From assembly GCF_000190435.1 (NCBI RefSeq), contig NC_015152.1:2362458-2426457 (forward strand): a DNA stretch of 64,000 nucleotides. The letters run 5' to 3'. This DNA comes from Sphaerochaeta globosa str. Buddy. Its GTDB lineage: Bacteria; Spirochaetota; Spirochaetia; Sphaerochaetales; Sphaerochaetaceae. The notes under the pieces were generated by a model. It ran no database searches, was not told the origin of the DNA, and saw only the letters and a list, made by a program, of their open reading frames with translations. A program made the translations under genes and the position numbers. Shown here piece after piece: positions 1-64,000 of the stretch; position 1 is the stretch's first letter, and each line of letters starts with the position of its first letter.

Positions 1-1194
1 CCCCAATTGCAAGCAGTTATGGACGAGATCACCCAAGCCTATGAGCAGATAGTCCAAGACCCGGCATTCCTGAATGAACTCTCAGACCTCCAAAAACACT
101 ATGTCGGCCGCCCTTCGCCGGTCTACCATGCGAAGCGTCTGTCCGATGCAGTTGGTGGAGCTCAGATTTACCTTAAGCGGGAAGACCTGAACCATACCGG
201 AGCCCATAAGATCAACCACTGCATCGGAGAGGTGCTGCTCGCCAAAAAACTGGGCAAGAAAAAAGTAATTGCTGAGACAGGCGCCGGTCAACACGGTGTT
301 GCACTCGCCACCGCCGCTGCATTGATGGGTCTGGAGTGTGACATTTACATGGGAGCGGTTGACATTAAGAAAGAGGCTCCAAATGTAAGCCGGATGAAAA
401 TCCTCGGTGCTACCGTAGTCGAGGTAACCAGAGGGACCAAAACGCTCAAGGATGCCGTTGATGCAGCCTTTGAAGCCTATCTCCAAGACCCTGTAACCCA
501 GATTTACTGCATCGGCTCGGTAGTTGGTCCCCATCCCTTCCCCATGATGGTCCGTGATTTCCAAAGTGTGGTTGGCATAGAAGCAAGAAAGCAGATTCAG
601 GAGATGACCGGCTCCCTCCCTGATGCAATCGTGGCTTGTGTCGGCGGAGGTTCAAATGCCATGGGCATTTTCAGTGCCTTCCTCGATGACAAACTGGTCA
701 AGCTCTATGGGGTTGAACCGGCCGGAAGAGGCTTGGACACTCCCGATCATGCAGCAACCATCACCAAGGGTAGTGTTGGCATTCTACATGGATTCAAGAG
801 TCTGCTCCTCCAGGACGAAAAGGGAGAAGCCTTGCCGGTCTATTCAATTGCCAGTGGTCTCGATTACCCGGGTGTTGGACCACAACACAGCTACCTGCAC
901 AGCATTGGCCGCGTTATATACGATAGTGCTACCGACCGAGAGGCGGTAGAAGCTTTCTATGGTTTGAGCAGGATGGAGGGCATTATCCCGGCTCTTGAAT
1001 CCAGCCATGCAGTAGCCCATGCCATTAAGCTGGCTCAGAAAATGAGTAAGGATGAGGTCATTTTAGTCAACCTTTCAGGAAGGGGGGACAAGGACATAGA
1101 CTTTGTCATGGAGCACTATCCTTTGGTGGAGTATGAACCGCAGGAAGGTGGTGATGGATTTGAGGAGTTCCTGGCACATATCAAGCAGAAGTAA
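1..1194 (+). CDS. trpB: Tryptophan synthase beta chain, 5' end cut by window edge
   Basis: Catalyses the last step of tryptophan synthesis, joining indole (passed from TrpA) to L-serine with PLP in the cytoplasm. The PLP lysine lies in GAHKINH (codon 70 of the visible part), the phosphate-binding loop is VGGGSNAMG, and the C terminus has [10 protein letters not shown]. The frame is open to base 1 and the first residues (PQLQAVMDE) align with about residue 20 of family members, so some 20 codons lie outside the window; the in-frame TTG at 7 is not the true start. A terminator follows at once, and no trpA is seen downstream, so the rest of any trp operon would lie to the left. Confidence 0.96.
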
Positions 1195-1218
1195 AAGAAA
1201 AACAATGCTGATTTCTCC

Positions 1219-1256
1219 AATGGCTGTTACAATGGTGTAGCAGCCATTTCTGTTTA
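1219..1256 (+). terminator. Rho-independent terminator after trpB
   Basis: A 12-bp stem (arms AATGGCTGTTAC and GTAGCAGCCATT, one G-T pair) with a 6-base loop is followed by a T-rich tail. It lies 24 bases after the trpB stop and separates trpB from the CRISPR array. Confidence 0.8.
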
Positions 1257-1273
1257 TTAGTGAATATCTGGCA

Positions 1274-1309
1274 ATAAAAATTTGCCGCTGAATTTTGTTA
1301 AGATAGACC
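1274..1309 (+). repeat. Decayed terminal CRISPR repeat
   Basis: The 5' eleven bases are unrelated to the repeat while the 3' 25 bases keep CCGCTGA and TTTTGTTAAGAT. Read in the crRNA direction it is the first repeat. It has no spacer upstream, so it does not need the tracrRNA-pairing half, but it can still supply the promoter-like half for the first spacer (1310-1339). Confidence 0.85.
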
Positions 1310-4082
1310 TACCCAGATGTCTGGAGGGTTATATACCCCGTTGGGGATGACCGCTGATTTTTGTTAAGATAGACCAGAAATGGCCGTGTGGAGATCAACA
1401 ACATCGTTGGGGATGACCGCTGATTTTTGTTAAGATTGACCTTGCCGCACCGATTGACGCGAAGCACGCCAGTTGGGGATGACCGCTGATTTTTGTTAAG
1501 ATTGACCATCCATAGTGGATGCCCTTCCTGTTATGCCGTTGGGGATGACCGCTGATTTTTGTTAAGATTGACCGAGCTTTCGGAGGCCAGGACAGCCCTC
1601 AAGGTTGGGGATGACCGCTGATTTTTGTTAAGATTGACCATTCCGGCCTACCAGCCGCTCTTACTTGCGGTTGGGGATGACCGCTGATTTTTGTTAAGAT
1701 TGACCCCACGTCGAAGGGATTGCCCGTCTCGGTGGGTTGGGGATGACCGCTGATTTTTGTTAAGATTGACCCTTCCTTGTCTGCCATCAGTCGTGTGGCT
1801 TGTTGGGGATGACCGCTGATTTTTGTTAAGATTGACCAATCCTACCTCCGATTATACACGATTGATTGTTGGGGATGACCGCTGATTTTTGTTAAGATTG
1901 ACCCTATAGAACGTTGGATGCTGAGTTTGGTTTGTTGGGGATGACCGCTGATTTTTGTTAAGATTGACCTACTTTCGCTATAGTCGGGCTACCGCCTAGG
2001 TTGGGGATGACCGCTGATTTTTGTTAAGATTGACCACAAATCCCATATCCAACGCCAGCAGACGTGTTGGGGATGACCGCTGATTTTTGTTAAGATTGAC
2101 CCATGTTCGACGCTGACGAGGAAGGAAACTCGTTGGGGATGACCGCTGATTTTTGTTAAGATTGACCGCCGATGTCGTGTATACGGACAAGGAAAATGTT
2201 GGGGATGACCGCTGATTTTTGTTAAGATTGACCGACAGCCCCCCTGCATCCCATTGGCTCTTTGTTGGGGATGACCGCTGATTTTTGTTAAGATTGACCC
2301 TTGCTGACTTCCCTGCTCTCTCCCTTGTCGTTGGGGATGACCGCTGATTTTTGTTAAGATTGACCGATTGTATCAAATCTCTCAGATACGGATGAGTTGG
2401 GGATGACCGCTGATTTTTGTTAAGATTGACCTGAGAGCGTCAAACACTTGTGTAGGATACTGTTGGGGATGACCGCTGATTTTTGTTAAGATTGACCATC
2501 TCAAGCCGGTGGCAGACAAGATCGACGGTTGGGGATGACCGCTGATTTTTGTTAAGATTGACCGTCAACACCTTTCATTCGCAAGTACAAATCGTTGGGG
2601 ATGACCGCTGATTTTTGTTAAGATTGACCATCACGGGAGGTATAACAATGATTAGTTATGTTGGGGATGACCGCTGATTTTTGTTAAGATTGACCTGTTA
2701 ATAGGTACTGAAAACTTCGAAATTCGTTGGGGATGACCGCTGATTTTTGTTAAGATTGACCCATATGAGAGAGATTGGCATTGACCGCCCAGTTGGGGAT
2801 GACCGCTGATTTTTGTTAAGATTGACCCAACGAATGGATCATCAATCGGGTGTTCCGGTTGGGGATGACCGCTGATTTTTGTTAAGATTGACCTCCTGTA
2901 CTGGCAATAGACTCATGATCCACGTTGGGGATGACCGCTGATTTTTGTTAAGATTGACCACCGAGTCTAAAGCTGTTGTTCCTGTACCTGTTGGGGATGA
3001 CCGCTGATTTTTGTTAAGATTGACCGAAGGGAGTGCTGTAGATGAAAGATATGTTTGTTGGGGATGACCGCTGATTTTTGTTAAGATTGACCGGAAGCAT
3101 GTACTTGACCCAGTTCGCCGTTGTTGGGGATGACCGCTGATTTTTGTTAAGATTGACCTGCATTTAAACTTTTAATCAAACCATATACGTTGGGGATGAC
3201 CGCTGATTTTTGTTAAGATTGACCTCCATTGCTTGCGAGGAAGTGTCACCGTATGTTGGGGATGACCGCTGATTTTTGTTAAGATTGACCGCAAGGGAAG
3301 AGACATACAAAGCTAATGAGGTTGGGGATGACCGCTGATTTTTGTTAAGATTGACCTTTTCTGTTTATTTTACCGTAGATAAAACAGTTGGGGATGACCG
3401 CTGATTTTTGTTAAGATTGACCAGCCTTTGTGCATATTCATACATGAGTTCAGTTGGGGATGACCGCTGATTTTTGTTAAGATTGACCTGCAATGTATTG
3501 TTTCATGCAATCCTTCCTGTTGGGGATGACCGCTGATTTTTGTTAAGATTGACCTTTTTTAACGGTATTACAGCGCGTGATTTCGTTGGGGATGACCGCT
3601 GATTTTTGTTAAGATTGACCATATTGAGGATCTCGTATCGAGGGCATTGCGTTGGGGATGACCGCTGATTTTTGTTAAGATTGACCACAAGATAGAACAG
3701 AAGGGCAAGGAAGCCAGTTGGGGATGACCGCTGATTTTTGTTAAGATTGACCTCTTGCAATATTCACTCGTCACTTCGCCTAGTTGGGGATGACCGCTGA
3801 TTTTTGTTAAGATTGACCGAGCACCTTGTCTATATGCTCCACCAGCTTGTTGGGGATGACCGCTGATTTTTGTTAAGATTGACCGAGGATGAGGTTGTAC
3901 TGGAGTCTGTCTATGTTGGGGATGACCGCTGATTTTTGTTAAGATTGACCAATGACACGTTCACGGCATGGAGGCAACTGGTTGGGGATGACCGCTGATT
4001 TTTGTTAAGATTGACCATGTGATGGTCGCGGCTCCGGCTCTTGAGTGTTGGGGATGACCGCTGATTTTTGTTAAGATTGACC
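1274..4082 (+). CRISPR. Type II-C CRISPR array: 42 intact repeats plus one decayed repeat
   Basis: The 36-bp repeat starts GTTGGGGATGACC and ends GTTAAGATTGACC. Intact copies begin at 1340 and recur every 66 bp to 4047; spacers are 30 bp except one of 31 bp (3026-3056). I read 42 intact repeats and 42 spacers. A decayed repeat at 1274-1309 matches the consensus in 23 of its last 25 bases but almost nowhere in its first 11. The intact repeat at 1340 shares a T-to-A change near its 3' end with the decayed one, so this is probably the oldest end. Orientation is set by the tracrRNA: its anti-repeat (4220-4250, plus strand) pairs with the plus-strand repeat, so crRNAs are read left to right, against the cas genes. 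Each repeat also carries a promoter-like TG-T-TAAGAT element. Confidence 0.98.
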
Positions 4083-4184
4083 AGTACTGGAATATATTCC
4101 AATGGGAAAAGAAAATGTGTAGCATCCAACTGAAGAAAACTGAGATTCTGAGGCACTAAATCAAGGTGATTAAAGCAATTTTCC
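4083..4184. promoter_or_regulatory. Probable leader of the CRISPR array
   Basis: About 100 bases of A/T-rich non-coding DNA lie between the last intact repeat and the tracrRNA promoter, at the end nearest cas1-cas2 and opposite the decayed repeat. A perfect 12-bp palindrome, GGAATATATTCC (4089-4100), sits 6 bases from the repeat boundary and could anchor Cas1-Cas2 or a host factor. The leader role is inferred from position and repeat conservation. Confidence 0.5.
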
Positions 4185-4213
4185 TTGACTTTGAGCAAAG
4201 GTCACTCTATGAT
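4185..4213 (+). promoter_or_regulatory. tracrRNA promoter
   Basis: The -35 box TTGACT (4185-4190) and -10 box TATGAT (4208-4213) are each 5/6 to consensus and 17 bp apart. The predicted start, near 4219-4221, falls on the first base of the anti-repeat. Confidence 0.85.
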
Positions 4214-4219
4214 GGTTAT

Positions 4220-4297
4220 ATCTTAACAAAAACCAGCGATTATCTCTAATAAGACTTAAGTCGCAAAATGCTCCCTATTTTGGGAGCTCTTTTTTTA
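4220..4297 (+). ncRNA. tracrRNA: tracrRNA of the type II-C system
   Basis: The anti-repeat (4220-4250) is complementary to repeat bases 1-31, with 25 Watson-Crick pairs, four G-U pairs and two mismatches by my alignment. The mismatches face repeat A18 and C13 and may form the internal bulge of the duplex. A short self-complementary stem GACTTAAGTC (4253-4262) follows as the likely nexus. A terminator hairpin GCTCCC/GGGAGC (4270-4287) with a T-run ends it. The predicted RNA is only about 78 nt. It overlaps the cas2 3' end by three bases, so its terminator may also stop cas transcripts arriving from the right. Confidence 0.9.
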
Positions 4298-4600
4298 TTC
4301 AAAAAGCAATCCCTGCTCAGGGCACTCATTCTCTACCTGTTGACCGGCATAGAACGTCCTGGTCATCCCGAACTGCCGATCTGTTATAAAGAAAATTGAG
4401 ACCTTACCATTTGGAGGTACTTTATGTTCAACCTGTTTTGCCAAGGTTTCAGCACGTTGTTTAGAGGGCACATAATAGGTATAGAATGATAACTGGAACC
4501 GGGAGAATCCCATATCCAGCAAATCATTTCGAAACCGATTTGCACGCTTGACATCGAGCTTCGTGAGAGTCGGAACATCGAATCCTACAAAAACCCACAT
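4295..4600 (-). CDS. cas2: CRISPR-associated endoribonuclease Cas2
   Basis: Structural partner of Cas1 in the spacer-integration complex. The N terminus MWVFVGFDVPT is the usual Cas2 first strand with its conserved Asp (residue 8), followed by RFRNDLLDMGFSRFQLSFY and, nearer the C terminus, GKVSIFFITDRQFG. I start at 4600 (101 aa): this matches the family N terminus and lies 4 bases after the cas1 stop. The frame continues upstream inside cas1, and an ATG at 4621 is possible, but that extension has no family character. It is the last gene of the cas9-cas1-cas2 operon and converges on the tracrRNA gene. Confidence 0.93.
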   Translation of the reverse strand: MWVFVGFDVPTLTKLDVKRANRFRNDLLDMGFSRFQLSFYTYYVPSKQRAETLAKQVEHKVPPNGKVSIFFITDRQFGMTRTFYAGQQVENECPEQGLLFE

Positions 4601-4604
4601 AGCA

Positions 4605-5507
4605 TTATACGGCCCAAGCATATCGGTACTTCGGAAATTGAATAGCATCACGATTACGTGAAAGAAAACTAAGATAACTGAGCACATATAGACGCAACGC
4701 ATACGAAAACTCTACATCTTGCTCTTCAAAGACCACTTCTCTCGCTGTTATTCGCATTAACTCTTTCTTCTCTCGCGATTCCAGATCTTCGATGACACCA
4801 TACTTGGAACACATCGCAAGCACCAAAGAATCCACCATCGGGCGAAAAGGCTCCATCAAATCATCAACCAAGCAAAACGGGTTTATTCGACTTGAATGAA
4901 ATACTCCACAGGATGGCAGCAATCCGGTGTCCACCACAGCCCTTGCAACTGCAGAACGGAGAATGCTATATCCATAGTCCAGTTTTCCATTGATTGCATT
5001 GTCCTCATCTGACCGGAAGAAGCTGGTTCCATAAATGGATTCGAAATACACTCTTGCTCCCTGAGCTTCATTATTGGAGCTATCACCTGATAGCACAGTC
5101 TGAGACAACACATCTAAGCGTTTTACTCCTGGAATTTGTAAATGCTGAAGAAAATCTCTTTGATTCTTCAGCTTCTCTGTTATGATTTGTTGCCAGGCTT
5201 GCTTCCTACGAGGAAGCGAAGCCTTCAACTGAATATCCATTCTTTGAGATGTATCCTTATGCTGCAGCATAGGGAGCAACATCCCCAAGGGAATATGTTT
5301 CTCATCACAGAACGTTACCGGTACCTTGTGATGCAGACAAGATTTGAAAAATTTATCCGAATACCTGAATCCTATTCCATGACAAATAATCGAATGAATA
5401 TCATCAAACGGAATAAGTGATTCTTCTCCATCTTTCTCAACAATGAGTTTGTTATGCACAGTGTGCAGGTAATAACCAGTACCACCAAGGTCAATCACTC
5501 TCCACAT
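4605..5507 (-). CDS. cas1: CRISPR-associated integrase Cas1 (type II)
   Basis: Integrase of the spacer-acquisition complex with Cas2. The 300 aa length is normal for type II. Expected metal ligands are Glu156 (VYFESIYG), His204 (GVFHSSRINPF) and Glu219 (DDLMEPFRP). The gene starts 13 bases inside the end of cas9, with GAGGTGG a few bases ahead of the ATG, which implies translational coupling. cas2 follows after 4 bases. No csn2 or cas4 is present between the cas genes and the array, placing the system in subtype II-C. Confidence 0.97.
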   Translation of the reverse strand: MWRVIDLGGTGYYLHTVHNKLIVEKDGEESLIPFDDIHSIICHGIGFRYSDKFFKSCLHHKVPVTFCDEKHIPLGMLLPMLQHKDTSQRMDIQLKASLPRRKQAWQQIITEKLKNQRDFLQHLQIPGVKRLDVLSQTVLSGDSSNNEAQGARVYFESIYGTSFFRSDEDNAINGKLDYGYSILRSAVARAVVDTGLLPSCGVFHSSRINPFCLVDDLMEPFRPMVDSLVLAMCSKYGVIEDLESREKKELMRITAREVVFEEQDVEFSYALRLYVLSYLSFLSRNRDAIQFPKYRYAWAV

Positions 5508-8500
5508 AAAGCCACCTCATCCTTTTCAATCTTATCCACCAAAAGAGGCGAGACATAGCGTACCAAACCTGCCGAACTGAGTTGGACCTTCCTTACGTCA
5601 TAGTTTTTGATTGTAGTTAAGGTAAAGCTGGTATCTTGACCCTTTTTTGATTTAGCTAAATTTGAAAAATAAATTTGATACCCAGAACCCATTTCAGTGA
5701 ATGTAATAATTATCACAAAGGTTCTTCCTGGTTTTGCATTAGGAAGTCGCACATGTGTGGTCTTCGCCAAATTTGACTCTGCTTCCGTTAGATCCGAGGC
5801 TCTCAACTCACATACATCACCTTGATAAAGACGCACGTATAACGAGTACCCCTGCTTCATGTATGCAGGCTTGTAGGATGGATTCATTGCTTGAATTTTC
5901 CTAATGATCTCCCCGCAAAGCTTACCCTGTGCATCATGATAGAAGTCGAGACATAAGTTAGATCCGGTATCAAACGCAAATCCCTTGACTTCATTGGAGG
6001 GCTCTTTAACCACGAAAGTTTTAGTTCTCTTGTTGTTGGAAATCAAATAGTAATACCCGCCAACCAACTCCAATGCCTTCTTACTGATTGTCTTTTCGGA
6101 GAGCTGAATAGGCTTCTTACCTGACTCAATCAATTTCCTGTTGCTTTCCTCCAGTACTGCTGCAGCCTGAACCAAGGACTCTTTGTATTTCTGAAGAGCA
6201 GCTTCATTCTTAGATTGTAACTGTTCAATTTTATCCTTCATTTCCATGGGGTACCACTTCGGCTGTTTATCGGTAATGCGTCCACGTATTGCCGAAGCAA
6301 CCTCCTCATAGTCCCCAATCTTAACCCCAATGTCCTTGATCTTCTTCTTCACTACAAACACAAGGTCTTCGCCTTGGGTGTCTGCACCAAGAATCGAATA
6401 CACGGTATCTTTCAGTAAAGCACCATTTGCATCATTATCAGTCTTCATGCTCACAAAAGCATGAAGGTCCATGAATTCCAGAATCTTCTTCCTGAACAAT
6501 TCTCTTTGGGCTTCAAATGATAGATTGGGTTCCGAGGCATACCCCGGGATGGGAATCATCGCTTCAATTTCTACTGCACGCTTACCCTGCTCCGACATCG
6601 TGTTGATCATTTGTACCAAGGAACGGGAACAGTAGAGGGCAACAATCGCATCCAGTCCATGGTGGCGGTTGTCATCGCGGTTTTTCCTCATAGTCGGGGA
6701 GGTATCAGCATCCTTCGACCAGTGCCTGCTGCCCAGAAGGTCATCAATTCCTTGAAGGTTCCATGCTTTGCGGAGAATACTCGTCTCCATGCCTTTCAAT
6801 GATCCAACGGCTGTCACATTATTGGGATTGAACAGGCATCGCAAGTATTCTTTTGCAGCCTTCGCTATATAGCTATTGTCCGATTCAAATCGAGAGACAA
6901 AACCTTTTGATTGAAGATACTTTGCATATTCTTCCTCATTCGTCTCAAATTTTCTCCGTTTTCTCCACATGCCGGGAGTCTCGTCAAGATAGTGCATAAT
7001 CGGACCCCATGCAGATGTATTGGAGAAAGCAGCATAGGGCGTTCTCTTGCCCTTTATATCGTTGCATTGACGGTGAGCAACGACCTTATTGCCGTAAGAG
7101 TTATCAGCAGTATCATCCCTTGGGAAAATATGATCCACATCAGCTCTTCCCGCCGCAATATCAGCAACAGAGATATGCTCAAGGCAGTAAGGGCAAACAA
7201 ACGCCTGGTCTTCTAATAGCCGAAACCGCTCGATGTATCGCTTATCGAGATTGTTAGGCTCACAATACTTGGAGTATGCTAGAACAGCCTCCTTCTCTTG
7301 CTTCGTCTGTTGTTTGATAATATCTTCACGCTTCTCTGCTCCAACCTTCAACTCTCTTGCCAACTCAACAGTGATTTCCTGTGGCTTAGCACCAAGTATC
7401 GTAATCAATTCATTCATGAGCTTACGTAATTCATTGAGTGTCTGATGAACTACGGGATTGGCAATCCGTCCATACTTCTCTTCATCTGAATTTGTGTTGG
7501 GTTTGAAAAACCCTTCACTGTCACGTTTCTCCTTGAATGCAGAATGCCAATATTTGCCCATCAAGGCCTGTGTTGATCCAGTAAGAATTTGTCCATAATA
7601 TGGCAACAACGATTGCTGCTCCCATACTGAGAGTTCCTGAAACTCACCGGTTTCCATACCTCTTTCAAGCGCCTCGGTATAGGTCAAACCATCTTCAAGA
7701 TGCTTCATAAGCAATTGCGTGGCAGTTTTTCCAATCGGGCCGTAATCGCCAATCAGAGATACAGTTTTCAATGCATCAACAACCTCATTTTCTGTGAGAA
7801 GAAGATGCTTCATCAAGTATTTGGAGAGTCGTTTGTCATCGGGGGTATTTGTCCAAGCACTGAAAAAATCATCCTTTTGCTCTTCGCTGAGCCTTTTCCA
7901 AAATGATTTTTCTTCAAGCCTCCTAAATCGGAATCCAGCAATTTTCTGGATTGCTTTCTCCTTCCCTTGCAGGACAATGATGCTCGTTTTCAACGCCGGA
8001 AACTCTTTCTGCACAAGCTTCGGGGTAATATCGGTGCCGGATCTTGCTATATGAAAGAGAATATGACGTTGCTCATCAGAAAAGGATGCTGACTGATACC
8101 GTTTGGCAGCGCCCTCTTGCATTGGCATTTTGATCCTGGCATTATTTATAGCCTCCCATAAACGTCGCTCTTCGTTGAGGAAATGACATCGCGGCAGCTT
8201 CTTCTCATCTGGAAAATACGGGCAGCAGCCTGCTTCAGGAACAATTTTTTCATTCTCAAACAAAATTGCAGAGACTATGCGGTCACAATACTCATCAGAA
8301 AGAATTTCCTGATAAAATTGTTTTTGCGTTTGTAGCAATACATCGATTTCATTGCTAATGATATCACGAGTGGGGACAGGAACACCCTTGCTCTTCACTG
8401 ATTCGGAATTGCGATATCCGATTAAGCCATTTGTATTGAATGCAGTAAGGACTTCAATAAACGTGGAGATACCCTTCTCCTTGGCCAGCTGCTCTGTCAT

Positions 8501-9034
8501 TGCTTGTTGTTCCTCAAGCTTCTTATCATCGGAGCTTTTCTCTTCATCGAGAAATGTGCGTACGGAAGAAGATCCCCTGTGATTAGCAATGTGATACAGG
8601 GCATATCCTAGCTCTGAAAGCGTTAGTTGCTCGTTTAGCCCCTTCAGACGTAATTCATATGGATTTGCTCTTACTACAGCGTCTTCAAACCGGAGTCTCG
8701 CGGGGTCAGGCACATCCTGCTCTGAATACGAAAGCATAAGGTTACGTTCTGCTAAAAGTTTCCATAGGAACTTCAGCCGATTTGCCCGATGACGAAGAGA
8801 GTTTCGCTGTCCACGTTTTTGTCGTCTTTCGGCAGCGCCAGTAGAAGGGATGAAGATTCTTGAAGATACAAAAACCAAATCCGAAGGTTGCTTTTTAATT
8901 GGGTCGTATGCAGCTACAGCTACTCCGATCGAGCCTACTCCCAAATCAAGGCCAATGCTATACGGTCTAGAACCTAGTCTTTGACAGATTTCTTGTGCTT
9001 GCTCTTCATACCGACGTGACACTTTCTTTGACAT
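5495..9034 (-). CDS. cas9: Type II-C Cas9 RNA-guided endonuclease, 1179 aa
   Basis: crRNA:tracrRNA-guided double-strand DNA endonuclease. RuvC-I is SIGLDLGVGSIG (Asp30). The arginine-rich bridge helix runs at about 65-90 (RRQKRGQRNSLRHRANRL). RuvC-II is ITVELARELK (Glu557). The HNH domain has VDHIFPRDD (Asp634, His635) and Asn658 in HRQCNDIKGK. RuvC-III is NRHHGLDAIV (His792, Asp795). The last 250 or so residues form the PAM-interacting region. The HNH keeps CPYC and HxxC pairs that can bind zinc. All catalytic residues are intact, so the nuclease should be active. The start is supported by AAGGAAGG 6 bases upstream. At 1179 aa it is at the large end for II-C. The PAM cannot be read from the gene; spacer-target alignment would give it. 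Confidence 0.98.
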   Translation of the reverse strand: MSKKVSRRYEEQAQEICQRLGSRPYSIGLDLGVGSIGVAVAAYDPIKKQPSDLVFVSSRIFIPSTGAAERRQKRGQRNSLRHRANRLKFLWKLLAERNLMLSYSEQDVPDPARLRFEDAVVRANPYELRLKGLNEQLTLSELGYALYHIANHRGSSSVRTFLDEEKSSDDKKLEEQQAMTEQLAKEKGISTFIEVLTAFNTNGLIGYRNSESVKSKGVPVPTRDIISNEIDVLLQTQKQFYQEILSDEYCDRIVSAILFENEKIVPEAGCCPYFPDEKKLPRCHFLNEERRLWEAINNARIKMPMQEGAAKRYQSASFSDEQRHILFHIARSGTDITPKLVQKEFPALKTSIIVLQGKEKAIQKIAGFRFRRLEEKSFWKRLSEEQKDDFFSAWTNTPDDKRLSKYLMKHLLLTENEVVDALKTVSLIGDYGPIGKTATQLLMKHLEDGLTYTEALERGMETGEFQELSVWEQQSLLPYYGQILTGSTQALMGKYWHSAFKEKRDSEGFFKPNTNSDEEKYGRIANPVVHQTLNELRKLMNELITILGAKPQEITVELARELKVGAEKREDIIKQQTKQEKEAVLAYSKYCEPNNLDKRYIERFRLLEDQAFVCPYCLEHISVADIAAGRADVDHIFPRDDTADNSYGNKVVAHRQCNDIKGKRTPYAAFSNTSAWGPIMHYLDETPGMWRKRRKFETNEEEYAKYLQSKGFVSRFESDNSYIAKAAKEYLRCLFNPNNVTAVGSLKGMETSILRKAWNLQGIDDLLGSRHWSKDADTSPTMRKNRDDNRHHGLDAIVALYCSRSLVQMINTMSEQGKRAVEIEAMIPIPGYASEPNLSFEAQRELFRKKILEFMDLHAFVSMKTDNDANGALLKDTVYSILGADTQGEDLVFVVKKKIKDIGVKIGDYEEVASAIRGRITDKQPKWYPMEMKDKIEQLQSKNEAALQKYKESLVQAAAVLEESNRKLIESGKKPIQLSEKTISKKALELVGGYYYLISNNKRTKTFVVKEPSNEVKGFAFDTGSNLCLDFYHDAQGKLCGEIIRKIQAMNPSYKPAYMKQGYSLYVRLYQGDVCELRASDLTEAESNLAKTTHVRLPNAKPGRTFVIIITFTEMGSGYQIYFSNLAKSKKGQDTSFTLTTIKNYDVRKVQLSSAGLVRYVSPLLVDKIEKDEVALCGE

Positions 9035-9065
9035 ATGAACCTTCCTTTTTCACGTTATGTCTTTG

Positions 9066-9094
9066 CTGATAGTGATAAGTATAGTCCATGTCAA
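9066..9094 (-). promoter_or_regulatory. Candidate cas operon promoter
   Basis: On the minus strand a perfect -35 TTGACA (9089-9094) lies 17 bp from TATCAG (9066-9071, 4/6 to TATAAT), leaving a leader of about 25 bases before the cas9 ATG. It is the only consensus -35 in the 222-base gap. Confidence 0.45.
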
Positions 9095-9201
9095 GATTGG
9101 ATAGCGAATATTATGTTCTTTTTCCCATAAAATATTTACTACTTCGGCAATAATTATGCATAGGTAATTTTTACTTAACATATGATATGCTAAAGATTTA
9201 G

Positions 9202-9230
9202 GGATTCTTTTATACTGAATCCTGATTTTT
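9202..9230. terminator. Weak hairpin between SDR gene and cas operon
   Basis: Arms GGATTC (9202-9207) and GAATCC (9217-9222) flank a 9-base loop. A T-rich tail follows on the plus strand and a poorer one on the minus strand. It may end transcripts of the SDR gene, but the stem is only 6 bp. The rest of 9095-9256 is A/T-rich with no other feature seen. Confidence 0.35.
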
Positions 9231-9256
9231 TGTTGGGAAATTCGACAACAAGTACC

Positions 9257-10039
9257 TTAAACTCCTCCAGCTATCCGCACATTCTCTCCGGTTATATAGC
9301 TGGCATCGTCGCTCATAAGAAAGGCGACAACACCTGGGATTTCCTTAATATCCCCTAACCTATGCATGGGAATTTCATTGACCATCTGATGCTCTACTAC
9401 TAAAGGGTCGCTATCGTAATAGGGAGAACCTGCCTGGGCTTGGAGTGCAACCTGACGGTCCCACATCACCCCGGGGCCCATAAAGGCCGGGCTGATAGCA
9501 TTCACCCGTATGCCATAAGGAGCCAAATCCTTGGCTGCAATCTTGGTCATCGAGATAATGGCCGCCTTACTCGAACCATAGGCAATCATATTGGGAGGAA
9601 CGCCTACTCCGGCCATGCTGGCGGTGTTTACGATACAACCCGATCCTTGCTTGACCATCACTTCCGATACTGAACGCAATACATGAAAAGCTCCTACGAG
9701 ATTGATGTTGATTACCTTGAAGAAATCATCCTGAGGATATGCATGAGTCTTCTTGAACAACCCTTGGTAGCCGGCGTTGTTGAACAGTAGGTCAATCTTT
9801 CCAAAGTCGGAGACCACTTGATTAACAGCTGTCTGTACGCTTTGTGCATCGGTTACATCACAACGATAGGAACGGGCTTCTCCCCCGATAGCCTCAACAG
9901 CTGCTTGAGTCGCATCGCTTGGGCGTACATCAAAAAGAGCCAAAATAGCCCCTTCCCGGGCAAACCGAAGCGCTACAGCCCTACCAATATCCCCGGCAGA
10001 GCCGGTTACCACCAATACGTTGTCAGCAAATCTCTTCAT
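9257..10039 (-). CDS. Short-chain dehydrogenase/reductase, 260 aa
   Basis: Classical SDR with a Rossmann fold that should oxidise or reduce a small alcohol/ketone with NAD(P). It has the cofactor loop TGSAGDIGRA near residue 13, the NNAGYQG strand, a catalytic Ser in NTASMAG and the YGSSK catalytic motif. I start at 10039 because AAGGAG lies 10 bases upstream and MKRFADNVLVVTG is a normal SDR N terminus; the open frame to 10120 adds unconserved residues. The 93-base gap behind the DMT permease gene may hold its own start signal. Substrate not identifiable. It could be the last gene of the TetR-headed unit. Confidence 0.9.
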   Translation of the reverse strand: MKRFADNVLVVTGSAGDIGRAVALRFAREGAILALFDVRPSDATQAAVEAIGGEARSYRCDVTDAQSVQTAVNQVVSDFGKIDLLFNNAGYQGLFKKTHAYPQDDFFKVININLVGAFHVLRSVSEVMVKQGSGCIVNTASMAGVGVPPNMIAYGSSKAAIISMTKIAAKDLAPYGIRVNAISPAFMGPGVMWDRQVALQAQAGSPYYDSDPLVVEHQMVNEIPMHRLGDIKEIPGVVAFLMSDDASYITGENVRIAGGV

Positions 10040-10132
10040 GTCTGAAAAGCTCCTTCTTATAGATGTCATCTGATAGTAACTATCGCACAACATCAAGAGC
10101 CGATGCATTTGGATATGCAAGAATCAGGAGAT

Positions 10133-11059
10133 TTACACTCCTTCCTTACGTAAGATTGCATGCTGCCTTGGTACCAGCCTCGCCCTATTGTTGAACAGAG
10201 CCACTCCAAAGAGAATCATCAAACCACCTATAATGGTTCCGGTATCGGGAATATCACCGATCAGGATGATCTCCAGCAACGTGGAGAGCAAGGGCGTGAC
10301 AAACATGAAGTTGGTAACATCACCGATTTGTTTGGCGATGGACAAGGCTTTTGTCCAGAGCAGAAAACCGATTGCACTGGGGAAGATTCCCATGAACAGG
10401 ACAGCCAAGAGTGATTGGACGGGAGCAGTCCTTACTTCCTCAATGGCTTGGGGTAGGAACAACAGGAACATGAAGGCAGAAGCTACTATGGTGTAGACCG
10501 TCGATTGCACGGGAGTATAGCGTTTGGTGGCAAAGCGTTGGATCAGGTTGTAGCCTGCAAAGCAGAGGGCGGCAATTATCATCCACGCCAAGCCCCACCC
10601 GATGGAGACTTCCCGCTGCCAGAGTGTGAGGACCAGAATTCCAGCAAACTCAAGGCACACGGCAATCCACCCAAGGTTTCCAAGTTTCTCCCTGAACAGC
10701 AGTGAGGCAAAGAAGGCTGTAAGGACGGGGACGGTTGCAGTTACAACGCTCGCCGTTGCTGCCGTGATGGTTGTCATCGCTACATTGAAGAATATCTGGT
10801 AGAAAAAGAAACCCAAGGCTCCCAACACCAGAAAGAGAGGAACATCCTTCAATGTAGGAAGCCCTATACGTTTGACCAATCCAATTACCACAAGAATAAC
10901 AGCAGCCGATCCATACCGCAGGAGGCCCAAAGGAAATGGCCCGATGTCCCGCACGGCGATGCGTGTGAATACAAAGCCCGTGGACCAAAGCATTACGGTA
11001 AGGAAAGCCAAGATCAGTGCACTGTTATTCGAGGTGTCGGATGATTGCTTCATGGGCAT
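10133..11059 (-). CDS. EamA/DMT-family transporter, 308 aa
   Basis: Inner-membrane permease of the drug/metabolite transporter superfamily. There are about ten hydrophobic segments in two EamA repeats, the first holding FTRIAVRDIGPFPLGLLRYG and the second the matching GYNLIQRFATKRY region. Family members export amino acids and related metabolites. I start at the ATG at 11059 because the frame-opening TTG at 11089 has no ribosome-binding site; AAAGG precedes the ATG. It follows livF after 57 bases with no terminator between, so it may be cotranscribed with the liv genes. Confidence 0.88.
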   Translation of the reverse strand: MPMKQSSDTSNNSALILAFLTVMLWSTGFVFTRIAVRDIGPFPLGLLRYGSAAVILVVIGLVKRIGLPTLKDVPLFLVLGALGFFFYQIFFNVAMTTITAATASVVTATVPVLTAFFASLLFREKLGNLGWIAVCLEFAGILVLTLWQREVSIGWGLAWMIIAALCFAGYNLIQRFATKRYTPVQSTVYTIVASAFMFLLFLPQAIEEVRTAPVQSLLAVLFMGIFPSAIGFLLWTKALSIAKQIGDVTNFMFVTPLLSTLLEIILIGDIPDTGTIIGGLMILFGVALFNNRARLVPRQHAILRKEGV

Positions 11060-11116
11060 CAAGGTACGCCTTTGGTAGGCAATAATCAAGAATGAGAAGG
11101 AGGTAAAAGCTCGGAA

Positions 11117-11845
11117 TCATTTGCAATCCATTGGTTTTCGCTTACCCCCCAAGTAGGCTTCAGCGACCTTTGAATCTGAAAGCAAGGCAAGACCTTTCCC
11201 CTCCAGAATGACTCTACCATTCTCAATCACATACCCATAATCACTCATACAAAGCGACTTGTTCGCATTCTGCTCCACAAGAAGAATAGTTGTACCGCTC
11301 TCTTTGATTTGCTTAATAGTCTCAAAAACTTCGCGAACAATAATTGGTGCCAATCCCAACGATGGCTCATCAAGCATCAGAAGTCGCGGTCCACCCATCA
11401 AGGCCCTGCAGATAACCAGCATTTGCTGCTCACCTCCGGACAGCGTACCCGCATCTTGGTCTTTTCGTTCTTTCAGCCGAGGGAAAAGTGCATACTGACG
11501 TGCCAATAATTGCGGGAGCTGTTTTCTGTCGGTTATGGTATAGGCACCTACCAATAAGTTCTCCTCAACAGTAAGCCCTGCAAAGACTTTTCTTCCTTCT
11601 GGTACTTGTACGATGCCTTTTCTTACCACCTGGTTACTCTTTAAGGGAAGTTGTTTTCCATCAAACTGTATTGAGCCTTTATAAGGGACCATCGCAGAGA
11701 TAGCATTAATAATCGTAGTTTTTCCTGCACCATTGGAACCAATAATCGAAGTGATAGTCCCTTCTTGAATTTGCATCGTTATTGCATGTAAGGCTTCGAC
11801 CATTCCATAGGCCACGGTAACATCATGAATCTCAAGCAGTGCCAT
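11117..11845 (-). CDS. livF: Branched-chain amino acid-type ABC transporter ATPase LivF
   Basis: One of two cytoplasmic ATPases of a HAAT-family importer. Walker A is GSNGAGKTT, the signature is LSGGEQQML and Walker B is LLMLDEPSLGLAP, with the PEGRKVFAGLTVEENLLVGA block typical of LivF. The length of 242 aa is usual. It lies 2 bases after livG. The substrate need not be a branched-chain amino acid: the binding protein and the co-encoded hydrolase and lyase suggest an amide-linked or acyl compound. Confidence 0.93.
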   Translation of the reverse strand: MALLEIHDVTVAYGMVEALHAITMQIQEGTITSIIGSNGAGKTTIINAISAMVPYKGSIQFDGKQLPLKSNQVVRKGIVQVPEGRKVFAGLTVEENLLVGAYTITDRKQLPQLLARQYALFPRLKERKDQDAGTLSGGEQQMLVICRALMGGPRLLMLDEPSLGLAPIIVREVFETIKQIKESGTTILLVEQNANKSLCMSDYGYVIENGRVILEGKGLALLSDSKVAEAYLGGKRKPMDCK

Positions 11846-11847
11846 GG

Positions 11848-12621
11848 TTATTCCTCCTCACCCAAGTATGCAGAAAGAACTGCTTCATTTGTCTGGATTT
11901 CTGTAGGGGTTCCTTCAGCAATGGTAGTACCAAAATTCTGAACGTACAGGTACTGGCAGAGATTCATGATGAGATCCATCCTATGCTCAATCACCAAAAT
12001 GGCAATCTGTGGATACAATCCCTTGATTTGTTGAATAAAATCTATCAGTTCAAATACCTCTTCAGGATTCAATCCGGCAGCAGGCTCATCCAGAAGCAAG
12101 ACACTGGGCTCACAAACCAAAGCCCTGGCAATCTCCACTCTCCGTTGCAGTCCATATGCCAAATTCGCAGGACGAAGGGATGCATATTGTTCAAGGTTCA
12201 AAACTTCCAGACATTTCGAAGCTCGTTCAGTTGTCAATTTTTCTTGTTTGAACCTTCGAGGAAGGAGAAACATAGCTTCGAAGAAGGAGTATTTTCCTGC
12301 ATAATCCAAGGATACCTTCACATTCTCCAAAACTGAAAGACCACTGAACAGGCGAATATTTTGAAAGGTACGAGCCAATCCCATTCTTGCTACGGTAACT
12401 TGGTCCTTGGCATCTATACATTGGCCCTTGAACAGGATGCTTCCAGCATCCTGTTGATAGATGCGGGAAAGTACATTGAAGATAGTAGTTTTACCTGCAC
12501 CATTAGGTCCAATAATCCCTCGAATTTCTCCTGGATTCAAGGACATGGAGAATGTATCAACTGCTTTTACGCCTCCAAATGACATACACACATCGGTACA
12601 CTTCAGAACGAGTTCAGCCAT
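11848..12621 (-). CDS. livG: Branched-chain amino acid-type ABC transporter ATPase LivG
   Basis: Second ATPase of the importer. Walker A is GPNGAGKTTIFNV. The signature LAYGLQRRVEIARAL is the usual LSYG(Q)RR LivG variant with Ala for Ser. Walker B is LLLDEPAAGLNPEE. The length of 257 aa is normal. The start overlaps the end of livM by 8 bases, so the two are translationally coupled. Confidence 0.93.
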   Translation of the reverse strand: MAELVLKCTDVCMSFGGVKAVDTFSMSLNPGEIRGIIGPNGAGKTTIFNVLSRIYQQDAGSILFKGQCIDAKDQVTVARMGLARTFQNIRLFSGLSVLENVKVSLDYAGKYSFFEAMFLLPRRFKQEKLTTERASKCLEVLNLEQYASLRPANLAYGLQRRVEIARALVCEPSVLLLDEPAAGLNPEEVFELIDFIQQIKGLYPQIAILVIEHRMDLIMNLCQYLYVQNFGTTIAEGTPTEIQTNEAVLSAYLGEEE

Positions 12622-13510
12622 TGTTGCTCTCCTTCCGGTTTCTTATGACAAAGCGTTTAATGGCTCGAAGTGAGAGCTCATACTCGCCAAACACACCACT
12701 TGGCCTAAAATTGATTATGAGAAGAATCAGTACACAGTATATGATCGTCCGGTACTCCTGAAGGCTCTGCCCGAAAAGCGTCACAGTCCTGAAAAGTTCG
12801 GGTAATAATTTCAGAAGAGCACCTGCAAAAACTGCTCCAGTAATTGAATTAGTGCCTCCGAAGAAAAGGAAAATCTGCATTTCCGCAGAAAGATTCCAAC
12901 CAAAGGAATCAGGCAGGATAACACGATTTTTCAAACCATAGAGAATTCCGGCAATACCCGCGATTGCAGAAGCAAGCACATACATACGCAGTTTCAAGCG
13001 GTAAACGTCAATCCCGAAACTTTTTGCAGCAATTTCGTCAGTTTTTAGAGCGATGCACATTCTGCCGAACCTAGAATACTTTAGGTTGCGAACACAGAAC
13101 ACTACCAAGGCAGTAATTCCAAGAATCACCCAGACAAGATGATTCACCTTCGGAATTCTGGAATACCCGATTGAACCATTTGTATACCGTTCCAAAAGTA
13201 CGATGGTGGCTGTAATCATCTGTCCAAATCCCATGGTAATTAATGCGAAATAGTCTTTTCTTAACTTGAGGGTAGGAACGCTTATGACATACGCACACAA
13301 GGCACTTAATCCGATACCAGCGACAGATGTTACGAATATAGGCAGGTTGAACATTCGTGCAAGAATGAAGGTAACGTAAGACCCGATTGCCAAATATGCT
13401 GCTTGCCCTAAAGAAAACATTCCTGCCAAGGAAGTAATTGCAAATACACCGGTTACACCGATGATTGAGATACAGGAGTTCATGATTAATCCAAGTTGAT
13501 AACTGCTCAT
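12614..13510 (-). CDS. livM: Branched-chain amino acid-type ABC permease LivM
   Basis: Inner-membrane permease of the HAAT importer, 298 aa with about nine hydrophobic segments. It has the LivM-type GMFSLGQAAYLAIGSYV near the N terminus and the coupling-loop region RMCIALKTDEIAAKSFGID, which contacts the ATPases. It ends with FRPSGVFGEYEL, the usual family C-terminal motif. It overlaps livG by 8 bases and starts 9 bases after livH. Confidence 0.92.
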   Translation of the reverse strand: MSSYQLGLIMNSCISIIGVTGVFAITSLAGMFSLGQAAYLAIGSYVTFILARMFNLPIFVTSVAGIGLSALCAYVISVPTLKLRKDYFALITMGFGQMITATIVLLERYTNGSIGYSRIPKVNHLVWVILGITALVVFCVRNLKYSRFGRMCIALKTDEIAAKSFGIDVYRLKLRMYVLASAIAGIAGILYGLKNRVILPDSFGWNLSAEMQIFLFFGGTNSITGAVFAGALLKLLPELFRTVTLFGQSLQEYRTIIYCVLILLIINFRPSGVFGEYELSLRAIKRFVIRNRKESNNG

Positions 13511-13519
13511 CTCTTTCTC

Positions 13520-14401
13520 CTATACCTTTTCCTTAGCGAATTTTCCGGCAATACCCTGTGGCCTGATAAACAAGAAAAGCAACATCAAAATGAATAACAT
13601 AACCGGAGCAGAAAAAGCCCCAAAGAAATACGTCCAGAAAATCTCAAGTACACCAAGAAGAACAGCAGCTGCAATTGCTCCTCCTAGACTGCCTAGGCCG
13701 CCAATTACACTGGCAATAAAGCCCTTGATCATCATAGTCTGTCCTAAATCTGGATATACTGAATATTTTGCACCCAGCAGGACGCCGCTCACTCCTGCTA
13801 GAAAACCTGCGATAATAAAAACCATCACAACCACAACCCCACTATTTATTCCCATCAACCTACTGGTGTCGGCATTGATCGCAACGGCTCGGATTGCCAG
13901 TCCCATCTTGGTTTTTGTAATTACTAGTATCATCAGCATCAAAATCAAAAGAGAAATTGCCATGATCATCGTGTCCATGGTTGAAACCCGCAGAGACCCG
14001 ATCATAAAAAAGTTGCTTGAGAAAATATTTGGATAGGCATAGGGATTTTTGCTGTAGCCGATATTGAGAATCTGTTCGATGATTATGGAAATCGTCAAGG
14101 AGGAGAGAAAATAATAGATGTTCGGACTCTTGTTTTTTCGTATGCTCCGATAAGCAATCAAATCCAGCAACAGTGCGATACCCATTCCACAAAGCCCTGT
14201 AAACAGTATAGTCACGAGTATGGAGGGTGCTGGGTCGAACGATCGCTGGAAAAAAAATCCAATATATGCACACGCGCTTATCATCCCACCATGAGCAAAG
14301 TTACTGAATTTAAGGACACTGAAGACTACCGCAAACCCTACGGCAATCAAAGCGTACACAGCTCCAAGGGAAATTCCATTAATCAAAAGTTGCGCTACCA
14401 T
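13520..14401 (-). CDS. livH: Branched-chain amino acid-type ABC permease LivH
   Basis: Partner permease of LivM, 293 aa and strongly hydrophobic. It begins with the LivH pattern LLINGISLGAVYALIAVG and has the coupling-loop segment GLAIRAVAINADTSRLMGI and a C-terminal LFIRPQGIAG. It follows the binding-protein gene after 60 bases that contain a 9-bp stem-loop, suggesting lower expression than livJ. Confidence 0.92.
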   Translation of the reverse strand: MVAQLLINGISLGAVYALIAVGFAVVFSVLKFSNFAHGGMISACAYIGFFFQRSFDPAPSILVTILFTGLCGMGIALLLDLIAYRSIRKNKSPNIYYFLSSLTISIIIEQILNIGYSKNPYAYPNIFSSNFFMIGSLRVSTMDTMIMAISLLILMLMILVITKTKMGLAIRAVAINADTSRLMGINSGVVVVMVFIIAGFLAGVSGVLLGAKYSVYPDLGQTMMIKGFIASVIGGLGSLGGAIAAAVLLGVLEIFWTYFFGAFSAPVMLFILMLLFLFIRPQGIAGKFAKEKV

Positions 14402-14418
14402 GGATAGTTCCTTATGCA

Positions 14419-14441
14419 GGAGGACGGATTTCCCGTCCTCC
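14419..14441 (-). promoter_or_regulatory. Intercistronic stem-loop between livJ and livH
   Basis: A perfect 9-bp stem (GGAGGACGG / CCGTCCTCC, loop of 5) lies between the binding-protein stop and the livH start. No T-run follows in the direction of transcription, so it is more likely an mRNA-stabilising or attenuating structure than a full terminator. Confidence 0.6.
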
Positions 14442-14461
14442 CAGCCAAACTTGACAAATAC

Positions 14462-15646
14462 TTAATTTACCTTAATGAAATCAACAATTCTAAGACTCAA
14501 CTTCTCATCATAATCAGCAATGTACATTCCCATGTTGCTGGGTCGATGAGTTGCAGGATCAATGGTAATGGTTGAACCGCTGCTGAGCATTACATTGTCT
14601 GTCTTACGCAGAAGATCAGCAACTTCTTTTCCATCAGTCGGGTCCTTTGCCATGCGCATTGCTTGGGCCAATACTTGAACCGCATCCCAACCAAAGCCAA
14701 CATTTGCAGCTGGGGCTGCCGTGCCGGTCTCTTTCATGTGCTTGGTTACCAGCTCGTTGATATTCCCTACATTTGAATTGAGCATGTCATAGTTCTGTAA
14801 GAAATAGACGTCATTTACCTTATTCTTTACCATCGTAGCAAAGGGAAGGGACAAGGTATTTGCACCAATGATGGCACCCTTGAAGCCGGCATCGCGCAAT
14901 GCATCATAACTGGTAACATTCTGCGGCAGATAATCACAGAGGAACACAACATCAGGTTTAGCTGCCACTATCTTTATAGCCTGTGCGCTGTAATCCTTAT
15001 CTGTCCATGAGAAGGTCTGCTCACTTACTACCTTTCCACCATTAGCATTCATGTATTGGACAAAAGGAGCAGCTTGGCTTTTTGCAAAGGCATTACCAGG
15101 GTTGTACAGTGTAGCCGCGGTTTTTGCACCAAGCTTCGTCAAGGCATATTCGGCCATGCAGTAACTTTGGATCGCACTACTGGGCTCTGCAAGGAACATA
15201 TAGGGGTAAGGTTTACCCGTATCAGGATTGGTGGTACAGACTTCATCCATGAAATGGCCAACGATGGGAATACTATCTTCTTCGGAAAGCTCTACCCATG
15301 CGGCAGCCGGATTGGACAGAGGAGGCCCGATAATGGCTGCAACGCCAACCTCATCAACAAGCTTGCGATAGGCCATCACGCCCTCGGCAGCATCGTTTTT
15401 ACAGTCCATGGTAGTAATCTCGAGCATACGCCCATTGATGCCGCCTTTCTCGTTAATGACCTTTACAGCATATTCGGCACCCCATGCATTGGGTTGGCCG
15501 GCTGTAGAAGCTCCACCACTCAGATCTTGGATACTTCCGATTTTTATAGGTCCTTCACCTTTCAGGCTACTCTGTTCAGTTGCTCCTCCAGCAAAAACAG
15601 AAAATGTAAGGCCCAATAGAAGCATGAAAACAATAAGCTTCTTCAT
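14462..15646 (-). CDS. livJ: Periplasmic substrate-binding protein LivJ-type
   Basis: Extracytoplasmic binding protein (Peripla_BP_6 fold, 394 aa) that delivers ligand to LivHMGF. The N terminus is a signal peptide (MKK plus a hydrophobic stretch ending FSVFAGG); there is no lipobox Cys, so it should be soluble in the periplasm. Mature sequence starts PIKIGSIQDLSGGASTAG, with the GGINGRMLEI block usual for the family. A strong AAGGAGGAGA site precedes the ATG. Stem-loops flank the gene on both sides. The ligand cannot be told from the sequence. Confidence 0.92.
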   Translation of the reverse strand: MKKLIVFMLLLGLTFSVFAGGATEQSSLKGEGPIKIGSIQDLSGGASTAGQPNAWGAEYAVKVINEKGGINGRMLEITTMDCKNDAAEGVMAYRKLVDEVGVAAIIGPPLSNPAAAWVELSEEDSIPIVGHFMDEVCTTNPDTGKPYPYMFLAEPSSAIQSYCMAEYALTKLGAKTAATLYNPGNAFAKSQAAPFVQYMNANGGKVVSEQTFSWTDKDYSAQAIKIVAAKPDVVFLCDYLPQNVTSYDALRDAGFKGAIIGANTLSLPFATMVKNKVNDVYFLQNYDMLNSNVGNINELVTKHMKETGTAAPAANVGFGWDAVQVLAQAMRMAKDPTDGKEVADLLRKTDNVMLSSGSTITIDPATHRPSNMGMYIADYDEKLSLRIVDFIKVN

Positions 15647-15670
15647 TTTTTCTCCTCCTTAGTATTACAA

Positions 15671-15686
15671 ATCAGCTAACGCTGAT
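15671..15686 (-). promoter_or_regulatory. Small stem-loop ahead of livJ
   Basis: ATCAGC and GCTGAT arms with a 4-base loop lie in the 52-base gap between the DapA-like gene and livJ. Together with the 9-bp stem behind livJ it could delimit a stable livJ mRNA segment. The stem is short. Confidence 0.35.
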
Positions 15687-15698
15687 ATAGAGACACAG

Positions 15699-16766
15699 CT
15701 ACAAATCTCTCTTCCAATGCGGGAGATTTTCCAGAATAAAGGAATCATCAATAAGCTTGGGATAACTTCTGATCACCCGATCAAGCTCTTCACTTTGCCC
15801 TGGTGATAGATCTTCCTCACTATCGAGGCAATATCGATTCTTGAATATTCCCTGCCTTCGAAGCACCTCATGAATGCCGGGAATGCATCCCTTGAACGCA
15901 TGATGCGGATCAAAAACCGCTGCGTTCATATCAGTCACCGCTGCTGCAAGATGGATAATCGAAGCATCAATGCAACCTTCATCCACCGCATTTCCCAGCA
16001 GTTTATGCAACTCAACAGCTTTCTTCGTCCAGATACACCAATGCCCAAGCAGTCCTCCGGAGAATCGAACTGAACGCTTGCCTTCAGGTGTTTCAAATGT
16101 AAAAACATCCATGAGATCATGAACGATGTTATCGTCATTACCGGTATAAAGTGCTATCTGTTTGTGCCGGGAGGAACATGCAACAGCGCGTACTACATCG
16201 AGCGTGGTATATCGGTTGAAACTTGCGCACTTAATTGCAACCAGGTTTGGAATCTCACACAGTTTCTGCCAATATTCATAGGAAAACACGCGTCCGCCGA
16301 CAGCGGTCTGAAGATAAAACCCTATGACAGGAATTACCGAGGCTACTTGTATTGTCCGCTCAATTAGAGATTCCTCGGAAAGGTGATTCAATCCACCAGG
16401 GCTTAACAATACCGCGTCATAGCCAAGAGACTTCGCCAATCGAGCTTCCTGAAGGGCTTGCTCGATTGGTCCGCATACACCACATACACGCACGATACAA
16501 GTGTTGTTGGCCGCCTCAAAGCGAGCTATCTCATCAATGATCAACGAAATGACTGGTTCAAACAGATGTATCTCGGGATCTCGAATGCTGAATTGGGTAC
16601 TGTGGACTGCTGTGGCAATACCACCTACTCCACAAGCAAGATAGTAACGCATCAACAATCGCTGAGTTTTCTCATCGAACATCCTTGCATCATCCAGTGC
16701 AAGCGGTGTTGCTGGAATTACCGTACCCTTGGCAAGAATTCTTAACGCTGCTTGATGGTCATGCAT
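15699..16766 (-). CDS. Dihydrodipicolinate synthase/N-acetylneuraminate lyase family protein
   Basis: Class I aldolase-type TIM barrel, 355 aa (family usually about 300). The Schiff-base lysine is in NLVAIKCASFNRY and the preceding strand is PVIGFYLQTAVGG. The usual YNxP motif is replaced by FYLQTA, so the substrate differs from that of DapA or NanA. The phosphate/carboxylate loop near the N terminus reads GVGGIATAVHSTQF rather than GTTGE. Its ATG overlaps the upstream stop (TAATG), giving tight coupling to the epimerase-like protein. The reaction is probably cleavage or condensation of a 2-oxo acid, but the compound is unknown. Confidence 0.82.
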   Translation of the reverse strand: MHDHQAALRILAKGTVIPATPLALDDARMFDEKTQRLLMRYYLACGVGGIATAVHSTQFSIRDPEIHLFEPVISLIIDEIARFEAANNTCIVRVCGVCGPIEQALQEARLAKSLGYDAVLLSPGGLNHLSEESLIERTIQVASVIPVIGFYLQTAVGGRVFSYEYWQKLCEIPNLVAIKCASFNRYTTLDVVRAVACSSRHKQIALYTGNDDNIVHDLMDVFTFETPEGKRSVRFSGGLLGHWCIWTKKAVELHKLLGNAVDEGCIDASIIHLAAAVTDMNAAVFDPHHAFKGCIPGIHEVLRRQGIFKNRYCLDSEEDLSPGQSEELDRVIRSYPKLIDDSFILENLPHWKRDL

Positions 16767-17782
16767 TAGTAACTCCCCTTCCTTTCCTCAAAATGCGTCG
16801 GCATGTTCAAATCATGGCCGCCTGCGAGTATCCATTCAGCTTGCCATGCAATCATGGTATCGAGGCTGACATGAGGATACCCAAATACACTATGGGCTTT
16901 TGATGCATTTATAAGATATGCATCACCATTCTCTTCTCCGGTAAAGATCGGGTCCTTTCCAAACAGGACACCGAGCTTCTTCGCAGTCTCTTTGACCCCT
17001 ACCAACTCGGGACCTGTAGCATTAAGAATCACGGGAGGATTGTCGGCAAGAAGCAAGGACCTAATAGCATACTCATTGGCGTCTGCCTGCCAAATACAGT
17101 TGAAACAACCATTACCTAAATCAAGGGGAATCTGATTATAAACCTTGCGGGCAATGTCACTTATTACGCCATACTCAAGAGCAATCGCATAACTCAATCT
17201 ATAAATCAGTACCTTCGTACCACAGGTTTTTGCGTAATATTCAAAAATCCGCTCTCTAGCAAGACAGCTTTGGGGATACTCTCCAAGGGGTCTACAAGGC
17301 GTGCTCTCGCTCGCACCTCCGCTGGAAGCCGTTACCAATGGATAGATATTCCCTGAAGAGAACACAACAAACCGTGACTTCTTGAAACGCTCACAAACCA
17401 ACGTGGGGACTACTGCATTCATTCCCCATGTTTGCCATTCATTTCCATCCGTACCAAATTTCCTGCCTGCCATAAAGATGATATTCTCAACCTCAGGCAA
17501 AGCTTGTAGATCATCTTTTTTCTGCAAATCACAAGAGAGAACAACTACGCCTTCCCTTTCCAGTTGAGAACGTTTCTCCTGGTTGGTAAACCGAGAAACC
17601 GCATATACCTTTTTATCAAGCTTGGCTTCATTGATAGCATGCTGGGCCATGAGGCAAACAGAAGGTCCCATCTTGCCTCCAGCACCCAATATCATAATGT
17701 CACCCTTCATACTCTTTATGTCCTCAACTAGACGAGTGGAAGGCTTAGTTAAAAGCTTCTCCAAAGATACTTGATCCCACAT
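16766..17782 (-). CDS. NAD(P)-dependent epimerase/dehydratase family protein
   Basis: Extended-SDR Rossmann protein, 338 aa. The dinucleotide-binding loop is MILGAGGKMGPS near residue 30, followed by the strand VVVLSCDLQKKDDLQALP and the acidic-region VENIIFMAGRKFG. The expected YxxxK is not clear: the sequence around the active site reads VFSSGNIYPL and later GEYPQSCLARE. It is coupled to both neighbours by TAATG overlaps. It should reduce, oxidise or epimerise an intermediate of the same pathway; the substrate is not recognised. Confidence 0.8.
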   Translation of the reverse strand: MWDQVSLEKLLTKPSTRLVEDIKSMKGDIMILGAGGKMGPSVCLMAQHAINEAKLDKKVYAVSRFTNQEKRSQLEREGVVVLSCDLQKKDDLQALPEVENIIFMAGRKFGTDGNEWQTWGMNAVVPTLVCERFKKSRFVVFSSGNIYPLVTASSGGASESTPCRPLGEYPQSCLARERIFEYYAKTCGTKVLIYRLSYAIALEYGVISDIARKVYNQIPLDLGNGCFNCIWQADANEYAIRSLLLADNPPVILNATGPELVGVKETAKKLGVLFGKDPIFTGEENGDAYLINASKAHSVFGYPHVSLDTMIAWQAEWILAGGHDLNMPTHFEERKGSY

Positions 17783-19065
17783 TATCTTCCTCCTTGTGCT
17801 TGCAGATGTACCAGATACGTCTCTCTATCCATACTTGGGATAAAGGAATCTCGAACTTGTTTTGCTTGGCAAGCGCCATTGGTAAGTAGCGCCAGAACCA
17901 GCTCGGCAAGCAACTCGCCTCCAAGCCGATAACTTTCCCATGCATCAACCATACAAAATTCCTTTGAATGAGCTTCACCAATAAAGCCACCCATTGTTGG
18001 TTGGATACAAGGCTTGAGCTGAGCGAGATCCCCCATATCGGTAGAACCGATCATATCTTTTCCCCAAACAACATCACCGATTCCTTGTACATCCTTTGCT
18101 ATGGATGCAAAGAGGGTACTCAGGTTGCTGTCTTGTTTGAGTGGGAGGTATCCAGGGATGGTTTTAACCTTAACCTCAGCCCCCATCATGGATGCTCCGG
18201 CTTGAACACACCGGTCAACAACATTACAACCTTTATCTATGGCTTGTTTGCATGATCCTCGTACGTAGGTTTCCATACGAACATCCGAAGGTACCGTATT
18301 CACAACATCTCCACCCTTTGTCAAAATCGGATGAATCCGTATACGTTCTTCTTCTGAGAAAGTCTCTCTATTTGCATTCATTCCAGCCATTGCCAGATTA
18401 GCGGCTTGCAATGCATTAACGCCTTTGAAAGGGGCTGCCCCGTGGGCTTCTTTACCGATAAACTGAATATGCTTGGCTGTAAAGCCTAAACTGCCACCCC
18501 CGACAAATACATCGTACGATGGATTTTCGGGTTGTGAATGAATCATAATTACCATATCGACATCGTCGAAAGCGCCAAGATGGATGAGCTCTTGTTTACC
18601 GGAAAGATAGGCAATGCTACCCTGCTTTTGTAATTCCAACCGATGCTGGAGATCAAGAAACTCTTCAGCGGGAACAGCCATACAAACGACATCACCGTCT
18701 AGTTGTTCCTTCAAAGTATTGAGAGCAAGAGCCGCAGCATAGACTTGAGTAGATTGCGTGCTATGACCACAGGCATGGGCCTCTCCACTTTCTGCTGCAA
18801 ATTGGTTGGAGGGGCTTATAACTGCATCAAGCTCAGACAGGATACATACGGTAATTTCGTGCGTTTTACCTTCGATTCTAGCTTTAAGACCCGTTCGTGC
18901 AAGTTTGTTTTCTATAGGAAGTCCCATTTTTCGATAGGCAGATTCAATAAAAGCACTGCTGAAAAACTCCTCATAACCAAGCTCCGGATGAGCTAGCAAT
19001 GTGGAACCAAATAGCATAATTGTATCTTTATTGTAGTTTAGGATGGTTCTAATTTCATCTTGCAT
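17782..19065 (-). CDS. M20-family amidohydrolase/peptidase
   Basis: Cytoplasmic zinc-dependent amidohydrolase, 427 aa, M20D-like (the family of aminobenzoyl-glutamate and N-acyl-amino-acid hydrolases). Metal-binding HACGHSTQST near residue 95 keeps the Cys and His but has Ser for the Asp that usually follows. The catalytic Glu pair is in AVPAEEFLD. A dimerisation insert follows VVNTVPSDVRMETYVRG. The C-terminal EAHSKEFCMVDAW supplies the last His. It is the first enzyme gene after the TetR regulator, 12 bases downstream, and overlaps the next gene by one base. It probably releases an amino acid or amine from the imported substrate. Confidence 0.87.
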   Translation of the reverse strand: MQDEIRTILNYNKDTIMLFGSTLLAHPELGYEEFFSSAFIESAYRKMGLPIENKLARTGLKARIEGKTHEITVCILSELDAVISPSNQFAAESGEAHACGHSTQSTQVYAAALALNTLKEQLDGDVVCMAVPAEEFLDLQHRLELQKQGSIAYLSGKQELIHLGAFDDVDMVIMIHSQPENPSYDVFVGGGSLGFTAKHIQFIGKEAHGAAPFKGVNALQAANLAMAGMNANRETFSEEERIRIHPILTKGGDVVNTVPSDVRMETYVRGSCKQAIDKGCNVVDRCVQAGASMMGAEVKVKTIPGYLPLKQDSNLSTLFASIAKDVQGIGDVVWGKDMIGSTDMGDLAQLKPCIQPTMGGFIGEAHSKEFCMVDAWESYRLGGELLAELVLALLTNGACQAKQVRDSFIPSMDRETYLVHLQAQGGR

Positions 19066-19077
19066 ATATGAACTCTC

Positions 19078-19704
19078 CTACTGCCTTGCTTTGAGGTAGG
19101 CCAGTAACATTTCTGTCGTTGCCTGAATTCGCTTTTCACGATTCTCTGAGAGCATCAAATCCTTGCCAACAATAATATTTAGAGTATTCATGTTGGAGAA
19201 ATAGTTGAAAGAGCATGCGATTAGCGTGAGTATCAGTTGATCGCTATCGATGGATTCAGGTACTTCACTTCGGAGGCGTGCTTCTTGGATAATTCTCCCG
19301 AGTTCATGGAGAATAGGATTTTTTGTTTCTGCGACACCTCGTTCTTTGAAACTTTTTGCTCCATGCAGGTTTTCCCACATGACCATGCGAACAAACGATG
19401 GATTATCATAGAGAAACTGGAAATATATGTGCACGAGATCCTTAAGCTTCAATTCGTAATCTGTCTGCAGGTTGATGACTTTTTCTTCCAAGTCGCCTAG
19501 ACGGGTATAGACTCGTACTAATACTTCTTTGTACAAAGTCTCCTTATTCCCAAAATGACGATAAATGAGAGCTTTATTTACATTTGCTTTACGAGCGATT
19601 TCGTCAACCCTACACCCATAGAGACCCTTATCAGAAAACTCTTCTTCAGCAAATTTTAGAATTGCTTTTTTCGTAGCATCTGTACGCATCTCTTGCTTGG
19701 TCAT
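19078..19704 (-). CDS. TetR/AcrR-family transcriptional regulator
   Basis: Dimeric repressor of 208 aa. The N-terminal helix-turn-helix (about residues 27-47) has VDEIARKANVNKALIYRHFG, the standard TetR recognition helix with YRHF. The rest is an all-helical ligand-binding domain. It is the first gene of the minus-strand unit that runs through the amidohydrolase and liv genes. A perfect inverted-repeat operator lies 18 bases before its ATG and overlaps the predicted start of transcription, so autoregulation with the operon is very likely. AAGGA precedes the ATG. Confidence 0.92.
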   Translation of the reverse strand: MTKQEMRTDATKKAILKFAEEEFSDKGLYGCRVDEIARKANVNKALIYRHFGNKETLYKEVLVRVYTRLGDLEEKVINLQTDYELKLKDLVHIYFQFLYDNPSFVRMVMWENLHGAKSFKERGVAETKNPILHELGRIIQEARLRSEVPESIDSDQLILTLIACSFNYFSNMNTLNIIVGKDLMLSENREKRIQATTEMLLAYLKARQ

Positions 19705-19721
19705 GTGACATCCTTATAAAA

Positions 19722-19743
19722 GTAACTAACTAGTTACAGTTTA
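19722..19743 (-). promoter_or_regulatory. TetR operator overlapping operon promoter
   Basis: A perfect inverted repeat, GTAACTA-AC-TAGTTAC (19722-19737), directly abuts a -10-like TAAACT (minus strand, 19738-19743). Confidence 0.8.
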
Positions 19744-19767
19744 GGGATAGATTCTCACTTTTGTCAA
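19738..19767 (-). promoter_or_regulatory. Promoter of the TetR-amidohydrolase-liv unit
   Basis: Minus-strand -35 TTGACA (19762-19767) lies 18 bp from TAAACT (19738-19743); the start of transcription would fall inside the operator. The rest of 19768-19868 is A/T-rich with nothing else seen. Confidence 0.6.
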
Positions 19768-19868
19768 ACATTCTTTTATTAAAATTATATCGATAGTTTA
19801 AAAATGGATAGTAGAATCTATCAAATCTTTATCTGAAATATAAATATATTTCTATTTTAATAGTAATT

Positions 19869-20504
19869 CTAGAAGGATACCTGCACCCCTACCAAAGAGC
19901 CAGTTAGCACTTTGGGGGCATTAGCATCCTTTTGCTGCATCCGATGGGTCAGATACGGGCCTAGAAACCCAATGGCTGAGCCTATTGCTGCACCGGCTGC
20001 GACATCCGATGTATAGTGGCATCCGCTTACCACACGCAACACTGCAGTACCGAGGGCTAAAGCCCACGTTGTAGCACTGACAGCCTTCATGGCTTTAGAG
20101 TCGGGATAGAAAAGAATCTGCATGGTCTGGGTGTAGGCCGCTGCACTGAAGGCCATCAGGGTATGCCCGGAGGGAAACGATTCATAGTTTTTTTCAGATT
20201 TCACTCCATCAGGAAGGGGAACCCCATCCTGGACATACGGCCTCGGTTTGTGAATTACTTGTTTTAAAACGGTACGAACGGTATAGGCTTCTACCATGGT
20301 CCACGCATAACTGGTTGCTACAGTCAGGTAATCAGAAGGGGGCGCAACAAATCCGATAGCTCCGGGGGCAATGAGGGTTAAACCCAAGGTGATATCACTG
20401 GCTGTGGAGAGGTCCTCATTGTAGGCAAAATCGAGGGCTGAGAGGGGGGACAAAAAGAAGCACAGGATCAGTAGTAGTGCAATTGTTGTCTGTTTTCTGT
20501 TCAT
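19869..20504 (-). CDS. PAP2-family phosphatase, exported
   Basis: Membrane or periplasmic lipid-phosphate phosphatase of the PAP2 superfamily, 211 aa. It shows the three signature blocks: KQVIHKPRPY, SFPSGHT and SGCHYTSDVAAG (catalytic His residues in the last two). The N terminus MNRKQTTIALLLILCFFLSP is a signal peptide or anchor. The start at 20504 is chosen because GGAGG lies 6 bases upstream. It begins 25 bases after recX ends. The substrate may be undecaprenyl pyrophosphate or another lipid phosphate. Confidence 0.88.
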   Translation of the reverse strand: MNRKQTTIALLLILCFFLSPLSALDFAYNEDLSTASDITLGLTLIAPGAIGFVAPPSDYLTVATSYAWTMVEAYTVRTVLKQVIHKPRPYVQDGVPLPDGVKSEKNYESFPSGHTLMAFSAAAYTQTMQILFYPDSKAMKAVSATTWALALGTAVLRVVSGCHYTSDVAAGAAIGSAIGFLGPYLTHRMQQKDANAPKVLTGSLVGVQVSF

Positions 20505-20529
20505 ACGTGCCTCCATTTGGATTTTCAGT

Positions 20530-21135
20530 CTACTCGGACTTTTCAAAGCCCTCAAGACCAAGGCGAATCTCATAGGAGGAAAAACCTTTCTTTTGCAGGT
20601 AATACCGCACCTTGTCCTCACCCACTTTCTTCACTACCTGCAGGTAGGCTTTCTGTACATACTCTACGATGGATTCTTCGTCATACAGCTCGTCCAAAGC
20701 ACGCTGGGCATCCTCGCGGGTAACCCCTTTGGCTGCAAGACGCTGGGCCATCAGGACTCTTCCCTCAGGACTTTTCTTCTGCCTGTGCTCAATGGTCAGG
20801 AGGGCATACCGATACTCGCTGAGTAGATTTTCTTCGGCAAGTTGCTCAAGGGTAGGTTTGATAATCTGCAGCTCATACCCCTTCTGCACCAGTTTTTGCG
20901 TCAGCTCAAGGGCTGTATGCTCGCGTCTGGCTAGGTAGACCATGGCTTGGGAGTAGCAATTGCGCTTCTGTTGAAAAGCCTTCAGCTCAGAGCACTGCTC
21001 CTCGGTAAGCTCCTGCCCCACACTGAGGTGCTGGGCACGAAAGACATCGGCTGTAATAAAAAAAGGGAAACCCTCGTGGACAAGGACTTGATAGCCTTGT
21101 CCAGGGATTTCCCCTTCGATGCGTGCAAATGCCAC
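20530..21135 (-). CDS. recX: Regulatory protein RecX
   Basis: Modulator that inhibits RecA filament growth and ATPase activity. The 201 aa protein has the tandem three-helix repeats of RecX, seen in LARREHTALELTQKLVQKGY, in LLSEYRYA and in the C-terminal KVRYYLQKKGFSSYEIRLGL. The start is a GTG that directly follows the rpsI stop (TAAGTG), so translation is probably coupled to ribosomal protein S9. No good ribosome-binding site is visible and no recA is present nearby. Confidence 0.85.
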   Translation of the reverse strand: MAFARIEGEIPGQGYQVLVHEGFPFFITADVFRAQHLSVGQELTEEQCSELKAFQQKRNCYSQAMVYLARREHTALELTQKLVQKGYELQIIKPTLEQLAEENLLSEYRYALLTIEHRQKKSPEGRVLMAQRLAAKGVTREDAQRALDELYDEESIVEYVQKAYLQVVKKVGEDKVRYYLQKKGFSSYEIRLGLEGFEKSE

Positions 21136-21549
21136 TTAGCGCTTGGAGAACTGGAACTTGCGGCGAGCACCCGGCTGACCGTACTTCTTGCGTTCAACCA
21201 TGCGGGAGTCACGAGTCATGAATCCAGCAGTGTGCAGTGCGGGTCTGAAAGCCTCGTCGTGTGCACAGAGAGCGCGTGCGATACCATGACGGCATGCACC
21301 AGCCTGTCCAGAGGGACCACCACCGATACAATTGATAAGGATATCATACTTGCCAGTAGTTTCAGTGATCTCAAGCGGCTGCTTGACGATGAACACCAAC
21401 ATCGGGTTTCCGAAGTAGGAGTCAACATCTCTACCGTTCACAATGATCTTGCCCTCGCCTTCACGCAGGTATACACGAGCGATGGCGGTCTTGCGGCGGC
21501 CAACACCATGACCAAGATCTACAACTTTTTTCACTTCTTTCTTTGCCAT
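21136..21549 (-). CDS. rpsI: 30S ribosomal protein S9
   Basis: Small-subunit protein that touches P-site tRNA with its C-terminal tail. It has [19 protein letters not shown] near the N terminus and ends [11 protein letters not shown], the expected S9 tail. It lies downstream of rplM by 14 bases in the conserved L13-S9 operon. The length of 137 aa is normal, with a short lysine-rich N-terminal extension. Confidence 0.98.
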
Positions 21550-21563
21550 TTTTCGCTCCTACC

Positions 21564-21992
21564 TTAGATTTCAACCGTGATGGGTTGCTGAGCCTGCTGC
21601 TGGTGATTTGCACCTGCATAGACTTTCATGTTGGTGTACAACTTGCGACCGAGCGGGCCACGGGGAAGCATACCTCTGATGGCACGCTCCATCGGGTAGA
21701 CAGGGTTGCGCTTGACCATTTCAGCATAGCTGTATGACCGAAGTCCACCTGGGTAGTTCGAATGGCGATAATACATTTTGTCCTGGTACTTGTTGCCCGA
21801 AAGAGCAGCTTTCTCAGCATTGATGATAATCACATAGTCGCCCATGTCCTGGTGAGGAACGTAAATGGGCTTGTTCTTCCCGCGAAGGATGCGTGCAGCG
21901 GCAACTGCTACCTTGCCAAGCTCCTTTCCCTCTGCATCAATCAGATACCATTTCTTCTGAACTGTCAGCGGTTTCACAAAAATAGTCTTCAT
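21564..21992 (-). CDS. rplM: 50S ribosomal protein L13
   Basis: Large-subunit assembly protein, 142 aa. It has WYLIDAEGKELGKVA, the IYVPHQDMGDYVIIINA strand and the MLPRGPLGRKL motif. First gene of rplM-rpsI-recX. CAGGATG lies upstream of the ATG. The 87-base gap before it contains a small GCAAGG/CCTTGC hairpin (22009-22025) whose role is unknown. Confidence 0.98.
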   Translation of the reverse strand: MKTIFVKPLTVQKKWYLIDAEGKELGKVAVAAARILRGKNKPIYVPHQDMGDYVIIINAEKAALSGNKYQDKMYYRHSNYPGGLRSYSYAEMVKRNPVYPMERAIRGMLPRGPLGRKLYTNMKVYAGANHQQQAQQPITVEI

Positions 21993-22079
21993 CTATTCAT
22001 CCTGTTCTGCAAGGACCAGCCTTGCGTGTGTTTTTTGCATGGACAGAAGGATGGATACCATCCCAGACTGCCATATTTA

Positions 22080-22919
22080 CTATGTTACAGCACCAGCATA
22101 CTGACGCGACAACTGCACAAAACTCCGAATATCACCATTTGAATACTCGCCTGGAATAATGAACGGAACATCAGCAGAAGGAGGCAGTACTACCTTGAGG
22201 GCCAAAGCCTCCAAAGCAAACTCCTCGTAGCGCTGAGCACAAAGGCCGGTTAATCCGTACGGACCTCTGGTCTCGAACACTCCCTGTAAAGGATTGTTCA
22301 TTCGCTTTGCAACTGTCTCCTCCACGGAAAGAATGCGAATCAATGACGCTGTAGTTTTGATGAGCAAATCAAGCAACAACGGTGATACGCAATCTGAAGG
22401 CGGTATGTCAGCTGTACAGGCTTCTTCCTTGAGGCAAACGACCTGAGGTACGAAACTCCCTGGGAAAGGTAGGATAGGGAGGAGCATCACGGAATCTGCC
22501 CCGCCAAAACCTAGGAACGGTCGCCAATAGGACACTGTACGGCTTTCATGCTCAGGTGAGACTGCCGGGTCGAAGATTGCATCACTCGAAACCCGTCGTG
22601 CCACCTGGAGGACTTTCTGCTGATCAGAGTACACCCTGATCACCGGAAAATCTGGAAACAGCATTGCCAGCAGCTTTTCGAGCCTTCCTGGGAAAAGCGA
22701 AGGATATTCGCTAAGCAACCCACGACTGACCGTGGCCTTGATGGACCGTTGGATCTGTTCGTTTCGATGCCCCAAAATGGCTCTGCCATAATTCTGAAAA
22801 AAATCAGTGTATCGCACGCCTCGCCTATCATAAAGATAGAATGAGCGCGCACGGACAACGGTAGGCATTGTATAACCTTCCGGCCTTTCTTGTCTAGTCT
22901 CTTTCCCCCCATCGGCCAT
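22080..22919 (-). CDS. Aminotransferase class III-like protein, shortened, probably not catalytic
   Basis: The first part resembles the N-terminal half of class III PLP aminotransferases (glutamate-1-semialdehyde aminomutase type): YDRRGVRYTDFFQNYGRAIL, GHRNEQIQRSI and SEYPSLFPGRLEKLLAML align with the family's substrate- and PLP-proximal segments. Where family members have SGTEA it reads SDQQK. The protein stops at 279 aa (family about 430) and I see no PLP lysine motif. It is translationally coupled to uvrD (TGATATG, with GGGAG upstream). Either a degenerate enzyme or a repurposed pseudoenzyme; I cannot assign a role. Confidence 0.6.
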   Translation of the reverse strand: MADGGKETRQERPEGYTMPTVVRARSFYLYDRRGVRYTDFFQNYGRAILGHRNEQIQRSIKATVSRGLLSEYPSLFPGRLEKLLAMLFPDFPVIRVYSDQQKVLQVARRVSSDAIFDPAVSPEHESRTVSYWRPFLGFGGADSVMLLPILPFPGSFVPQVVCLKEEACTADIPPSDCVSPLLLDLLIKTTASLIRILSVEETVAKRMNNPLQGVFETRGPYGLTGLCAQRYEEFALEALALKVVLPPSADVPFIIPGEYSNGDIRSFVQLSRQYAGAVT

Positions 22920-22920
22920 A

Positions 22921-25185
22921 TCACTCACTCCCAATTTTCTCAAGTTGGGCGAACTTGCTGATAAACGTGGCTTTTCGACCACCGCTGAAACGGACTTCGA
23001 TGACCTCACGGTCTCCATTCATCCGAACATTCACCACTTCGCCCTCGCCATAACTTTCACTATACACCCGCTGACCAACAGGAAACAGCACTCCGGTCTC
23101 TCCCTCAGAATGGACTGTTTTCATTGCAAAGGTTTTTGCATTGCTGCCGAAACCCTTCTGGATAAGGGAGCCGCCACTGCTTCCCCAGGATGAAGTACTG
23201 GACTGCTGGTGTTCCCTGCGTTTCTCACCCAGACTTGAAAGCCCCTGATAGGAAGAGGTGTCAAAGGAGCCGGGCCGTATCCCCTGTACATTGACCAAGG
23301 AGGAATCCACTTCATCGAGGAATCGACTGGGATGCTGAAAACTTGTTCGCCCCCAGATTTTCCTCGCCCTGGCACAAAGCAGATACAACTCATTCCTTGC
23401 CCGAGTTACCGCTACATAAAATATGCGCCGCTCTTCCTCAATGTCATCATCGCTCTCATTCGCCCTTCCAGGAAAGAGCTCTTCTTCCAGCCCTGCAACA
23501 AAAACCCGGTCGAACTCCAGACCCTTGGTATTATGCATGGTGATCAAGGTGACACCTTCCTTGTCACGGGGATCCTCCCTGCCCAACGTGGTGGGGTCCA
23601 GGGAAAGCTGCTCCAAAAAGAGCAACAGCCCCTCCAAGGAGGAGTCGTAGGAAGAAAGCGCATTGACCAGTGCCTCAAGGTTACCCACCTTGCCGGTACT
23701 GTTCTGGCTGTCAACTTCTTGGTAATAGTCCAAAAGACCCGACTCGCGGATCAAAAAATTTGCGCAGTCGACCAACTCACCTTCCCCAAGCATGGCTTGT
23801 GCATGCTCGAACATCCTGAGAAACTGGGAAGCTCCCGATTTTGCCTTGGCAGACAGAACGTTCTGCGCAATGGCAAGCCTGAGCATGGCAAAGATGCTGC
23901 CGTCGGTCTGGGAAGCGAAGGAGAGGATGCTGTCCAAGGCCCCCGGGCCAATCCCCCGGGCAGGCTTATTGATCATGCGCTTGAAATTCACCTCGTCCTT
24001 CTCGTTGGTAAGCAGGAAAAGCAAGGCAAGAGAATCCTTCACCTCTTCACGGTCATAGAACTGTAAAGCTCCTACTACCTTGTAGGGAATGGAAAGCCGC
24101 TTGAAGACAGTTTCGAACGCCACAGACTGTGCATTGGTACGGTAAAGCACCGCACTCTCATTGAATTTCTTATCTGAAAGGAGGATGTTGCTCACTCTCA
24201 ATGCTTCATCCTGCTCGTCTTGTATATATATAAGGTTGGGTTTTGAACCTTTGGTCTTGGCGGTCCAAAGCTTTTTTGCATGGCGACCCTTGTTATGCTG
24301 TATCACCGAGTTTGCAACATCGAGGATATGCTTCGTAGATCGATAGTTCTGTTCCAGTTTGATGATTCTCGTTCCCGCATACAGCTCGGGGAAGCTGAGA
24401 ATATTCTGCACCTCGGCACCACGGAAACGATAAATGGACTGGTCGTCATCACCTACTACACAGATGAAACAACCCTGACCGGCCAAAAGCTTGAGCAGGT
24501 TGAACTGCGCTGCGTTTGAGTCTTGGTACTCATCAACGAGAATCATGGAGAACCGACGGTGCACCCAATCCAAAACTTCCGGCTTTTCCTGTAACAGTTC
24601 GATGCTCCGCCCGATAAGGTCTGCAAAGTCGACATTGCCGATGTTTCTGAGCTTTTTCTCATACGCTTCATACATCCGTTTGAAGGTGCCGTCAACTTTC
24701 AACGAAGAGAGGTTGTCCGACGGCCTCAGGGCGCGGTCCTTCGCATAGGAAATCTTTCGCATGACCGGGTCGAGCTCACGTTTCTTATAGTTTGGAAAGC
24801 AGGAAGCAAGCAGGGACAATGAATCATCGTCATCATAAATGGTAAAATTGGAAGCAAGTCCGATCTCTGAGCCAAATCGCCTGAGCAGCCATGCACCAAA
24901 GGAGTGGAAGGTACGGATGGTACAATCCTCAACCTGACTGTTGCCGTCCAGCATCACGCCTACCCGCTCTTTCATTTCACTTGCGGCCTTGTTGGTAAAT
25001 GTCACGGCAAGAATTTTATACGCAGGAATGCCCAGCTTCTCAACGGCATAGGCAATTTTTGTGGTAATAACCCTTGTTTTTCCACTGCCGGCCCCGGCTA
25101 GGACCAATAAAGGCCTTTCGTTCTCCAAAACAGCCTCGCGCTGTTGCTCGTTCAAAGCCTCAAGCATAGAGACGATATCAGCCAT
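22921..25185 (-). CDS. UvrD/PcrA/Rep-type ATP-dependent 3'-5' DNA helicase
   Basis: Superfamily 1A helicase, 754 aa. Motif I is VLAGAGSGKTRV, II is LVDEYQDSN, III is GDDDQSIYRFRGA, IV has LEQNYRST, V has TMHNTKGLEFDRVFV and VI has YVAVTRARNELYL. The C-terminal 60 residues form a Tudor-like region (VGQRVYSESYGEGEVVNV) as in PcrA. It acts in nucleotide excision repair, replication restart or removal of RecA. It overlaps the end of rimO by 8 bases and is followed by the aminotransferase-like gene. Confidence 0.95.
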   Translation of the reverse strand: MADIVSMLEALNEQQREAVLENERPLLVLAGAGSGKTRVITTKIAYAVEKLGIPAYKILAVTFTNKAASEMKERVGVMLDGNSQVEDCTIRTFHSFGAWLLRRFGSEIGLASNFTIYDDDDSLSLLASCFPNYKKRELDPVMRKISYAKDRALRPSDNLSSLKVDGTFKRMYEAYEKKLRNIGNVDFADLIGRSIELLQEKPEVLDWVHRRFSMILVDEYQDSNAAQFNLLKLLAGQGCFICVVGDDDQSIYRFRGAEVQNILSFPELYAGTRIIKLEQNYRSTKHILDVANSVIQHNKGRHAKKLWTAKTKGSKPNLIYIQDEQDEALRVSNILLSDKKFNESAVLYRTNAQSVAFETVFKRLSIPYKVVGALQFYDREEVKDSLALLFLLTNEKDEVNFKRMINKPARGIGPGALDSILSFASQTDGSIFAMLRLAIAQNVLSAKAKSGASQFLRMFEHAQAMLGEGELVDCANFLIRESGLLDYYQEVDSQNSTGKVGNLEALVNALSSYDSSLEGLLLFLEQLSLDPTTLGREDPRDKEGVTLITMHNTKGLEFDRVFVAGLEEELFPGRANESDDDIEEERRIFYVAVTRARNELYLLCARARKIWGRTSFQHPSRFLDEVDSSLVNVQGIRPGSFDTSSYQGLSSLGEKRREHQQSSTSSWGSSGGSLIQKGFGSNAKTFAMKTVHSEGETGVLFPVGQRVYSESYGEGEVVNVRMNGDREVIEVRFSGGRKATFISKFAQLEKIGSE

Positions 25186-26527
25186 TAAGAGCTCCTCCTA
25201 CCGGGACGGCTTCCAAATCCAGGCCATTGACAGCTCTGATACCGCAAAGCACTTTCTGTCCTGGTTTAAGTGATCTTCCCAGAACAACGGTCAATCCATC
25301 AACTTCAGGAGCCTGGCCATACATACGCCCGATGGCAAGATCTTCACCTTCTACCAGCTCCTCGATGAGTACCTCATACTCCTTGCCCACAAACCGAGCA
25401 AGGTTTGCATTGGTGATCGGACCCTGCAAGGCTTGTAATTGCGCCTGATACCCTTGGGCCAACTTGTTTGCCTTCTTGTGCTCACGCTCGCCGCGAAGCG
25501 AGTAAGCCTTGGTCCCCTCCTCCCTGCTATAGGTGAAGGAACCAACCCAATCGAGTTTCGCCTTGGACAGGAAATCCAGTACCTCGGCAAAAGCCTTGTC
25601 ATCCTCTGTCGGATACCCCAATAGTATCGTCGAACGGATAACCGCTTCAGGTACGGTATTGCGAATCGATTCTATGAGCGAAAGGTAACTCTCTTTTGTA
25701 CCGGTCCGACCCATGCTTTGGAGCACTTTTTGGTCGGCATGCTGGAAAGGAATATCGAAATAGGGCAACACCTTCTTATGCTCTGCAATGAACTTGGCGA
25801 GCGTTGGGGGGAACGCATCGGGATAGATATAGAGCAGTCGGATGGAAAAATCGCCATCCAATGCGACCAAAGCCTCCAAGAGGTCCATAAACTTGCTTGA
25901 CTTGTCCGGTCCGTCGGTACCGTAGGCTGCAAGATCCTGGGCGATGAGATTGATTTCCTTGATTCCCCGCTCGATGAGCGTTCTTGCCTCAATAAGGATT
26001 GTTTCTTTCAGCTTGCTTCGCAGGCCACCGCGGATGAGGGGAATGGCACAGTAGGAACACCAATGGTTGCATCCTTCACTGATTTTCAAGTACGCACTGC
26101 CGGGGAAGGACAGCAATTCATTGCGCTCATATACCTCATTCGCCAGATCAGGATAGGACGGCAGCTCTATCACCCTGTCCCCTGCAAAAACCTGTCGGAC
26201 CACCTCATGGATTTTGGAAAGGTCGCGGTTGCCGAAAATGGCTGAAGCTTCTCCTAATTCATCCTGTAGTTCCTTGGCATACCGTTGGGCCATGCATCCG
26301 CTGAGAATGATTTTTGCCTGGGGGTTTGCCTCATGCAGCGAGAAAAAGGATTCGATTGACTGCTCTCTTGCCGACTCAATGAAACCACAGGTGTTGACCA
26401 TGATCAAATCGGCTTCCGCCACCTCAGTAGTGTGAGTAAACTGGTCATCCTCAAGCAGCTTGATCAGCGTCTCGGCATCGACTTGGTTTTTGGAACAACC
26501 AAGATTTTCCATATATACTTTTTTCAT
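25178..26527 (-). CDS. rimO: Ribosomal protein S12 methylthiotransferase RimO
   Basis: Radical-SAM enzyme that adds a methylthio group to an Asp of ribosomal protein S12. The UPF0004 domain has ENLGCSKNQVDAE, MVNTCGFIESA and LSGCMAQRY, whose cysteines hold the second Fe-S cluster. The radical-SAM motif is CNHWCSYC, followed by IPLIRGGLRSK. A C-terminal TRAM domain follows. The RimO-specific KISEGCNHWCSYCAIP distinguishes it from MiaB. I start at 26527 (449 aa), with TGGAG 7 bases before the ATG. First gene of rimO-uvrD. Confidence 0.95.
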   Translation of the reverse strand: MKKVYMENLGCSKNQVDAETLIKLLEDDQFTHTTEVAEADLIMVNTCGFIESAREQSIESFFSLHEANPQAKIILSGCMAQRYAKELQDELGEASAIFGNRDLSKIHEVVRQVFAGDRVIELPSYPDLANEVYERNELLSFPGSAYLKISEGCNHWCSYCAIPLIRGGLRSKLKETILIEARTLIERGIKEINLIAQDLAAYGTDGPDKSSKFMDLLEALVALDGDFSIRLLYIYPDAFPPTLAKFIAEHKKVLPYFDIPFQHADQKVLQSMGRTGTKESYLSLIESIRNTVPEAVIRSTILLGYPTEDDKAFAEVLDFLSKAKLDWVGSFTYSREEGTKAYSLRGEREHKKANKLAQGYQAQLQALQGPITNANLARFVGKEYEVLIEELVEGEDLAIGRMYGQAPEVDGLTVVLGRSLKPGQKVLCGIRAVNGLDLEAVPVGGALNG

Positions 26528-26694
26528 GCAGTTCTCCATTATTGCTTCACATACGAGAGCGTAGCGTATCACAAAAGCCTAGGGTTATCCTACCTCTTGA
26601 GGCACCAAAACAACCTGACAGATAGTGAAATAGTGTAATAAATAACTTTTGGCTATTAACACGGTATCTGCTTATAACCAAAACTCTTATAGCT

Positions 26695-26718
26695 ATGCAA
26701 AAAGAGTTCATTTTGCAT
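26695..26718. promoter_or_regulatory. Palindromic site upstream of the opp operon
   Basis: ATGCAAAA (26695-26702) and TTTTGCAT (26711-26718) are perfect 8-bp arms separated by 8 bases. A further TTGCATAAAT follows at 26733. Similar sequence occurs before oppA (32167-32181), so a shared regulator is possible. Confidence 0.5.
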
Positions 26719-26732
26719 AATTATGGTAATTC

Positions 26733-26761
26733 TTGCATAAATGACCGTCTTGGTATAGTAT
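26733..26761 (+). promoter_or_regulatory. Candidate oppB promoter
   Basis: TTGCAT (26733-26738, 4/6) and TAGTAT (26756-26761, 4/6) are 17 bp apart; a better-looking TATAGT at 26754 would give a 15-bp spacing. The predicted leader is about 65 bases. Confidence 0.4.
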
Positions 26762-26833
26762 CTGAATGCTGTATGATTTCAGGCTTATCACGCCTACCCA
26801 TCTATGCAACAAAAATCTTACAAGAGGAAACGA

Positions 26834-27763
26834 ATGACGAAATATATCGTGAACCGCCTATTAGGAATGATTCCTACGCTACTGATCATCATCACGCTGA
26901 GTTTCTTCATTGTCCGCATCGCACCAGGAGGGCCGTTCGCCACAGAACGCAACCTTCCCGAGGTGGTAAAGCGAAACATTGAGGCCAAGTATCATCTGGA
27001 TGAGTCCATGGTCCAACAGTATGGACGTTATATGTTTGACATACTCCGCGGCGATCTCGGCCCGTCCTTCAAATACAAGGACTACGATGTTAATTACTAC
27101 ATCGCCAACAGCCTTCCCAAATCAATTGTACTGGGCAGCTGGGCCATGTTGCTTGCACTCCTCTTTGGAATATCGGCTGGAATTATTGCTGCAGTAAAAC
27201 AGAACTCTTGGGTTGATTACCTGAGTATGGGGATAGCCGTCATCGGTATCTCAGTACCCCTCTTTGTCATTGCACCAGTTTTGCAGCTCATTTTTGCGAT
27301 GAAGCTCAAATGGCTGCCCACCAGTGGTTGGTACACCACCGGCGAAGGATGGAAAACCGTCATTCTTCCTGCAGTCTCCCTTTCGTTTGCCTATTTTGCA
27401 AACATTGCACGACTTACCCGCTCCTCCATGCTTGAGACGCTGAGAAGTGATTATATCCGTACAGCTAAAGCCAAGGGCATGAAGAACACAACCATAATCT
27501 TCAAACACGCCATGAAAGGGGCAATGCTCCCGATTGTCAGCTATCTCGGTCCCGCATTTGCAGGTATCATTACCGGTTCGATTGTGGTAGAGCAGATTTT
27601 CCGGGTTCCCGGCTTGGGCAAGTTCTTTGTCCAGAGCTCTTTCAACCGTGACTATACCCTGATTGTGGGTGTTGTCATCGTGTACTCGGTTATTCTTATT
27701 ATCATGAACTTCATCGTAGACATCGTCTACGCTCAACTCGACCCGAGAATTACCTACAAATAA
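26834..27763 (+). CDS. oppB: Oligopeptide ABC transporter permease OppB
   Basis: Inner-membrane permease, 309 aa with six predicted membrane segments. The N terminus (KYIVNRLLGMIPTLLIIITL, then FFIVRIAPGGPF) and the coupling-loop segment RSDYIRTAKAKGM are typical of DppB/OppB. AGAGGAAACG precedes the ATG at 26834; the frame opens 10 codons earlier without a ribosome site. First gene of oppBCDF, 10 bases before oppC. Confidence 0.95.
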   Translation: MTKYIVNRLLGMIPTLLIIITLSFFIVRIAPGGPFATERNLPEVVKRNIEAKYHLDESMVQQYGRYMFDILRGDLGPSFKYKDYDVNYYIANSLPKSIVLGSWAMLLALLFGISAGIIAAVKQNSWVDYLSMGIAVIGISVPLFVIAPVLQLIFAMKLKWLPTSGWYTTGEGWKTVILPAVSLSFAYFANIARLTRSSMLETLRSDYIRTAKAKGMKNTTIIFKHAMKGAMLPIVSYLGPAFAGIITGSIVVEQIFRVPGLGKFFVQSSFNRDYTLIVGVVIVYSVILIIMNFIVDIVYAQLDPRITYK

Positions 27764-27773
27764 GGAGAGGACC

Positions 27774-29381
27774 ATGTTCTTAAAAAGAAATAAAGCAAAA
27801 TTAACGGCCCTCAACGAATTTGATCAGGTCGTTGAAGGGAATAGTCTGAGCAAGGATGCCTGGAGAAGACTGAAAAAGAACAAAATGGCCGTACTGGGCA
27901 TGATAATTGTCATCGTCTACTCCTTGCTTGCCGCCTTTGCCACGTTCCTGCCCATCTATGCCTATGACCAGATTATCCTTGACCATCAGCACTTACGTCC
28001 CTCATTTTCAAAGAATGCGGGCGACCTAATGATGGAAACAAAACTTGAGGACCTGTATTTCAAGGCTTGGAGAGCTGGTTCTCTCCAAGTGACTGAAGAA
28101 CAGTCGGCCCAGATCAAGACCTGGATTGCCGCAAACGAGACCAACAAGGTATGGGACTTCTGTTATGCAGAGGGAGAACGACAGAAAGCTGAAGGAACAT
28201 TCACCTTCAGCAGTGCCGACCAGAAAACCATCGACCGCCTGCAGGAAAAAATCAACAATGAATTTCTGATCAACGTCGAGAAGGTCCTGTGGACCGACCC
28301 TGCCAGTGGAAAAGTACATAACCTCGCTCGCATGGATTTTCTTGAAATTGAGAAAATTTATGCGGACTTGCTGAAGATTGACATTGCGGTAATCGAGAAG
28401 CAAACCCGAGAAGAGATTCGTAACCTTGTACTTAACAACCTCAAAGCGTCCACTCCCGACTTAAGTGCAGAGGAGTATGAGGCGAACCTGCAAATCGAGA
28501 TGGACACCCTTGGAGAGAAAGGTATAGCCTCCCAGGGAAAAACCAACCTCTTGGGTAAAATCAAGACCACCATCACCCGTACTGCCGAGCGCGAGCTTCG
28601 CAAGGAAATCAGCGAAGGAAAAGCCCAGTTCCCCATCGACCGTGAGATTACCGTCAACGACCAGCTCACTGCCGAAATTACCGCTACCAAGAAGCACGAA
28701 CGCAAATACGTCCTCGGAACCGACTATAGCGGTCGCGACATGCTCTCGCGCATTATTTATGGTGGTCAAGTCTCCATTGCCATCGGTTTGATCGGAACCA
28801 TCACCAGTGTCATCATCGGTATCGTCCTTGGGGCAATAGCCGGGTATGCAGGTGGGAAAATCGACTTCCTGCTGATGCGCTTCGTCGATATCATGTATGG
28901 CCTTCCGTACATGCTGCTGGTTATCATTTTCATGGCCATATTCGGTCGAAATATCATGAACCTTTTCGTCGCCTTGGCAATGGTCAGCTGGCTGACGGTA
29001 GCACGAATGGTCCGAGGACAGGTCATGAGCTTGAAGAACAGCGAATATGTTGAGGCGGCACGTAGCATGGGCGCATCCACTGGACGCATTATTTTCCGCC
29101 ATATGGTTCCCAACTCGCTCTCGGTCATCATTGTCTATTCAACCCTTAGGGTTCCTGCTTTCATTATGCAGGAGTCTTTCCTCTCGTTCCTGGGGCTTGG
29201 TGTTCAGGCTCCCTTTGCATCGTGGGGTTCATTGGTTGGAGATGCGGTGAATGGCATGACCCTCTATCCGTGGAAATTGATTTTCCCGGCTATCGCCATG
29301 ACCATCTTCCTCTTCGCCATGAACTTCTTTGGTGATGGTTTGAGGGATGCGTTCGACCCACAAAGCAAAAACCAACTCTAG
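27774..29381 (+). CDS. oppC: Oligopeptide ABC transporter permease OppC with long periplasmic insert
   Basis: Partner permease of OppB, 535 aa where the family is usually about 300. The first membrane helix (MAVLGMIIVIVYSLLAAFAT) lies near residue 40. It is followed by about 210 charged, helix-prone residues (roughly 75-290) before the conserved permease core YVLGTDYSGRDMLSRIIYGG and the coupling loop EYVEAARSMGAS. By membrane topology the insert should face the periplasm. The frame is unbroken through the insert, so it is a genuine domain and not two genes. Its function is unknown; it may touch OppA or the peptide. Confidence 0.93.
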   Translation: MFLKRNKAKLTALNEFDQVVEGNSLSKDAWRRLKKNKMAVLGMIIVIVYSLLAAFATFLPIYAYDQIILDHQHLRPSFSKNAGDLMMETKLEDLYFKAWRAGSLQVTEEQSAQIKTWIAANETNKVWDFCYAEGERQKAEGTFTFSSADQKTIDRLQEKINNEFLINVEKVLWTDPASGKVHNLARMDFLEIEKIYADLLKIDIAVIEKQTREEIRNLVLNNLKASTPDLSAEEYEANLQIEMDTLGEKGIASQGKTNLLGKIKTTITRTAERELRKEISEGKAQFPIDREITVNDQLTAEITATKKHERKYVLGTDYSGRDMLSRIIYGGQVSIAIGLIGTITSVIIGIVLGAIAGYAGGKIDFLLMRFVDIMYGLPYMLLVIIFMAIFGRNIMNLFVALAMVSWLTVARMVRGQVMSLKNSEYVEAARSMGASTGRIIFRHMVPNSLSVIIVYSTLRVPAFIMQESFLSFLGLGVQAPFASWGSLVGDAVNGMTLYPWKLIFPAIAMTIFLFAMNFFGDGLRDAFDPQSKNQL

Positions 29382-29391
29382 GAGGATCCAC

Positions 29392-30441
29392 GTGAACCAG
29401 AAACCCAATGCTAAGGTGGTCCTCGAAGTTAAGGACCTCAAGACATATTTCAAAACCGACGCCGGCATCGTTAAAGCTGTTGATGGCGTATCATTTACAC
29501 TGCATGAAGGGGAAACCTTGGGCATCGTAGGAGAGAGCGGCAGCGGCAAGAGCGTCACCAACCTCTCAATCATGCGCCTTATCCCCTCCCCTCCGGGAAA
29601 AATTGTCGGTGGCGAAGCCCTCTTTGATGGTGTAGACATCTTCAAGGTTACCGAGAAAGAGATGCGAGGAATCCGAGGCAAGAAGATTTCCATGATCTTC
29701 CAGGATCCGATGACCAGTCTCAACCCGTTCCTTAGGATCTCCACGCAGATGGTTGAAACCATCCGCCTCCACGAGAAGGATGTTTCCAAGCAGGATGCAC
29801 TGAAGCGTTCCATCGACATGCTCAAGTTGGTTGGCATCCCCTCAGCGGAGAAGCGGATTCAGAATTATCCCCACCAGTTCTCCGGCGGTATGCGCCAGCG
29901 TGTCATGATTGCCATGGCCCTTTCCTGCAACGCCCAGGTGTTGGTCGCCGACGAACCGACTACGGCTCTGGACGTAACCATCCAAGCCCAGATTCTCGAG
30001 TTGATCGACAAACTGAGTACCAAAATGGGTACTGCGGTTATTCTCATCACCCATGACCTTGGCGTAGTTGCCGGCATGTGTGACCATGTATGCGTTATGT
30101 ATGCCGGAAAAATTGTGGAAAAGGCTGCCACCGACGACCTGTACGCAAGACCCTCCCACCCCTATACCGAAGGCCTTATCAAGAGCGTGCCCCGTATGGA
30201 CACAACCAAGAAGGGCAACCGGCTCTTCTCCATTGAAGGGCAACCGCCAAATGTCATCGACCTTCCTCCTTGCTGTCCCTTCCATCCCCGCTGCCACAAG
30301 GCAATGGAGGTATGCCGACACGCATACCCTCCCGTAAAGGATTTGGGAGCAGGACATGAGGTTGCCTGTTGGCTGTTTGCCGATGAGGCAGCTAAAGCCC
30401 AGGCACTGAAAGAGGCAAACGTAGAGGAGCAGGCAACATGA
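29392..30441 (+). CDS. oppD: Oligopeptide ABC transporter ATPase OppD
   Basis: ATPase of the peptide importer, 349 aa. Walker A is GESGSGKSVTNL, the signature is FSGGMRQRVMIAMAL, Walker B is VLVADEPTTALD, and the C-terminal CCPFHPRCHKAMEVC has the cysteine cluster of OppD/DppD proteins. I use the GTG start at 29392, because AGGAGG lies just upstream beside the oppC stop; the ATG at 29347 is inside oppC. Confidence 0.94.
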   Translation: MNQKPNAKVVLEVKDLKTYFKTDAGIVKAVDGVSFTLHEGETLGIVGESGSGKSVTNLSIMRLIPSPPGKIVGGEALFDGVDIFKVTEKEMRGIRGKKISMIFQDPMTSLNPFLRISTQMVETIRLHEKDVSKQDALKRSIDMLKLVGIPSAEKRIQNYPHQFSGGMRQRVMIAMALSCNAQVLVADEPTTALDVTIQAQILELIDKLSTKMGTAVILITHDLGVVAGMCDHVCVMYAGKIVEKAATDDLYARPSHPYTEGLIKSVPRMDTTKKGNRLFSIEGQPPNVIDLPPCCPFHPRCHKAMEVCRHAYPPVKDLGAGHEVACWLFADEAAKAQALKEANVEEQAT

Positions 30442-31508
30442 GCACATCAAAGAAACCCCTTTTGGAAGTCAAGGATCTGAAACAGCACTTCCCCATAACC
30501 AGCGGATCCATTTTACAGAAACAAGTCGGCGCCATCCGCGCCGTAGACGGCATCTCCTTTGATGTATATCCCGGGGAGACTCTGGGAATCGTCGGTGAGT
30601 CGGGTTGTGGCAAATCCACAACGGTACGTTCGATAGCACAGCTGTACAAACCTACCAGCGGCAGTGTTGTTTTCAACGGTGTCGATTTGGTTGGTGCCGA
30701 TCAGAAAACCATGCTCAAATCCCGGCGGGACATTCAGATGATCTTCCAAGATCCGTATGCATCCTTGGACCCGCGCATGACTGTCCGTTCCATCATTGCC
30801 GAACCACTGGTTATCTACAACAACCGCAATCTTCTGGAAAAGCCGCTTTCTTCGTTGGATATCGAGCGGAAGGTTGAGAACCTGATGGAGCGCGTTGGTC
30901 TGAACAAGGCTTTCAAAAACCGCTATCCGCATGAATTCAGTGGCGGTCAGCGCCAGAGAATCGGCATTGCCCGAGCGTTGGCTCTCAATCCAAAAATCAT
31001 TCTTGCAGATGAACCGGTCTCTGCTCTGGATGTTTCGATCCAGTCGCAGATTCTGAACCTGCTTGGTGATTTGCAGAAGGAGTTCGGCCTCACCTATATT
31101 TTCATCGCTCATGACCTTGCAGTCATCCAGCACATTTCCACCCGTGTGGCAGTCATGTACTTGGGAAAGATTGTTGAGATCAGCGATGCAGTCAGGTTGT
31201 ACGACAATCCGCTGCACCCCTATACCACTGCCCTGCTCAGTGCTGCTCCGATTCCCGATCCAAAGGTAGAGCGTGAACGAAAGCGCATCATCCTCACCGG
31301 CGACGTTCCGTCCCCTGACAAGGAACGCAACGGTTGTTATTTCTACGATCGTTGTCCGAAGAAGATGCCTTGGTGTTCATGCCACCTGCCTCCGATGTTC
31401 GACATAGAGGACAAGCACCAAGTTGCTTGCTGGCTCTATGATACAGAGGACCACAGCAAGACCAGCATGGAAGAAGCCCAAGCTGATGCCCAAAAGGCAA
31501 GTAAGTAG
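30438..31508 (+). CDS. oppF: Oligopeptide ABC transporter ATPase OppF
   Basis: Second ATPase, 356 aa. Walker A is GESGCGKSTT, the signature is FSGGQRQRIGIARAL, Walker B is IILADEPVSALD, and the C-terminal NGCYFYDRCPKKMPWC is the OppF cysteine motif. The ATG overlaps the oppD stop (ATGA), so the two are coupled. A strong terminator follows. Confidence 0.95.
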   Translation: MSTSKKPLLEVKDLKQHFPITSGSILQKQVGAIRAVDGISFDVYPGETLGIVGESGCGKSTTVRSIAQLYKPTSGSVVFNGVDLVGADQKTMLKSRRDIQMIFQDPYASLDPRMTVRSIIAEPLVIYNNRNLLEKPLSSLDIERKVENLMERVGLNKAFKNRYPHEFSGGQRQRIGIARALALNPKIILADEPVSALDVSIQSQILNLLGDLQKEFGLTYIFIAHDLAVIQHISTRVAVMYLGKIVEISDAVRLYDNPLHPYTTALLSAAPIPDPKVERERKRIILTGDVPSPDKERNGCYFYDRCPKKMPWCSCHLPPMFDIEDKHQVACWLYDTEDHSKTSMEEAQADAQKASK

Positions 31509-31511
31509 TAT

Positions 31512-31541
31512 GAAGCCACCCGCGAGGGTGGCTTCACTTTC
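31512..31541. terminator. Terminator between oppF and the convergent membrane protein gene
   Basis: A perfect 10-bp stem (GAAGCCACCC / GGGTGGCTTC) closed by a GCGA tetraloop is followed by ACTTTCT on the plus strand. It lies between convergent genes and may serve both. Confidence 0.8.
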
Positions 31542-32095
31542 TAAAGGTCCTTGTAGGAAACGTTGAGGTCCAAATCCCGTGGTCGATCCATATATAAGGG
31601 AAGACCGGTAACCGCCCCGATTGCCTGCATTGCAGACTCGGTTCTTCCCCCCGAAGTCTTTTCAGGCATGATTTCTATCGATCGTATCTGGTCATCCTTG
31701 AGTTTGAGCGAGAAAACCAGCATTGCCTTCAGACGGCGTCTGGTTGGTTTGGCCTCCTTGTCGCTGCTGCCTCTGACAAAATGGGTGATTTCCAACTGTT
31801 CAACATCGGAAAACGAAAACGTTTCGCGTTTGCAAATCCAAGCAAAGCCGTACACGCTGGTAATCGTATTGCTTTGGGTATTGAAATACCATGTATCACG
31901 GTAGACACTGCCGGCCAAACTAAGCAACAAAAGCACAGGAATATGAGGCATGGTACCCAATGGAACCCCATCAGAAAGGTTTTCTGACAAACCCCATATG
32001 AGAAACAGGGAGAACAGTGCACAGAGTATATGGAAAAAGTGGTTAATCCCATAAGCAATTCCATCGTGCTTGATAAAGGTTGAGTGTCGGATCAT
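31541..32095 (-). CDS. Membrane protein of unknown function, 184 aa
   Basis: Two hydrophobic segments (about residues 18-38 and 50-65) are followed by a soluble domain with RDTWYFNTQSNTITSVYGFA and an alternating beta-strand pattern that recalls small PH-like membrane proteins. I recognise no family motif. It converges on oppF, with a terminator between, and its start lies 218 bases from oppA on the other strand. No ribosome site of note. Probably real because of its length, membrane segments and clean boundaries. Confidence 0.65.
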   Translation of the reverse strand: MIRHSTFIKHDGIAYGINHFFHILCALFSLFLIWGLSENLSDGVPLGTMPHIPVLLLLSLAGSVYRDTWYFNTQSNTITSVYGFAWICKRETFSFSDVEQLEITHFVRGSSDKEAKPTRRRLKAMLVFSLKLKDDQIRSIEIMPEKTSGGRTESAMQAIGAVTGLPLYMDRPRDLDLNVSYKDL

Positions 32096-32231
32096 ACGCT
32101 ACCTCGCAATGTCATTGTAGCATACTGCATTCATGCATGCTGGTCATGATAAAACGCTACCCAGAGTATGCAAAAAATGCATAAATTAACGGTTTATCAT
32201 CTATTGCAAGCTCGTTTTCAGCCAAACCTAT

Positions 32232-32260
32232 TTGCGTTTTCTCTTGATTCATGGTTTAAT
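32232..32260 (+). promoter_or_regulatory. Candidate oppA promoter
   Basis: TTGCGT (32232-32237) and TTTAAT (32255-32260, 5/6) are 17 bp apart. TTGAACGTTTACA, which resembles a LacI/CcpA-type half palindrome, lies just downstream (32276-32288). Confidence 0.4.
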
Positions 32261-32313
32261 GTGATTTAAGCTAAGTTGAACGTTTACACTTAGAACTACA
32301 AGGAGATATGTCT

Positions 32314-34020
32314 ATGAAGAAATTTCTGGCTATCATGCTTTGCGTCCTGCTTGTAAGTGCTCTCTTTATTTCCTGTGGAAAGAAAGAAGCACCTGCTCCA
32401 GCCGCAACCACGACGCCGGCACCCGCAGCTCCTGCAGCTCCGGCCGCTCCGGCTCCCGCTCCTGCTGCAACTGCTAAACCGGCACCTGCTGCTCCCGCAG
32501 TCACGGCTAAAGATGAAGTCGTATTCCGCATCACCAATGGTGCTGAACCCGAATCTTTGGATCCCGCACTCATTCAGGGTGTTCCCGAGCACAGAATTTT
32601 CGAGGCACTCTTCGAAGGTCTGGTAGCAAACGATCCCGAGACTGCTCTTGCAGTTCCCGGTGTTGCTGAAAGCTGGGAAGTTAACGCTGACGGAACCCAG
32701 TATACCTTCAAGCTTCGCAAGAACGCTGTTTGGTCCGATGGCACTCCCATCACCGCCAACGACGTCGTATATAGCTGGCTGAGACTTCTGGATCCCGCAA
32801 CTGCTGGTCCCTACGCTTGGTTCCCCTGCATGTTCCTTGCCGGTGCAACCGAGTTCAACGCTGGAGAAGCTGGTCCTGAGGCTGTCGGAATCCGCGCCCT
32901 TGACGACTACACCTTCCAGATGGACCTCATCGGTCCCCTGCCGTATGCAGTCGATGCTCTGACCCACTACAGCTTTGCAATCGTTCCCAAGCACGCCATC
33001 GATAAGTTCGGCAGCGCTTGGACTGATCCCGCCAACTTTGTCGGCAATGGTCCGTTCGTGCTCACCGATCGTGTTGCACAGACCTCCATCACCGTTTCCA
33101 AGAACGCAAAGTACTGGGATGCTGATGCCGTAAAGCTTGACAAGGTCATCTTCTACTCCTCCGACAGCGATACCACCAACTACAACATGTACCTTAATGG
33201 TGAGATTGACTGGGCAACCAACGTTCCCCCAGATCAGCTCAATGCTGCTAAGATGCGTGATGATTTCCAGACCTCCCCGCAGCTTTCAACCTACTATTAT
33301 GTCTTCCAGAATGAAGTAGCTCCGATCAACAATCCTTTGGTAAGAAAGGCTCTCTCCTATGCAGTCGACCGGACTGCTCTGGTTGAAGGCGTAACCAAGG
33401 CTGGACAGATTCCTGCTTGGGGTATTGTTTCTCCGATGGCCGGTTATCCTGGACTTGAGTTCCCGTTTGAGACTATGGATGAGGCTATCGAGATGGCTCA
33501 GGACATGCTCGCTGCTGCTGGATATCCCAACGGCGCCGGCTTCCCGACCGTTTCCATCCTCTACAACACCAACGAAGGTCACAAGCAGATTGCTGAATTC
33601 ATTCAGCAGGAATGGAAGAACAACCTGGGCATCAACGTAGTACTTGAAAACCAGGAATGGCAGACCTACCTCTCCAACCGTAACCAGGGCAACTTCCAGA
33701 TTGCACGCGCCGGATGGGTTGGTGACTACCAGGATCCGAATACGTTCCTCGACATGTTCCTCACCGGTGCCGGTATGAACGGTGGAAAGTATTCCAATGA
33801 AGTGTATGACGTTCTGATCAACGAAGCTGCAAGAATGCCCGCAGGACCGGACCGCTACGGCGTTCTGATGACTGCTGAGGACATCATGATCAACGAAGAT
33901 CAGGCTCTCATGCCTCTCTACTACTACGTAACAATCAACATGATCGATACCAACAAGTGGGGTGGATGGCATACCAACACCATGGATTACCATCCGGTCA
34001 AGGACGTCTACAAGAAGTAG
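32314..34020 (+). CDS. oppA: Oligopeptide-binding lipoprotein OppA
   Basis: Extracytoplasmic peptide-binding protein (SBP_bac_5), 568 aa. The N terminus is a lipoprotein signal with Cys21 in LFISCGKK. It is followed by an alanine- and proline-rich tether of about 45 residues before the mature fold (VFRITNGAEPESLDPALIQG, then WEVNADGTQYTFKLRKNAVW). I choose the second ATG (32314), 8 bases after AAGGAG; the first, at 32308, is too close to it. Separately promoted and terminated, so it can be made in excess over OppBCDF, in spite of the hypothetical gene between them. Confidence 0.95.
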   Translation: MKKFLAIMLCVLLVSALFISCGKKEAPAPAATTTPAPAAPAAPAAPAPAPAATAKPAPAAPAVTAKDEVVFRITNGAEPESLDPALIQGVPEHRIFEALFEGLVANDPETALAVPGVAESWEVNADGTQYTFKLRKNAVWSDGTPITANDVVYSWLRLLDPATAGPYAWFPCMFLAGATEFNAGEAGPEAVGIRALDDYTFQMDLIGPLPYAVDALTHYSFAIVPKHAIDKFGSAWTDPANFVGNGPFVLTDRVAQTSITVSKNAKYWDADAVKLDKVIFYSSDSDTTNYNMYLNGEIDWATNVPPDQLNAAKMRDDFQTSPQLSTYYYVFQNEVAPINNPLVRKALSYAVDRTALVEGVTKAGQIPAWGIVSPMAGYPGLEFPFETMDEAIEMAQDMLAAAGYPNGAGFPTVSILYNTNEGHKQIAEFIQQEWKNNLGINVVLENQEWQTYLSNRNQGNFQIARAGWVGDYQDPNTFLDMFLTGAGMNGGKYSNEVYDVLINEAARMPAGPDRYGVLMTAEDIMINEDQALMPLYYYVTINMIDTNKWGGWHTNTMDYHPVKDVYKK

Positions 34021-34041
34021 TTGTCAGATTATTGCCTTTTC

Positions 34042-34071
34042 GATCCCCAGGGTTTCCTGGGGATCTTTTTT
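34042..34071 (+). terminator. oppA terminator
   Basis: A perfect 10-bp stem (GATCCCCAGG / CCTGGGGATC) with a 4-base loop is followed by seven T residues. Confidence 0.95.
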
Positions 34072-34087
34072 TGCCTTGAGCCCTTTC

Positions 34088-34116
34088 TTGACATTCATTG
34101 ACTCTCTTTCTAGAAT
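34088..34116 (+). promoter_or_regulatory. Promoter ahead of the small membrane protein and hppA
   Basis: Consensus TTGACA (34088-34093) lies 17 bp from TAGAAT (34111-34116, 5/6). Transcription would start near 34123, ruling out a start at the ATG at 34129 and favouring 34156 for the next gene. Confidence 0.75.
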
Positions 34117-34155
34117 AAAATTAATTGGATGAATTGGATGCAAAGGAAGGGGCTC

Positions 34156-34518
34156 ATGTGCAGGTTTCAGGCAGGTTTGCCTAAGTTGCGAGTTCTTATC
34201 GTCCTGTTTTTTTGTCTCATCAGCATTCCCTTTCCACATTACAAATGCAACCCTTTTGAACTGACGGCGGAGAACACCCCTTCCCAAATCCAAGCAGTCA
34301 CACAAATCATCCCGTATGACTTCATCAGTGAGACAGTGCAAGCCCAATCCAATCACGGAAAAGTAATCAGGGAACTTTGGGTGGGTGTAGCTTACGCCTT
34401 GGTCGGAATCGCGGTCTCATTCAGGCATCGCAGACACGAACACCTCTCAGACAGCATCCCCACCTCCAGGGAATTTCTTTTGAATTGCATACATGACCAA
34501 GATGGGAAAAAGCGCTGA
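34156..34518 (+). CDS. Small membrane protein of unknown function, 120 aa
   Basis: One strongly hydrophobic segment near the N terminus (LRVLIVLFFCLISIPF) and a weaker one in the second half (ELWVGVAYALVGIAV). No family recognised. GGAAGGGG lies just before the ATG and a consensus promoter is 40 bases upstream. It lies 93 bases before hppA with no terminator between and could be cotranscribed with it. Could also be an untranslated leader for hppA. Confidence 0.5.
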   Translation: MCRFQAGLPKLRVLIVLFFCLISIPFPHYKCNPFELTAENTPSQIQAVTQIIPYDFISETVQAQSNHGKVIRELWVGVAYALVGIAVSFRHRRHEHLSDSIPTSREFLLNCIHDQDGKKR

Positions 34519-34611
34519 TACTTGTTCACTATCGAGGGTGGACCGAGAGGTCTTCCTGCTTTCATAGAGAACAAACATAGGTGCACAGCACCCTACAAGG
34601 TAGGTTTTTGT

Positions 34612-36690
34612 ATGATTACCATCATTCAGTTATTTGCGATTGCAATTTCAGTTCTTGCATTCGGTATGGCCCTCTGGTTGTATACCTGGGTCAAAGCACA
34701 GCCAGCAGGCAACAGTAAGGTAGAAAGTATCGGACAGTATATTCAACGAGGGGCCAATACCTTTTTGAAGAAAGAGTATGCAATCCTCGCCCGTTTTGCC
34801 GGTATCGTTGCCATCTTGATTCTCTTGTTCATTCCCGCTCCGATTTGGAAGGGGTCAACCCAAAATATCGTAATGGCCGTTGCGTTTCTTGTAGGTGCGA
34901 CCTTCTCAGCCCTTGCCGGAAAGGTTGGCATCCAGGTAGCCACCATTGCCAACCGCAAGGCTGCTGCAGCATCACAGACCGGCATTAGGTATGCCTTCCT
35001 CGCAGGATTCAGGGGAGGAGCAGTCATGGGCATGGCAGTAGTCGGTACCAGTTTGCTGGGAGTAACTGCAGTATTCATGCTCACCTTTGATGCAACCGCC
35101 ATTCTTGGTTTCAGCTTTGGTGCAAGTTCTCTTGCCCTGTTTGCAAAGGCTGGTGGCGGTATTTTCACCAAGACAGCTGACATCAGCGCTGATTTGGTCG
35201 GGAAAATTGAACTGGGTATCCCCGAGGACGATCCTCGAAACCCTGCTGTTATTGCAGATAATGTTGGGGACAATGTAGGAGATGTGGCAGGTATGGGAGC
35301 AGACCTGTTCGATTCAAACGTTGCGAGCCTAGCTGCTGCTTTAGTCATTGGCCTCTCCCTCGACAGCAGCTTCTCAGCTAAGAATGTCACTACGGTATTC
35401 TGCTTTGCATCTCTTGGCCTTCTGTCCTCCATCATCGGAGTCGGGACAGCAAAAATGGGTAAGTCGGATAATCCCAACCATGCTCTGAACAGCAGTACCT
35501 ATGTAACTACCGCCTTATATGCCATCCTTACCGCTGTAGCAACCCAAGTGCTTGGATTCTCTTGGCGAATTTGGGCGGCTGCCGCCATCGGTCTGGGTGT
35601 TGGAACCATAATCGGTATTGTCAGCGATTACTTTACCAACGATGAAAAGAAACCGGTCCATTTCGTTGCCAAGGCTTCTGAATCTGGTCCGGCTTTTACG
35701 ATTCTTAGCGGTGTTTCTTATGGGTTTTTGAGTGTACTTCCTGCCATGGTGGGAATTGCGGTGGCAGCATTGGCAGCCTACCTCGTCTGTGACCCGCTCG
35801 GACCCGGTTACGCCATGTTTGGAATCTCAATGTCTGCAGTCGGTATGCTCTCCATCGTCGGTATGATCATCTCCAACGACGCCTATGGCCCCATCGTTGA
35901 CAATGCCAGGGGTTTGGTGGAGATGGCGTTGTTGGGCGATAAGGCGCTTGGGATAACGGATTCTTTGGACAGTGCAGGAAATACCGTGAAGGCGGTAACG
36001 AAAGGCTTTGCCATTGCAGCAGCGGGATTGACAGTCATTGCCTTGCTTGGAGCTTTCATGACAGAAGTCAATGCAACGGCAAACGCCCTGGGCATGGGTA
36101 TGCAATTCCTCACAGGCTTTGATATCATGAATCCCGTTGTATTCTTCGGCCTGCTGGTCGGAACTGCCATTCCTGCAGTATTCTCAGCCATGTTGATATT
36201 GGGAGTCGATCGGAACGCACAGCGCATGATTGCTGAGATTCATCGTCAGTTCAAGACTATCAAAGGTTTGAAGGAGGGAGTGGAAGGTGTAGTCCCCGAG
36301 TATGATCGATGCATCGATATTGCAGCTGTCGGGGCACTTAAGGAATTGATCCCTGCAGGCTTTATGGCCATAATTTCTACGTTACTAGTTGGCTTCATTG
36401 GAGGAGTGCAAGCTATTGGGGGGTTTTTGACAGGAAACATTGTCAGCGGACTACTGCTGGCCCTTTTCATGTCAAACTCCGGTGGATTGTGGGACAACAC
36501 CAAGAAATATATTGAATCAGGCAAGCTGGGGGGCCGTGGTTCAGATGCTCATAAAGCGGCCGTCGTTGGTGATACGGTAGGTGATCCCTTCAAGGATACA
36601 GCGGGGCCCTCGATCAATACCCAAATTACCGTTGTTTCACTTATTTCCTCCTTGATGTCCACCGTATTCCTCACCACATCCTTGTTCTAA
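34612..36690 (+). CDS. hppA: Membrane-bound proton-translocating pyrophosphatase
   Basis: Integral membrane pump that couples pyrophosphate hydrolysis to ion export, 692 aa with about 16 membrane segments. The catalytic core has DDPRNPAVIADNVGDNVGD, and the C-terminal GDTVGDPFKDTAGPS completes the Mg-PPi site. The diagnostic GNTVKAVTKGFAI has Lys where potassium-dependent enzymes have Ala, which predicts the K+-independent, proton-pumping subgroup. I start at 34612, with AAGGTAGG upstream; the frame opens earlier without support. A terminator follows. Confidence 0.96.
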   Translation: MITIIQLFAIAISVLAFGMALWLYTWVKAQPAGNSKVESIGQYIQRGANTFLKKEYAILARFAGIVAILILLFIPAPIWKGSTQNIVMAVAFLVGATFSALAGKVGIQVATIANRKAAAASQTGIRYAFLAGFRGGAVMGMAVVGTSLLGVTAVFMLTFDATAILGFSFGASSLALFAKAGGGIFTKTADISADLVGKIELGIPEDDPRNPAVIADNVGDNVGDVAGMGADLFDSNVASLAAALVIGLSLDSSFSAKNVTTVFCFASLGLLSSIIGVGTAKMGKSDNPNHALNSSTYVTTALYAILTAVATQVLGFSWRIWAAAAIGLGVGTIIGIVSDYFTNDEKKPVHFVAKASESGPAFTILSGVSYGFLSVLPAMVGIAVAALAAYLVCDPLGPGYAMFGISMSAVGMLSIVGMIISNDAYGPIVDNARGLVEMALLGDKALGITDSLDSAGNTVKAVTKGFAIAAAGLTVIALLGAFMTEVNATANALGMGMQFLTGFDIMNPVVFFGLLVGTAIPAVFSAMLILGVDRNAQRMIAEIHRQFKTIKGLKEGVEGVVPEYDRCIDIAAVGALKELIPAGFMAIISTLLVGFIGGVQAIGGFLTGNIVSGLLLALFMSNSGGLWDNTKKYIESGKLGGRGSDAHKAAVVGDTVGDPFKDTAGPSINTQITVVSLISSLMSTVFLTTSLF

Positions 36691-36705
36691 ATAACCGATT
36701 CTCTG

Positions 36706-36738
36706 GAGCAGCCTTATCATCGAGGCTGCTCTCGTTTT
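36706..36738 (+). terminator. hppA terminator
   Basis: A 9-bp stem (GAGCAGCCT / AGGCTGCTC) with an 8-base loop is followed by TCGTTTT. Confidence 0.8.
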
Positions 36739-36794
36739 AACTGGACTGAACGCTCTCTGTTCGGTATAGTTTTACAGGAGCAGGAGGAACAAGC

Positions 36795-37820
36795 ATGCAG
36801 GTATTTGACCTTCGAAGTGATACGATTACCAAACCCACCCTTGACATGAGAAAAGCCATGGCAGCAGCTGAGGTAGGAGACGACGTCTATCGGGAAGACC
36901 CAACGACAACCAAGCTTGAGAAGCTGGCGGCAGAGCTTACCGGAAAAGAGCGGGCCCTCTTTGTTTCCTCGGGGTGCATGGGTAATCTTATCAGCTTGTA
37001 CATCCAGGCTGGACGGGGCAAGGAAGTACTGTGTGCAAGCAACAGCCACATCATCCAGCACGAGATAGGTTCCATTGCAGCCATAGCCGGCTCACTTCAT
37101 ATTACCATCAATGCACCTCGAGGGGTGCTGAATGCAACCGACTTCAAATCCTTGGTGAAACAAGGCTCTTACGATATGGCCACCACAGCCCTCATCGAGG
37201 TAGAAAACACCATCGGAGGATATTGCTATCCACTGGAAAACCTCGAAATGATTCACGACTTTGCCTCTACCCACAATCTGAAAGTCCACATGGATGGCGC
37301 TCGGATTTTCAATGCCCAGACTGCCACCGGCATCCCGGTAAAGACCTATGCCAAGTATGCCGACTCTATCACGTTCTGCCTCTCCAAAGGCCTTGGCTGC
37401 CCGGTGGGAAGCATGCTCTGTGGTGACAAGGACTTTATTTCCCAAGCGCTTACCGTACGCAAGCTGCTCGGAGGCGGAATGCGCCAAACCGGCATACTCG
37501 CTGCTGCAGGGCTGTATGCACTTGAGCATCATGTCGATCGCCTGAAGGACGACCATGCTCATGCAAAGGCAATCGCCGATACCCTTGCAAAAACCGGCTG
37601 GGCTGATGTGGATATGCCGGGAGTACAGACCAACATCCTGTTCTTCACTGTCCACTCCCTGACCGCCCAAGAGGTGGTAAAACAACTCGCACGCATCGGT
37701 ATTTTGGCCAATACCGAAGGTGATACGGTACGCTTGGTAACCAACCTCGATATCAGCGATGACGATACCCAAAGTATTTGTTCTTTGCTCGCTTCATTCG
37801 AGCTCGAGGGCCTTGCATGA
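36795..37820 (+). CDS. ltaE: Low-specificity L-threonine aldolase
   Basis: PLP enzyme that cleaves threonine to glycine and acetaldehyde, 341 aa, fold type I. N-terminal DLRSDTITKPT and the PLP lysine at Lys198 (FCLSKGLGCPVGSML) are diagnostic; HMDGARIFNA holds the cofactor Asp. AGGAGGAAC precedes the ATG. First of three genes joined by overlapping stop and start codons. Confidence 0.94.
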   Translation: MQVFDLRSDTITKPTLDMRKAMAAAEVGDDVYREDPTTTKLEKLAAELTGKERALFVSSGCMGNLISLYIQAGRGKEVLCASNSHIIQHEIGSIAAIAGSLHITINAPRGVLNATDFKSLVKQGSYDMATTALIEVENTIGGYCYPLENLEMIHDFASTHNLKVHMDGARIFNAQTATGIPVKTYAKYADSITFCLSKGLGCPVGSMLCGDKDFISQALTVRKLLGGGMRQTGILAAAGLYALEHHVDRLKDDHAHAKAIADTLAKTGWADVDMPGVQTNILFFTVHSLTAQEVVKQLARIGILANTEGDTVRLVTNLDISDDDTQSICSLLASFELEGLA

Positions 37821-38602
37821 AAACAACACTCATCTGCTTTTCTGGAACGGGAAACAGCTACTATATTGCACAGCGCCTTTGCGCAGAACTTGGGGATTGT
37901 CAAGTTCTGATGATTCCGCACCTCATGCAGAACCAAGTGTTTGAGCTTACTGAGCAGGTGGGTTTCGTATTTCCCGTGTATAAGGGCTTTCCTCCCAACC
38001 TCGTAACGCACTTCATCCAAGAGGTCTTTGCCAAACAAGACCTTACACCGGTCAAGTATCTATTCCAAGTGGCTACCCGTTACTTGTTTCAGGCGTACAC
38101 ATTCCAAGCCATGGATGTAGTACTCAAGGAAGCTGGGGCCATCACCAGCTACGTCAACCACGTAGTCATGCCCGATGGGTATGTACCGTTGCTTACCGCC
38201 CCGGCACAAGAAAAAATTGATGATCTCTACACAAAGGCTGACCTGAAAATTGCCCAAATTGCGAAGGATATTGAAATGGAAACCCTCAGACTTCCCTTCC
38301 GCCCACCCTTCAGTCGCTTGGCGGTCAATCACTTCATGGTACCCATCCATCGCGCCTTCATGGATACAGCCCTCGATTTCGAAGTCACCGATGCTTGTAT
38401 CTCCTGTGGCCTGTGCTATCGCATGTGCCCCTCTTTCAATATTGAAATGGTTGATGGGAAGCCCGAATTTGACAGGGCTTGCACCGGCTGCCTTGGATGT
38501 TACCACCGCTGTCCTACCCAAGCCATTGTATTCAAACAAAAGGTGAAGAATGGAAGGTATCCCAATCCCCGTTCAACCTACACCATGGAGTATCGTAGGT
38601 AA
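37817..38602 (+). CDS. EFR1-family flavodoxin-ferredoxin fusion protein
   Basis: Electron carrier of 261 aa with an N-terminal flavodoxin-like domain (TLICFSGTGNSYYIAQRL, the FMN phosphate loop SGTGN) and a C-terminal bacterial ferredoxin domain with two 4Fe-4S motifs, CISCGLCYRMCP and CTGCLGCYHRCP. The ATG overlaps the ltaE stop (ATGA) and its own stop overlaps the next ATG (TAATG). It may feed electrons to or from an amino-acid catabolic step, though neither neighbour is a redox enzyme. Confidence 0.9.
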   Translation: MKTTLICFSGTGNSYYIAQRLCAELGDCQVLMIPHLMQNQVFELTEQVGFVFPVYKGFPPNLVTHFIQEVFAKQDLTPVKYLFQVATRYLFQAYTFQAMDVVLKEAGAITSYVNHVVMPDGYVPLLTAPAQEKIDDLYTKADLKIAQIAKDIEMETLRLPFRPPFSRLAVNHFMVPIHRAFMDTALDFEVTDACISCGLCYRMCPSFNIEMVDGKPEFDRACTGCLGCYHRCPTQAIVFKQKVKNGRYPNPRSTYTMEYRR

Positions 38603-39849
38603 TGCAATACAATTTTGACCGGTCAGTCGACCGTCGGGGCACCCTTTCCGTAAAATGGAACAGAGAGGCTATCAAGAGCTTGTGCGGAAACCCTGATGCT
38701 GAACCCTTCTGGGTTGCAGATATGGATTTTCCTGTAGCCACCGAGGTAGCCCAAAAGGCACGTAATCTCAGTGAACATGCCATTTTTGGCTATCCGTATG
38801 CGAATAATCAACGACAAGTCTTCTGCACGTGGGTAAAAGAGCGTCATCAGGTGGACATCCAGCCCAATCAGGTCGCGATCAGCCAAGGGGTGCTCAGCAG
38901 CATTGCAATCCTGGTGGAACTGCTGACCAACGAGCAGGACGGCATCATTGTCCCCCTTCCCGCCTACCAACCGTTTGTAAGGATAGTGAACAACCTCAAG
39001 CGCAAGTTGCTCAGTTGGCCTTTGCGTTACGATCAGGATACCCATACATTCAGCCTTGACTGGAATCGCTACGAAGAACTGTGTGAGCAGGCTAAAATCT
39101 TGATTTTCTGTTCACCACAAAACCCCTCAGGCTTGGTTTTTTCCGAAGATGATCTTGTACGCCTTTGCGAGATTGCAAAACGGCACAACATCGTCATCAT
39201 CTGCGATGAGATTCATGCCGATCTCTGCTACAAACCACACGTCATGCTGCTGGAGCCGGCAAAAAAGGTGGGCTGTGAAGCAGTGGTATGCATGGCTCCC
39301 TCCAAGACGTTCAATATTGCAGGAGAGCATTACTCGGTTACCTTGTTCAATAATCAGGAATTGAAGCAGCGATTCATTACCCGACTTGAGCAACTTTTCA
39401 TTACAGAGACTTCACTGGTTGCAACCACCCTTGCCGTGAGTTCCTATCAGAGTGGAGCAAAGTGGCTGAGCGAGCTTCTTGTGTATCTGCAGAAGAATGC
39501 AGAGCTCATGGAGAAAACCCTGCAACGTGAGGTCCCTTCCATTGTCTTCATCAAGCCGCAGGCTTCTTTTATAGGGTTGCTTGACTGCAGCGCCATTTTG
39601 GATTTGGTTGAACGTGATGCACAGGCCCACCCTGAACTCTACGATAGCTCGGTCAGCCCCCAGGGAGGCCTGCTCTCCCGGTTCTTTGGTCAGCGTGCCT
39701 CGCTCGTATGCAATGATGGGACTTGGTTCGGCGGAAATGAGTACCGCCAGTTTGTGCGGTTCAATTATGGAACACAACGTTCAAATATTGAACGTGCACT
39801 GAAGCGAATCAAAGAGGCTGTCGATTTCCTGCAAGCGACCTATCGCTGA
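38602..39849 (+). CDS. PatB/MalY-type cystathionine beta-lyase
   Basis: PLP-dependent C-S lyase or aminotransferase, 415 aa, fold type I. The PLP lysine is in APSKTFNIAGEHYS, the Asp in VIICDEIHADL and the N-terminal WVADMDFPVA is the MalY/PatB signature. It would release pyruvate, ammonia and a thiol from cystathionine or cysteine. Third gene of the coupled trio. Its last 10 bases overlap the end of the convergent SGNH gene. Confidence 0.92.
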   Translation: MQYNFDRSVDRRGTLSVKWNREAIKSLCGNPDAEPFWVADMDFPVATEVAQKARNLSEHAIFGYPYANNQRQVFCTWVKERHQVDIQPNQVAISQGVLSSIAILVELLTNEQDGIIVPLPAYQPFVRIVNNLKRKLLSWPLRYDQDTHTFSLDWNRYEELCEQAKILIFCSPQNPSGLVFSEDDLVRLCEIAKRHNIVIICDEIHADLCYKPHVMLLEPAKKVGCEAVVCMAPSKTFNIAGEHYSVTLFNNQELKQRFITRLEQLFITETSLVATTLAVSSYQSGAKWLSELLVYLQKNAELMEKTLQREVPSIVFIKPQASFIGLLDCSAILDLVERDAQAHPELYDSSVSPQGGLLSRFFGQRASLVCNDGTWFGGNEYRQFVRFNYGTQRSNIERALKRIKEAVDFLQATYR

Positions 39850-40832
39850 AAGGGAATCAGGGGAGCAAGGGTCTTGGCCAGAAAGGCAATGCCCTTCTGG
39901 TCGGGATGCAGGAACTGATCATCGTACGCATCCCTCAGTGAGAGGGAGAGCCCATCGGCTACCTCAACTGCAGGAAAACACTTCGTTGCCTGAACCAAAG
40001 CCTGCGTAAGCTGGCCGAAAGTTCCCATAGGCTTATTCTGCAGGATATCAGTGCGATAGAGCGGAGTGAGCAACAAGACCGGCACCTTTGGATAGAACTT
40101 GCGAACTCGACCCAAGAGAGCAAACATCTCACCTCTGATTTCGGCCAATGTTTCCCGTATCGTCCAGTCATTGGTCCCCAGACTAATCAGAATGGAAGAG
40201 ACCGGGGATGCCATTTCAAGCTTTTGTACAAACTTAGCGTTTATCATAGCACCAGCAAGCCCTTGGTTTAGTACCTGCACCCCAAGCAAAGAGCCGAGCC
40301 GGCCCCCCAGATTCTGGGAAGGATGATGGATGCCCACACCCTGGACAATTGAGTCACCAAGCAATACAAGCGTTCTTGCAGGTTTTGCAACAGGCTCGAC
40401 ATTTCCTTCAATCCTTATACCTACCTGATGGTGCAACGGCAGATGTACCGCTACATCGTGGCCTGCTTCGAAGGTAATCCGACCGCTGGCTAGAGGCCGA
40501 TGAGACAGCACACCATCGACGCTTACATCCAAAGTCTCAGAAAGATCCAAAGGCCTGCCATACAACGAGGCAAAATCCAGCGCTTGTTCACCAGCTTTCA
40601 CCAACAAAGATGGGTTATATCGCCTGATTTCCAGTACAGCCTCACTTTTGGTGACGAAACGCAAACAAACCGAAGCGCTGGTCTTGGCCATGGCCCGATA
40701 CAGCGGATGGGAGGTAAAGGGCTCATTGTCGGAGTCGTTGAACCTCAACAGCTGTACATACCCTTCGTCCAGCATGCGGTATGAGAGGGCATTATGTGCG
40801 AGATCAAAGATCAAGGAGGGTTCGTTTTCCAT
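39840..40832 (-). CDS. SGNH/GDSL-type hydrolase
   Basis: Esterase-fold protein of 330 aa. Block I is LLGDSIVQGVG, block III has SLGTNDW and block V is HPDQKG, giving the Ser-Asp-His triad. The first 150 residues are a beta-rich domain that may bind carbohydrate, as in two-domain acetylxylan esterases. No signal peptide is seen, so it should act in the cytoplasm. It starts 29 bases inside the end of the transaldolase-like gene (AGAGG upstream). In a carbohydrate unit this suggests sugar deacetylation. Confidence 0.82.
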   Translation of the reverse strand: MENEPSLIFDLAHNALSYRMLDEGYVQLLRFNDSDNEPFTSHPLYRAMAKTSASVCLRFVTKSEAVLEIRRYNPSLLVKAGEQALDFASLYGRPLDLSETLDVSVDGVLSHRPLASGRITFEAGHDVAVHLPLHHQVGIRIEGNVEPVAKPARTLVLLGDSIVQGVGIHHPSQNLGGRLGSLLGVQVLNQGLAGAMINAKFVQKLEMASPVSSILISLGTNDWTIRETLAEIRGEMFALLGRVRKFYPKVPVLLLTPLYRTDILQNKPMGTFGQLTQALVQATKCFPAVEVADGLSLSLRDAYDDQFLHPDQKGIAFLAKTLAPLIPFQR

Positions 40833-41481
40833 ATACCTCTTCCCAGTTCGTAGAGAAATCATGAACAGCCTTGGTAATTGAAGGCATACTCAAGCCCGTA
40901 GAGAGCAACGAGTACGGGACAGTGCAGCAACTGGCTCCGTTTGCATAGGCTGTAGTGATCTCGCTGATGTTCTTGAAGCTGGCCGCCAAAACCTGGCAAC
41001 TGGTACTGTTGGCCCAGAGCAAGGAGCTCAGCTCCTTGATCACCTTTGCAGCATCGATGTCGATATTCAGCATCCGGTTGTAATAGACAGCAAGGTACCG
41101 TGCACCACTGAGCATGGCAAGAATTCCTTGCAGCGTGGTGTATATGGCCGTGGCAGTCACATTGACACCTTTTGCAGAGAGAATGCGGATGGCTTGAAGC
41201 CCTTGTTCGGTAACCGGAATCTTAATATAGGTGGACGGTCCAAGCAGGGATAGTACTTTCTCTGCTTCAGCAAGTATTGATGCATACTCCGTGCTGACAA
41301 CCTGTACATGCAGGCTTCGGTTCTCACCGATGAGCTCCCGGATTTTCTGCATATGAGGGAAAAAATCAACGCCGCCTTCGGCCTTGATGATTGTTGGATT
41401 GGTAGTTACCCCGCTGATGGGATAGGTCGCAAGGCCTCTCTCGATCTGAGCAAGGTTTGCAGTATCAAGCATAAGTTCCAT
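40804..41481 (-). CDS. Transaldolase/fructose-6-phosphate aldolase-like protein
   Basis: Class I aldolase of 225 aa, the short form of the transaldolase family. The N-terminal MELMLDTANL and GVTTNPTI are diagnostic, and the Schiff-base lysine is Lys87 in TYIKIPVT. The second signature reads GVNVTATAIYTTLQG. It lies 50 bases after a XylR/AraC-type regulator and overlaps the SGNH gene, so its substrate is probably a sugar phosphate from the compound the regulator senses. Confidence 0.88.
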   Translation of the reverse strand: MELMLDTANLAQIERGLATYPISGVTTNPTIIKAEGGVDFFPHMQKIRELIGENRSLHVQVVSTEYASILAEAEKVLSLLGPSTYIKIPVTEQGLQAIRILSAKGVNVTATAIYTTLQGILAMLSGARYLAVYYNRMLNIDIDAAKVIKELSSLLWANSTSCQVLAASFKNISEITTAYANGASCCTVPYSLLSTGLSMPSITKAVHDFSTNWEEVYGKRTLLDL

Positions 41482-41531
41482 GGCATACCTCTTGTTCCAT
41501 CATGCCACAGAAGCAAGGCTGGGGGGAAGTA

Positions 41532-42668
41532 TCAGAATCGTTGTTTCTTTGCTCTAAACTGATTCGGTGTCACATCGTATGCCCGTTTGAATAAGCTGTA
41601 GAACCGATGAACTGAGCCAAAACCACATTGTTCGCTGATTTGTGCAATGGTAGCATTCGAATGGGAAAGCAACAAACAGGACTGATCAAGCTTCTCGTCC
41701 GAGATTTCCTGCCATATTGTCCGCCCCCGATACTTGCGGAACCGCATCTCCAGCGCCCTCCTGCAAATTGAAGCCTCAAAAGCGACATCGCTGGCTGTAA
41801 GTCCTGATGTGGCACGAGTTTTGATCAGGCGCAGTGCATTGGCTACCTGCTCATCCTCACACAGTACCAGGCGGGTGCTCTCGCGCTCGGTAACCGGAGC
41901 GGGTGCGATACGCCTGATATGCAGCCCACTCTGCTTGGAACTGAGCATGGCATCGAGCATGGCTGAAGCTTCGTAGCCGATAGTCTTACAGTCGGGCTGG
42001 ATGCTGGAGATCGAAGGACTGGCCAGCTCACAGAGCAATGTCTCATTATCCACTCCCAGTACCATGACATGGGAGGGAATCTTAATAGACAGCCGCTGGC
42101 ATGCAAGCTCAACTTTCATGGCCGAAAGGTCATTGCAGCAAAACAGGCTGATCGGTTTCTCCAAATCAGACAGCCATGCATCAAGCTCCACAGAGGGTTC
42201 ATAGAGCTGTCGCCACCAAGCAAGCGGCCGAGAAAATGAAGCAATCTCAGAAGGATCTGCACTCAAGCTGCTGGCAAAACCGACAAAGCGCTCACGGGCC
42301 CAATGCACCTGGTCGACTCCGCACCAAGCAACGTTCTTACTGCCCAGCTTCTTCAGGTACGTACCGGCACTCACCCCGGTCTGGTAGTCATCGTTGCGCA
42401 CCTGGCTGAAAAGCTTGAGCGAGGAAGAACCTGCAATATCAACCACCGGAATTCCCAAGGAAGCACAGAAGAGGGCTTCCTGGTCATCCTCGATGCGTGC
42501 AATAAGGGCATCGCACTCCGAAAGGGCCTCCTGGTCGAGAGAGAAAAACCAAGGCCCCTGCCCTCTGACCTGCCAATCACCCTTGGTCCTGGCGTACTGT
42601 ACAACCCCGCCGGCCACAGCCATGTCATACCCGTCTTGAAATCGCAGCTTCAACCCTATTTGTTTCAT
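41532..42668 (-). CDS. XylR/AraC-type sugar-responsive regulator
   Basis: 378 aa. The first 270 residues have the fold of periplasmic sugar-binding and LacI ligand domains (GSSSLKLFSQVRNDDYQTGV, GVDNETLLCELASPSISSI). The C terminus is an AraC double helix-turn-helix (ISEQCGFGSVHRFYSLFKRA). This layout is that of E. coli XylR, usually an activator. Divergent from the aldo-keto reductase gene across a 104-base gap, and upstream of the transaldolase and SGNH genes, so it may control both directions. Confidence 0.88.
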   Translation of the reverse strand: MKQIGLKLRFQDGYDMAVAGGVVQYARTKGDWQVRGQGPWFFSLDQEALSECDALIARIEDDQEALFCASLGIPVVDIAGSSSLKLFSQVRNDDYQTGVSAGTYLKKLGSKNVAWCGVDQVHWARERFVGFASSLSADPSEIASFSRPLAWWRQLYEPSVELDAWLSDLEKPISLFCCNDLSAMKVELACQRLSIKIPSHVMVLGVDNETLLCELASPSISSIQPDCKTIGYEASAMLDAMLSSKQSGLHIRRIAPAPVTERESTRLVLCEDEQVANALRLIKTRATSGLTASDVAFEASICRRALEMRFRKYRGRTIWQEISDEKLDQSCLLLSHSNATIAQISEQCGFGSVHRFYSLFKRAYDVTPNQFRAKKQRF

Positions 42669-42690
42669 TACTGGCTAGTGTAGCATATAA

Positions 42691-42714
42691 TTCGCAAAAC
42701 GATAGAAAGTTTTC
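42691..42714. promoter_or_regulatory. Possible operator between divergent regulator and AKR genes
   Basis: AAAAC and GTTTT arms inside TTCGCAAAAC-N8-GTTTTCGC lie midway between the divergent starts. Symmetry is imperfect; the call rests mainly on position. Confidence 0.3.
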
Positions 42715-42772
42715 GCATATCAAGCATTGCAAACCCGCTAAAACACCCTATGCTAGTGATGAGGAGAAACGC

Positions 42773-43783
42773 ATGAGCCACACAACCATTACCATCCCCG
42801 GTACGAAAGCAGAAATGCCGGTCATCGGAGTCGGAACCTTCGGAAGCGACCATGTCAGTGCATCCGAGATGGCCCAGGCCGTCAAGCTTGCCTTGGATAT
42901 CGGATACCGCAACATCGACTGTGCCAGCGTCTACGCCAATGAGAAAGAAATAGGCGAAGTACTGCACGCAAGTACCATATCCCGCAAAGAGCTCTGGATC
43001 ACCAGCAAGGTCTGGAACGACATGCACGGCAGAAAGAATGTCATTACATCAGCAAAGCAAAGTCTTTCTAACTTACGCCTCGAGTATCTCGACCTGTACC
43101 TGGTCCATTGGCCGTTTCCCAACTACCATCCTCCCAAATGTGATGTATCAAGCCGCAGTCCTGATGCAAGGCCCTATATCCACGAAGAGTTTATGGAAAC
43201 GTGGCAGGCCATGGAAGAGTTGGTCAAAGAGGGACTGGTTCGACATATCGGAACCAGCAATGTGACCATACCCAAACTCGAACTGCTGCTCGCTTCCTGC
43301 AGCATCAGGCCATCGGTCAATGAGATGGAGCTACACCCCTGCTTCGGGCAGAGGGAGTTCCGTTCCTATCTCGCACAACAGAACATTATCCCCATCGGCT
43401 ATAGTCCGCTTGGTTCTCCCAATAGACCCGAGCGTGACACAACAGCAGAGGATGTGGTGGATATGGAGAATCCAATCGTTGTTGAGCTGGCAAAAAAACA
43501 CAACTGCCACCCTGCCGCCATTTGTCTAAAATGGGCACGGGGCAACGGTATCGTCCCCATTCCCCAGTCTACCAAGGAGAGGAACCTGAGAAGCAATCTC
43601 CAAAGTGTTCTTACAGAACCTTTGACGGCTGAGGAGCTTGCCCTGCTCGATGGTGCTGAGTGCAACAACCGCCTGATCAAAGGACAAGTATTTCTATGGA
43701 ACGAGGCTGATTCATGGCATGACCTATGGGATGAGGATGGAACAATCCCCTGTCCAAAGAGCTATTGCAAAGGAGGAGTATGA
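42773..43783 (+). CDS. Aldo/keto reductase
   Basis: NADPH-dependent (beta/alpha)8 reductase of 336 aa. Catalytic residues are Asp in YRNIDCASVY, Tyr in that same motif, Lys in WITSKVWND and His in YLVHWPFPNY. The C-terminal VPIPQSTKERNLRSN is the NADP phosphate-binding loop. GAGGAGAAACGC precedes the ATG. It overlaps the next gene by one base. Likely reduces a sugar or aldehyde in the pathway controlled by the divergent XylR-type regulator. Confidence 0.93.
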   Translation: MSHTTITIPGTKAEMPVIGVGTFGSDHVSASEMAQAVKLALDIGYRNIDCASVYANEKEIGEVLHASTISRKELWITSKVWNDMHGRKNVITSAKQSLSNLRLEYLDLYLVHWPFPNYHPPKCDVSSRSPDARPYIHEEFMETWQAMEELVKEGLVRHIGTSNVTIPKLELLLASCSIRPSVNEMELHPCFGQREFRSYLAQQNIIPIGYSPLGSPNRPERDTTAEDVVDMENPIVVELAKKHNCHPAAICLKWARGNGIVPIPQSTKERNLRSNLQSVLTEPLTAEELALLDGAECNNRLIKGQVFLWNEADSWHDLWDEDGTIPCPKSYCKGGV

Positions 43784-44850
43784 TGACCAAGCGTATGATG
43801 AAAGGGGCGATGCTGCCGGGCAACAGTACCGTGGCATTTGCAGAGTTTGAGGTACCCAAGCCAGGATACGGTCAGGTATTGGTAAAGACCAAGTGCACTA
43901 CCATCTGCGGAAGTGATATCCGCTGCATCTACCGCGAGCACCTCGGCAAAGGCCCGGAGGGCTATCAGAATGTAATCGCCGGTCATGAACCCTGCGGGCA
44001 GATCGTCGAGGAAGGCGAAGGGCTGAAACGCTTTAAAAAGGGCGACCGCGTCATCGTCTACCACATCAGCGGCTGCGGTGTCTGCCACGAGTGCCGCCAA
44101 GGCTTCATGATCAGCTGTACCAGTGACAAGCGTGCGGCCTACGGCTGGCAACGTGACGGCGGCATGGCTGAATACTTGCTCTGCGATGAAAAGGATCTGG
44201 TCCTGCTTCCGGACGAGCTCTCCTATGCCGATGGGGCACAGGTTGCCTGCGGCTTCGGAACAGTGTATGAAGCCATCGAAAAGATCGGAGTCAGCGGCAA
44301 TGATGCTGTTTTGGTCGTAGGCTTAGGCCCTGTAGGCTTGGCAGCGCTTATGTTGGCCAAGGCCATGGGAGCAAACAAGCTCATCGGCATTGAAGGCCAG
44401 AGTGCTCGTATAGAACTTGCCAAGAAACTTGGTTTGGTCGACCACGTATTCACTCCCTCGGAGGAGAACGTCGCCCAGGTCAAGGCAGTAACCGGAGGCC
44501 ATGGCGTCGAGCGTGCTTTTGACTGTTCAGCCAGTGATCCCGGACGGGCGACTGCAATCAAGGCCACCCGCAAGTGGGGCAAAATTGCCTTCGTCGGTGA
44601 AGGTGGTACGGTGCACTTCAACCCCAGTGAGGATATGTTGCACGACCAAAAGACCATCTACGGCAGCTGGGTCACCAGCATCTGGAAAATGGAGGACTTG
44701 GTTGAAAGATTGGTACGTTGGAACATCCACCCCGAAGACCTCATCACGCATCGCTTCCCCCTGGATAAGGCTGATGAAGCCTATGCATTAATGGCAAGCG
44801 GAGCGTGCGGCAAGGTGGCTGTGTGCTTTGACGAGGAACTTCCTAACTGA
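43783..44850 (+). CDS. Zinc-dependent alcohol/polyol dehydrogenase
   Basis: Medium-chain dehydrogenase of 355 aa. The catalytic zinc ligands are in CTTICGSDIR and AGHEPCGQI. The structural-zinc region CGVCHECRQGFMISC has four cysteines. The NAD-binding loop is VVGLGPVGLAALM. I start at the ATG at 43783, 6 bases after AGGAGG; another ATG at 43780 overlaps it. Coupled to the aldo-keto reductase. The pair could interconvert a sugar and a polyol. Confidence 0.92.
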   Translation: MTKRMMKGAMLPGNSTVAFAEFEVPKPGYGQVLVKTKCTTICGSDIRCIYREHLGKGPEGYQNVIAGHEPCGQIVEEGEGLKRFKKGDRVIVYHISGCGVCHECRQGFMISCTSDKRAAYGWQRDGGMAEYLLCDEKDLVLLPDELSYADGAQVACGFGTVYEAIEKIGVSGNDAVLVVGLGPVGLAALMLAKAMGANKLIGIEGQSARIELAKKLGLVDHVFTPSEENVAQVKAVTGGHGVERAFDCSASDPGRATAIKATRKWGKIAFVGEGGTVHFNPSEDMLHDQKTIYGSWVTSIWKMEDLVERLVRWNIHPEDLITHRFPLDKADEAYALMASGACGKVAVCFDEELPN

Positions 44851-45928
44851 AGACCTTGTCGAATCGGGGGGAGTGATCATACAGGGAGGTCTTGGACTTC
44901 TCGTCGGTGACAATCCCCCCGTTCTCTTTCATGACATGAAGGGTAGGCTCGAACACGATGGTGGCCGGAAAGCCTTCCTTATCCCCTTCCATGCGGCGAA
45001 TCAGAAGCTGAGCGGCCGCTTCACCGATAAGATCAAGCGGCTGGGCAGCTGCATAGTGGCAGAACTGCAAAAGCGGTGCATAGTAAAGGTAGTCGAAGGT
45101 GGCAAAAGCCATGCGACTACGCTTTTCCTTGCCCTCTTGCGCCATTAAATAACTGGTGGAACCTATGTGGACCATGTCATTGACCATGAAAAAGGCATCT
45201 GGACAATTTTCCATGGCAAGAGCTTGCTGCATCAGTGTGTAGCCGGCTTTCTGAGTCATACCACCCAAGAGGATAAACTGCTTTTCAATCTCCAGGTGAT
45301 GATCCTTCATTGCATCCAAATAGCCATGCAGTCGTTCCACCGAGGTGTGCACATGAGCATCCCCCCCCAGAAAGCCGATGCGCGTCCTTCCTTCGCGGAT
45401 GAGGGCGGATGTGATGTCGTAGGCTCCCTGTCGGTTGTCTGTCAGAATTACATCACAGTCAAGATCCTCAATCTTTCGGTCGATCATGACGAATGGAGTG
45501 CTTACAAGGGCGGGCGTAGTGAAATGGGAACCCACATCACTGACAGGGATTACCACCAAGCCGTCCACATTGCGTTCAAGCAACAGCGAGAGCTTGCGTT
45601 TTTCCTCAGCAACCGAGTTTTCGGAACTACATACCAACAAGGCATATCCAAGCGGGCCGAGCAGATGTTCCAATTGCTCTACAATCTCCGTAAAAAAGGT
45701 ATTGGAAATCTCAGGTACCATGATTCCGATGCTCTTTGTCACCTTGAGCTTGAGGGATCTGGCAACGGCGTTGCGCTGATAGTGCAGCATGGCAACCGCA
45801 GAAAGTACTCTACGCTCAGTTTCGGGATTCACGACTCCAAGCTTGTTCAGCACCCTGCTGACCGTGGCAATGGAGACACCAGCCAACTTGGCTACGTCCT
45901 TGATGGTTGCTGTCTCACCCGTGCCCAT
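44843..45928 (-). CDS. LacI-family transcriptional regulator
   Basis: Repressor of 361 aa. The N-terminal headpiece is ATIKDVAKLAGVSIATVSRVLN, and the ligand domain follows (SIGIMVPEISNTFF, GLVVIPVSD, RIGFLGGDAHVHT). It lies 14 bases after the rbsC-like gene and is the last gene of the importer unit. Two LacI-type palindromes upstream of the unit are its likely operators. Its 3' end overlaps that of the convergent alcohol dehydrogenase by 8 bases. Confidence 0.93.
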   Translation of the reverse strand: MGTGETATIKDVAKLAGVSIATVSRVLNKLGVVNPETERRVLSAVAMLHYQRNAVARSLKLKVTKSIGIMVPEISNTFFTEIVEQLEHLLGPLGYALLVCSSENSVAEEKRKLSLLLERNVDGLVVIPVSDVGSHFTTPALVSTPFVMIDRKIEDLDCDVILTDNRQGAYDITSALIREGRTRIGFLGGDAHVHTSVERLHGYLDAMKDHHLEIEKQFILLGGMTQKAGYTLMQQALAMENCPDAFFMVNDMVHIGSTSYLMAQEGKEKRSRMAFATFDYLYYAPLLQFCHYAAAQPLDLIGEAAAQLLIRRMEGDKEGFPATIVFEPTLHVMKENGGIVTDEKSKTSLYDHSPRFDKVFS

Positions 45929-45942
45929 TTGAAACCCCTTCG

Positions 45943-46935
45943 CTAGCTTCTGCGAGCGTATTTCTTCATATCAAAATAAACGGCAACAATAATGATGAAG
46001 CCCTTAACCAACTGCTGATAATAGCTGTCCACTCCGAGGAAGGACATACCGTAGTTGATCAAGCCCATGGTGAATACACCGATCATCATACCGCTGACTG
46101 AGCCTACGCCGCCGCTTTGGGAAACTCCACCAACAGTGACAGCAGCAATGGCATCCAATTCCATACCATTTGCGGTAAGGGAGTTGGCAAGGCCAAGGCG
46201 GCTTGCAAGCAAGGTACCAGCAATCCCATACAAAAGTCCAGCATAGGTGTACACCATCATCAAATCGCGTTCAACGTTGATGCCCGACACCCGGGCAGCC
46301 TGGGCATTGCCGCCGATGGCATAGAAATGGGTCCCCTGTCTGGTATGCTTGAGCACTACCCAGACAATGAAGGCTGCAATGATTACATAGAGTATGAGAT
46401 TGGGAACCGGACCGACGCTTCCTTGGCTGATATTCTTGAAGTTCTGGTTCAGCGACCCTACTACGGCGGCCTTGGTATAGATAAGCTGCAGGCCCTTGGC
46501 TATGGACATACTGCCGAGTGTGGCGATGAAAGGAGGCAATTTTCCATAGGCGATCAAATAGCCGTTGAACAGACCGAACAAGCCTCCTGCGGCAACCGCT
46601 GCTACGACGGGAACGATAAGGGGAAAACTCTGACCGGTATAGATGGCCGAGGCGTAATCAGGATTCTGGGCGAAGGAGGCTGCGACACTGGCCGTAAGGC
46701 AGACGACATACCCGATGGAGAGGTCGATACCCTTGGTGATGATAATCATACCGACACCCAGGGCTGCAAAGGAGCGGACAGACTCGGCGATCAAAAGGTT
46801 GCGGATACTGTTCCACCGCAAGGCATTGCCTTTAGTCAGGACGGACAACAATAAAAGCAGACCTACAAAGGTGACCCAAGTGGTATACTGGCTCGCTAGT
46901 TTCTTGCTGTCATTCAGCAGTTTCTTCATTTCCAT
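45943..46935 (-). CDS. Ribose-type ABC sugar transporter permease
   Basis: Inner-membrane permease of 330 aa (RbsC family) with about ten hydrophobic segments. Typical blocks are GMIIITKGIDLSIGYVVCL, TLGSMSIAKGLQLIYTKA and VGGVSQSGGVGSVSGMMIG. It follows the ATPase after 23 bases, with GGGAG upstream of the ATG. The sugar is not known; no kinase or isomerase is in this unit. Confidence 0.93.
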   Translation of the reverse strand: MEMKKLLNDSKKLASQYTTWVTFVGLLLLLSVLTKGNALRWNSIRNLLIAESVRSFAALGVGMIIITKGIDLSIGYVVCLTASVAASFAQNPDYASAIYTGQSFPLIVPVVAAVAAGGLFGLFNGYLIAYGKLPPFIATLGSMSIAKGLQLIYTKAAVVGSLNQNFKNISQGSVGPVPNLILYVIIAAFIVWVVLKHTRQGTHFYAIGGNAQAARVSGINVERDLMMVYTYAGLLYGIAGTLLASRLGLANSLTANGMELDAIAAVTVGGVSQSGGVGSVSGMMIGVFTMGLINYGMSFLGVDSYYQQLVKGFIIIVAVYFDMKKYARRS

Positions 46936-46958
46936 GATCGGTCATTCTCCCTCTTTTC

Positions 46959-48461
46959 TTACATGAACTTGGTAGCAAGGCGCATGATGGTTTCCTGATT
47001 GCATTGCTGCTTGTCCAGGATTCCGGTGCAACGACCGTCGCACAGCACCATGACACGGTTGGACATCCCGATCAACTCAGGCATCTCGGAGCTGACCATG
47101 ATGATGGCCTTCCCCTGCTCAACCAACTGACACATGATCTGATAAATTTCATATTTCGCCCCGACATCGATACCGCGGGTAGGCTCATCCATAATCAGGA
47201 TGTCCGGCAAGGTCATCAGCCAACGGCTGATGATGACTTTTTGCTGGTTCCCTCCCGAAAGGTTTTGGATCAGTGTCTCCATGGTCGGGGTCTTGGTGCG
47301 CAAAGCCTCATTATATCGGGCCGCTTCCTCTTTGAGCTGTTTATGCTTGAGAAGGCCCAGTTTACTCAGGTACTCCTTCAATGAGGCGATGGAGGTATTG
47401 GTAGAGATACTCAAAAGCGGGAAAATGCCACTTCCTCGGCGGTCCTCGGTGATCATTCCCATGCCGTGCTCAATGGCCTTGCGGGGCGTGAGGTTCTGCA
47501 ATTCTTCGCCCTTTATGAAGAGTTTTCCCTCTTTTGTGCCACGCACCCCGAAGATGGCTTCCATCAGCTCGGTACGCTGTGCCCCCACCAAACCGCCGAT
47601 ACCCAGGATTTCCCCTCGTTTGAGCGAGAAAGAAATGTCCTTGAAGGAGCGGGGATTGATGGACATCAGGTTTTCAACCCGAAGAATCTCCTCAGCTACG
47701 CTACTTTTTACCGTGGGAAAACGCAAGTTGGCATCACGGCCAACCATGAGGCTGATCAGCTTGTCGTTGGTAAGGTCCGTCGTGGGATAGGTGCCGATCA
47801 TTTTGCCGTCACGCATGACGCTCACCTCATCGGCAATGGCAAATATTTCTTCCATTTTGTGGGAGATATACACCACCGCTACATTCTGCGCCTTCAATTG
47901 ACGGATGATTTTGAACAAGTGTGCCACTTCATTGTCCGTCAGGGAGCTGGTTGGCTCGTCCATCACCACCACATGGCTGTTGTAGGAGACCGCTTTGGCA
48001 ATCTCACAGGTTTGCTGCATGGATATGGATAACGATCCGATGCGGCGATCAGGCTTAATATCGATTTCCAAACGCTTGAGCAACGCTTTGGTGTCCTCAT
48101 ACATCTGTTTATGATCAATCAAACCAAGTTTCTTTAAAGGCTCGCGACCGAGAAAAATATTCTGGGCAACCGAGCGCTCAGGGACATTGGAGAGTTCCTG
48201 GTGTATCATCGAGACTCCATTCTGCAGAGCATCGTGACTATCCTTGAACCGATGGACCTCACCGTTGAGCTTGATGGTCCCCCCGTCTTCCTTGTAGATA
48301 CCGAACAAACACTTCATCAACGTCGATTTGCCCGCACCATTCTCACCCATAAGGGCATGTACTGTCCCTGGTTTTACCCGGAAGGTAACATCATCCAAGG
48401 CACGTACTCCGGGAAACACCTTGGTTATCGACTCCATTTCCAAGGCGAATGTGCTTTCCAT
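46959..48461 (-). CDS. Ribose-type ABC sugar transporter ATPase, two nucleotide-binding domains
   Basis: RbsA/MglA-type ATPase of 500 aa with tandem domains. The first has GENGAGKSTLMK, LSISMQQTCEIAKAV and VVMDEPTSSL; the second has a degenerate P-loop (GIGGLVGAQRTELME) and the signature LSGGNQQKVIISRWL with ILIMDEPTRGID. I start at 48461 (AGAGGAAG upstream; MESTFALEMESITKVFPG fits the family). An ATG at 48497, with GGGAG upstream, is possible and would add 12 residues. Confidence 0.93.
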   Translation of the reverse strand: MESTFALEMESITKVFPGVRALDDVTFRVKPGTVHALMGENGAGKSTLMKCLFGIYKEDGGTIKLNGEVHRFKDSHDALQNGVSMIHQELSNVPERSVAQNIFLGREPLKKLGLIDHKQMYEDTKALLKRLEIDIKPDRRIGSLSISMQQTCEIAKAVSYNSHVVVMDEPTSSLTDNEVAHLFKIIRQLKAQNVAVVYISHKMEEIFAIADEVSVMRDGKMIGTYPTTDLTNDKLISLMVGRDANLRFPTVKSSVAEEILRVENLMSINPRSFKDISFSLKRGEILGIGGLVGAQRTELMEAIFGVRGTKEGKLFIKGEELQNLTPRKAIEHGMGMITEDRRGSGIFPLLSISTNTSIASLKEYLSKLGLLKHKQLKEEAARYNEALRTKTPTMETLIQNLSGGNQQKVIISRWLMTLPDILIMDEPTRGIDVGAKYEIYQIMCQLVEQGKAIIMVSSEMPELIGMSNRVMVLCDGRCTGILDKQQCNQETIMRLATKFM

Positions 48462-48500
48462 TTGACTTCCTCTTTCCTTGCTGCTTTCGGCGTTCATGAA

Positions 48501-48529
48501 GTGTCTCCCACCCGTAGGGCAGGAGACAC
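48501..48529 (-). promoter_or_regulatory. Intercistronic stem-loop between binding-protein and ATPase genes
   Basis: GTGTCTCC and GGAGACAC are perfect 8-bp arms, with an inner CCC/GGG stem. The structure fills the 42-base gap and includes the GGGAG of the upstream candidate start for the ATPase. It could protect the binding-protein mRNA and damp translation of the ATPase. Confidence 0.55.
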
Positions 48530-48539
48530 GCGATACTCA

Positions 48540-49616
48540 TTACATAAAGTCCTTGTAGTTGGCCTTTGTGACAGGCTTGAAAGGAACCAGGTAGCATTGG
48601 CCGATGACAGCCGCATCATTTGCCGGTTCTTCACTGATGACCTTGCTGGCAGGTGCAATGCCCCAAGCGGTCATGCCGGTTGCACTACCCTTGGTAGCCA
48701 TGGCATAGGCAAGCTCGAAAGCGGTGCTGCTCTGACCGACGGAGTCCTGCAGAACAGTTGCATAGAGCTTGTTCTGGTCCATCGAGTTCAGTGCGTCTGC
48801 AGTTGCGTCGATACCAATGACCGGGAAGGTCAGGATGGTGCCGTCGCTGGCATCGTTGTCTACCAAGCCGTTGGTGATCAAGGATTCTACTGCACCCAGT
48901 GCCATACCGTCGTTCTGTGCAACTACAAGGTTGAACTTACCACGGTGGGCGGCGAGCCAAGTGTCCATCTTCTCTTGTGCCTTGTCAGGAGACCAGTCAG
49001 CGGTATCCTTGGCGATGAAGTTGACGGTATAGCCGAGGCTCTTGAGGGTGTCGACAAAGCCTGCTTCACGACTGATCTGAGCCGGGTGACCGAGCTGGCC
49101 CTGGAGGTAGAGGATGTTCAGAACCTTACCGGGAGCCTTAGCAGGGTACTTGGCATAGTATTCATCAACAATCTGTGCCTGATACTGGCCTGCGACCAAT
49201 TCAGGGGAAGAAGCCAGATAGAAGTCCTTGCCGACTTTCAGTGCTGCAACAGAAGGCTGGATGTTGGAGAATGCTGCTCCACCACCGGCTGCCTTGATCT
49301 GCTGAGCCATCTGCTCGGTTGCACTGGTATCCTGGGGGATGATCACGAAATACTTGTAACCCTGGGTAATGAGGGTATTAAGCTGGTCGAGCTGGCGAGC
49401 TACGTCACCCTGCGCATCCTGAAGATTCAGCTCCACACCCTTCTCGGCTGCGAGCTTGCGAAGGTTGTCAGCATAGTCTTTCACGAACTGTTCGTTGAGG
49501 TTGCGGATCAGAGCGCCGACTTTCACTTTGTCGCTCTTTGCTTCAGAGCTGCCCTGTGCAAAGACAGCAGTACTCAACAGAGCGAGTACCAACAGAATGG
49601 CCACTAGTTTCTTCAT
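48540..49616 (-). CDS. Periplasmic sugar-binding protein, RbsB family
   Basis: Extracytoplasmic binding protein of 358 aa (Peripla_BP_4 fold). The signal peptide MKKLVAILLVLALLSTAVFA is followed by QGSSEAK. Mature blocks are VGALIRNLNEQFVKDYADNL, YFVIIPQDTSA and NLVVAQNDGMALGAVESL, the hinge and ligand loop of ribose- and galactose-type proteins. AAAGGAG precedes the ATG at 49616; the frame to 49682 is unsupported. First gene of the unit. Confidence 0.94.
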   Translation of the reverse strand: MKKLVAILLVLALLSTAVFAQGSSEAKSDKVKVGALIRNLNEQFVKDYADNLRKLAAEKGVELNLQDAQGDVARQLDQLNTLITQGYKYFVIIPQDTSATEQMAQQIKAAGGGAAFSNIQPSVAALKVGKDFYLASSPELVAGQYQAQIVDEYYAKYPAKAPGKVLNILYLQGQLGHPAQISREAGFVDTLKSLGYTVNFIAKDTADWSPDKAQEKMDTWLAAHRGKFNLVVAQNDGMALGAVESLITNGLVDNDASDGTILTFPVIGIDATADALNSMDQNKLYATVLQDSVGQSSTAFELAYAMATKGSATGMTAWGIAPASKVISEEPANDAAVIGQCYLVPFKPVTKANYKDFM

Positions 49617-49723
49617 AGAAAACTCCTTTTGTATGGTTCCAGGATTACGCTCCCTGGCAAGCTTGATTTGCATCGTTCTCATAAAGAATGAGACGATTTA
49701 CCTGTACCCTTTGTGTTATACGT

Positions 49724-49752
49724 ATCTTCACACTGGTTTTTTGATTTGTCAA
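49724..49752 (-). promoter_or_regulatory. Candidate promoter of the sugar importer unit
   Basis: Minus-strand TTGACA (49747-49752) lies 17 bp from GAAGAT (49724-49729), which is preceded by TG as an extended -10. The leader would be about 100 bases. Confidence 0.45.
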
Positions 49753-49760
49753 CGAAAAAA

Positions 49761-49774
49761 TGTAAACGTTTACA
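49761..49774. promoter_or_regulatory. LacI-type operator 1
   Basis: Perfect 14-bp palindrome TGTAAACGTTTACA with the central CG typical of LacI-family sites, 8 bp upstream of the predicted -35. Confidence 0.85.
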
Positions 49775-49836
49775 ATTTTTCTAAAATTGTACACTTATAG
49801 TACAACTTATTAAACTATTAATGACTATTGGAAAAG

Positions 49837-49850
49837 TGTAAACCTTTACA
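49837..49850. promoter_or_regulatory. LacI-type operator 2
   Basis: TGTAAACCTTTACA, a near-copy of operator 1 with central CC and one extra symmetric base on each side, centred 76 bp away. The pair could support a repression loop. Confidence 0.8.
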
Positions 49851-49859
49851 CATACCTCG

Positions 49860-49888
49860 AAAAAAACCAGCTTCCCGAAAGAAGCTGG
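49860..49888 (-). terminator. Terminator of the rhamnulokinase unit
   Basis: On the minus strand CCAGCTTC-loop-GAAGCTGG (8-bp stem, 49867-49888) is followed by seven T residues. It lies 23 bases after the rhaB stop and just before operator 2 of the next unit. Confidence 0.9.
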
Positions 49889-49911
49889 CATACAAGTACA
49901 AATCTGAAGCA

Positions 49912-51339
49912 TCAGGGATGAAAGACTTTCACCTTCTGCTCAGTACGAATCCTGTCCCGTCCTTGCTGTAGATCAGCGAGCTCTCCGGTTGCCCAAGCCT
50001 GGACAACCAGATTGCCCAAGGCCGTTGCTTCCACAGGCCCCGCATAGACGGTCAGACCGGTCTGCGTAGCAGTCCATTGGTCAAGAATCTCGTTCTTGCA
50101 CCCGCCGCCGATGATGTACAGCGAGGTGAACTTTGTCTTGAGCACTCCCTCCAAGTCCTTGATCGCCTTTTCATATGCAAGGGCAAGACCCCGGTAGATG
50201 GCAACCATGTACTCACCCCTTGAAGCTGGACGCTTGACATGGTGTTCATCACACCAGGCATTGATACGGTCGGCCATCAGGTTGTCGTAGGTGTTCGGCT
50301 TAAGAAAGCGTCCGTCTGCAGGGTCAATATACCCTTGGTAGTTTTGACACAGCAAAGTTTGCTCATCCAGTTCCCTCCAACTGATGGGGCTTCCTTGTTC
50401 GCGCTCCCAGTGTCGGACGCACTCCTGCTGAATCCACATCCCCATGATGTTCTTCAGAAAGCGGATGGCCCCGCTTGCGGCCACCTCATTGGTAAACCCA
50501 CTGTCCATGGCCGATAGATCGGTACGGGGAGAAGCAAGCTCCACGCCCAACAGCGACCATGTGCCGCTGGAAATATACAGAGGAGTCTCCCCCTCGGCCG
50601 CAGGGACGGCAGCAACAGCACTAGCAGTATCGTGGGCGGCACTGGCGATGACCATCACACCCTTGGGAGAGCCGACCTCATGGGCCACTTCCTCGGTAAG
50701 GGGACCGAGAATCGTACCGCTGTCCACAATCTGACCGAACAAGGATCGGTCGAATTGCATGGCATCGATCAAGGACCAAGCCCAGTCACCGGTTCTCGGA
50801 TCATAGAGCTGGGTCGTTGAAGCGTGGGTTCTTTCATTCTTCATCACCGCACACAGCCAGTATGCAAGCAGGTCGGGCACCGAGAGGTAGTGACGTGCCG
50901 CCTTCAGGGCATCGGGCCTGTCCTGCTGCATGGCAGCAAGCTGATAGAGTGTGTTGAACGGCTGAAAAGCAATACCTGTCTGTTCATAGATGCGCATTTT
51001 GCCACCGAGGCGGGAGGAAACCTTCTCGATCATACCGTCTGTCCTGCTATCCCGATAGTGATAGCACAGAGAGACCAAGTCCCCCCTTTCATCGGTAAGG
51101 ACATAGTCCACCCCCCAGGTATCGATGCCTATGGAGGTAATCTGATTCGGGTACGCTGCAAAAGCTTTCTTCAACCCTGTCTTGATCTCACCAAACAGAC
51201 TCTGAAGGTTCCAATAGAACGAACCAAGAATCTGGTCATTGTGGGTCACAAACCGGTGGACAACCTCAAACTCCTTCAGGTCCCCTACCAGGACCCGACC
51301 GTTGGAGGCTCCCAAGTCGATGGCAATATGCTTATTCAT
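49912..51339 (-). CDS. rhaB: Rhamnulokinase
   Basis: FGGY-family sugar kinase of 475 aa, which phosphorylates L-rhamnulose (and often L-fuculose). The N-terminal phosphate loop is HIAIDLGASNGRVLVGDL, the substrate region reads GIDTWGVDYVL, and the C-terminal IIGGGCKNEILDQWTA and GPVEATALGNLVVQA are typical of RhaB. AAGGAGTAAGG precedes the ATG at 51339. It is 2 bases after the dehydrogenase stop and ends the eight-gene unit. The presence of rhamnose mutarotase nearby supports rhamnose. Confidence 0.92.
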   Translation of the reverse strand: MNKHIAIDLGASNGRVLVGDLKEFEVVHRFVTHNDQILGSFYWNLQSLFGEIKTGLKKAFAAYPNQITSIGIDTWGVDYVLTDERGDLVSLCYHYRDSRTDGMIEKVSSRLGGKMRIYEQTGIAFQPFNTLYQLAAMQQDRPDALKAARHYLSVPDLLAYWLCAVMKNERTHASTTQLYDPRTGDWAWSLIDAMQFDRSLFGQIVDSGTILGPLTEEVAHEVGSPKGVMVIASAAHDTASAVAAVPAAEGETPLYISSGTWSLLGVELASPRTDLSAMDSGFTNEVAASGAIRFLKNIMGMWIQQECVRHWEREQGSPISWRELDEQTLLCQNYQGYIDPADGRFLKPNTYDNLMADRINAWCDEHHVKRPASRGEYMVAIYRGLALAYEKAIKDLEGVLKTKFTSLYIIGGGCKNEILDQWTATQTGLTVYAGPVEATALGNLVVQAWATGELADLQQGRDRIRTEQKVKVFHP

Positions 51340-51341
51340 CC

Positions 51342-52616
51342 TTACTCCTTGATACGTTTGGTGCAATGCTTCAGCAGATAGGTCTCAGCTTCCGCCGACC
51401 ACAAGCCATTGTGCTTGGCTACCAACGTTGCAAGTTCCTTGAATACCGGATTTGACTTGCCAAGCTCGGACAAGTCGGCAAGGGCTACAAGGGGGAAGTC
51501 CAGATGGGTGTACATCATTTTCTTTCCACCGGGGATGCTCGGCAGGTTAATCACCGCCTCCGGCACCGCCGAAAGCCCTCCGATATGGGTTACCATTGCT
51601 GAGGGATTGATCAAACCCTTCTCCATCAGCATCAGCGACTCACGCATATCGTCGGTATTGCCGCCGCTGGTACCCACGATGTGGGTGGAAGCGTAATGGA
51701 CGTTGTAGAAATTCAAGCTCGCAGAAAAATCGGTCTTGTTCGGGCCGGCAAAGAAGTTGAGACATCCGTCCTTGCCAAGAATGGCATCCGCCTGCTCGAC
51801 CAGAGCCTTCACCGGGGCCATGACCAGTACATCGTCGTAGCCCTTGCCGCCAGTGAGCTCCATCAGCTTGGCAACCGGGTCGCTGAACTCCTTTGTATTG
51901 AGATAGATCAGTTGTACCCCGTTGGCTTTGGCATCCTCGACACTGTACAGGCTTTCAGCACGCTTGAGTCTGGCATCATCGATATCGGTGACTACGAGAC
52001 GGCCTGGCTTACGGTGGGTATTATGCAGGGCATAATCGATCGCCGAAAGCCCCATAGGCCCGACTCCGGCCAGAATTGCTAGGTTCCCACCTTCGACAAT
52101 GCCCATGTGGTGGACATAGCTGCCGCCGGTTGTGTGGTACATCGCATGGAAGGTGCCTACCACGCAACTGACAGGCTCGGCAAGGCTTCCAAGGAAGAAA
52201 GCATCCCCGTCATAGGGAAGCAAACAATCGAGTTCCATCACCTGCTGGGGGATGACTACATACGTTGCATCGCCTCCGATGTAGCGGAAGGAGTAGCCCG
52301 GGGCATCCAAGGTGCCTTTGTAGTTCAAAGCCGGCTGGATTGAAAAGCGGGAGCCCACCTGGAACTTGGACTGCCACTTCTTGCCTACCTCTACGATTTC
52401 CCCGCAGAACTCGTGACCGAGCATAATTGGGTTCTTATCGATATCCTTGGGGATTCGCTTATGATTGGGTCCCTGCTCAGCGGCCTTGTGGTCGCTCATG
52501 CAGATACTATTGGTAATGACTTTTGCAAGGATTTCATCCTCTGCGATCGGGGGAAGTTCAAACTCTTCGAGCCTGAGATCATTGACTCCATAGAGCCGGA
52601 TGGCACGTGTTTTCAT
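51342..52616 (-). CDS. Medium-chain zinc dehydrogenase, sorbose-1-phosphate reductase-like
   Basis: MDR-superfamily oxidoreductase of 424 aa, longer than the usual 350. The catalytic zinc region is NSICMSDHKAAEQG and LGHEFCGEIVEVG. The nucleotide loop is LAGVGPMGLSAIDYAL. The structural-zinc cysteine cluster is absent. The overall layout recalls L-sorbose-1-phosphate reductase-type proteins of sugar operons; that name comes from memory. It may oxidise or reduce a keto-sugar phosphate or lactaldehyde in the rhamnose unit. Gaps to both neighbours are under 10 bases. Confidence 0.85.
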   Translation of the reverse strand: MKTRAIRLYGVNDLRLEEFELPPIAEDEILAKVITNSICMSDHKAAEQGPNHKRIPKDIDKNPIMLGHEFCGEIVEVGKKWQSKFQVGSRFSIQPALNYKGTLDAPGYSFRYIGGDATYVVIPQQVMELDCLLPYDGDAFFLGSLAEPVSCVVGTFHAMYHTTGGSYVHHMGIVEGGNLAILAGVGPMGLSAIDYALHNTHRKPGRLVVTDIDDARLKRAESLYSVEDAKANGVQLIYLNTKEFSDPVAKLMELTGGKGYDDVLVMAPVKALVEQADAILGKDGCLNFFAGPNKTDFSASLNFYNVHYASTHIVGTSGGNTDDMRESLMLMEKGLINPSAMVTHIGGLSAVPEAVINLPSIPGGKKMMYTHLDFPLVALADLSELGKSNPVFKELATLVAKHNGLWSAEAETYLLKHCTKRIKE

Positions 52617-52625
52617 TGCTGTCTC

Positions 52626-53786
52626 CTAATTAAGCATGACCTGGCCGCCGGTCACCGGGACCGCCTGGCCTGTCTCGTAAGTCTGTTCGACTATGTAGAG
52701 GATCGCCTTCATGACATCGGCTGTTCTACAACCGCGATTCATCGGGACCTTCGATTCATAGAACCGTCTCACATCCGCCACCGTCTGGGCCCCTGGGACC
52801 TTTCCAGCGGCAAGGTATTGTACAAACAAGCCCTTCTCGGGGTCCGACCAAAGGGGACCATCGAGGAAATTACCCGGGCATACTGCATTCACTTTTATGT
52901 TATCCTCGACCAACTCCAAGGCAAAACTCTGCGTCAAGCCGATGGTACCGAATTTCGCCCCGGCATACGCTCCATTCTTATTCGAACCCTGCAGGCCCGA
53001 TTTGCTGGAGATGGCGATAATATCAGAGTAGTAGGCGTTGGAAGGAATATTCTGCAGGCTCATCAGCTTTGATGCAAACTTGGTGCAGATGAAGAAGCCT
53101 GTATAGTCGACATTGGTGACGAATTGAAAGTCCTTCAGCGCCATCGACTTTACCGAACCTGCCCTGAGCACCCCGGCATTGGAAATGAACAAGTCCAAGC
53201 CTCCGGTCTGCTTGGCAACCTCATCCAGCATCTGACCAACAGAAACCTCGTCGGTTACGTTGACCGTCAGCGGCTTTGCCACCGTGATGCAAGCTTCATA
53301 GTTGAGCTCATCGGCGAGTTTTTTTGCCCCCTCCCCGTTCATGTCAGCGATATACACAAATGCGCCCATCTGGACAAGAGAACGGACCATGCCCTCACCA
53401 AAACCTTGGGCACCGCCGGTAACCAAGGCGATTTTGTCCCGAACCACATCCTCTCGGCTCTGGGAAGGAGGGAGGGAGGGGATGGCACTCACCCCTTCTG
53501 CACGAACAGCCTCGTCATAGTTGGTACCTAATCCGAATTGCAGGTCCAGTCCATCAATGGCAATAATAGACGGATAGAGTTGACGCTCTGCTGTATAGGC
53601 TGAGAGCAAGCGGCCCCACAAGGAAGCAGTTTCCTCGACCGAGGAGCCTTCTGCTACTGCAGGGAGAATGAGTGAGGGTATTTTGTGAGAGACTTCATGC
53701 ACGAACAGGCCCTTTTGACCATCGAAGGTCAAGCCCCTGAGCAAAGGTGCAATTTCATGCGTTACATTGGAGGTAAACGTCGTCAT
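52626..53786 (-). CDS. SDR-family oxidoreductase with a 115-residue N-terminal extension
   Basis: 386 aa. The C-terminal 270 residues are a classical SDR: cofactor loop IALVTGGAQGFGEGM near residue 118, FISNAGVLRAGS, Ser in AISSKSGLQG and AYAGAKFG (YxxxK). The first 115 residues are not part of the SDR fold; a segment reading SIIAIDGLDLQFGLGTNYDEA resembles the linker before the SDR domain in bifunctional rhamnulose-1-phosphate aldolase/lactaldehyde dehydrogenases (RhaD/RhaEW). It could be the dehydrogenase half of such a protein, lacking the aldolase. Confidence 0.85.
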   Translation of the reverse strand: MTTFTSNVTHEIAPLLRGLTFDGQKGLFVHEVSHKIPSLILPAVAEGSSVEETASLWGRLLSAYTAERQLYPSIIAIDGLDLQFGLGTNYDEAVRAEGVSAIPSLPPSQSREDVVRDKIALVTGGAQGFGEGMVRSLVQMGAFVYIADMNGEGAKKLADELNYEACITVAKPLTVNVTDEVSVGQMLDEVAKQTGGLDLFISNAGVLRAGSVKSMALKDFQFVTNVDYTGFFICTKFASKLMSLQNIPSNAYYSDIIAISSKSGLQGSNKNGAYAGAKFGTIGLTQSFALELVEDNIKVNAVCPGNFLDGPLWSDPEKGLFVQYLAAGKVPGAQTVADVRRFYESKVPMNRGCRTADVMKAILYIVEQTYETGQAVPVTGGQVMLN

Positions 53787-53794
53787 AGCTTCTC

Positions 53795-55111
53795 CTAGAA
53801 TTTATTGATGATAGCGTAGGGGTCAGATGCATCCATCGACCGTCCCAGAGCGGCATAGCGGGCCAGCCTTGCTTCCAACGACTTGTGTGCAAGCGGGTTA
53901 TCAGGATGGAACAGACCCAGTTTTGCGTCAACACTGCTGAGTTTTTCATGGGCGACCAAAGCCCATGCAGAGTCGACCAGATGACGTGCAGTCGGGTCAA
54001 GCAGCTGGGGGCAATTCATACTCTGCCTGCTGGAATTGATGTCCACTCCGCTTATCTCCATCAAACCCCGCTCCTTGGCCAATGATTGCAGGCGGAGCAT
54101 CTGCTCTTTGGTATTGCGCGGCGGCATGTAGGTGACAGCCGGGAAACCACAGTCAACCAGCAAGTCGAGCAGTTCAACAAGGAACGAGTCCTCAAACTCC
54201 TCTGCCTTCTTGTCCCCCGTCACACTTTCCTTTATGTCGCCCAGGTATGCATAGGCGGCAATGGCACCGATGCTGTTGGAAAAATCAACTACGCTTCGCA
54301 CATCCATGCACTCTTGCCTATCCGGCTGGATAAAGAAGCGAGGCAGGAAAGTGCTTTTGAAGACTCCCAAAAGGTCATAGGCATAGTGAGGATTCTTTTC
54401 ATCCAGGAACAAGGCCTGTAGTTTGGGAGAGAGTGAAAGGCCCAAGGAAGAAGTCAGGAAACGTACCAGTTTCTCACCTTTTCCAAACATCTGTATGCTC
54501 TGGTTGGCCATGGCATACAGAATGTGCCGTTCGGTAACCGAACCTCCCTCACTGAAGCGGGAAAGTGGAAGCACATCACGCTTGAAGTCCAGGTCGAAGC
54601 CGTAGCGGCCCACCAGGGCTTGCAACGCTTCAACCTGTGCCTTGTTGCGTTTGTTGCGAACTTCCTGAAGGGGCTTCAGAAAGGAAACAACGGTAGGAAT
54701 ATGCTGTTTGGCAACTCCATGGATACACAGATAGACGATGCCCTCGCTATCGGGGTTGTTGATCTTCCGATTCGCCAAAGGCGTATCAAGAAAGCTCACC
54801 CTCAGCTCAAAGCCTACGGTTGTCGCAATACCGATATTCCTTCCAGCTTCAAGCATTTCGGCGGCAGCTCCAATGCTGTCGTGGTCGATGCTTCCCACAA
54901 TCCCAAGCCCTGCCTTCCAAGCCGCATACGCGGCTGCAGAAGGCTCATAGGGACTGAAGGAATAGGTGGTGTGCACATGGTTGTTCACCTCTTCGCTAGC
55001 CGTATGTCCAAGCGTTCCCTCTTTGATCAGGGAGCCGATTTTCTCACTGGCCGCCAAGCGCACCAAGGGATTGCGATCATTGATATCCCGTTCAAGCGTC
55101 TGTATATCCAT
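53795..55111 (-). CDS. PHP-domain metal-dependent hydrolase
   Basis: 438 aa with the PHP signature: the N-terminal NNHVHTTYSFSPYEP (HxH), then SIDHDSIGAA, and a later FELRVS and C-terminal GVDINSSRQ. PHP enzymes are metal phosphoesterases; this one is longer than the histidinol-phosphatase type and has no polymerase or helicase context. It lies between the fused E1 and the SDR in a sugar operon with 8-9 base gaps, so it could remove phosphate from a sugar-derived intermediate. The substrate is unknown. Confidence 0.83.
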   Translation of the reverse strand: MDIQTLERDINDRNPLVRLAASEKIGSLIKEGTLGHTASEEVNNHVHTTYSFSPYEPSAAAYAAWKAGLGIVGSIDHDSIGAAAEMLEAGRNIGIATTVGFELRVSFLDTPLANRKINNPDSEGIVYLCIHGVAKQHIPTVVSFLKPLQEVRNKRNKAQVEALQALVGRYGFDLDFKRDVLPLSRFSEGGSVTERHILYAMANQSIQMFGKGEKLVRFLTSSLGLSLSPKLQALFLDEKNPHYAYDLLGVFKSTFLPRFFIQPDRQECMDVRSVVDFSNSIGAIAAYAYLGDIKESVTGDKKAEEFEDSFLVELLDLLVDCGFPAVTYMPPRNTKEQMLRLQSLAKERGLMEISGVDINSSRQSMNCPQLLDPTARHLVDSAWALVAHEKLSSVDAKLGLFHPDNPLAHKSLEARLARYAALGRSMDASDPYAIINKF

Positions 55112-55120
55112 GACTCTTCC

Positions 55121-57574
55121 TTACACTCCCTTGCGGCTGGTTCTGAAGAACTCGCCGTCGGTGATGTTGTGTTTGGCTGTGTACCCTTGCAGGGGTAGAA
55201 GCTGCTCGTGGATTGCATCCAGGATGGTGGAAGGCTGGGCGAAATAGTACTCCTCCATTTCAGCGGGAGGGGTAATCCAGTTCTTCGAACCGGCGATTAC
55301 AATCGGGGCATCCAGGTAATCGAAGGCAAGCCTCGAAAGGTTGCTTGCCACCGTATGCAGATAGCTTCCGCGTTCGGCGCTGTCGGTTACCATGACACAA
55401 CGACCGGTCTTTTTGACCGACTCGATGAGCATTTCATACTTGAGGGGGTTGATCCATCTCAGGTCTATGACTTCTGCCGATAGACCGTATTCCTTCAGCT
55501 TGTCCGCAGCAGCGATGGCAGTGTACAAGGCTGGTCCAAGGGCCACCAAGGTAACATCCTTGCCTTCGCGTCTTATGGCAGGCTCACCTTCGGGAATCTC
55601 ATAGTAGCCCTCGGGTACGCCTTCCTTGACGAACATCTCACCGATGCCGTAGAGCTTCTGGCTCTCAAAGAAAACCACCGGGTCGGTGCCACGCAACGCG
55701 TAGTTGAGCATGCCTTTCACATCGTACGGGGTTGCCGGGTACATAGCCTTCAGCCCGGGAACCGAGGCCACCATGCTCGTCCACTCCTGGGAGTGCTGGG
55801 CTCCATACTTGTTGCCCACCGACACGCGAAGTACCAACGGCATCGTAAGCACGCCGGCGCTCATGGCCTGCCACTTGGGCATCTGGTTGAAGACCTCGTC
55901 GCCTGCACAACCAAGGAAGTCGCAATACATCAATTCAACGACGGCCCGTCCCCCTGCCATTGCATAGCCGACACCGCTGCCGACGATTGCAGATTCGGCA
56001 ATCGGGGAGTTGAAGAACCGCGAGGGAGGAAGCAACTCGGTAAGACCCCGGTAACAGGCAAACGCCCCACCCCAGTCACGGTGGTCCTCACCGTAGGCGA
56101 TCATGGTCGGATCGATGGAGAACCGGTGTGCCATGGCTTCAAATACGGCATCACGATACTGGTACTGACGGGCGGCCGGATATTCCTTGCCATTCTCGTC
56201 ATAGGCGTAACGATTGCGCTTTGCAATCTGCTGCACACGAGCATTTTCTTCAAGGCTCTGCAACATCACAGGCTTTGCATCGTCAAACTTCTCGACACTA
56301 CCATTGGAGAACATCACCGATTCGACGAACGCTTCATCAACCATCGGGCTGAGCTTGGGATCGACGGTGATCTGAAGCGTCCGTTTCATCTTCTCTTCAA
56401 GTTGGACGTCCATAGTATCGAGATCGACCTGGGAGAGCAGACCATTTTCAATGAGGTAGTTGCCATAGGCTACGATTGGATCCTGATTGCGGAACGCTTC
56501 CAGCTCCTCCTTGGTCCGATACGTCATTGCATCGCTGGGGCTGTGGCCGCTGTAGCGATACGTCAAGGTATCCATGAAAGCCGGCCCTTCACCCTTGATC
56601 AACAACTCCTTCTTGCGGGCTGTTGCATCGGCAACCGCCAGGGGATTGAAACCATCGACGCGTTCGGTATGCATGGAGAATTCGTTTATGGCAGCCCCTA
56701 CACGGGCGGCTACCTTGTAGCCCATGGTCTCTCCGATGGGCTGTCCACCCATGGCGTACAGGTTGTCAAAGCAGTTGAGCATGAACGGGGGATAGCCGGG
56801 ATTTTCTTCCCACAAGGTCTTGTACTGGTCCATGGAGGAGAGCACCAACCCTTCGTATACAGGACCGCGGGCAAGCGAGCCATCGCCGATATTGGCGATG
56901 ACAATGCCCTTTTTGCGGTTGATTTTCTTATAGAGGGCAGCTCCTACGGCAATGGTGCACGAACCGCCGACAATGGCGTTGTTGGGCATGCTGCCGAAGG
57001 GCTTGAAGAAGGTATGCATCGAGCCGCCGAGGCCTGCATTGAAACCCGTCTTCTTGGCATAGATTTCGGCCAAAGCACCATAGAGTATAAAGTTCTCCGC
57101 AGTATCACGAACATCCTTGCCCGGGAAATGCTGGGCAATTACCTGATAGGTTTCTCCCTGCATGAAGCCTTCCATAATGGACAACAAGTCCTTGTCCTCC
57201 ATTTTCTGGATGGCCGACATGCTCTTTGCCAATATTTCACCATGACTGCGGTGTGAGCCGAAAATCTGATCCTCGGGCTCCAATACCATGGCCTGGCCTA
57301 CTGCAGCACTTTCCTGCCCTGCAGAGAGGTGGGCAGGCCCCTTGTGGTTGTAGCTGATCCCCTGATACACCCCTTCCTTTTTGATGGTATCGAGCATGGT
57401 CTCGAACTTTCGGATGAGGAGCATGTCATAGTAGGCACGAATCAGGCGGTCCTTCCCATACAGCTTGAGCTCCTTCTTGAAATCACTCTGGTATTGGTTT
57501 ACCGGAATGGAAGGTGTTTTGATGACTTGTTTTTCCCTCAGCGTGGCGGGGTCAAACGTTAGTGTTTTGGACAT
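55121..57574 (-). CDS. Fused alpha/beta 2-oxoacid dehydrogenase E1 component
   Basis: TPP-dependent decarboxylase component of 817 aa with both E1 chains in one frame. The alpha part (about 40-440) has the TPP motif NIGDGSLARG (230-233) and the phosphorylation-loop region YRYSGHSPSD. The beta part (about 475-800) has GEDHRDWGGAF, FNSPIAESAIVG and QMPKWQAMSAGV. Subunits are usually encoded separately. It precedes the PHP gene by 9 bases and follows E3. Pyruvate is the default substrate but the operon suggests a product of sugar breakdown. Confidence 0.93.
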   Translation of the reverse strand: MSKTLTFDPATLREKQVIKTPSIPVNQYQSDFKKELKLYGKDRLIRAYYDMLLIRKFETMLDTIKKEGVYQGISYNHKGPAHLSAGQESAAVGQAMVLEPEDQIFGSHRSHGEILAKSMSAIQKMEDKDLLSIMEGFMQGETYQVIAQHFPGKDVRDTAENFILYGALAEIYAKKTGFNAGLGGSMHTFFKPFGSMPNNAIVGGSCTIAVGAALYKKINRKKGIVIANIGDGSLARGPVYEGLVLSSMDQYKTLWEENPGYPPFMLNCFDNLYAMGGQPIGETMGYKVAARVGAAINEFSMHTERVDGFNPLAVADATARKKELLIKGEGPAFMDTLTYRYSGHSPSDAMTYRTKEELEAFRNQDPIVAYGNYLIENGLLSQVDLDTMDVQLEEKMKRTLQITVDPKLSPMVDEAFVESVMFSNGSVEKFDDAKPVMLQSLEENARVQQIAKRNRYAYDENGKEYPAARQYQYRDAVFEAMAHRFSIDPTMIAYGEDHRDWGGAFACYRGLTELLPPSRFFNSPIAESAIVGSGVGYAMAGGRAVVELMYCDFLGCAGDEVFNQMPKWQAMSAGVLTMPLVLRVSVGNKYGAQHSQEWTSMVASVPGLKAMYPATPYDVKGMLNYALRGTDPVVFFESQKLYGIGEMFVKEGVPEGYYEIPEGEPAIRREGKDVTLVALGPALYTAIAAADKLKEYGLSAEVIDLRWINPLKYEMLIESVKKTGRCVMVTDSAERGSYLHTVASNLSRLAFDYLDAPIVIAGSKNWITPPAEMEEYYFAQPSTILDAIHEQLLPLQGYTAKHNITDGEFFRTSRKGV

Positions 57575-57597
57575 AATAACTCCTTATCTTTGCATCC

Positions 57598-58950
57598 TTA
57601 CAGGGTATGGTCGAGCTGAAAGCAAGCATCCTTGATCAACTCAGACACACTGGGATGGGGGAATACGATTTCTTTGACATCCTGGACGCGCAATTGGGCC
57701 TCAATAAGAGCCGAAGCGCCCCAGATCATCTCACTGCTGTAGGGTCCGAGCAGGTGGACACCGACGATTGCTCCCGTATGTGCATGGCAGATGACCTTCA
57801 CCAAACCTGCACCCTTTTTTCCATGTTCCGCCAAAAACCTTCCATTGGAACGCATCTGCACCGTCTGGCTCTTGATGGGGATACCAAGCTTTGCCGCTTC
57901 GGCTTCGGTGATCCCGCAGCCTGCGGATTCCGGATTGCCGTAGACAGCCCAGGGAATGGCTTGGTAGCGCATGCGCATCGCCTTCGAACCGAAGATGTTG
58001 GAAATCGCTACTTCGGCCATGCGTGAAGCGCTGTGGGCCAAAAGGGAGCGACCGTTGACATCACCGATTGCATACACGGTGGCTAGGTTTGTCTGCATAC
58101 GCTCATTAACCACCACTCCCCGCCTGTCGATATCCAGGCCAAGCTTTTCCAGACCCTGGGTATTGGGCTTGCGGCCCACACTCATCAGCACCAAAGAGGC
58201 ACCGATGGATTTCTTCTCACCTTTTGCATCGGTATAGAGCACCGAATCGGATGTAATTTCCTCAACTTTGCAACCAAGATGGAAGTCGACTCCCTTCAGT
58301 TCGCGGCGCATCAGCTTGGCGAACTCACCGTCCATCATCGGAAGGATTTCACTCATCATTTCTAAGACGGTGACCTTGGTCCCAATCATGGAAAAGAAGG
58401 AAGCGAACTCAATACCGATCACTCCGCCGCCGATTACCACCAGAGACGAAGGAATATCCTTGATCTCCAAAATGCCATCGCTGGTGAGCACGTGACTTTG
58501 TTTGGAACCGGGAATAGGGGGAACGAAGGGGGAACTTCCGGTTGCGATGATCAAGTAGGAACCCTCATAGGTGGTATTCGCTACCTGTACATGGTGGGCA
58601 TCCAAAAACTGTGCTTCACCGAACACGACCTGGACCTTGTTCGATTTCATCAGGAATTCGATACCACCACGAAGCGTATTGATAGTCTCTTGCTTCCAAG
58701 CCATAGCATCGGCAAGGCTGAAGGAAACACCTTCAGCCTGAACACCAAACTGCTTGCCGTCCTGGGCATGGGCATAGAGCTTGGCACTGTTGAGCAGACT
58801 TTTGGTGGGAATGCAGCCACGATTGGTGCACACTCCCCCAAAGTGCTCCTTCTCAATCAGAAGCACTTTTTTACCAAGCGCTCCTGCACGCTCTGCAGCA
58901 ACATAACCGCCGGGGCCGCTGCCCACTACAATCAAATCAAAGCTATCCAT
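57598..58950 (-). CDS. lpdA: Dihydrolipoyl dehydrogenase (E3)
   Basis: FAD/NAD disulfide oxidoreductase of 450 aa. The FAD loop is VVGSGPGGYVAAERAG, the redox disulfide is Cys41/Cys46 in GGVCTNRGCIPTK (Thr where Val/Leu is common), the NAD loop is VVIGGGVIGIEFASF and the catalytic His432 is in FPHPSVSE. It reoxidises the lipoyl group of E2. It sits 9 bases after E2 and 23 bases before E1. Confidence 0.95.
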   Translation of the reverse strand: MDSFDLIVVGSGPGGYVAAERAGALGKKVLLIEKEHFGGVCTNRGCIPTKSLLNSAKLYAHAQDGKQFGVQAEGVSFSLADAMAWKQETINTLRGGIEFLMKSNKVQVVFGEAQFLDAHHVQVANTTYEGSYLIIATGSSPFVPPIPGSKQSHVLTSDGILEIKDIPSSLVVIGGGVIGIEFASFFSMIGTKVTVLEMMSEILPMMDGEFAKLMRRELKGVDFHLGCKVEEITSDSVLYTDAKGEKKSIGASLVLMSVGRKPNTQGLEKLGLDIDRRGVVVNERMQTNLATVYAIGDVNGRSLLAHSASRMAEVAISNIFGSKAMRMRYQAIPWAVYGNPESAGCGITEAEAAKLGIPIKSQTVQMRSNGRFLAEHGKKGAGLVKVICHAHTGAIVGVHLLGPYSSEMIWGASALIEAQLRVQDVKEIVFPHPSVSELIKDACFQLDHTL

Positions 58951-58959
58951 GCGTTCCTC

Positions 58960-60273
58960 CTACAGGGCCAACAAGAGGTCGATCGAGGCGATATTGTCCA
59001 TAAGAGCCTTGAGGAAGCGTGCTGCATCAGCACCGTCGACAGCTTGGTGATCCATGGTCAACGACAGGCCGATGTGCTCGATAAAGACTACATCACCATC
59101 CTCGTCCTCAATCGGCTTGAGGGTGATGGTCCCCACTCCGAGAATGGCAACCTCGGGCACATTCAGTACCGGAGTGAAAGCTTCGATGCCAAACGAGCCG
59201 ACATTGCTGACGGTAAAGGTTGAACCGGAAAGCTCATCAGGTTGGGCAGTACCTGCCTTGCACTTACCGACGAGCGCCTTGGTCCCTTCACTGAGTTGTT
59301 TCAGACTCAACAGCTCACTGTTACGCAACACCGGCACCAGCAAGCCTTTGGCAGTATCGGTGGCGACACCGAGGTGGACATGGCTAAAGCGGAGAATCTT
59401 ATCCCCTAGGAAGTGGGCGTTGAAGGCAGGAAACTGGGTAAGGGTACGCGAAACTGCAAAGAGGACCAGATCGTTGATCGTAATTGCTTGCAACCCGAGT
59501 TCAGGTTTCGATGCCTTAAACCCTGCACGTAGACGCTTGAGGGCGCGGGCATCGGCGAAAGCATGCAAGGAAAGCTGACAGGTCGAGTGAATCGACTCCA
59601 TCATCCTTCTTGCCGTCACCTTGCGTACTCCCTTCACCGCGATTTCGGTAACATCCTCGAGTGATGGTACTGCAACCGCTGCTGCTTCTACAGGCTTTGC
59701 TACCAAGTCGGATGCAAGCACCCTGCCACCGATACCGCTGCCGCTTAGAGGAGCCTTAAGGCCCTGCTCTAGTGCCTGCTCTCTGGCAACAGGAGAGAGA
59801 GGCTGACCCTTGGCGGCCTCAACATCCCGCTCGATGATCCGACCCTTCGGACCGGTAGGTTGTACATTCTCAAGTGAAATACCCAAGGATGAAGCCAATT
59901 GCCGGGCTCGCGGACTGGCACCTATTGCCTGAGCCGCAGTAACAAGAGGTTTCTCCACTTCCGATGATGCAACGTGGTTCACTGTTTCTGCTTGCTGCTT
60001 CGCCTCTTCTTGGGCAGCAGTCTCGACTTTCTCCCCTGCTTCTCCAATAACGGCGATGGGTACCATGACCGGGACGTCGGCGCCTTCTTCGAACAGGCGG
60101 GCAAGTACCACACCCTCGGCAGTCGACTCAACGTCGATGGTGGATTTATCAGTCTCAGCTGAACACAGTACATCCCCGATGGCTACCTTGTCCCCGAGCT
60201 GAACGTTCCATTCCACGATGATGCAGGACTCGACTGAGTTTCCCTGCTTGGGCATCACAACCTGTTGTGCCAT
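58960..60273 (-). CDS. Dihydrolipoamide acyltransferase (E2)
   Basis: 437 aa with one lipoyl domain (lipoyl Lys43 in AETDKSTIDVES), an alanine- and glutamate-rich linker, a peripheral-subunit-binding domain (about 117-152, ASPRARQLASSLGISL) and a catalytic domain ending in MDHQAVDGADAA (His409, Asp413). A single lipoyl domain is typical of pyruvate, acetoin or branched-chain complexes. It follows the DeoR gene by 13 bases. Confidence 0.94.
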   Translation of the reverse strand: MAQQVVMPKQGNSVESCIIVEWNVQLGDKVAIGDVLCSAETDKSTIDVESTAEGVVLARLFEEGADVPVMVPIAVIGEAGEKVETAAQEEAKQQAETVNHVASSEVEKPLVTAAQAIGASPRARQLASSLGISLENVQPTGPKGRIIERDVEAAKGQPLSPVAREQALEQGLKAPLSGSGIGGRVLASDLVAKPVEAAAVAVPSLEDVTEIAVKGVRKVTARRMMESIHSTCQLSLHAFADARALKRLRAGFKASKPELGLQAITINDLVLFAVSRTLTQFPAFNAHFLGDKILRFSHVHLGVATDTAKGLLVPVLRNSELLSLKQLSEGTKALVGKCKAGTAQPDELSGSTFTVSNVGSFGIEAFTPVLNVPEVAILGVGTITLKPIEDEDGDVVFIEHIGLSLTMDHQAVDGADAARFLKALMDNIASIDLLLAL

Positions 60274-60286
60274 CTATGCTTCTCCT

Positions 60287-61042
60287 CTACTGTGCAATAA
60301 TGACCTCAACTCCCTGCTCCTCGAGCTGGGTTATGAGGTCGGCTGGAAATCCACTGTCCGTGACAATGGTATCAATCTCAGTTACCGGCATAATTCGAAC
60401 AAATCCCCGGTTGCCCACCTTCGATGAATCAACGCAGAGCACCCGCCGGGTGGCTTGGCCGCACATACGTTGGACCACTTGGGCATTCTCCACCAGACTG
60501 GTGGTAAGCCCATGTTCCAACGTAAAACCATCGGTCCCGAAAAAGGTGGTAGTTACATGGTAATCCTCAATCTGGCTTATTGCAGCCGGGCCGACAAGAG
60601 CTTCGGCTTGGGGGCGGTATTCCCCACCTACAAGGGTGATGACCAATTGGGTATTCGCCCTGGCATACGGTAAAAGCAGGGTGGAGTTTGTTACCACCTT
60701 CACATTGCGCTTGCCGAAGAGGTAGCGCGGGATCAGCGAGCAGGTGGAGCCGTTGGTAATCATGATGCAGTCGTTGTCCTTGACCAAGGCGGCTGCCGTT
60801 TTTGCAATCAGCTCTTTCTGTGAGTTGTTCGAGCCATCGCGGAAAGATGCCTGGGGCGAAGAAGCCACCACCACCCTTCCATGGGAGCGAACCACCAAGC
60901 CTTTGGCATCGAGGTCCCTAAGGTCTGCACGTATGGTAACAGCAGAAACGCCCAGCTCTTGACTGAGCCGGGTGACCGGGTACTCCTCTCCACTTTTCAG
61001 CAGCTGGAGAATTTTTTCCTCACGGGGGGAAAGTCCTAACAT
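60287..61042 (-). CDS. DeoR-family sugar regulator (RhaR-like)
   Basis: Repressor of 251 aa with an N-terminal winged helix (EEYPVTRLSQELGVSAVTIR, then RADLRDLDAKGLVVRSHG) and the DeoR sugar-phosphate sensor domain (IMITNGSTCSLIPRYL, then VVTNSTLLLPYA). In rhizobial rhamnose clusters the regulator RhaR is of this family, so the name is suggestive. I start at 61042, with AGGAG 9 bases upstream. It heads the unit running to rhaB and has a tandem repeat in its promoter. Confidence 0.9.
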   Translation of the reverse strand: MLGLSPREEKILQLLKSGEEYPVTRLSQELGVSAVTIRADLRDLDAKGLVVRSHGRVVVASSPQASFRDGSNNSQKELIAKTAAALVKDNDCIMITNGSTCSLIPRYLFGKRNVKVVTNSTLLLPYARANTQLVITLVGGEYRPQAEALVGPAAISQIEDYHVTTTFFGTDGFTLEHGLTTSLVENAQVVQRMCGQATRRVLCVDSSKVGNRGFVRIMPVTEIDTIVTDSGFPADLITQLEEQGVEVIIAQ

Positions 61043-61073
61043 CCAGTTCGCTCCTGCTTTCAATTCACTTTCG

Positions 61074-61113
61074 TTATGCTTTCGATTCTATTATGCTTCG
61101 ATGAATAAATCAA
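61074..61113 (-). promoter_or_regulatory. Promoter and DeoR-type operator ahead of the regulator unit
   Basis: Minus-strand TTGATT (61108-61113, 4/6) lies 17 bp from TAGAAT (61085-61090, 5/6). Direct repeats TTATGCTTTCGAT (61074-61086) and TTATGCTTCGATG (61091-61103) overlap the -10 and spacer, where a DeoR repressor would bind. Confidence 0.6.
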
Positions 61114-61133
61114 GCAGAAATGAAAGAAATTGC

Positions 61134-61445
61134 TCAATCCATGTGAAAGACTTCTTCCAAGGGAATAGAGACCGGCGAGTTGTCTGGATTTGTTTCCATG
61201 AGGTCGGACATCCAGGCCCACCACTTCTGTACAATAGGATTGGAGCCCAAGCTCTGTGAGCCTCCATTTCCTTTGACGTGTTGGAAGGCAAAGAGTTTTC
61301 CGGTTTCACGTTCAAGGAAAATGGTATAGTCATATACTCCGCTTTCGCTGAGCAGAGCTTTCAGGGCGGGCCAAATCTCATCGTGACGCTTCTGATACTC
61401 AGCCTCACATCCTTTCTTTAATTGCATGACAAATGCTTTACGCAT
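61134..61445 (-). CDS. rhaM: L-rhamnose mutarotase
   Basis: Small (103 aa) cytoplasmic enzyme that interconverts alpha- and beta-L-rhamnose. KRHDEIWPALKALL, YDYTIFLERETGKLF and the WWAWMSDLM motif carry the catalytic His, Tyr and Trp of the family. It follows the importer permease after 9 bases, as in rhizobial rhaSTPQU clusters. The strongest evidence that this region handles rhamnose. Confidence 0.93.
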   Translation of the reverse strand: MRKAFVMQLKKGCEAEYQKRHDEIWPALKALLSESGVYDYTIFLERETGKLFAFQHVKGNGGSQSLGSNPIVQKWWAWMSDLMETNPDNSPVSIPLEEVFHMD

Positions 61446-61454
61446 GAAAACCTC

Positions 61455-62492
61455 CTATCGCTGTGACTGTAATCTGAGTTTTCGATTCGCCTTGTACAAG
61501 TCAAGCAACCTGGGCAGCAGGACTGCGGTAATCAACAGGCTTCCGATGACGATGGTCATCAGCGTGCCACTGAACTTGAGCAGACCCATGCCGAACTTGA
61601 GATACCCGACAAGAAGAGAACCGATGAATACTCCAAAAACAGTGCCCTTTCCTCCGGTAATCGCCACTCCACCCAGAACCACCAGCGTGATGATCTCCAA
61701 ATCCCAGCCGGTTGCTATGTTCGAGCGTACCGAAAGAATTCTGCTTGCAAGCAACATTGCGGTAAGTCCGCAGAAGAACCCGGTAACGGTGAAGTTGATC
61801 ACTCTGGTGAGCTTGACATTCACACCGCTGAACCGAGCGGCCTCCGCACTGTTGCCTATGGCATAGAGTCGTCTTCCATAGGTAGTTTTGTGCAGAACGA
61901 AGGCAAAGAGGAGCATCAGGGCAAGATAGAGCACAAACTCAAAGGGAATAATGGCATTGGGGATGAATTCCTGGCCGAAGATGCCGAAACCTTCGGGAAA
62001 GCTGGTACGTGCCTGGTCACCCAACAAACCGATTGAGATGCCGCGGAAGATAGATTGGGTTGCCAGTGTTACGGCAATGGCAGGCATGTTCAGACCGGTG
62101 ATCATCAAACCATTGAAGAGTCCGGCCAGAGTACCCACCAACAGTGAGAGAAACAGCAGCGAGGGAATGGAAGCTCCCGCCTGCGCAGCATTACCCACCA
62201 CATAGGCACACAAGGCGATGATGGAAGCAATCGATATGTCGATATCACCACACATGATGATGAATATCATCGGCAGGGCCATAATTGCTTTCTCACTGAA
62301 TTGGAAGGTTGCATTCATTAGGTTGAACCTATCAAGAAAGTAAGGAGTCCGGCTGGTAAAGAACAGGAACATCAGGGTGAAGATAATGACCAGGATCACT
62401 TCCCATTTGGTAAAGAACTCGATGAGTCGGTTCTTGACCGAAAGCTCGTCGATAAGTCGGCTTTTTGCCATCAGATTTTGTTTTTCAGCCAT
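61455..62492 (-). CDS. Sugar ABC transporter permease (probable rhamnose importer, RhaQ-type)
   Basis: Inner-membrane permease of 345 aa, RbsC family. Blocks are IFIIMCGDIDISIASIIALC, LNMPAIAVTLATQSIFRG and LVVLGGVAITGGKGTVFG. AGAGGAGGGG precedes the ATG. It begins 3 bases after the other permease gene and is followed by rhaM, so it forms a two-permease ABC importer as in RhaSTPQ. Confidence 0.9.
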   Translation of the reverse strand: MAEKQNLMAKSRLIDELSVKNRLIEFFTKWEVILVIIFTLMFLFFTSRTPYFLDRFNLMNATFQFSEKAIMALPMIFIIMCGDIDISIASIIALCAYVVGNAAQAGASIPSLLFLSLLVGTLAGLFNGLMITGLNMPAIAVTLATQSIFRGISIGLLGDQARTSFPEGFGIFGQEFIPNAIIPFEFVLYLALMLLFAFVLHKTTYGRRLYAIGNSAEAARFSGVNVKLTRVINFTVTGFFCGLTAMLLASRILSVRSNIATGWDLEIITLVVLGGVAITGGKGTVFGVFIGSLLVGYLKFGMGLLKFSGTLMTIVIGSLLITAVLLPRLLDLYKANRKLRLQSQR

Positions 62493-62495
62493 ACC

Positions 62496-63497
62496 CTATC
62501 CCCTCCTCTGTGCCAGCAATTTTGTACTCTTGCGTTGGTCGGACAGGGTATTCAGAGCCAAGGCGATCAGGATGATCAAGCCTTGGACGAAGGTCTGCCA
62601 GAAAACCGACAAATAAATCACCGGCAGTGCATTGGTTACCACTCCCAAAAAGAGTGTTCCCAAAACCACCCCGATAATGCCGCCTGCCCCACCGGAGAAG
62701 TTCACGCCGCCAAGCACGCAGGCTGCGACGGCCTGCATCTCAAAACCGGTGGCCATTTCATTGACCGCCGATGCATACCGGGCGGTCCATAATGCTCCGG
62801 CAAGTCCGCAGAGTGTTCCACTGATGAGGAACACCACGACCCTGACCCGGTTCTCATTTACTCCTACAAACTTTGCTGCAGTAGGGTTGCCTCCAATGGC
62901 ATACACCTCACGCCCTGTTCGCGTATAGCGACTGAAATAGTACAAGATGACGATAACAACAAAAGCTATCCACAAGAGATAAGAAAGACCTAAAAATGTG
63001 GTACGGGGAAACCCAATGTAGGAGGGGCTCATCTCATGGGCGGTGACCCAAGTTCCCTTGCTCAGCAAAAATGTCAGACCGCGATAGATGTTCACTGTTC
63101 CCAAGGTGGTGATGATGGGAGGGATTTTCCCGTATGCCACCAGTACACCGTTGAACAAGCCCATCATCAAGCCTATGCCCATTCCTACCAACAACAGGAC
63201 AAAGGGAGGTACTGCAGCATAGGATTCGTTGATCATGCCGCATGCCATGCCGGTAAATGCGATGATGGAACCGACCGAGAGGTCGATACCATTGGAAAGA
63301 ATGACAAAGAATTCACCAATGGCAACAATGGACAGGATTGCCATATCGTTCAGAATTCTGTTGATGTTCTCAGCCGAGAGGAACTGAGGAGAGCGGATGG
63401 TGATAGGAACCAAAAGAACCACCAAGAGGAGCATCAGGGTCAATTCCCTGCGCTCTAGAGCCTTTTTCAGCAGTGAGGATGGAGCACGTTCAGGCAT
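62496..63497 (-). CDS. Sugar ABC transporter permease (probable rhamnose importer, RhaP-type)
   Basis: Permease of 333 aa, RbsC family, with IGEFFVILSNGIDLSVGSII, TTLGTVNIYRGLTFLL and LGGVNFSGGAGGIIG. I start at 63497, where the ATG overlaps the ATPase stop (ATGCCTGA); the frame extends to 63614 inside the ATPase gene. The substrate is inferred from rhaM. Confidence 0.9.
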   Translation of the reverse strand: MPERAPSSLLKKALERRELTLMLLLVVLLVPITIRSPQFLSAENINRILNDMAILSIVAIGEFFVILSNGIDLSVGSIIAFTGMACGMINESYAAVPPFVLLLVGMGIGLMMGLFNGVLVAYGKIPPIITTLGTVNIYRGLTFLLSKGTWVTAHEMSPSYIGFPRTTFLGLSYLLWIAFVVIVILYYFSRYTRTGREVYAIGGNPTAAKFVGVNENRVRVVVFLISGTLCGLAGALWTARYASAVNEMATGFEMQAVAACVLGGVNFSGGAGGIIGVVLGTLFLGVVTNALPVIYLSVFWQTFVQGLIILIALALNTLSDQRKSTKLLAQRRG

Positions 63498-64000
63498 TGG
63501 AAGCCTCCTGGGGAAGAGTAGCAATTGCGTAGCGCATGACCATCTCAGCTGTTGCTTTGCGGGCATCGAGAATGGCAGTCTGGTAACCCTCATGCATAAC
63601 CAGAATCCGGTCACTCATTCCCATGACCTCAGGCAACTCACTGGAAATGAGGATGACAGCCACACCTTTTGCAGCCATATCACAGATAAACTGGTGTACA
63701 GCAGCCTTGGTGGCGACATCGATGCCTTTTGTCGGTTCATCGAGAATGAGGATTTTGGGTTTGGTCCCGATCCACTTGGCCAGGACGACTTTTTGCTGGT
63801 TTCCTCCCGAGAGGGTCTCAGCGTCGACATGATAGCCGGCCGACTTTATTTCCATCTGGTTGCCATGCTCCAATACATACTGCTTCTCCACTTTGGCTCG
63901 GGTAACCAAGCCTTTGAAGGAGAGCAGTTTGAGAACAGGCAGACTGATGTTGTGTGTCAGGCTCATTTTGAGCACCAAGCCCTGTTTCTGACGATCCTCG
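63490..64000 (-). CDS. Sugar ABC transporter ATPase, N-terminal part outside the window
   Basis: C-terminal end of an RbsA-type two-domain ATPase. The frame runs off the right edge: residues EDRQKQGLVLKMSLTHN continue from outside, and the signature LSGGNQQKVVLAKW and ILILDEPTKGID follow. It is probably the RhaT-like ATPase of the rhamnose importer. The periplasmic binding protein (RhaS-type) would lie further right. Confidence 0.92.
   Translation of the reverse strand, partial: EDRQKQGLVLKMSLTHNISLPVLKLLSFKGLVTRAKVEKQYVLEHGNQMEIKSAGYHVDAETLSGGNQQKVVLAKWIGTKPKILILDEPTKGIDVATKAAVHQFICDMAAKGVAVILISSELPEVMGMSDRILVMHEGYQTAILDARKATAEMVMRYAIATLPQEASNA

Follow-up and report, generated by a model that had tools for sequence, protein, structure and literature searches.

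What does the TetR-headed run of catabolic and importer genes in Sphaerochaeta globosa str. Buddy take up and break down, and which of the neighbouring genes belong to it? The window is the whole stretch of DNA that was analysed, 64,000 nucleotides of contig NC_015152.1. A sequence-only reading had described in it, from 9257 to 19743, a ten-kilobase TetR-controlled unit for uptake of an amide-linked compound, hydrolysis, redox change and aldol-type cleavage. Catabolic operons without a known substrate are common; here, the problem is narrowed to one testable two-gene module.

Extent and control of the nine-gene unit

The genes, their order on one strand, the two TAATG couplings and the short gaps of the earlier description were reproduced; the strand is the minus strand. 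Nine genes run from 19704 to 11117 in the order TetR, M20, SDR ("epimerase"), DapA-like lyase and LivJHMGF, and the intergenic distances from TetR onward are 12, -1, -1, 52, 60, 9, -8 and 2 nt. Stop and start codons overlap as TAATG at 17782 (M20/SDR) and 16766 (SDR/DapA-like). The family assignments were borne out by profile matches, of which that of the lyase to DHDPS (PF00701) is weak (27.3 bits, cut-off 22.1). The features are as follows; G719 and G724 are two congeners.

19738..19767, minus strand: promoter-like site TTGACA-18-TAAACT (10/12 match), abutting the operator
19722..19737, minus strand: probable TetR operator GTAACTA-GT-TAGTTAC, a 16-bp palindrome with a perfect 7-bp inverted repeat and a 2-nt spacer
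19078..19704, minus strand: TetR-family regulator, first gene of the operon (PF00440 and PF17938; 89% identical in G719/G724)
17782..19065, minus strand: M20D-type amidohydrolase (PF01546/TIGR01891; 66% identical in G719/G724)
16766..17782, minus strand: epimerase-like protein of extended-SDR fold without the SDR catalytic lysine (PF01370)
15699..16766, minus strand: DapA/NanA-fold class I lyase of a divergent 355-residue family (PF00701)
14462..15646, minus strand: LivJ-type (HAAT) periplasmic binding protein (Peripla_BP_6, PF13458, over the Pfam cut-off)
13520..14401, minus strand: LivH-type permease (91% identical in G719/G724)
12614..13510, minus strand: LivM-type permease (90-91% identical in G719/G724)
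11848..12621, minus strand: LivG-type ATPase (82% identical in G719/G724)
11117..11845, minus strand: LivF-type ATPase, final gene of the conserved unit (76% identical in G719/G724)

Exactly these nine genes, in this order, are common to G719 and G724, where they lie at another chromosomal site and are followed by unrelated genes. Because gene content, order and operator are kept in three genomes, the unit exceeds chance. The DMT permease and the second SDR (9257-11059), which had been counted as members, fall outside it, and the ten-kilobase extent is too large. Both genes are missing after LivF in the two congeners, which hold no orthologues of them at E<=1e-60; orthologues elsewhere in the genus lie in different gene settings; and the G+C content is 0.498 for these two genes versus 0.444 for the nine. 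The DMT and SDR genes do share the strand of the nine, with gaps of 57 and 93 nt, and our scan of the stretch from LivF to the start region of the SDR gene showed nothing that resembles a terminator, so that read-through is possible in this strain. Furthermore, a DMT-like gene, named by sequence reading, lies 3' of a 44% identical M20 in L085, one of three Subdoligranulum "plasmids" (L085, L129 and L130) that resemble draft-assembly fragments in which gene order is not safely joined. Nevertheless, that the full ten-kilobase set is one functional unit is hardly credible in view of the cassettes of the congeners.

The TetR protein scores above the Pfam cut-offs (PF00440, 54.3 bits; PF17938, 75.6 bits). 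The operator palindrome is identical in the three species although the surrounding upstream region has diverged, and it occurs once per genome, with no other site within 1 mismatch in G000, G719 and G724. The promoter-like site has the top score in 9000-20700, where the number of such sites is at chance level; TTTGACAAA and TAAA[CA]T are kept in G719/G724. From the position of the palindrome next to the promoter-like site, its unchanged sequence in the three species and its single copy in each genome, we infer that TetR binds this candidate operator and that the operon is probably self-repressed, with a single target. TetR control of an uptake and catabolic operon is thus well supported by the conserved single site and the importer in the co-directional run. 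The nine genes, presumably read as a single transcript, probably form one TetR-autorepressed operon that imports and breaks down a small acid or amide. A TetR with a single operator is also a ready tool for ligand screening.

The operator pattern AACYRGTTRGTT was found 11 times in 199 kb of loci with this TetR and 0 times in 627 kb of loci that lack it, in a sample biased in that it held solely neighbourhoods of the SDR/lyase pair. TetR and operator were rejected as a marker of the pair: related TetRs (33-39% identity) also head shikimate-dehydrogenase clusters and sugar-ABC clusters, some with a similar site. Therefore, this type of operator is a trait of the TetR subfamily, which has the pair as only one of its clients.

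The enzymes and the importer

The M20 protein scored 176.6 bits against TIGR01891 (curated cut-off, 153.75), and its alignment to HmrA runs through the metal-ligand motifs HACGH, EE and H. Therefore, the hydrolysis step that had been proposed, cleavage of an amide, is plausible. The nearest relatives of this M20 are from Bartonella (43%) and Haladaptatus (40%), where the neighbour is a DUF3100 protein instead.

All five components of the claimed LivJHMGF importer, namely a binding protein, two permeases and two ATPases, are present in the same co-directional run; LivJ was assigned by profile scan, and the permeases and ATPases were named by sequence reading and conserved order. We attempted to name the ligand from LivJ relatives. 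The nearest solved binding proteins and the plasmid relatives (24-30%) do not narrow it. The ligand range of Liv-type binding proteins is too broad to name one.

The SDR passes the PF01370 cut-off, and its predicted structure is an extended SDR fold with the glycine-rich nucleotide motif; it has no NCBIfam match. Among 28 aligned family members, the tyrosine of the YxxxK motif is invariant (Tyr169, 28/28) and the lysine that marks classical and extended SDR oxidoreductases is found in none (0/28; Cys 22, Val 3, Ala 2, Thr 1). Because the family lacks this lysine, the redox change of the earlier scheme is doubtful, and the reaction may be something other than a classical hydride transfer. The missing lysine poses a direct question for SDR enzymology.

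The predicted lyase structure is a (beta/alpha)8 fold like those of NanA, DHDPS and 4-hydroxy-2-oxoglutarate aldolase (Z about 32, rmsd 2.2 over about 290 residues), and NanA is its top Foldseek match. The class I Schiff-base lysine Lys179, the relay Tyr151 and the carboxylate-binding Ser/Thr56-Thr57 pair are kept; in 27 aligned members, Lys179 and Thr57 are invariant (27/27 each) and Tyr151 is present in 25. As these residues stand in a NanA/DHDPS fold, aldol-type chemistry is plausible, as the sequence-only reading had supposed. A DapA-family system of Serratia met in the literature proved to be YagE with a D-xylonate dehydratase (PMC11778176) and was rejected as a case of the SDR/lyase pair.

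Among the NCBIfam models, the lyase matches only those for KdgD. These matches suggest that the pair might be an acid-sugar module like the oxidative uronate route, with the operon degrading an amide of a sugar acid. In that route, uronate dehydrogenase, an NAD-epimerase-family SDR, is followed by KdgD, a DapA-family 5-dehydro-4-deoxyglucarate dehydratase. Sugar-type neighbours recur around the pair, and in Nitratireductor it lies beside an annotated mandelate racemase, a Gfo/Idh/MocA protein, a sugar phosphate isomerase and a TTT importer. However, the KdgD cut-offs are far from reached (TIGR03249, 23.9 versus 373.95 bits; NF002958, 26 versus 278), and the SDR has neither an NCBIfam match nor the lysine of active SDR dehydrogenases. 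Moreover, no solved uronate dehydrogenase was among the SDR profile matches at E<=0.001, and the operon contains no aldarate dehydratase or lactonase; the unit thus does not combine uronate dehydrogenase, aldarate dehydratase and KdgD in one cluster. We consider the acid-sugar explanation unlikely.

The SDR/lyase pair across bacteria

The enzymatic core of the operon is the epimerase-like SDR and the DapA-like lyase. Our own de-duplication left 57 distinct other loci, which come from six or more bacterial phyla. In 53 of them, the two genes are neighbours on the same strand, and in some they make up a two-gene operon by themselves; M20 is linked to them in 9/57. Thus, the expectation that the enzymes are conserved together clearly holds for the SDR and lyase and largely fails for M20. 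The transporters and side enzymes vary by lineage, and M20 is one among several. In the high-G+C loci, genes were called by longest open frame and the neighbours are incomplete; accordingly, annotated plasmid records and low-G+C loci weigh most.

The importers beside the pair are Liv here, TTT in L055 and ABC systems annotated like NMT/Ssu in L056 and L057. The partner importers include carboxylate, amino-acid and sulfonate types; in other loci, carbohydrate ABC systems account for many of them. A Pfam scan of 54 neighbouring proteins yielded low counts throughout, namely Gfo/Idh/MocA (5), 2-hydroxyacid dehydrogenase (4), SSF (4), TetR_C_29 (4) and M20 (3). Enzymes that handle N-acyl groups recur around the pair: M20 accompanies it in seven loci (L048, L049, L054, L079, L081, L083 and L122) besides the cassette, and GNAT in three (L052, L056 and L057). 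Outside the genus, the M20 beside the pair belongs to a different subfamily and shares about 25% identity with the M20 of this operon. From this difference and the linkage in 9/57 loci, M20 may serve a lineage-specific side substrate. An iron-sulfur L-serine dehydratase accompanies M20 and the pair in L048, L049, L054 and L079. A serine-based mechanism was dropped, since no such dehydratase adjoins this operon.

These N-acyl-handling enzymes raise the idea that the substrate of the operon is an N-acylated amino-sugar acid. M20 would deacylate it, and the pair would take the amino sugar acid or a derived 2-keto-3-deoxy acid, in a manner like that of the Ong pathway. The NanA match of the lyase is in line with this. 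So is Subdoligranulum L130, where an SDR fragment is immediately preceded by an amidohydrolase that we labelled NagA-like by reading its sequence. To our knowledge, Liv importers are untypical for amino sugars, and the L-serine dehydratase found with M20 points to L-serine instead. The Ong pathway degrades chitin oxidatively; in it, a deacetylase and then a deaminase lead to 2-keto-3-deoxygluconate (PMC9537276). OngB is a putative D-aminoacylase and OngC a putative D-amino-acid deaminase (PMC9537276); neither is an M20, and our operon has no deaminase. The amino-sugar explanation is improbable.

Presence of the pair is patchy (3/26 genus genomes, 30/294 in a Planctomycetota sample and 5/398 in a Bacillota sample), unlike a housekeeping function. 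This argues against the idea that the pair serves broadly to salvage or detoxify a single common metabolite and was only captured by this uptake operon. Such a role would fit the pair standing alone amid unrelated genes in several loci of the Planctomycetota sample (L131, L133 and L134) and being followed directly by a related TetR in L138. However, most other phyla embed the pair with importers and sugar or acid enzymes, and we regard a captured salvage unit as improbable.

We found no protein of the SDR or lyase family whose reaction is known, and the literature searched on the enzymes, regulator and pathway yielded no assigned cluster for the pair. The operon itself is of an ordinary kind, with a conserved and apparently undescribed enzyme pair inside it. 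We tentatively propose, with the odds against it, that the pair is an undescribed module of at least six phyla, in which the lysine-less SDR would use a bound nucleotide in a non-classical reaction to supply a 2-oxo acid to the lyase, with importers and acyl or ester hydrolases varying by lineage. An internal oxidation-elimination or an epimerisation would be examples of such a reaction. The module recurs in spirochaetes, planctomycetes, bacilli, actinobacteria and alphaproteobacteria, and one assignment would annotate many loci now carrying a "dihydrodipicolinate synthase family protein" and an "NAD-dependent epimerase".

Proposed pathway and comparison with known systems

Our best explanation, to which we give a probability of about one half, is a TetR-autorepressed operon for import of an amide-linked carboxylate, hydrolysis by M20 and conversion by the SDR and lyase. 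Without inducer, TetR would sit on the single promoter palindrome and keep itself and the eight downstream genes off. Once TetR binds an inducer, for which the substrate and an early product are the probable candidates, LivJHMGF would be made and take up a small amide-linked carboxylate. In the cytoplasm, M20D would cleave the amide bond. The SDR and DapA-like pair would then turn the released acid into an intermediate of the 2-oxo-3-deoxy type. Through its Schiff base, the lyase would cleave or dehydrate this intermediate to central metabolites such as pyruvate. The substrate class, step order and products given here are putative. From the earlier uptake-and-breakdown scheme, TetR-controlled uptake is retained as well supported, and amide hydrolysis and an aldol-type step as plausible; the redox step is doubtful. 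The low M20 linkage, the DUF3100 setting of the nearest M20 relatives, the lost SDR lysine, the breadth of Liv ligands and the many carbohydrate ABC partners elsewhere weigh against our best explanation.

The importer resembles LivJHMGF/HAAT importers of amino acids and amides, with five genes in the normal order; LivJ matches its best solved relatives, 4obb and 4nqr, with about 90 bits. The amidohydrolase resembles the M20D enzymes HmrA, IAA-amino-acid hydrolase and YxeP in passing the curated cut-off and in its metal-ligand motifs. It falls below every equivalog cut-off, and its nearest relatives (40-44%) have no assigned substrate. The SDR shares fold and glycine-rich site with extended SDRs such as the TerB oxidoreductase (6d2v, 6nd7) and UDP-hexose epimerases (Z 31, rmsd 2.6, 292 residues); however, TerB retains the YxxxK lysine in the alignment. 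The lyase has the fold and the Schiff-base, relay and carboxylate-binding residues of the DapA superfamily (DHDPS, N-acetylneuraminate lyase, 4-hydroxy-2-oxoglutarate aldolase, KdgD and YagE). It differs in length (355 residues versus about 290-310), in having VH[TS]TQF at the position of NanA GSTGEAF and GFYLQ at the relay tyrosine, and in its identity of at most about 20% to the solved members listed.

The regulator shares 33-39% identity, along most of its length, with TetRs of alphaproteobacterial catabolic clusters, some of which have a ACTAACTAGTT-like upstream site. Those clusters encode shikimate dehydrogenase with a sugar-phosphate-isomerase/HPPD-domain protein, or a sugar ABC system, and in the six inspected, unlike here, TetR has no adjoining SDR/DapA pair. 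The Ong pathway (PMC9537276) shares the logic of import, N-deacylation and a 2-keto-3-deoxy acid, and differs in its enzyme families, its SSS importer and its kinase step.

Organisation of the cassette and its upstream region

The window belongs to a genome of one contig (3.316 Mb). Nine genes follow one another in this order of transcription.

19704-19078, minus, TetR
19065-17782, minus, M20 amidohydrolase
17782-16766, minus, SDR of the NAD-epimerase family
16766-15699, minus, DapA-like lyase
15646-14462, minus, LivJ
14401-13520, minus, LivH
13510-12614, minus, LivM
12621-11848, minus, LivG
11845-11117, minus, LivF

TAATG overlaps couple M20 to the SDR and the SDR to the lyase, and the intergenic distances from TetR to LivF are 12, -1, -1, 52, 60, 9, -8 and 2 nt. 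LivF is followed by a DMT (EamA) permease and another SDR (gaps of 57 and 93 nt), both of which the sequence-only reading included in a ten-kilobase unit. Of the genus's 26 genomes, G719 and G724 also possess the lyase (73-74% identical), with identical nine-gene content and order. Identities of the other products are 89% (TetR), 66% (M20), 81% (SDR), 85% (LivJ), 91% (LivH), 90-91% (LivM), 82% (LivG) and 76% (LivF). In neither genome were the DMT permease and second SDR found at the cassette site; their genus orthologues sit in other contexts. Thus, the operon is real but smaller than proposed, and the conserved unit stops at LivF. The cassette is flanked in these two genomes by a TTT transporter and by a regulator (label from sequence reading) with a sugar ABC system, versus a PAP2-type phosphatase (likewise labelled) and the DMT/SDR/cas9 genes in the window. 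Because the G+C content of the nine genes is 0.444 against 0.494 for the window, and because occurrence is patchy, we infer that the cassette moves as a block.

A type II CRISPR-Cas system occupies 1263-9034.

5495-9034, minus, cas9 (1179 aa)
4605-5507, cas1-like gene
about 1263-4100, CRISPR array (about 42 repeats, 66-nt spacing, repeat GTTGGGGATGACCGCTGATTTTTGTTAAGATTGACC)

Directly upstream of TetR, TTGACA-18-TAAACT is the top-scoring promoter-like site in the region, such sites being no commoner than in shuffled sequence. It is adjoined by a perfect inverted repeat, GTAACTA-GT-TAGTTAC. The upstream DNA of G719 and G724 has diverged, yet all 16 repeat bases and the -35/-10 core are kept, except for one -10 base in G719. 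The repeat occurs once in each of the three cassette genomes, and no second site within one mismatch was found in them. This pattern is that of an autorepressor with a single target, and TetR would be the protein that binds it. Related TetRs flank the SDR/lyase pair in nine other loci, and a site of type AACYRGTTRGTT precedes several of these operons. Because clusters without the pair are also headed by related TetRs with similar sites, the site type characterises the TetR subfamily.

On three alphaproteobacterial plasmids, a related TetR adjoins shikimate dehydrogenase genes (L164:5854-7594, L162:5962-7627, L165:6959-8679). These neighbours hint at polyhydroxy-acid ligands for the subfamily.

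Linkage of the pair and its companion genes

Lyase homologues were drawn from genomes, MAGs and plasmids, and each locus was counted once, giving 57 other loci. In 53 of these, the SDR and lyase genes are adjacent and co-directional (SDR-lyase order in 49, reversed in 4). In three loci, one gene (TetR or GNAT) lies between the two. The four loci that lack an SDR neighbour are L044, a Verrucomicrobiales MAG contig with the lyase only (at a contig end), L110 and L113 (flanks of just 1.5 kb) and L111/L141, where no SDR was found within 9 kb. Hosts of the pair include Spirochaetota, Bacillota, Actinomycetota, Pseudomonadota, Planctomycetota and one KSB1 MAG.

The companions vary. Importers beside the pair are carbohydrate ABC (L050, L053, L078), TTT (L055), ABC with a lone permease and ATPase (L056, L057), SSF (L042-L046), MFS (L054, L061), Nramp-like (L040, L142) or, in the cassette, Liv systems. 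M20 is near the pair in L048, L049, L054, L079, L081, L083 and L122 as well as in the cassette; other loci have an alpha/beta hydrolase (L050, L061), an acetylxylan esterase (L052) or GNAT (L052, L056, L057). Gfo/Idh/MocA, AP_endonuc_2 and 2-hydroxyacid dehydrogenase genes are further companions, and some Planctomycetota-sample loci (L131, L133, L134) carry the pair without catabolic neighbours. The sequence-only reading treated M20, the DapA-like lyase and the epimerase as one set; SDR and lyase do stay together, but M20 joins them in some lineages only. Thus, the pair is the constant element and amide hydrolysis is an option.

An iron-sulfur L-serine dehydratase accompanies M20 and the pair in L048, L049, L054 (TIGR00720) and L079, whose hosts are two spirochaete families, a Bacillota-sample genome and an actinobacterial plasmid. 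The nearest annotated M20 relatives (40-43%) are on plasmids from a bat Bartonella and a haloarchaeon (L084:8655-11263, L086:8634-11308), where each comes after two genes, one for a DUF3100 protein and one for a small hypothetical protein. These three genes are a second uncharacterised amidohydrolase set.

For the cassette, the most likely course is that an imported amide-linked carboxylate would lift repression, the Liv system would bring it in, M20 would cleave it and the SDR/lyase module would then act. The rival readings are a uronate-like acid-sugar route, an N-acyl amino-sugar acid route and a general salvage role.

Comparison of the two enzymes with known families

Structures matched by the AlphaFold model of the lyase (mean pLDDT 86) are those of N-acetylneuraminate lyase, 4-hydroxy-2-oxoglutarate aldolase and DHDPS, with Z about 32, an rmsd of 2.2 across about 290 residues and 14-20% identity. 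The Pfam DHDPS cut-off is passed weakly (27.3 bits), and the lyase is far below the KdgD cut-offs. In a 27-member alignment, K179, the Schiff-base lysine, and Thr57 are kept throughout (27/27 each) and Y151, the relay tyrosine, in 25/27, whereas VH[TS]TQF and GFYLQ are motifs of the family's own.

The SDR model (mean pLDDT 89) is an extended SDR, nearest to TerB (Z 31). Among 28 aligned members, the catalytic motif is YxxS (once YxxT), and the next residue is Cys in 22, Val in 3, Ala in 2 and Thr in 1. None of the 28 has Lys at this position, unlike TerB. Therefore, classical hydride transfer should not be assumed. Ser142, Tyr169, Lys37 and Lys108 are invariant.

Haloarchaeal plasmids L059 and L060 carry a lysine-less SDR (42-44% identical) near Gfo/Idh/MocA, FAH or DegT genes, and no DapA-like partner gene was seen near it.

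In open-access full texts and family databases, which are not a complete literature survey, the pair is apparently undescribed. The operon architecture is ordinary, but its contents include this conserved pair of enzymes, in which the loss of one residue is unusual.
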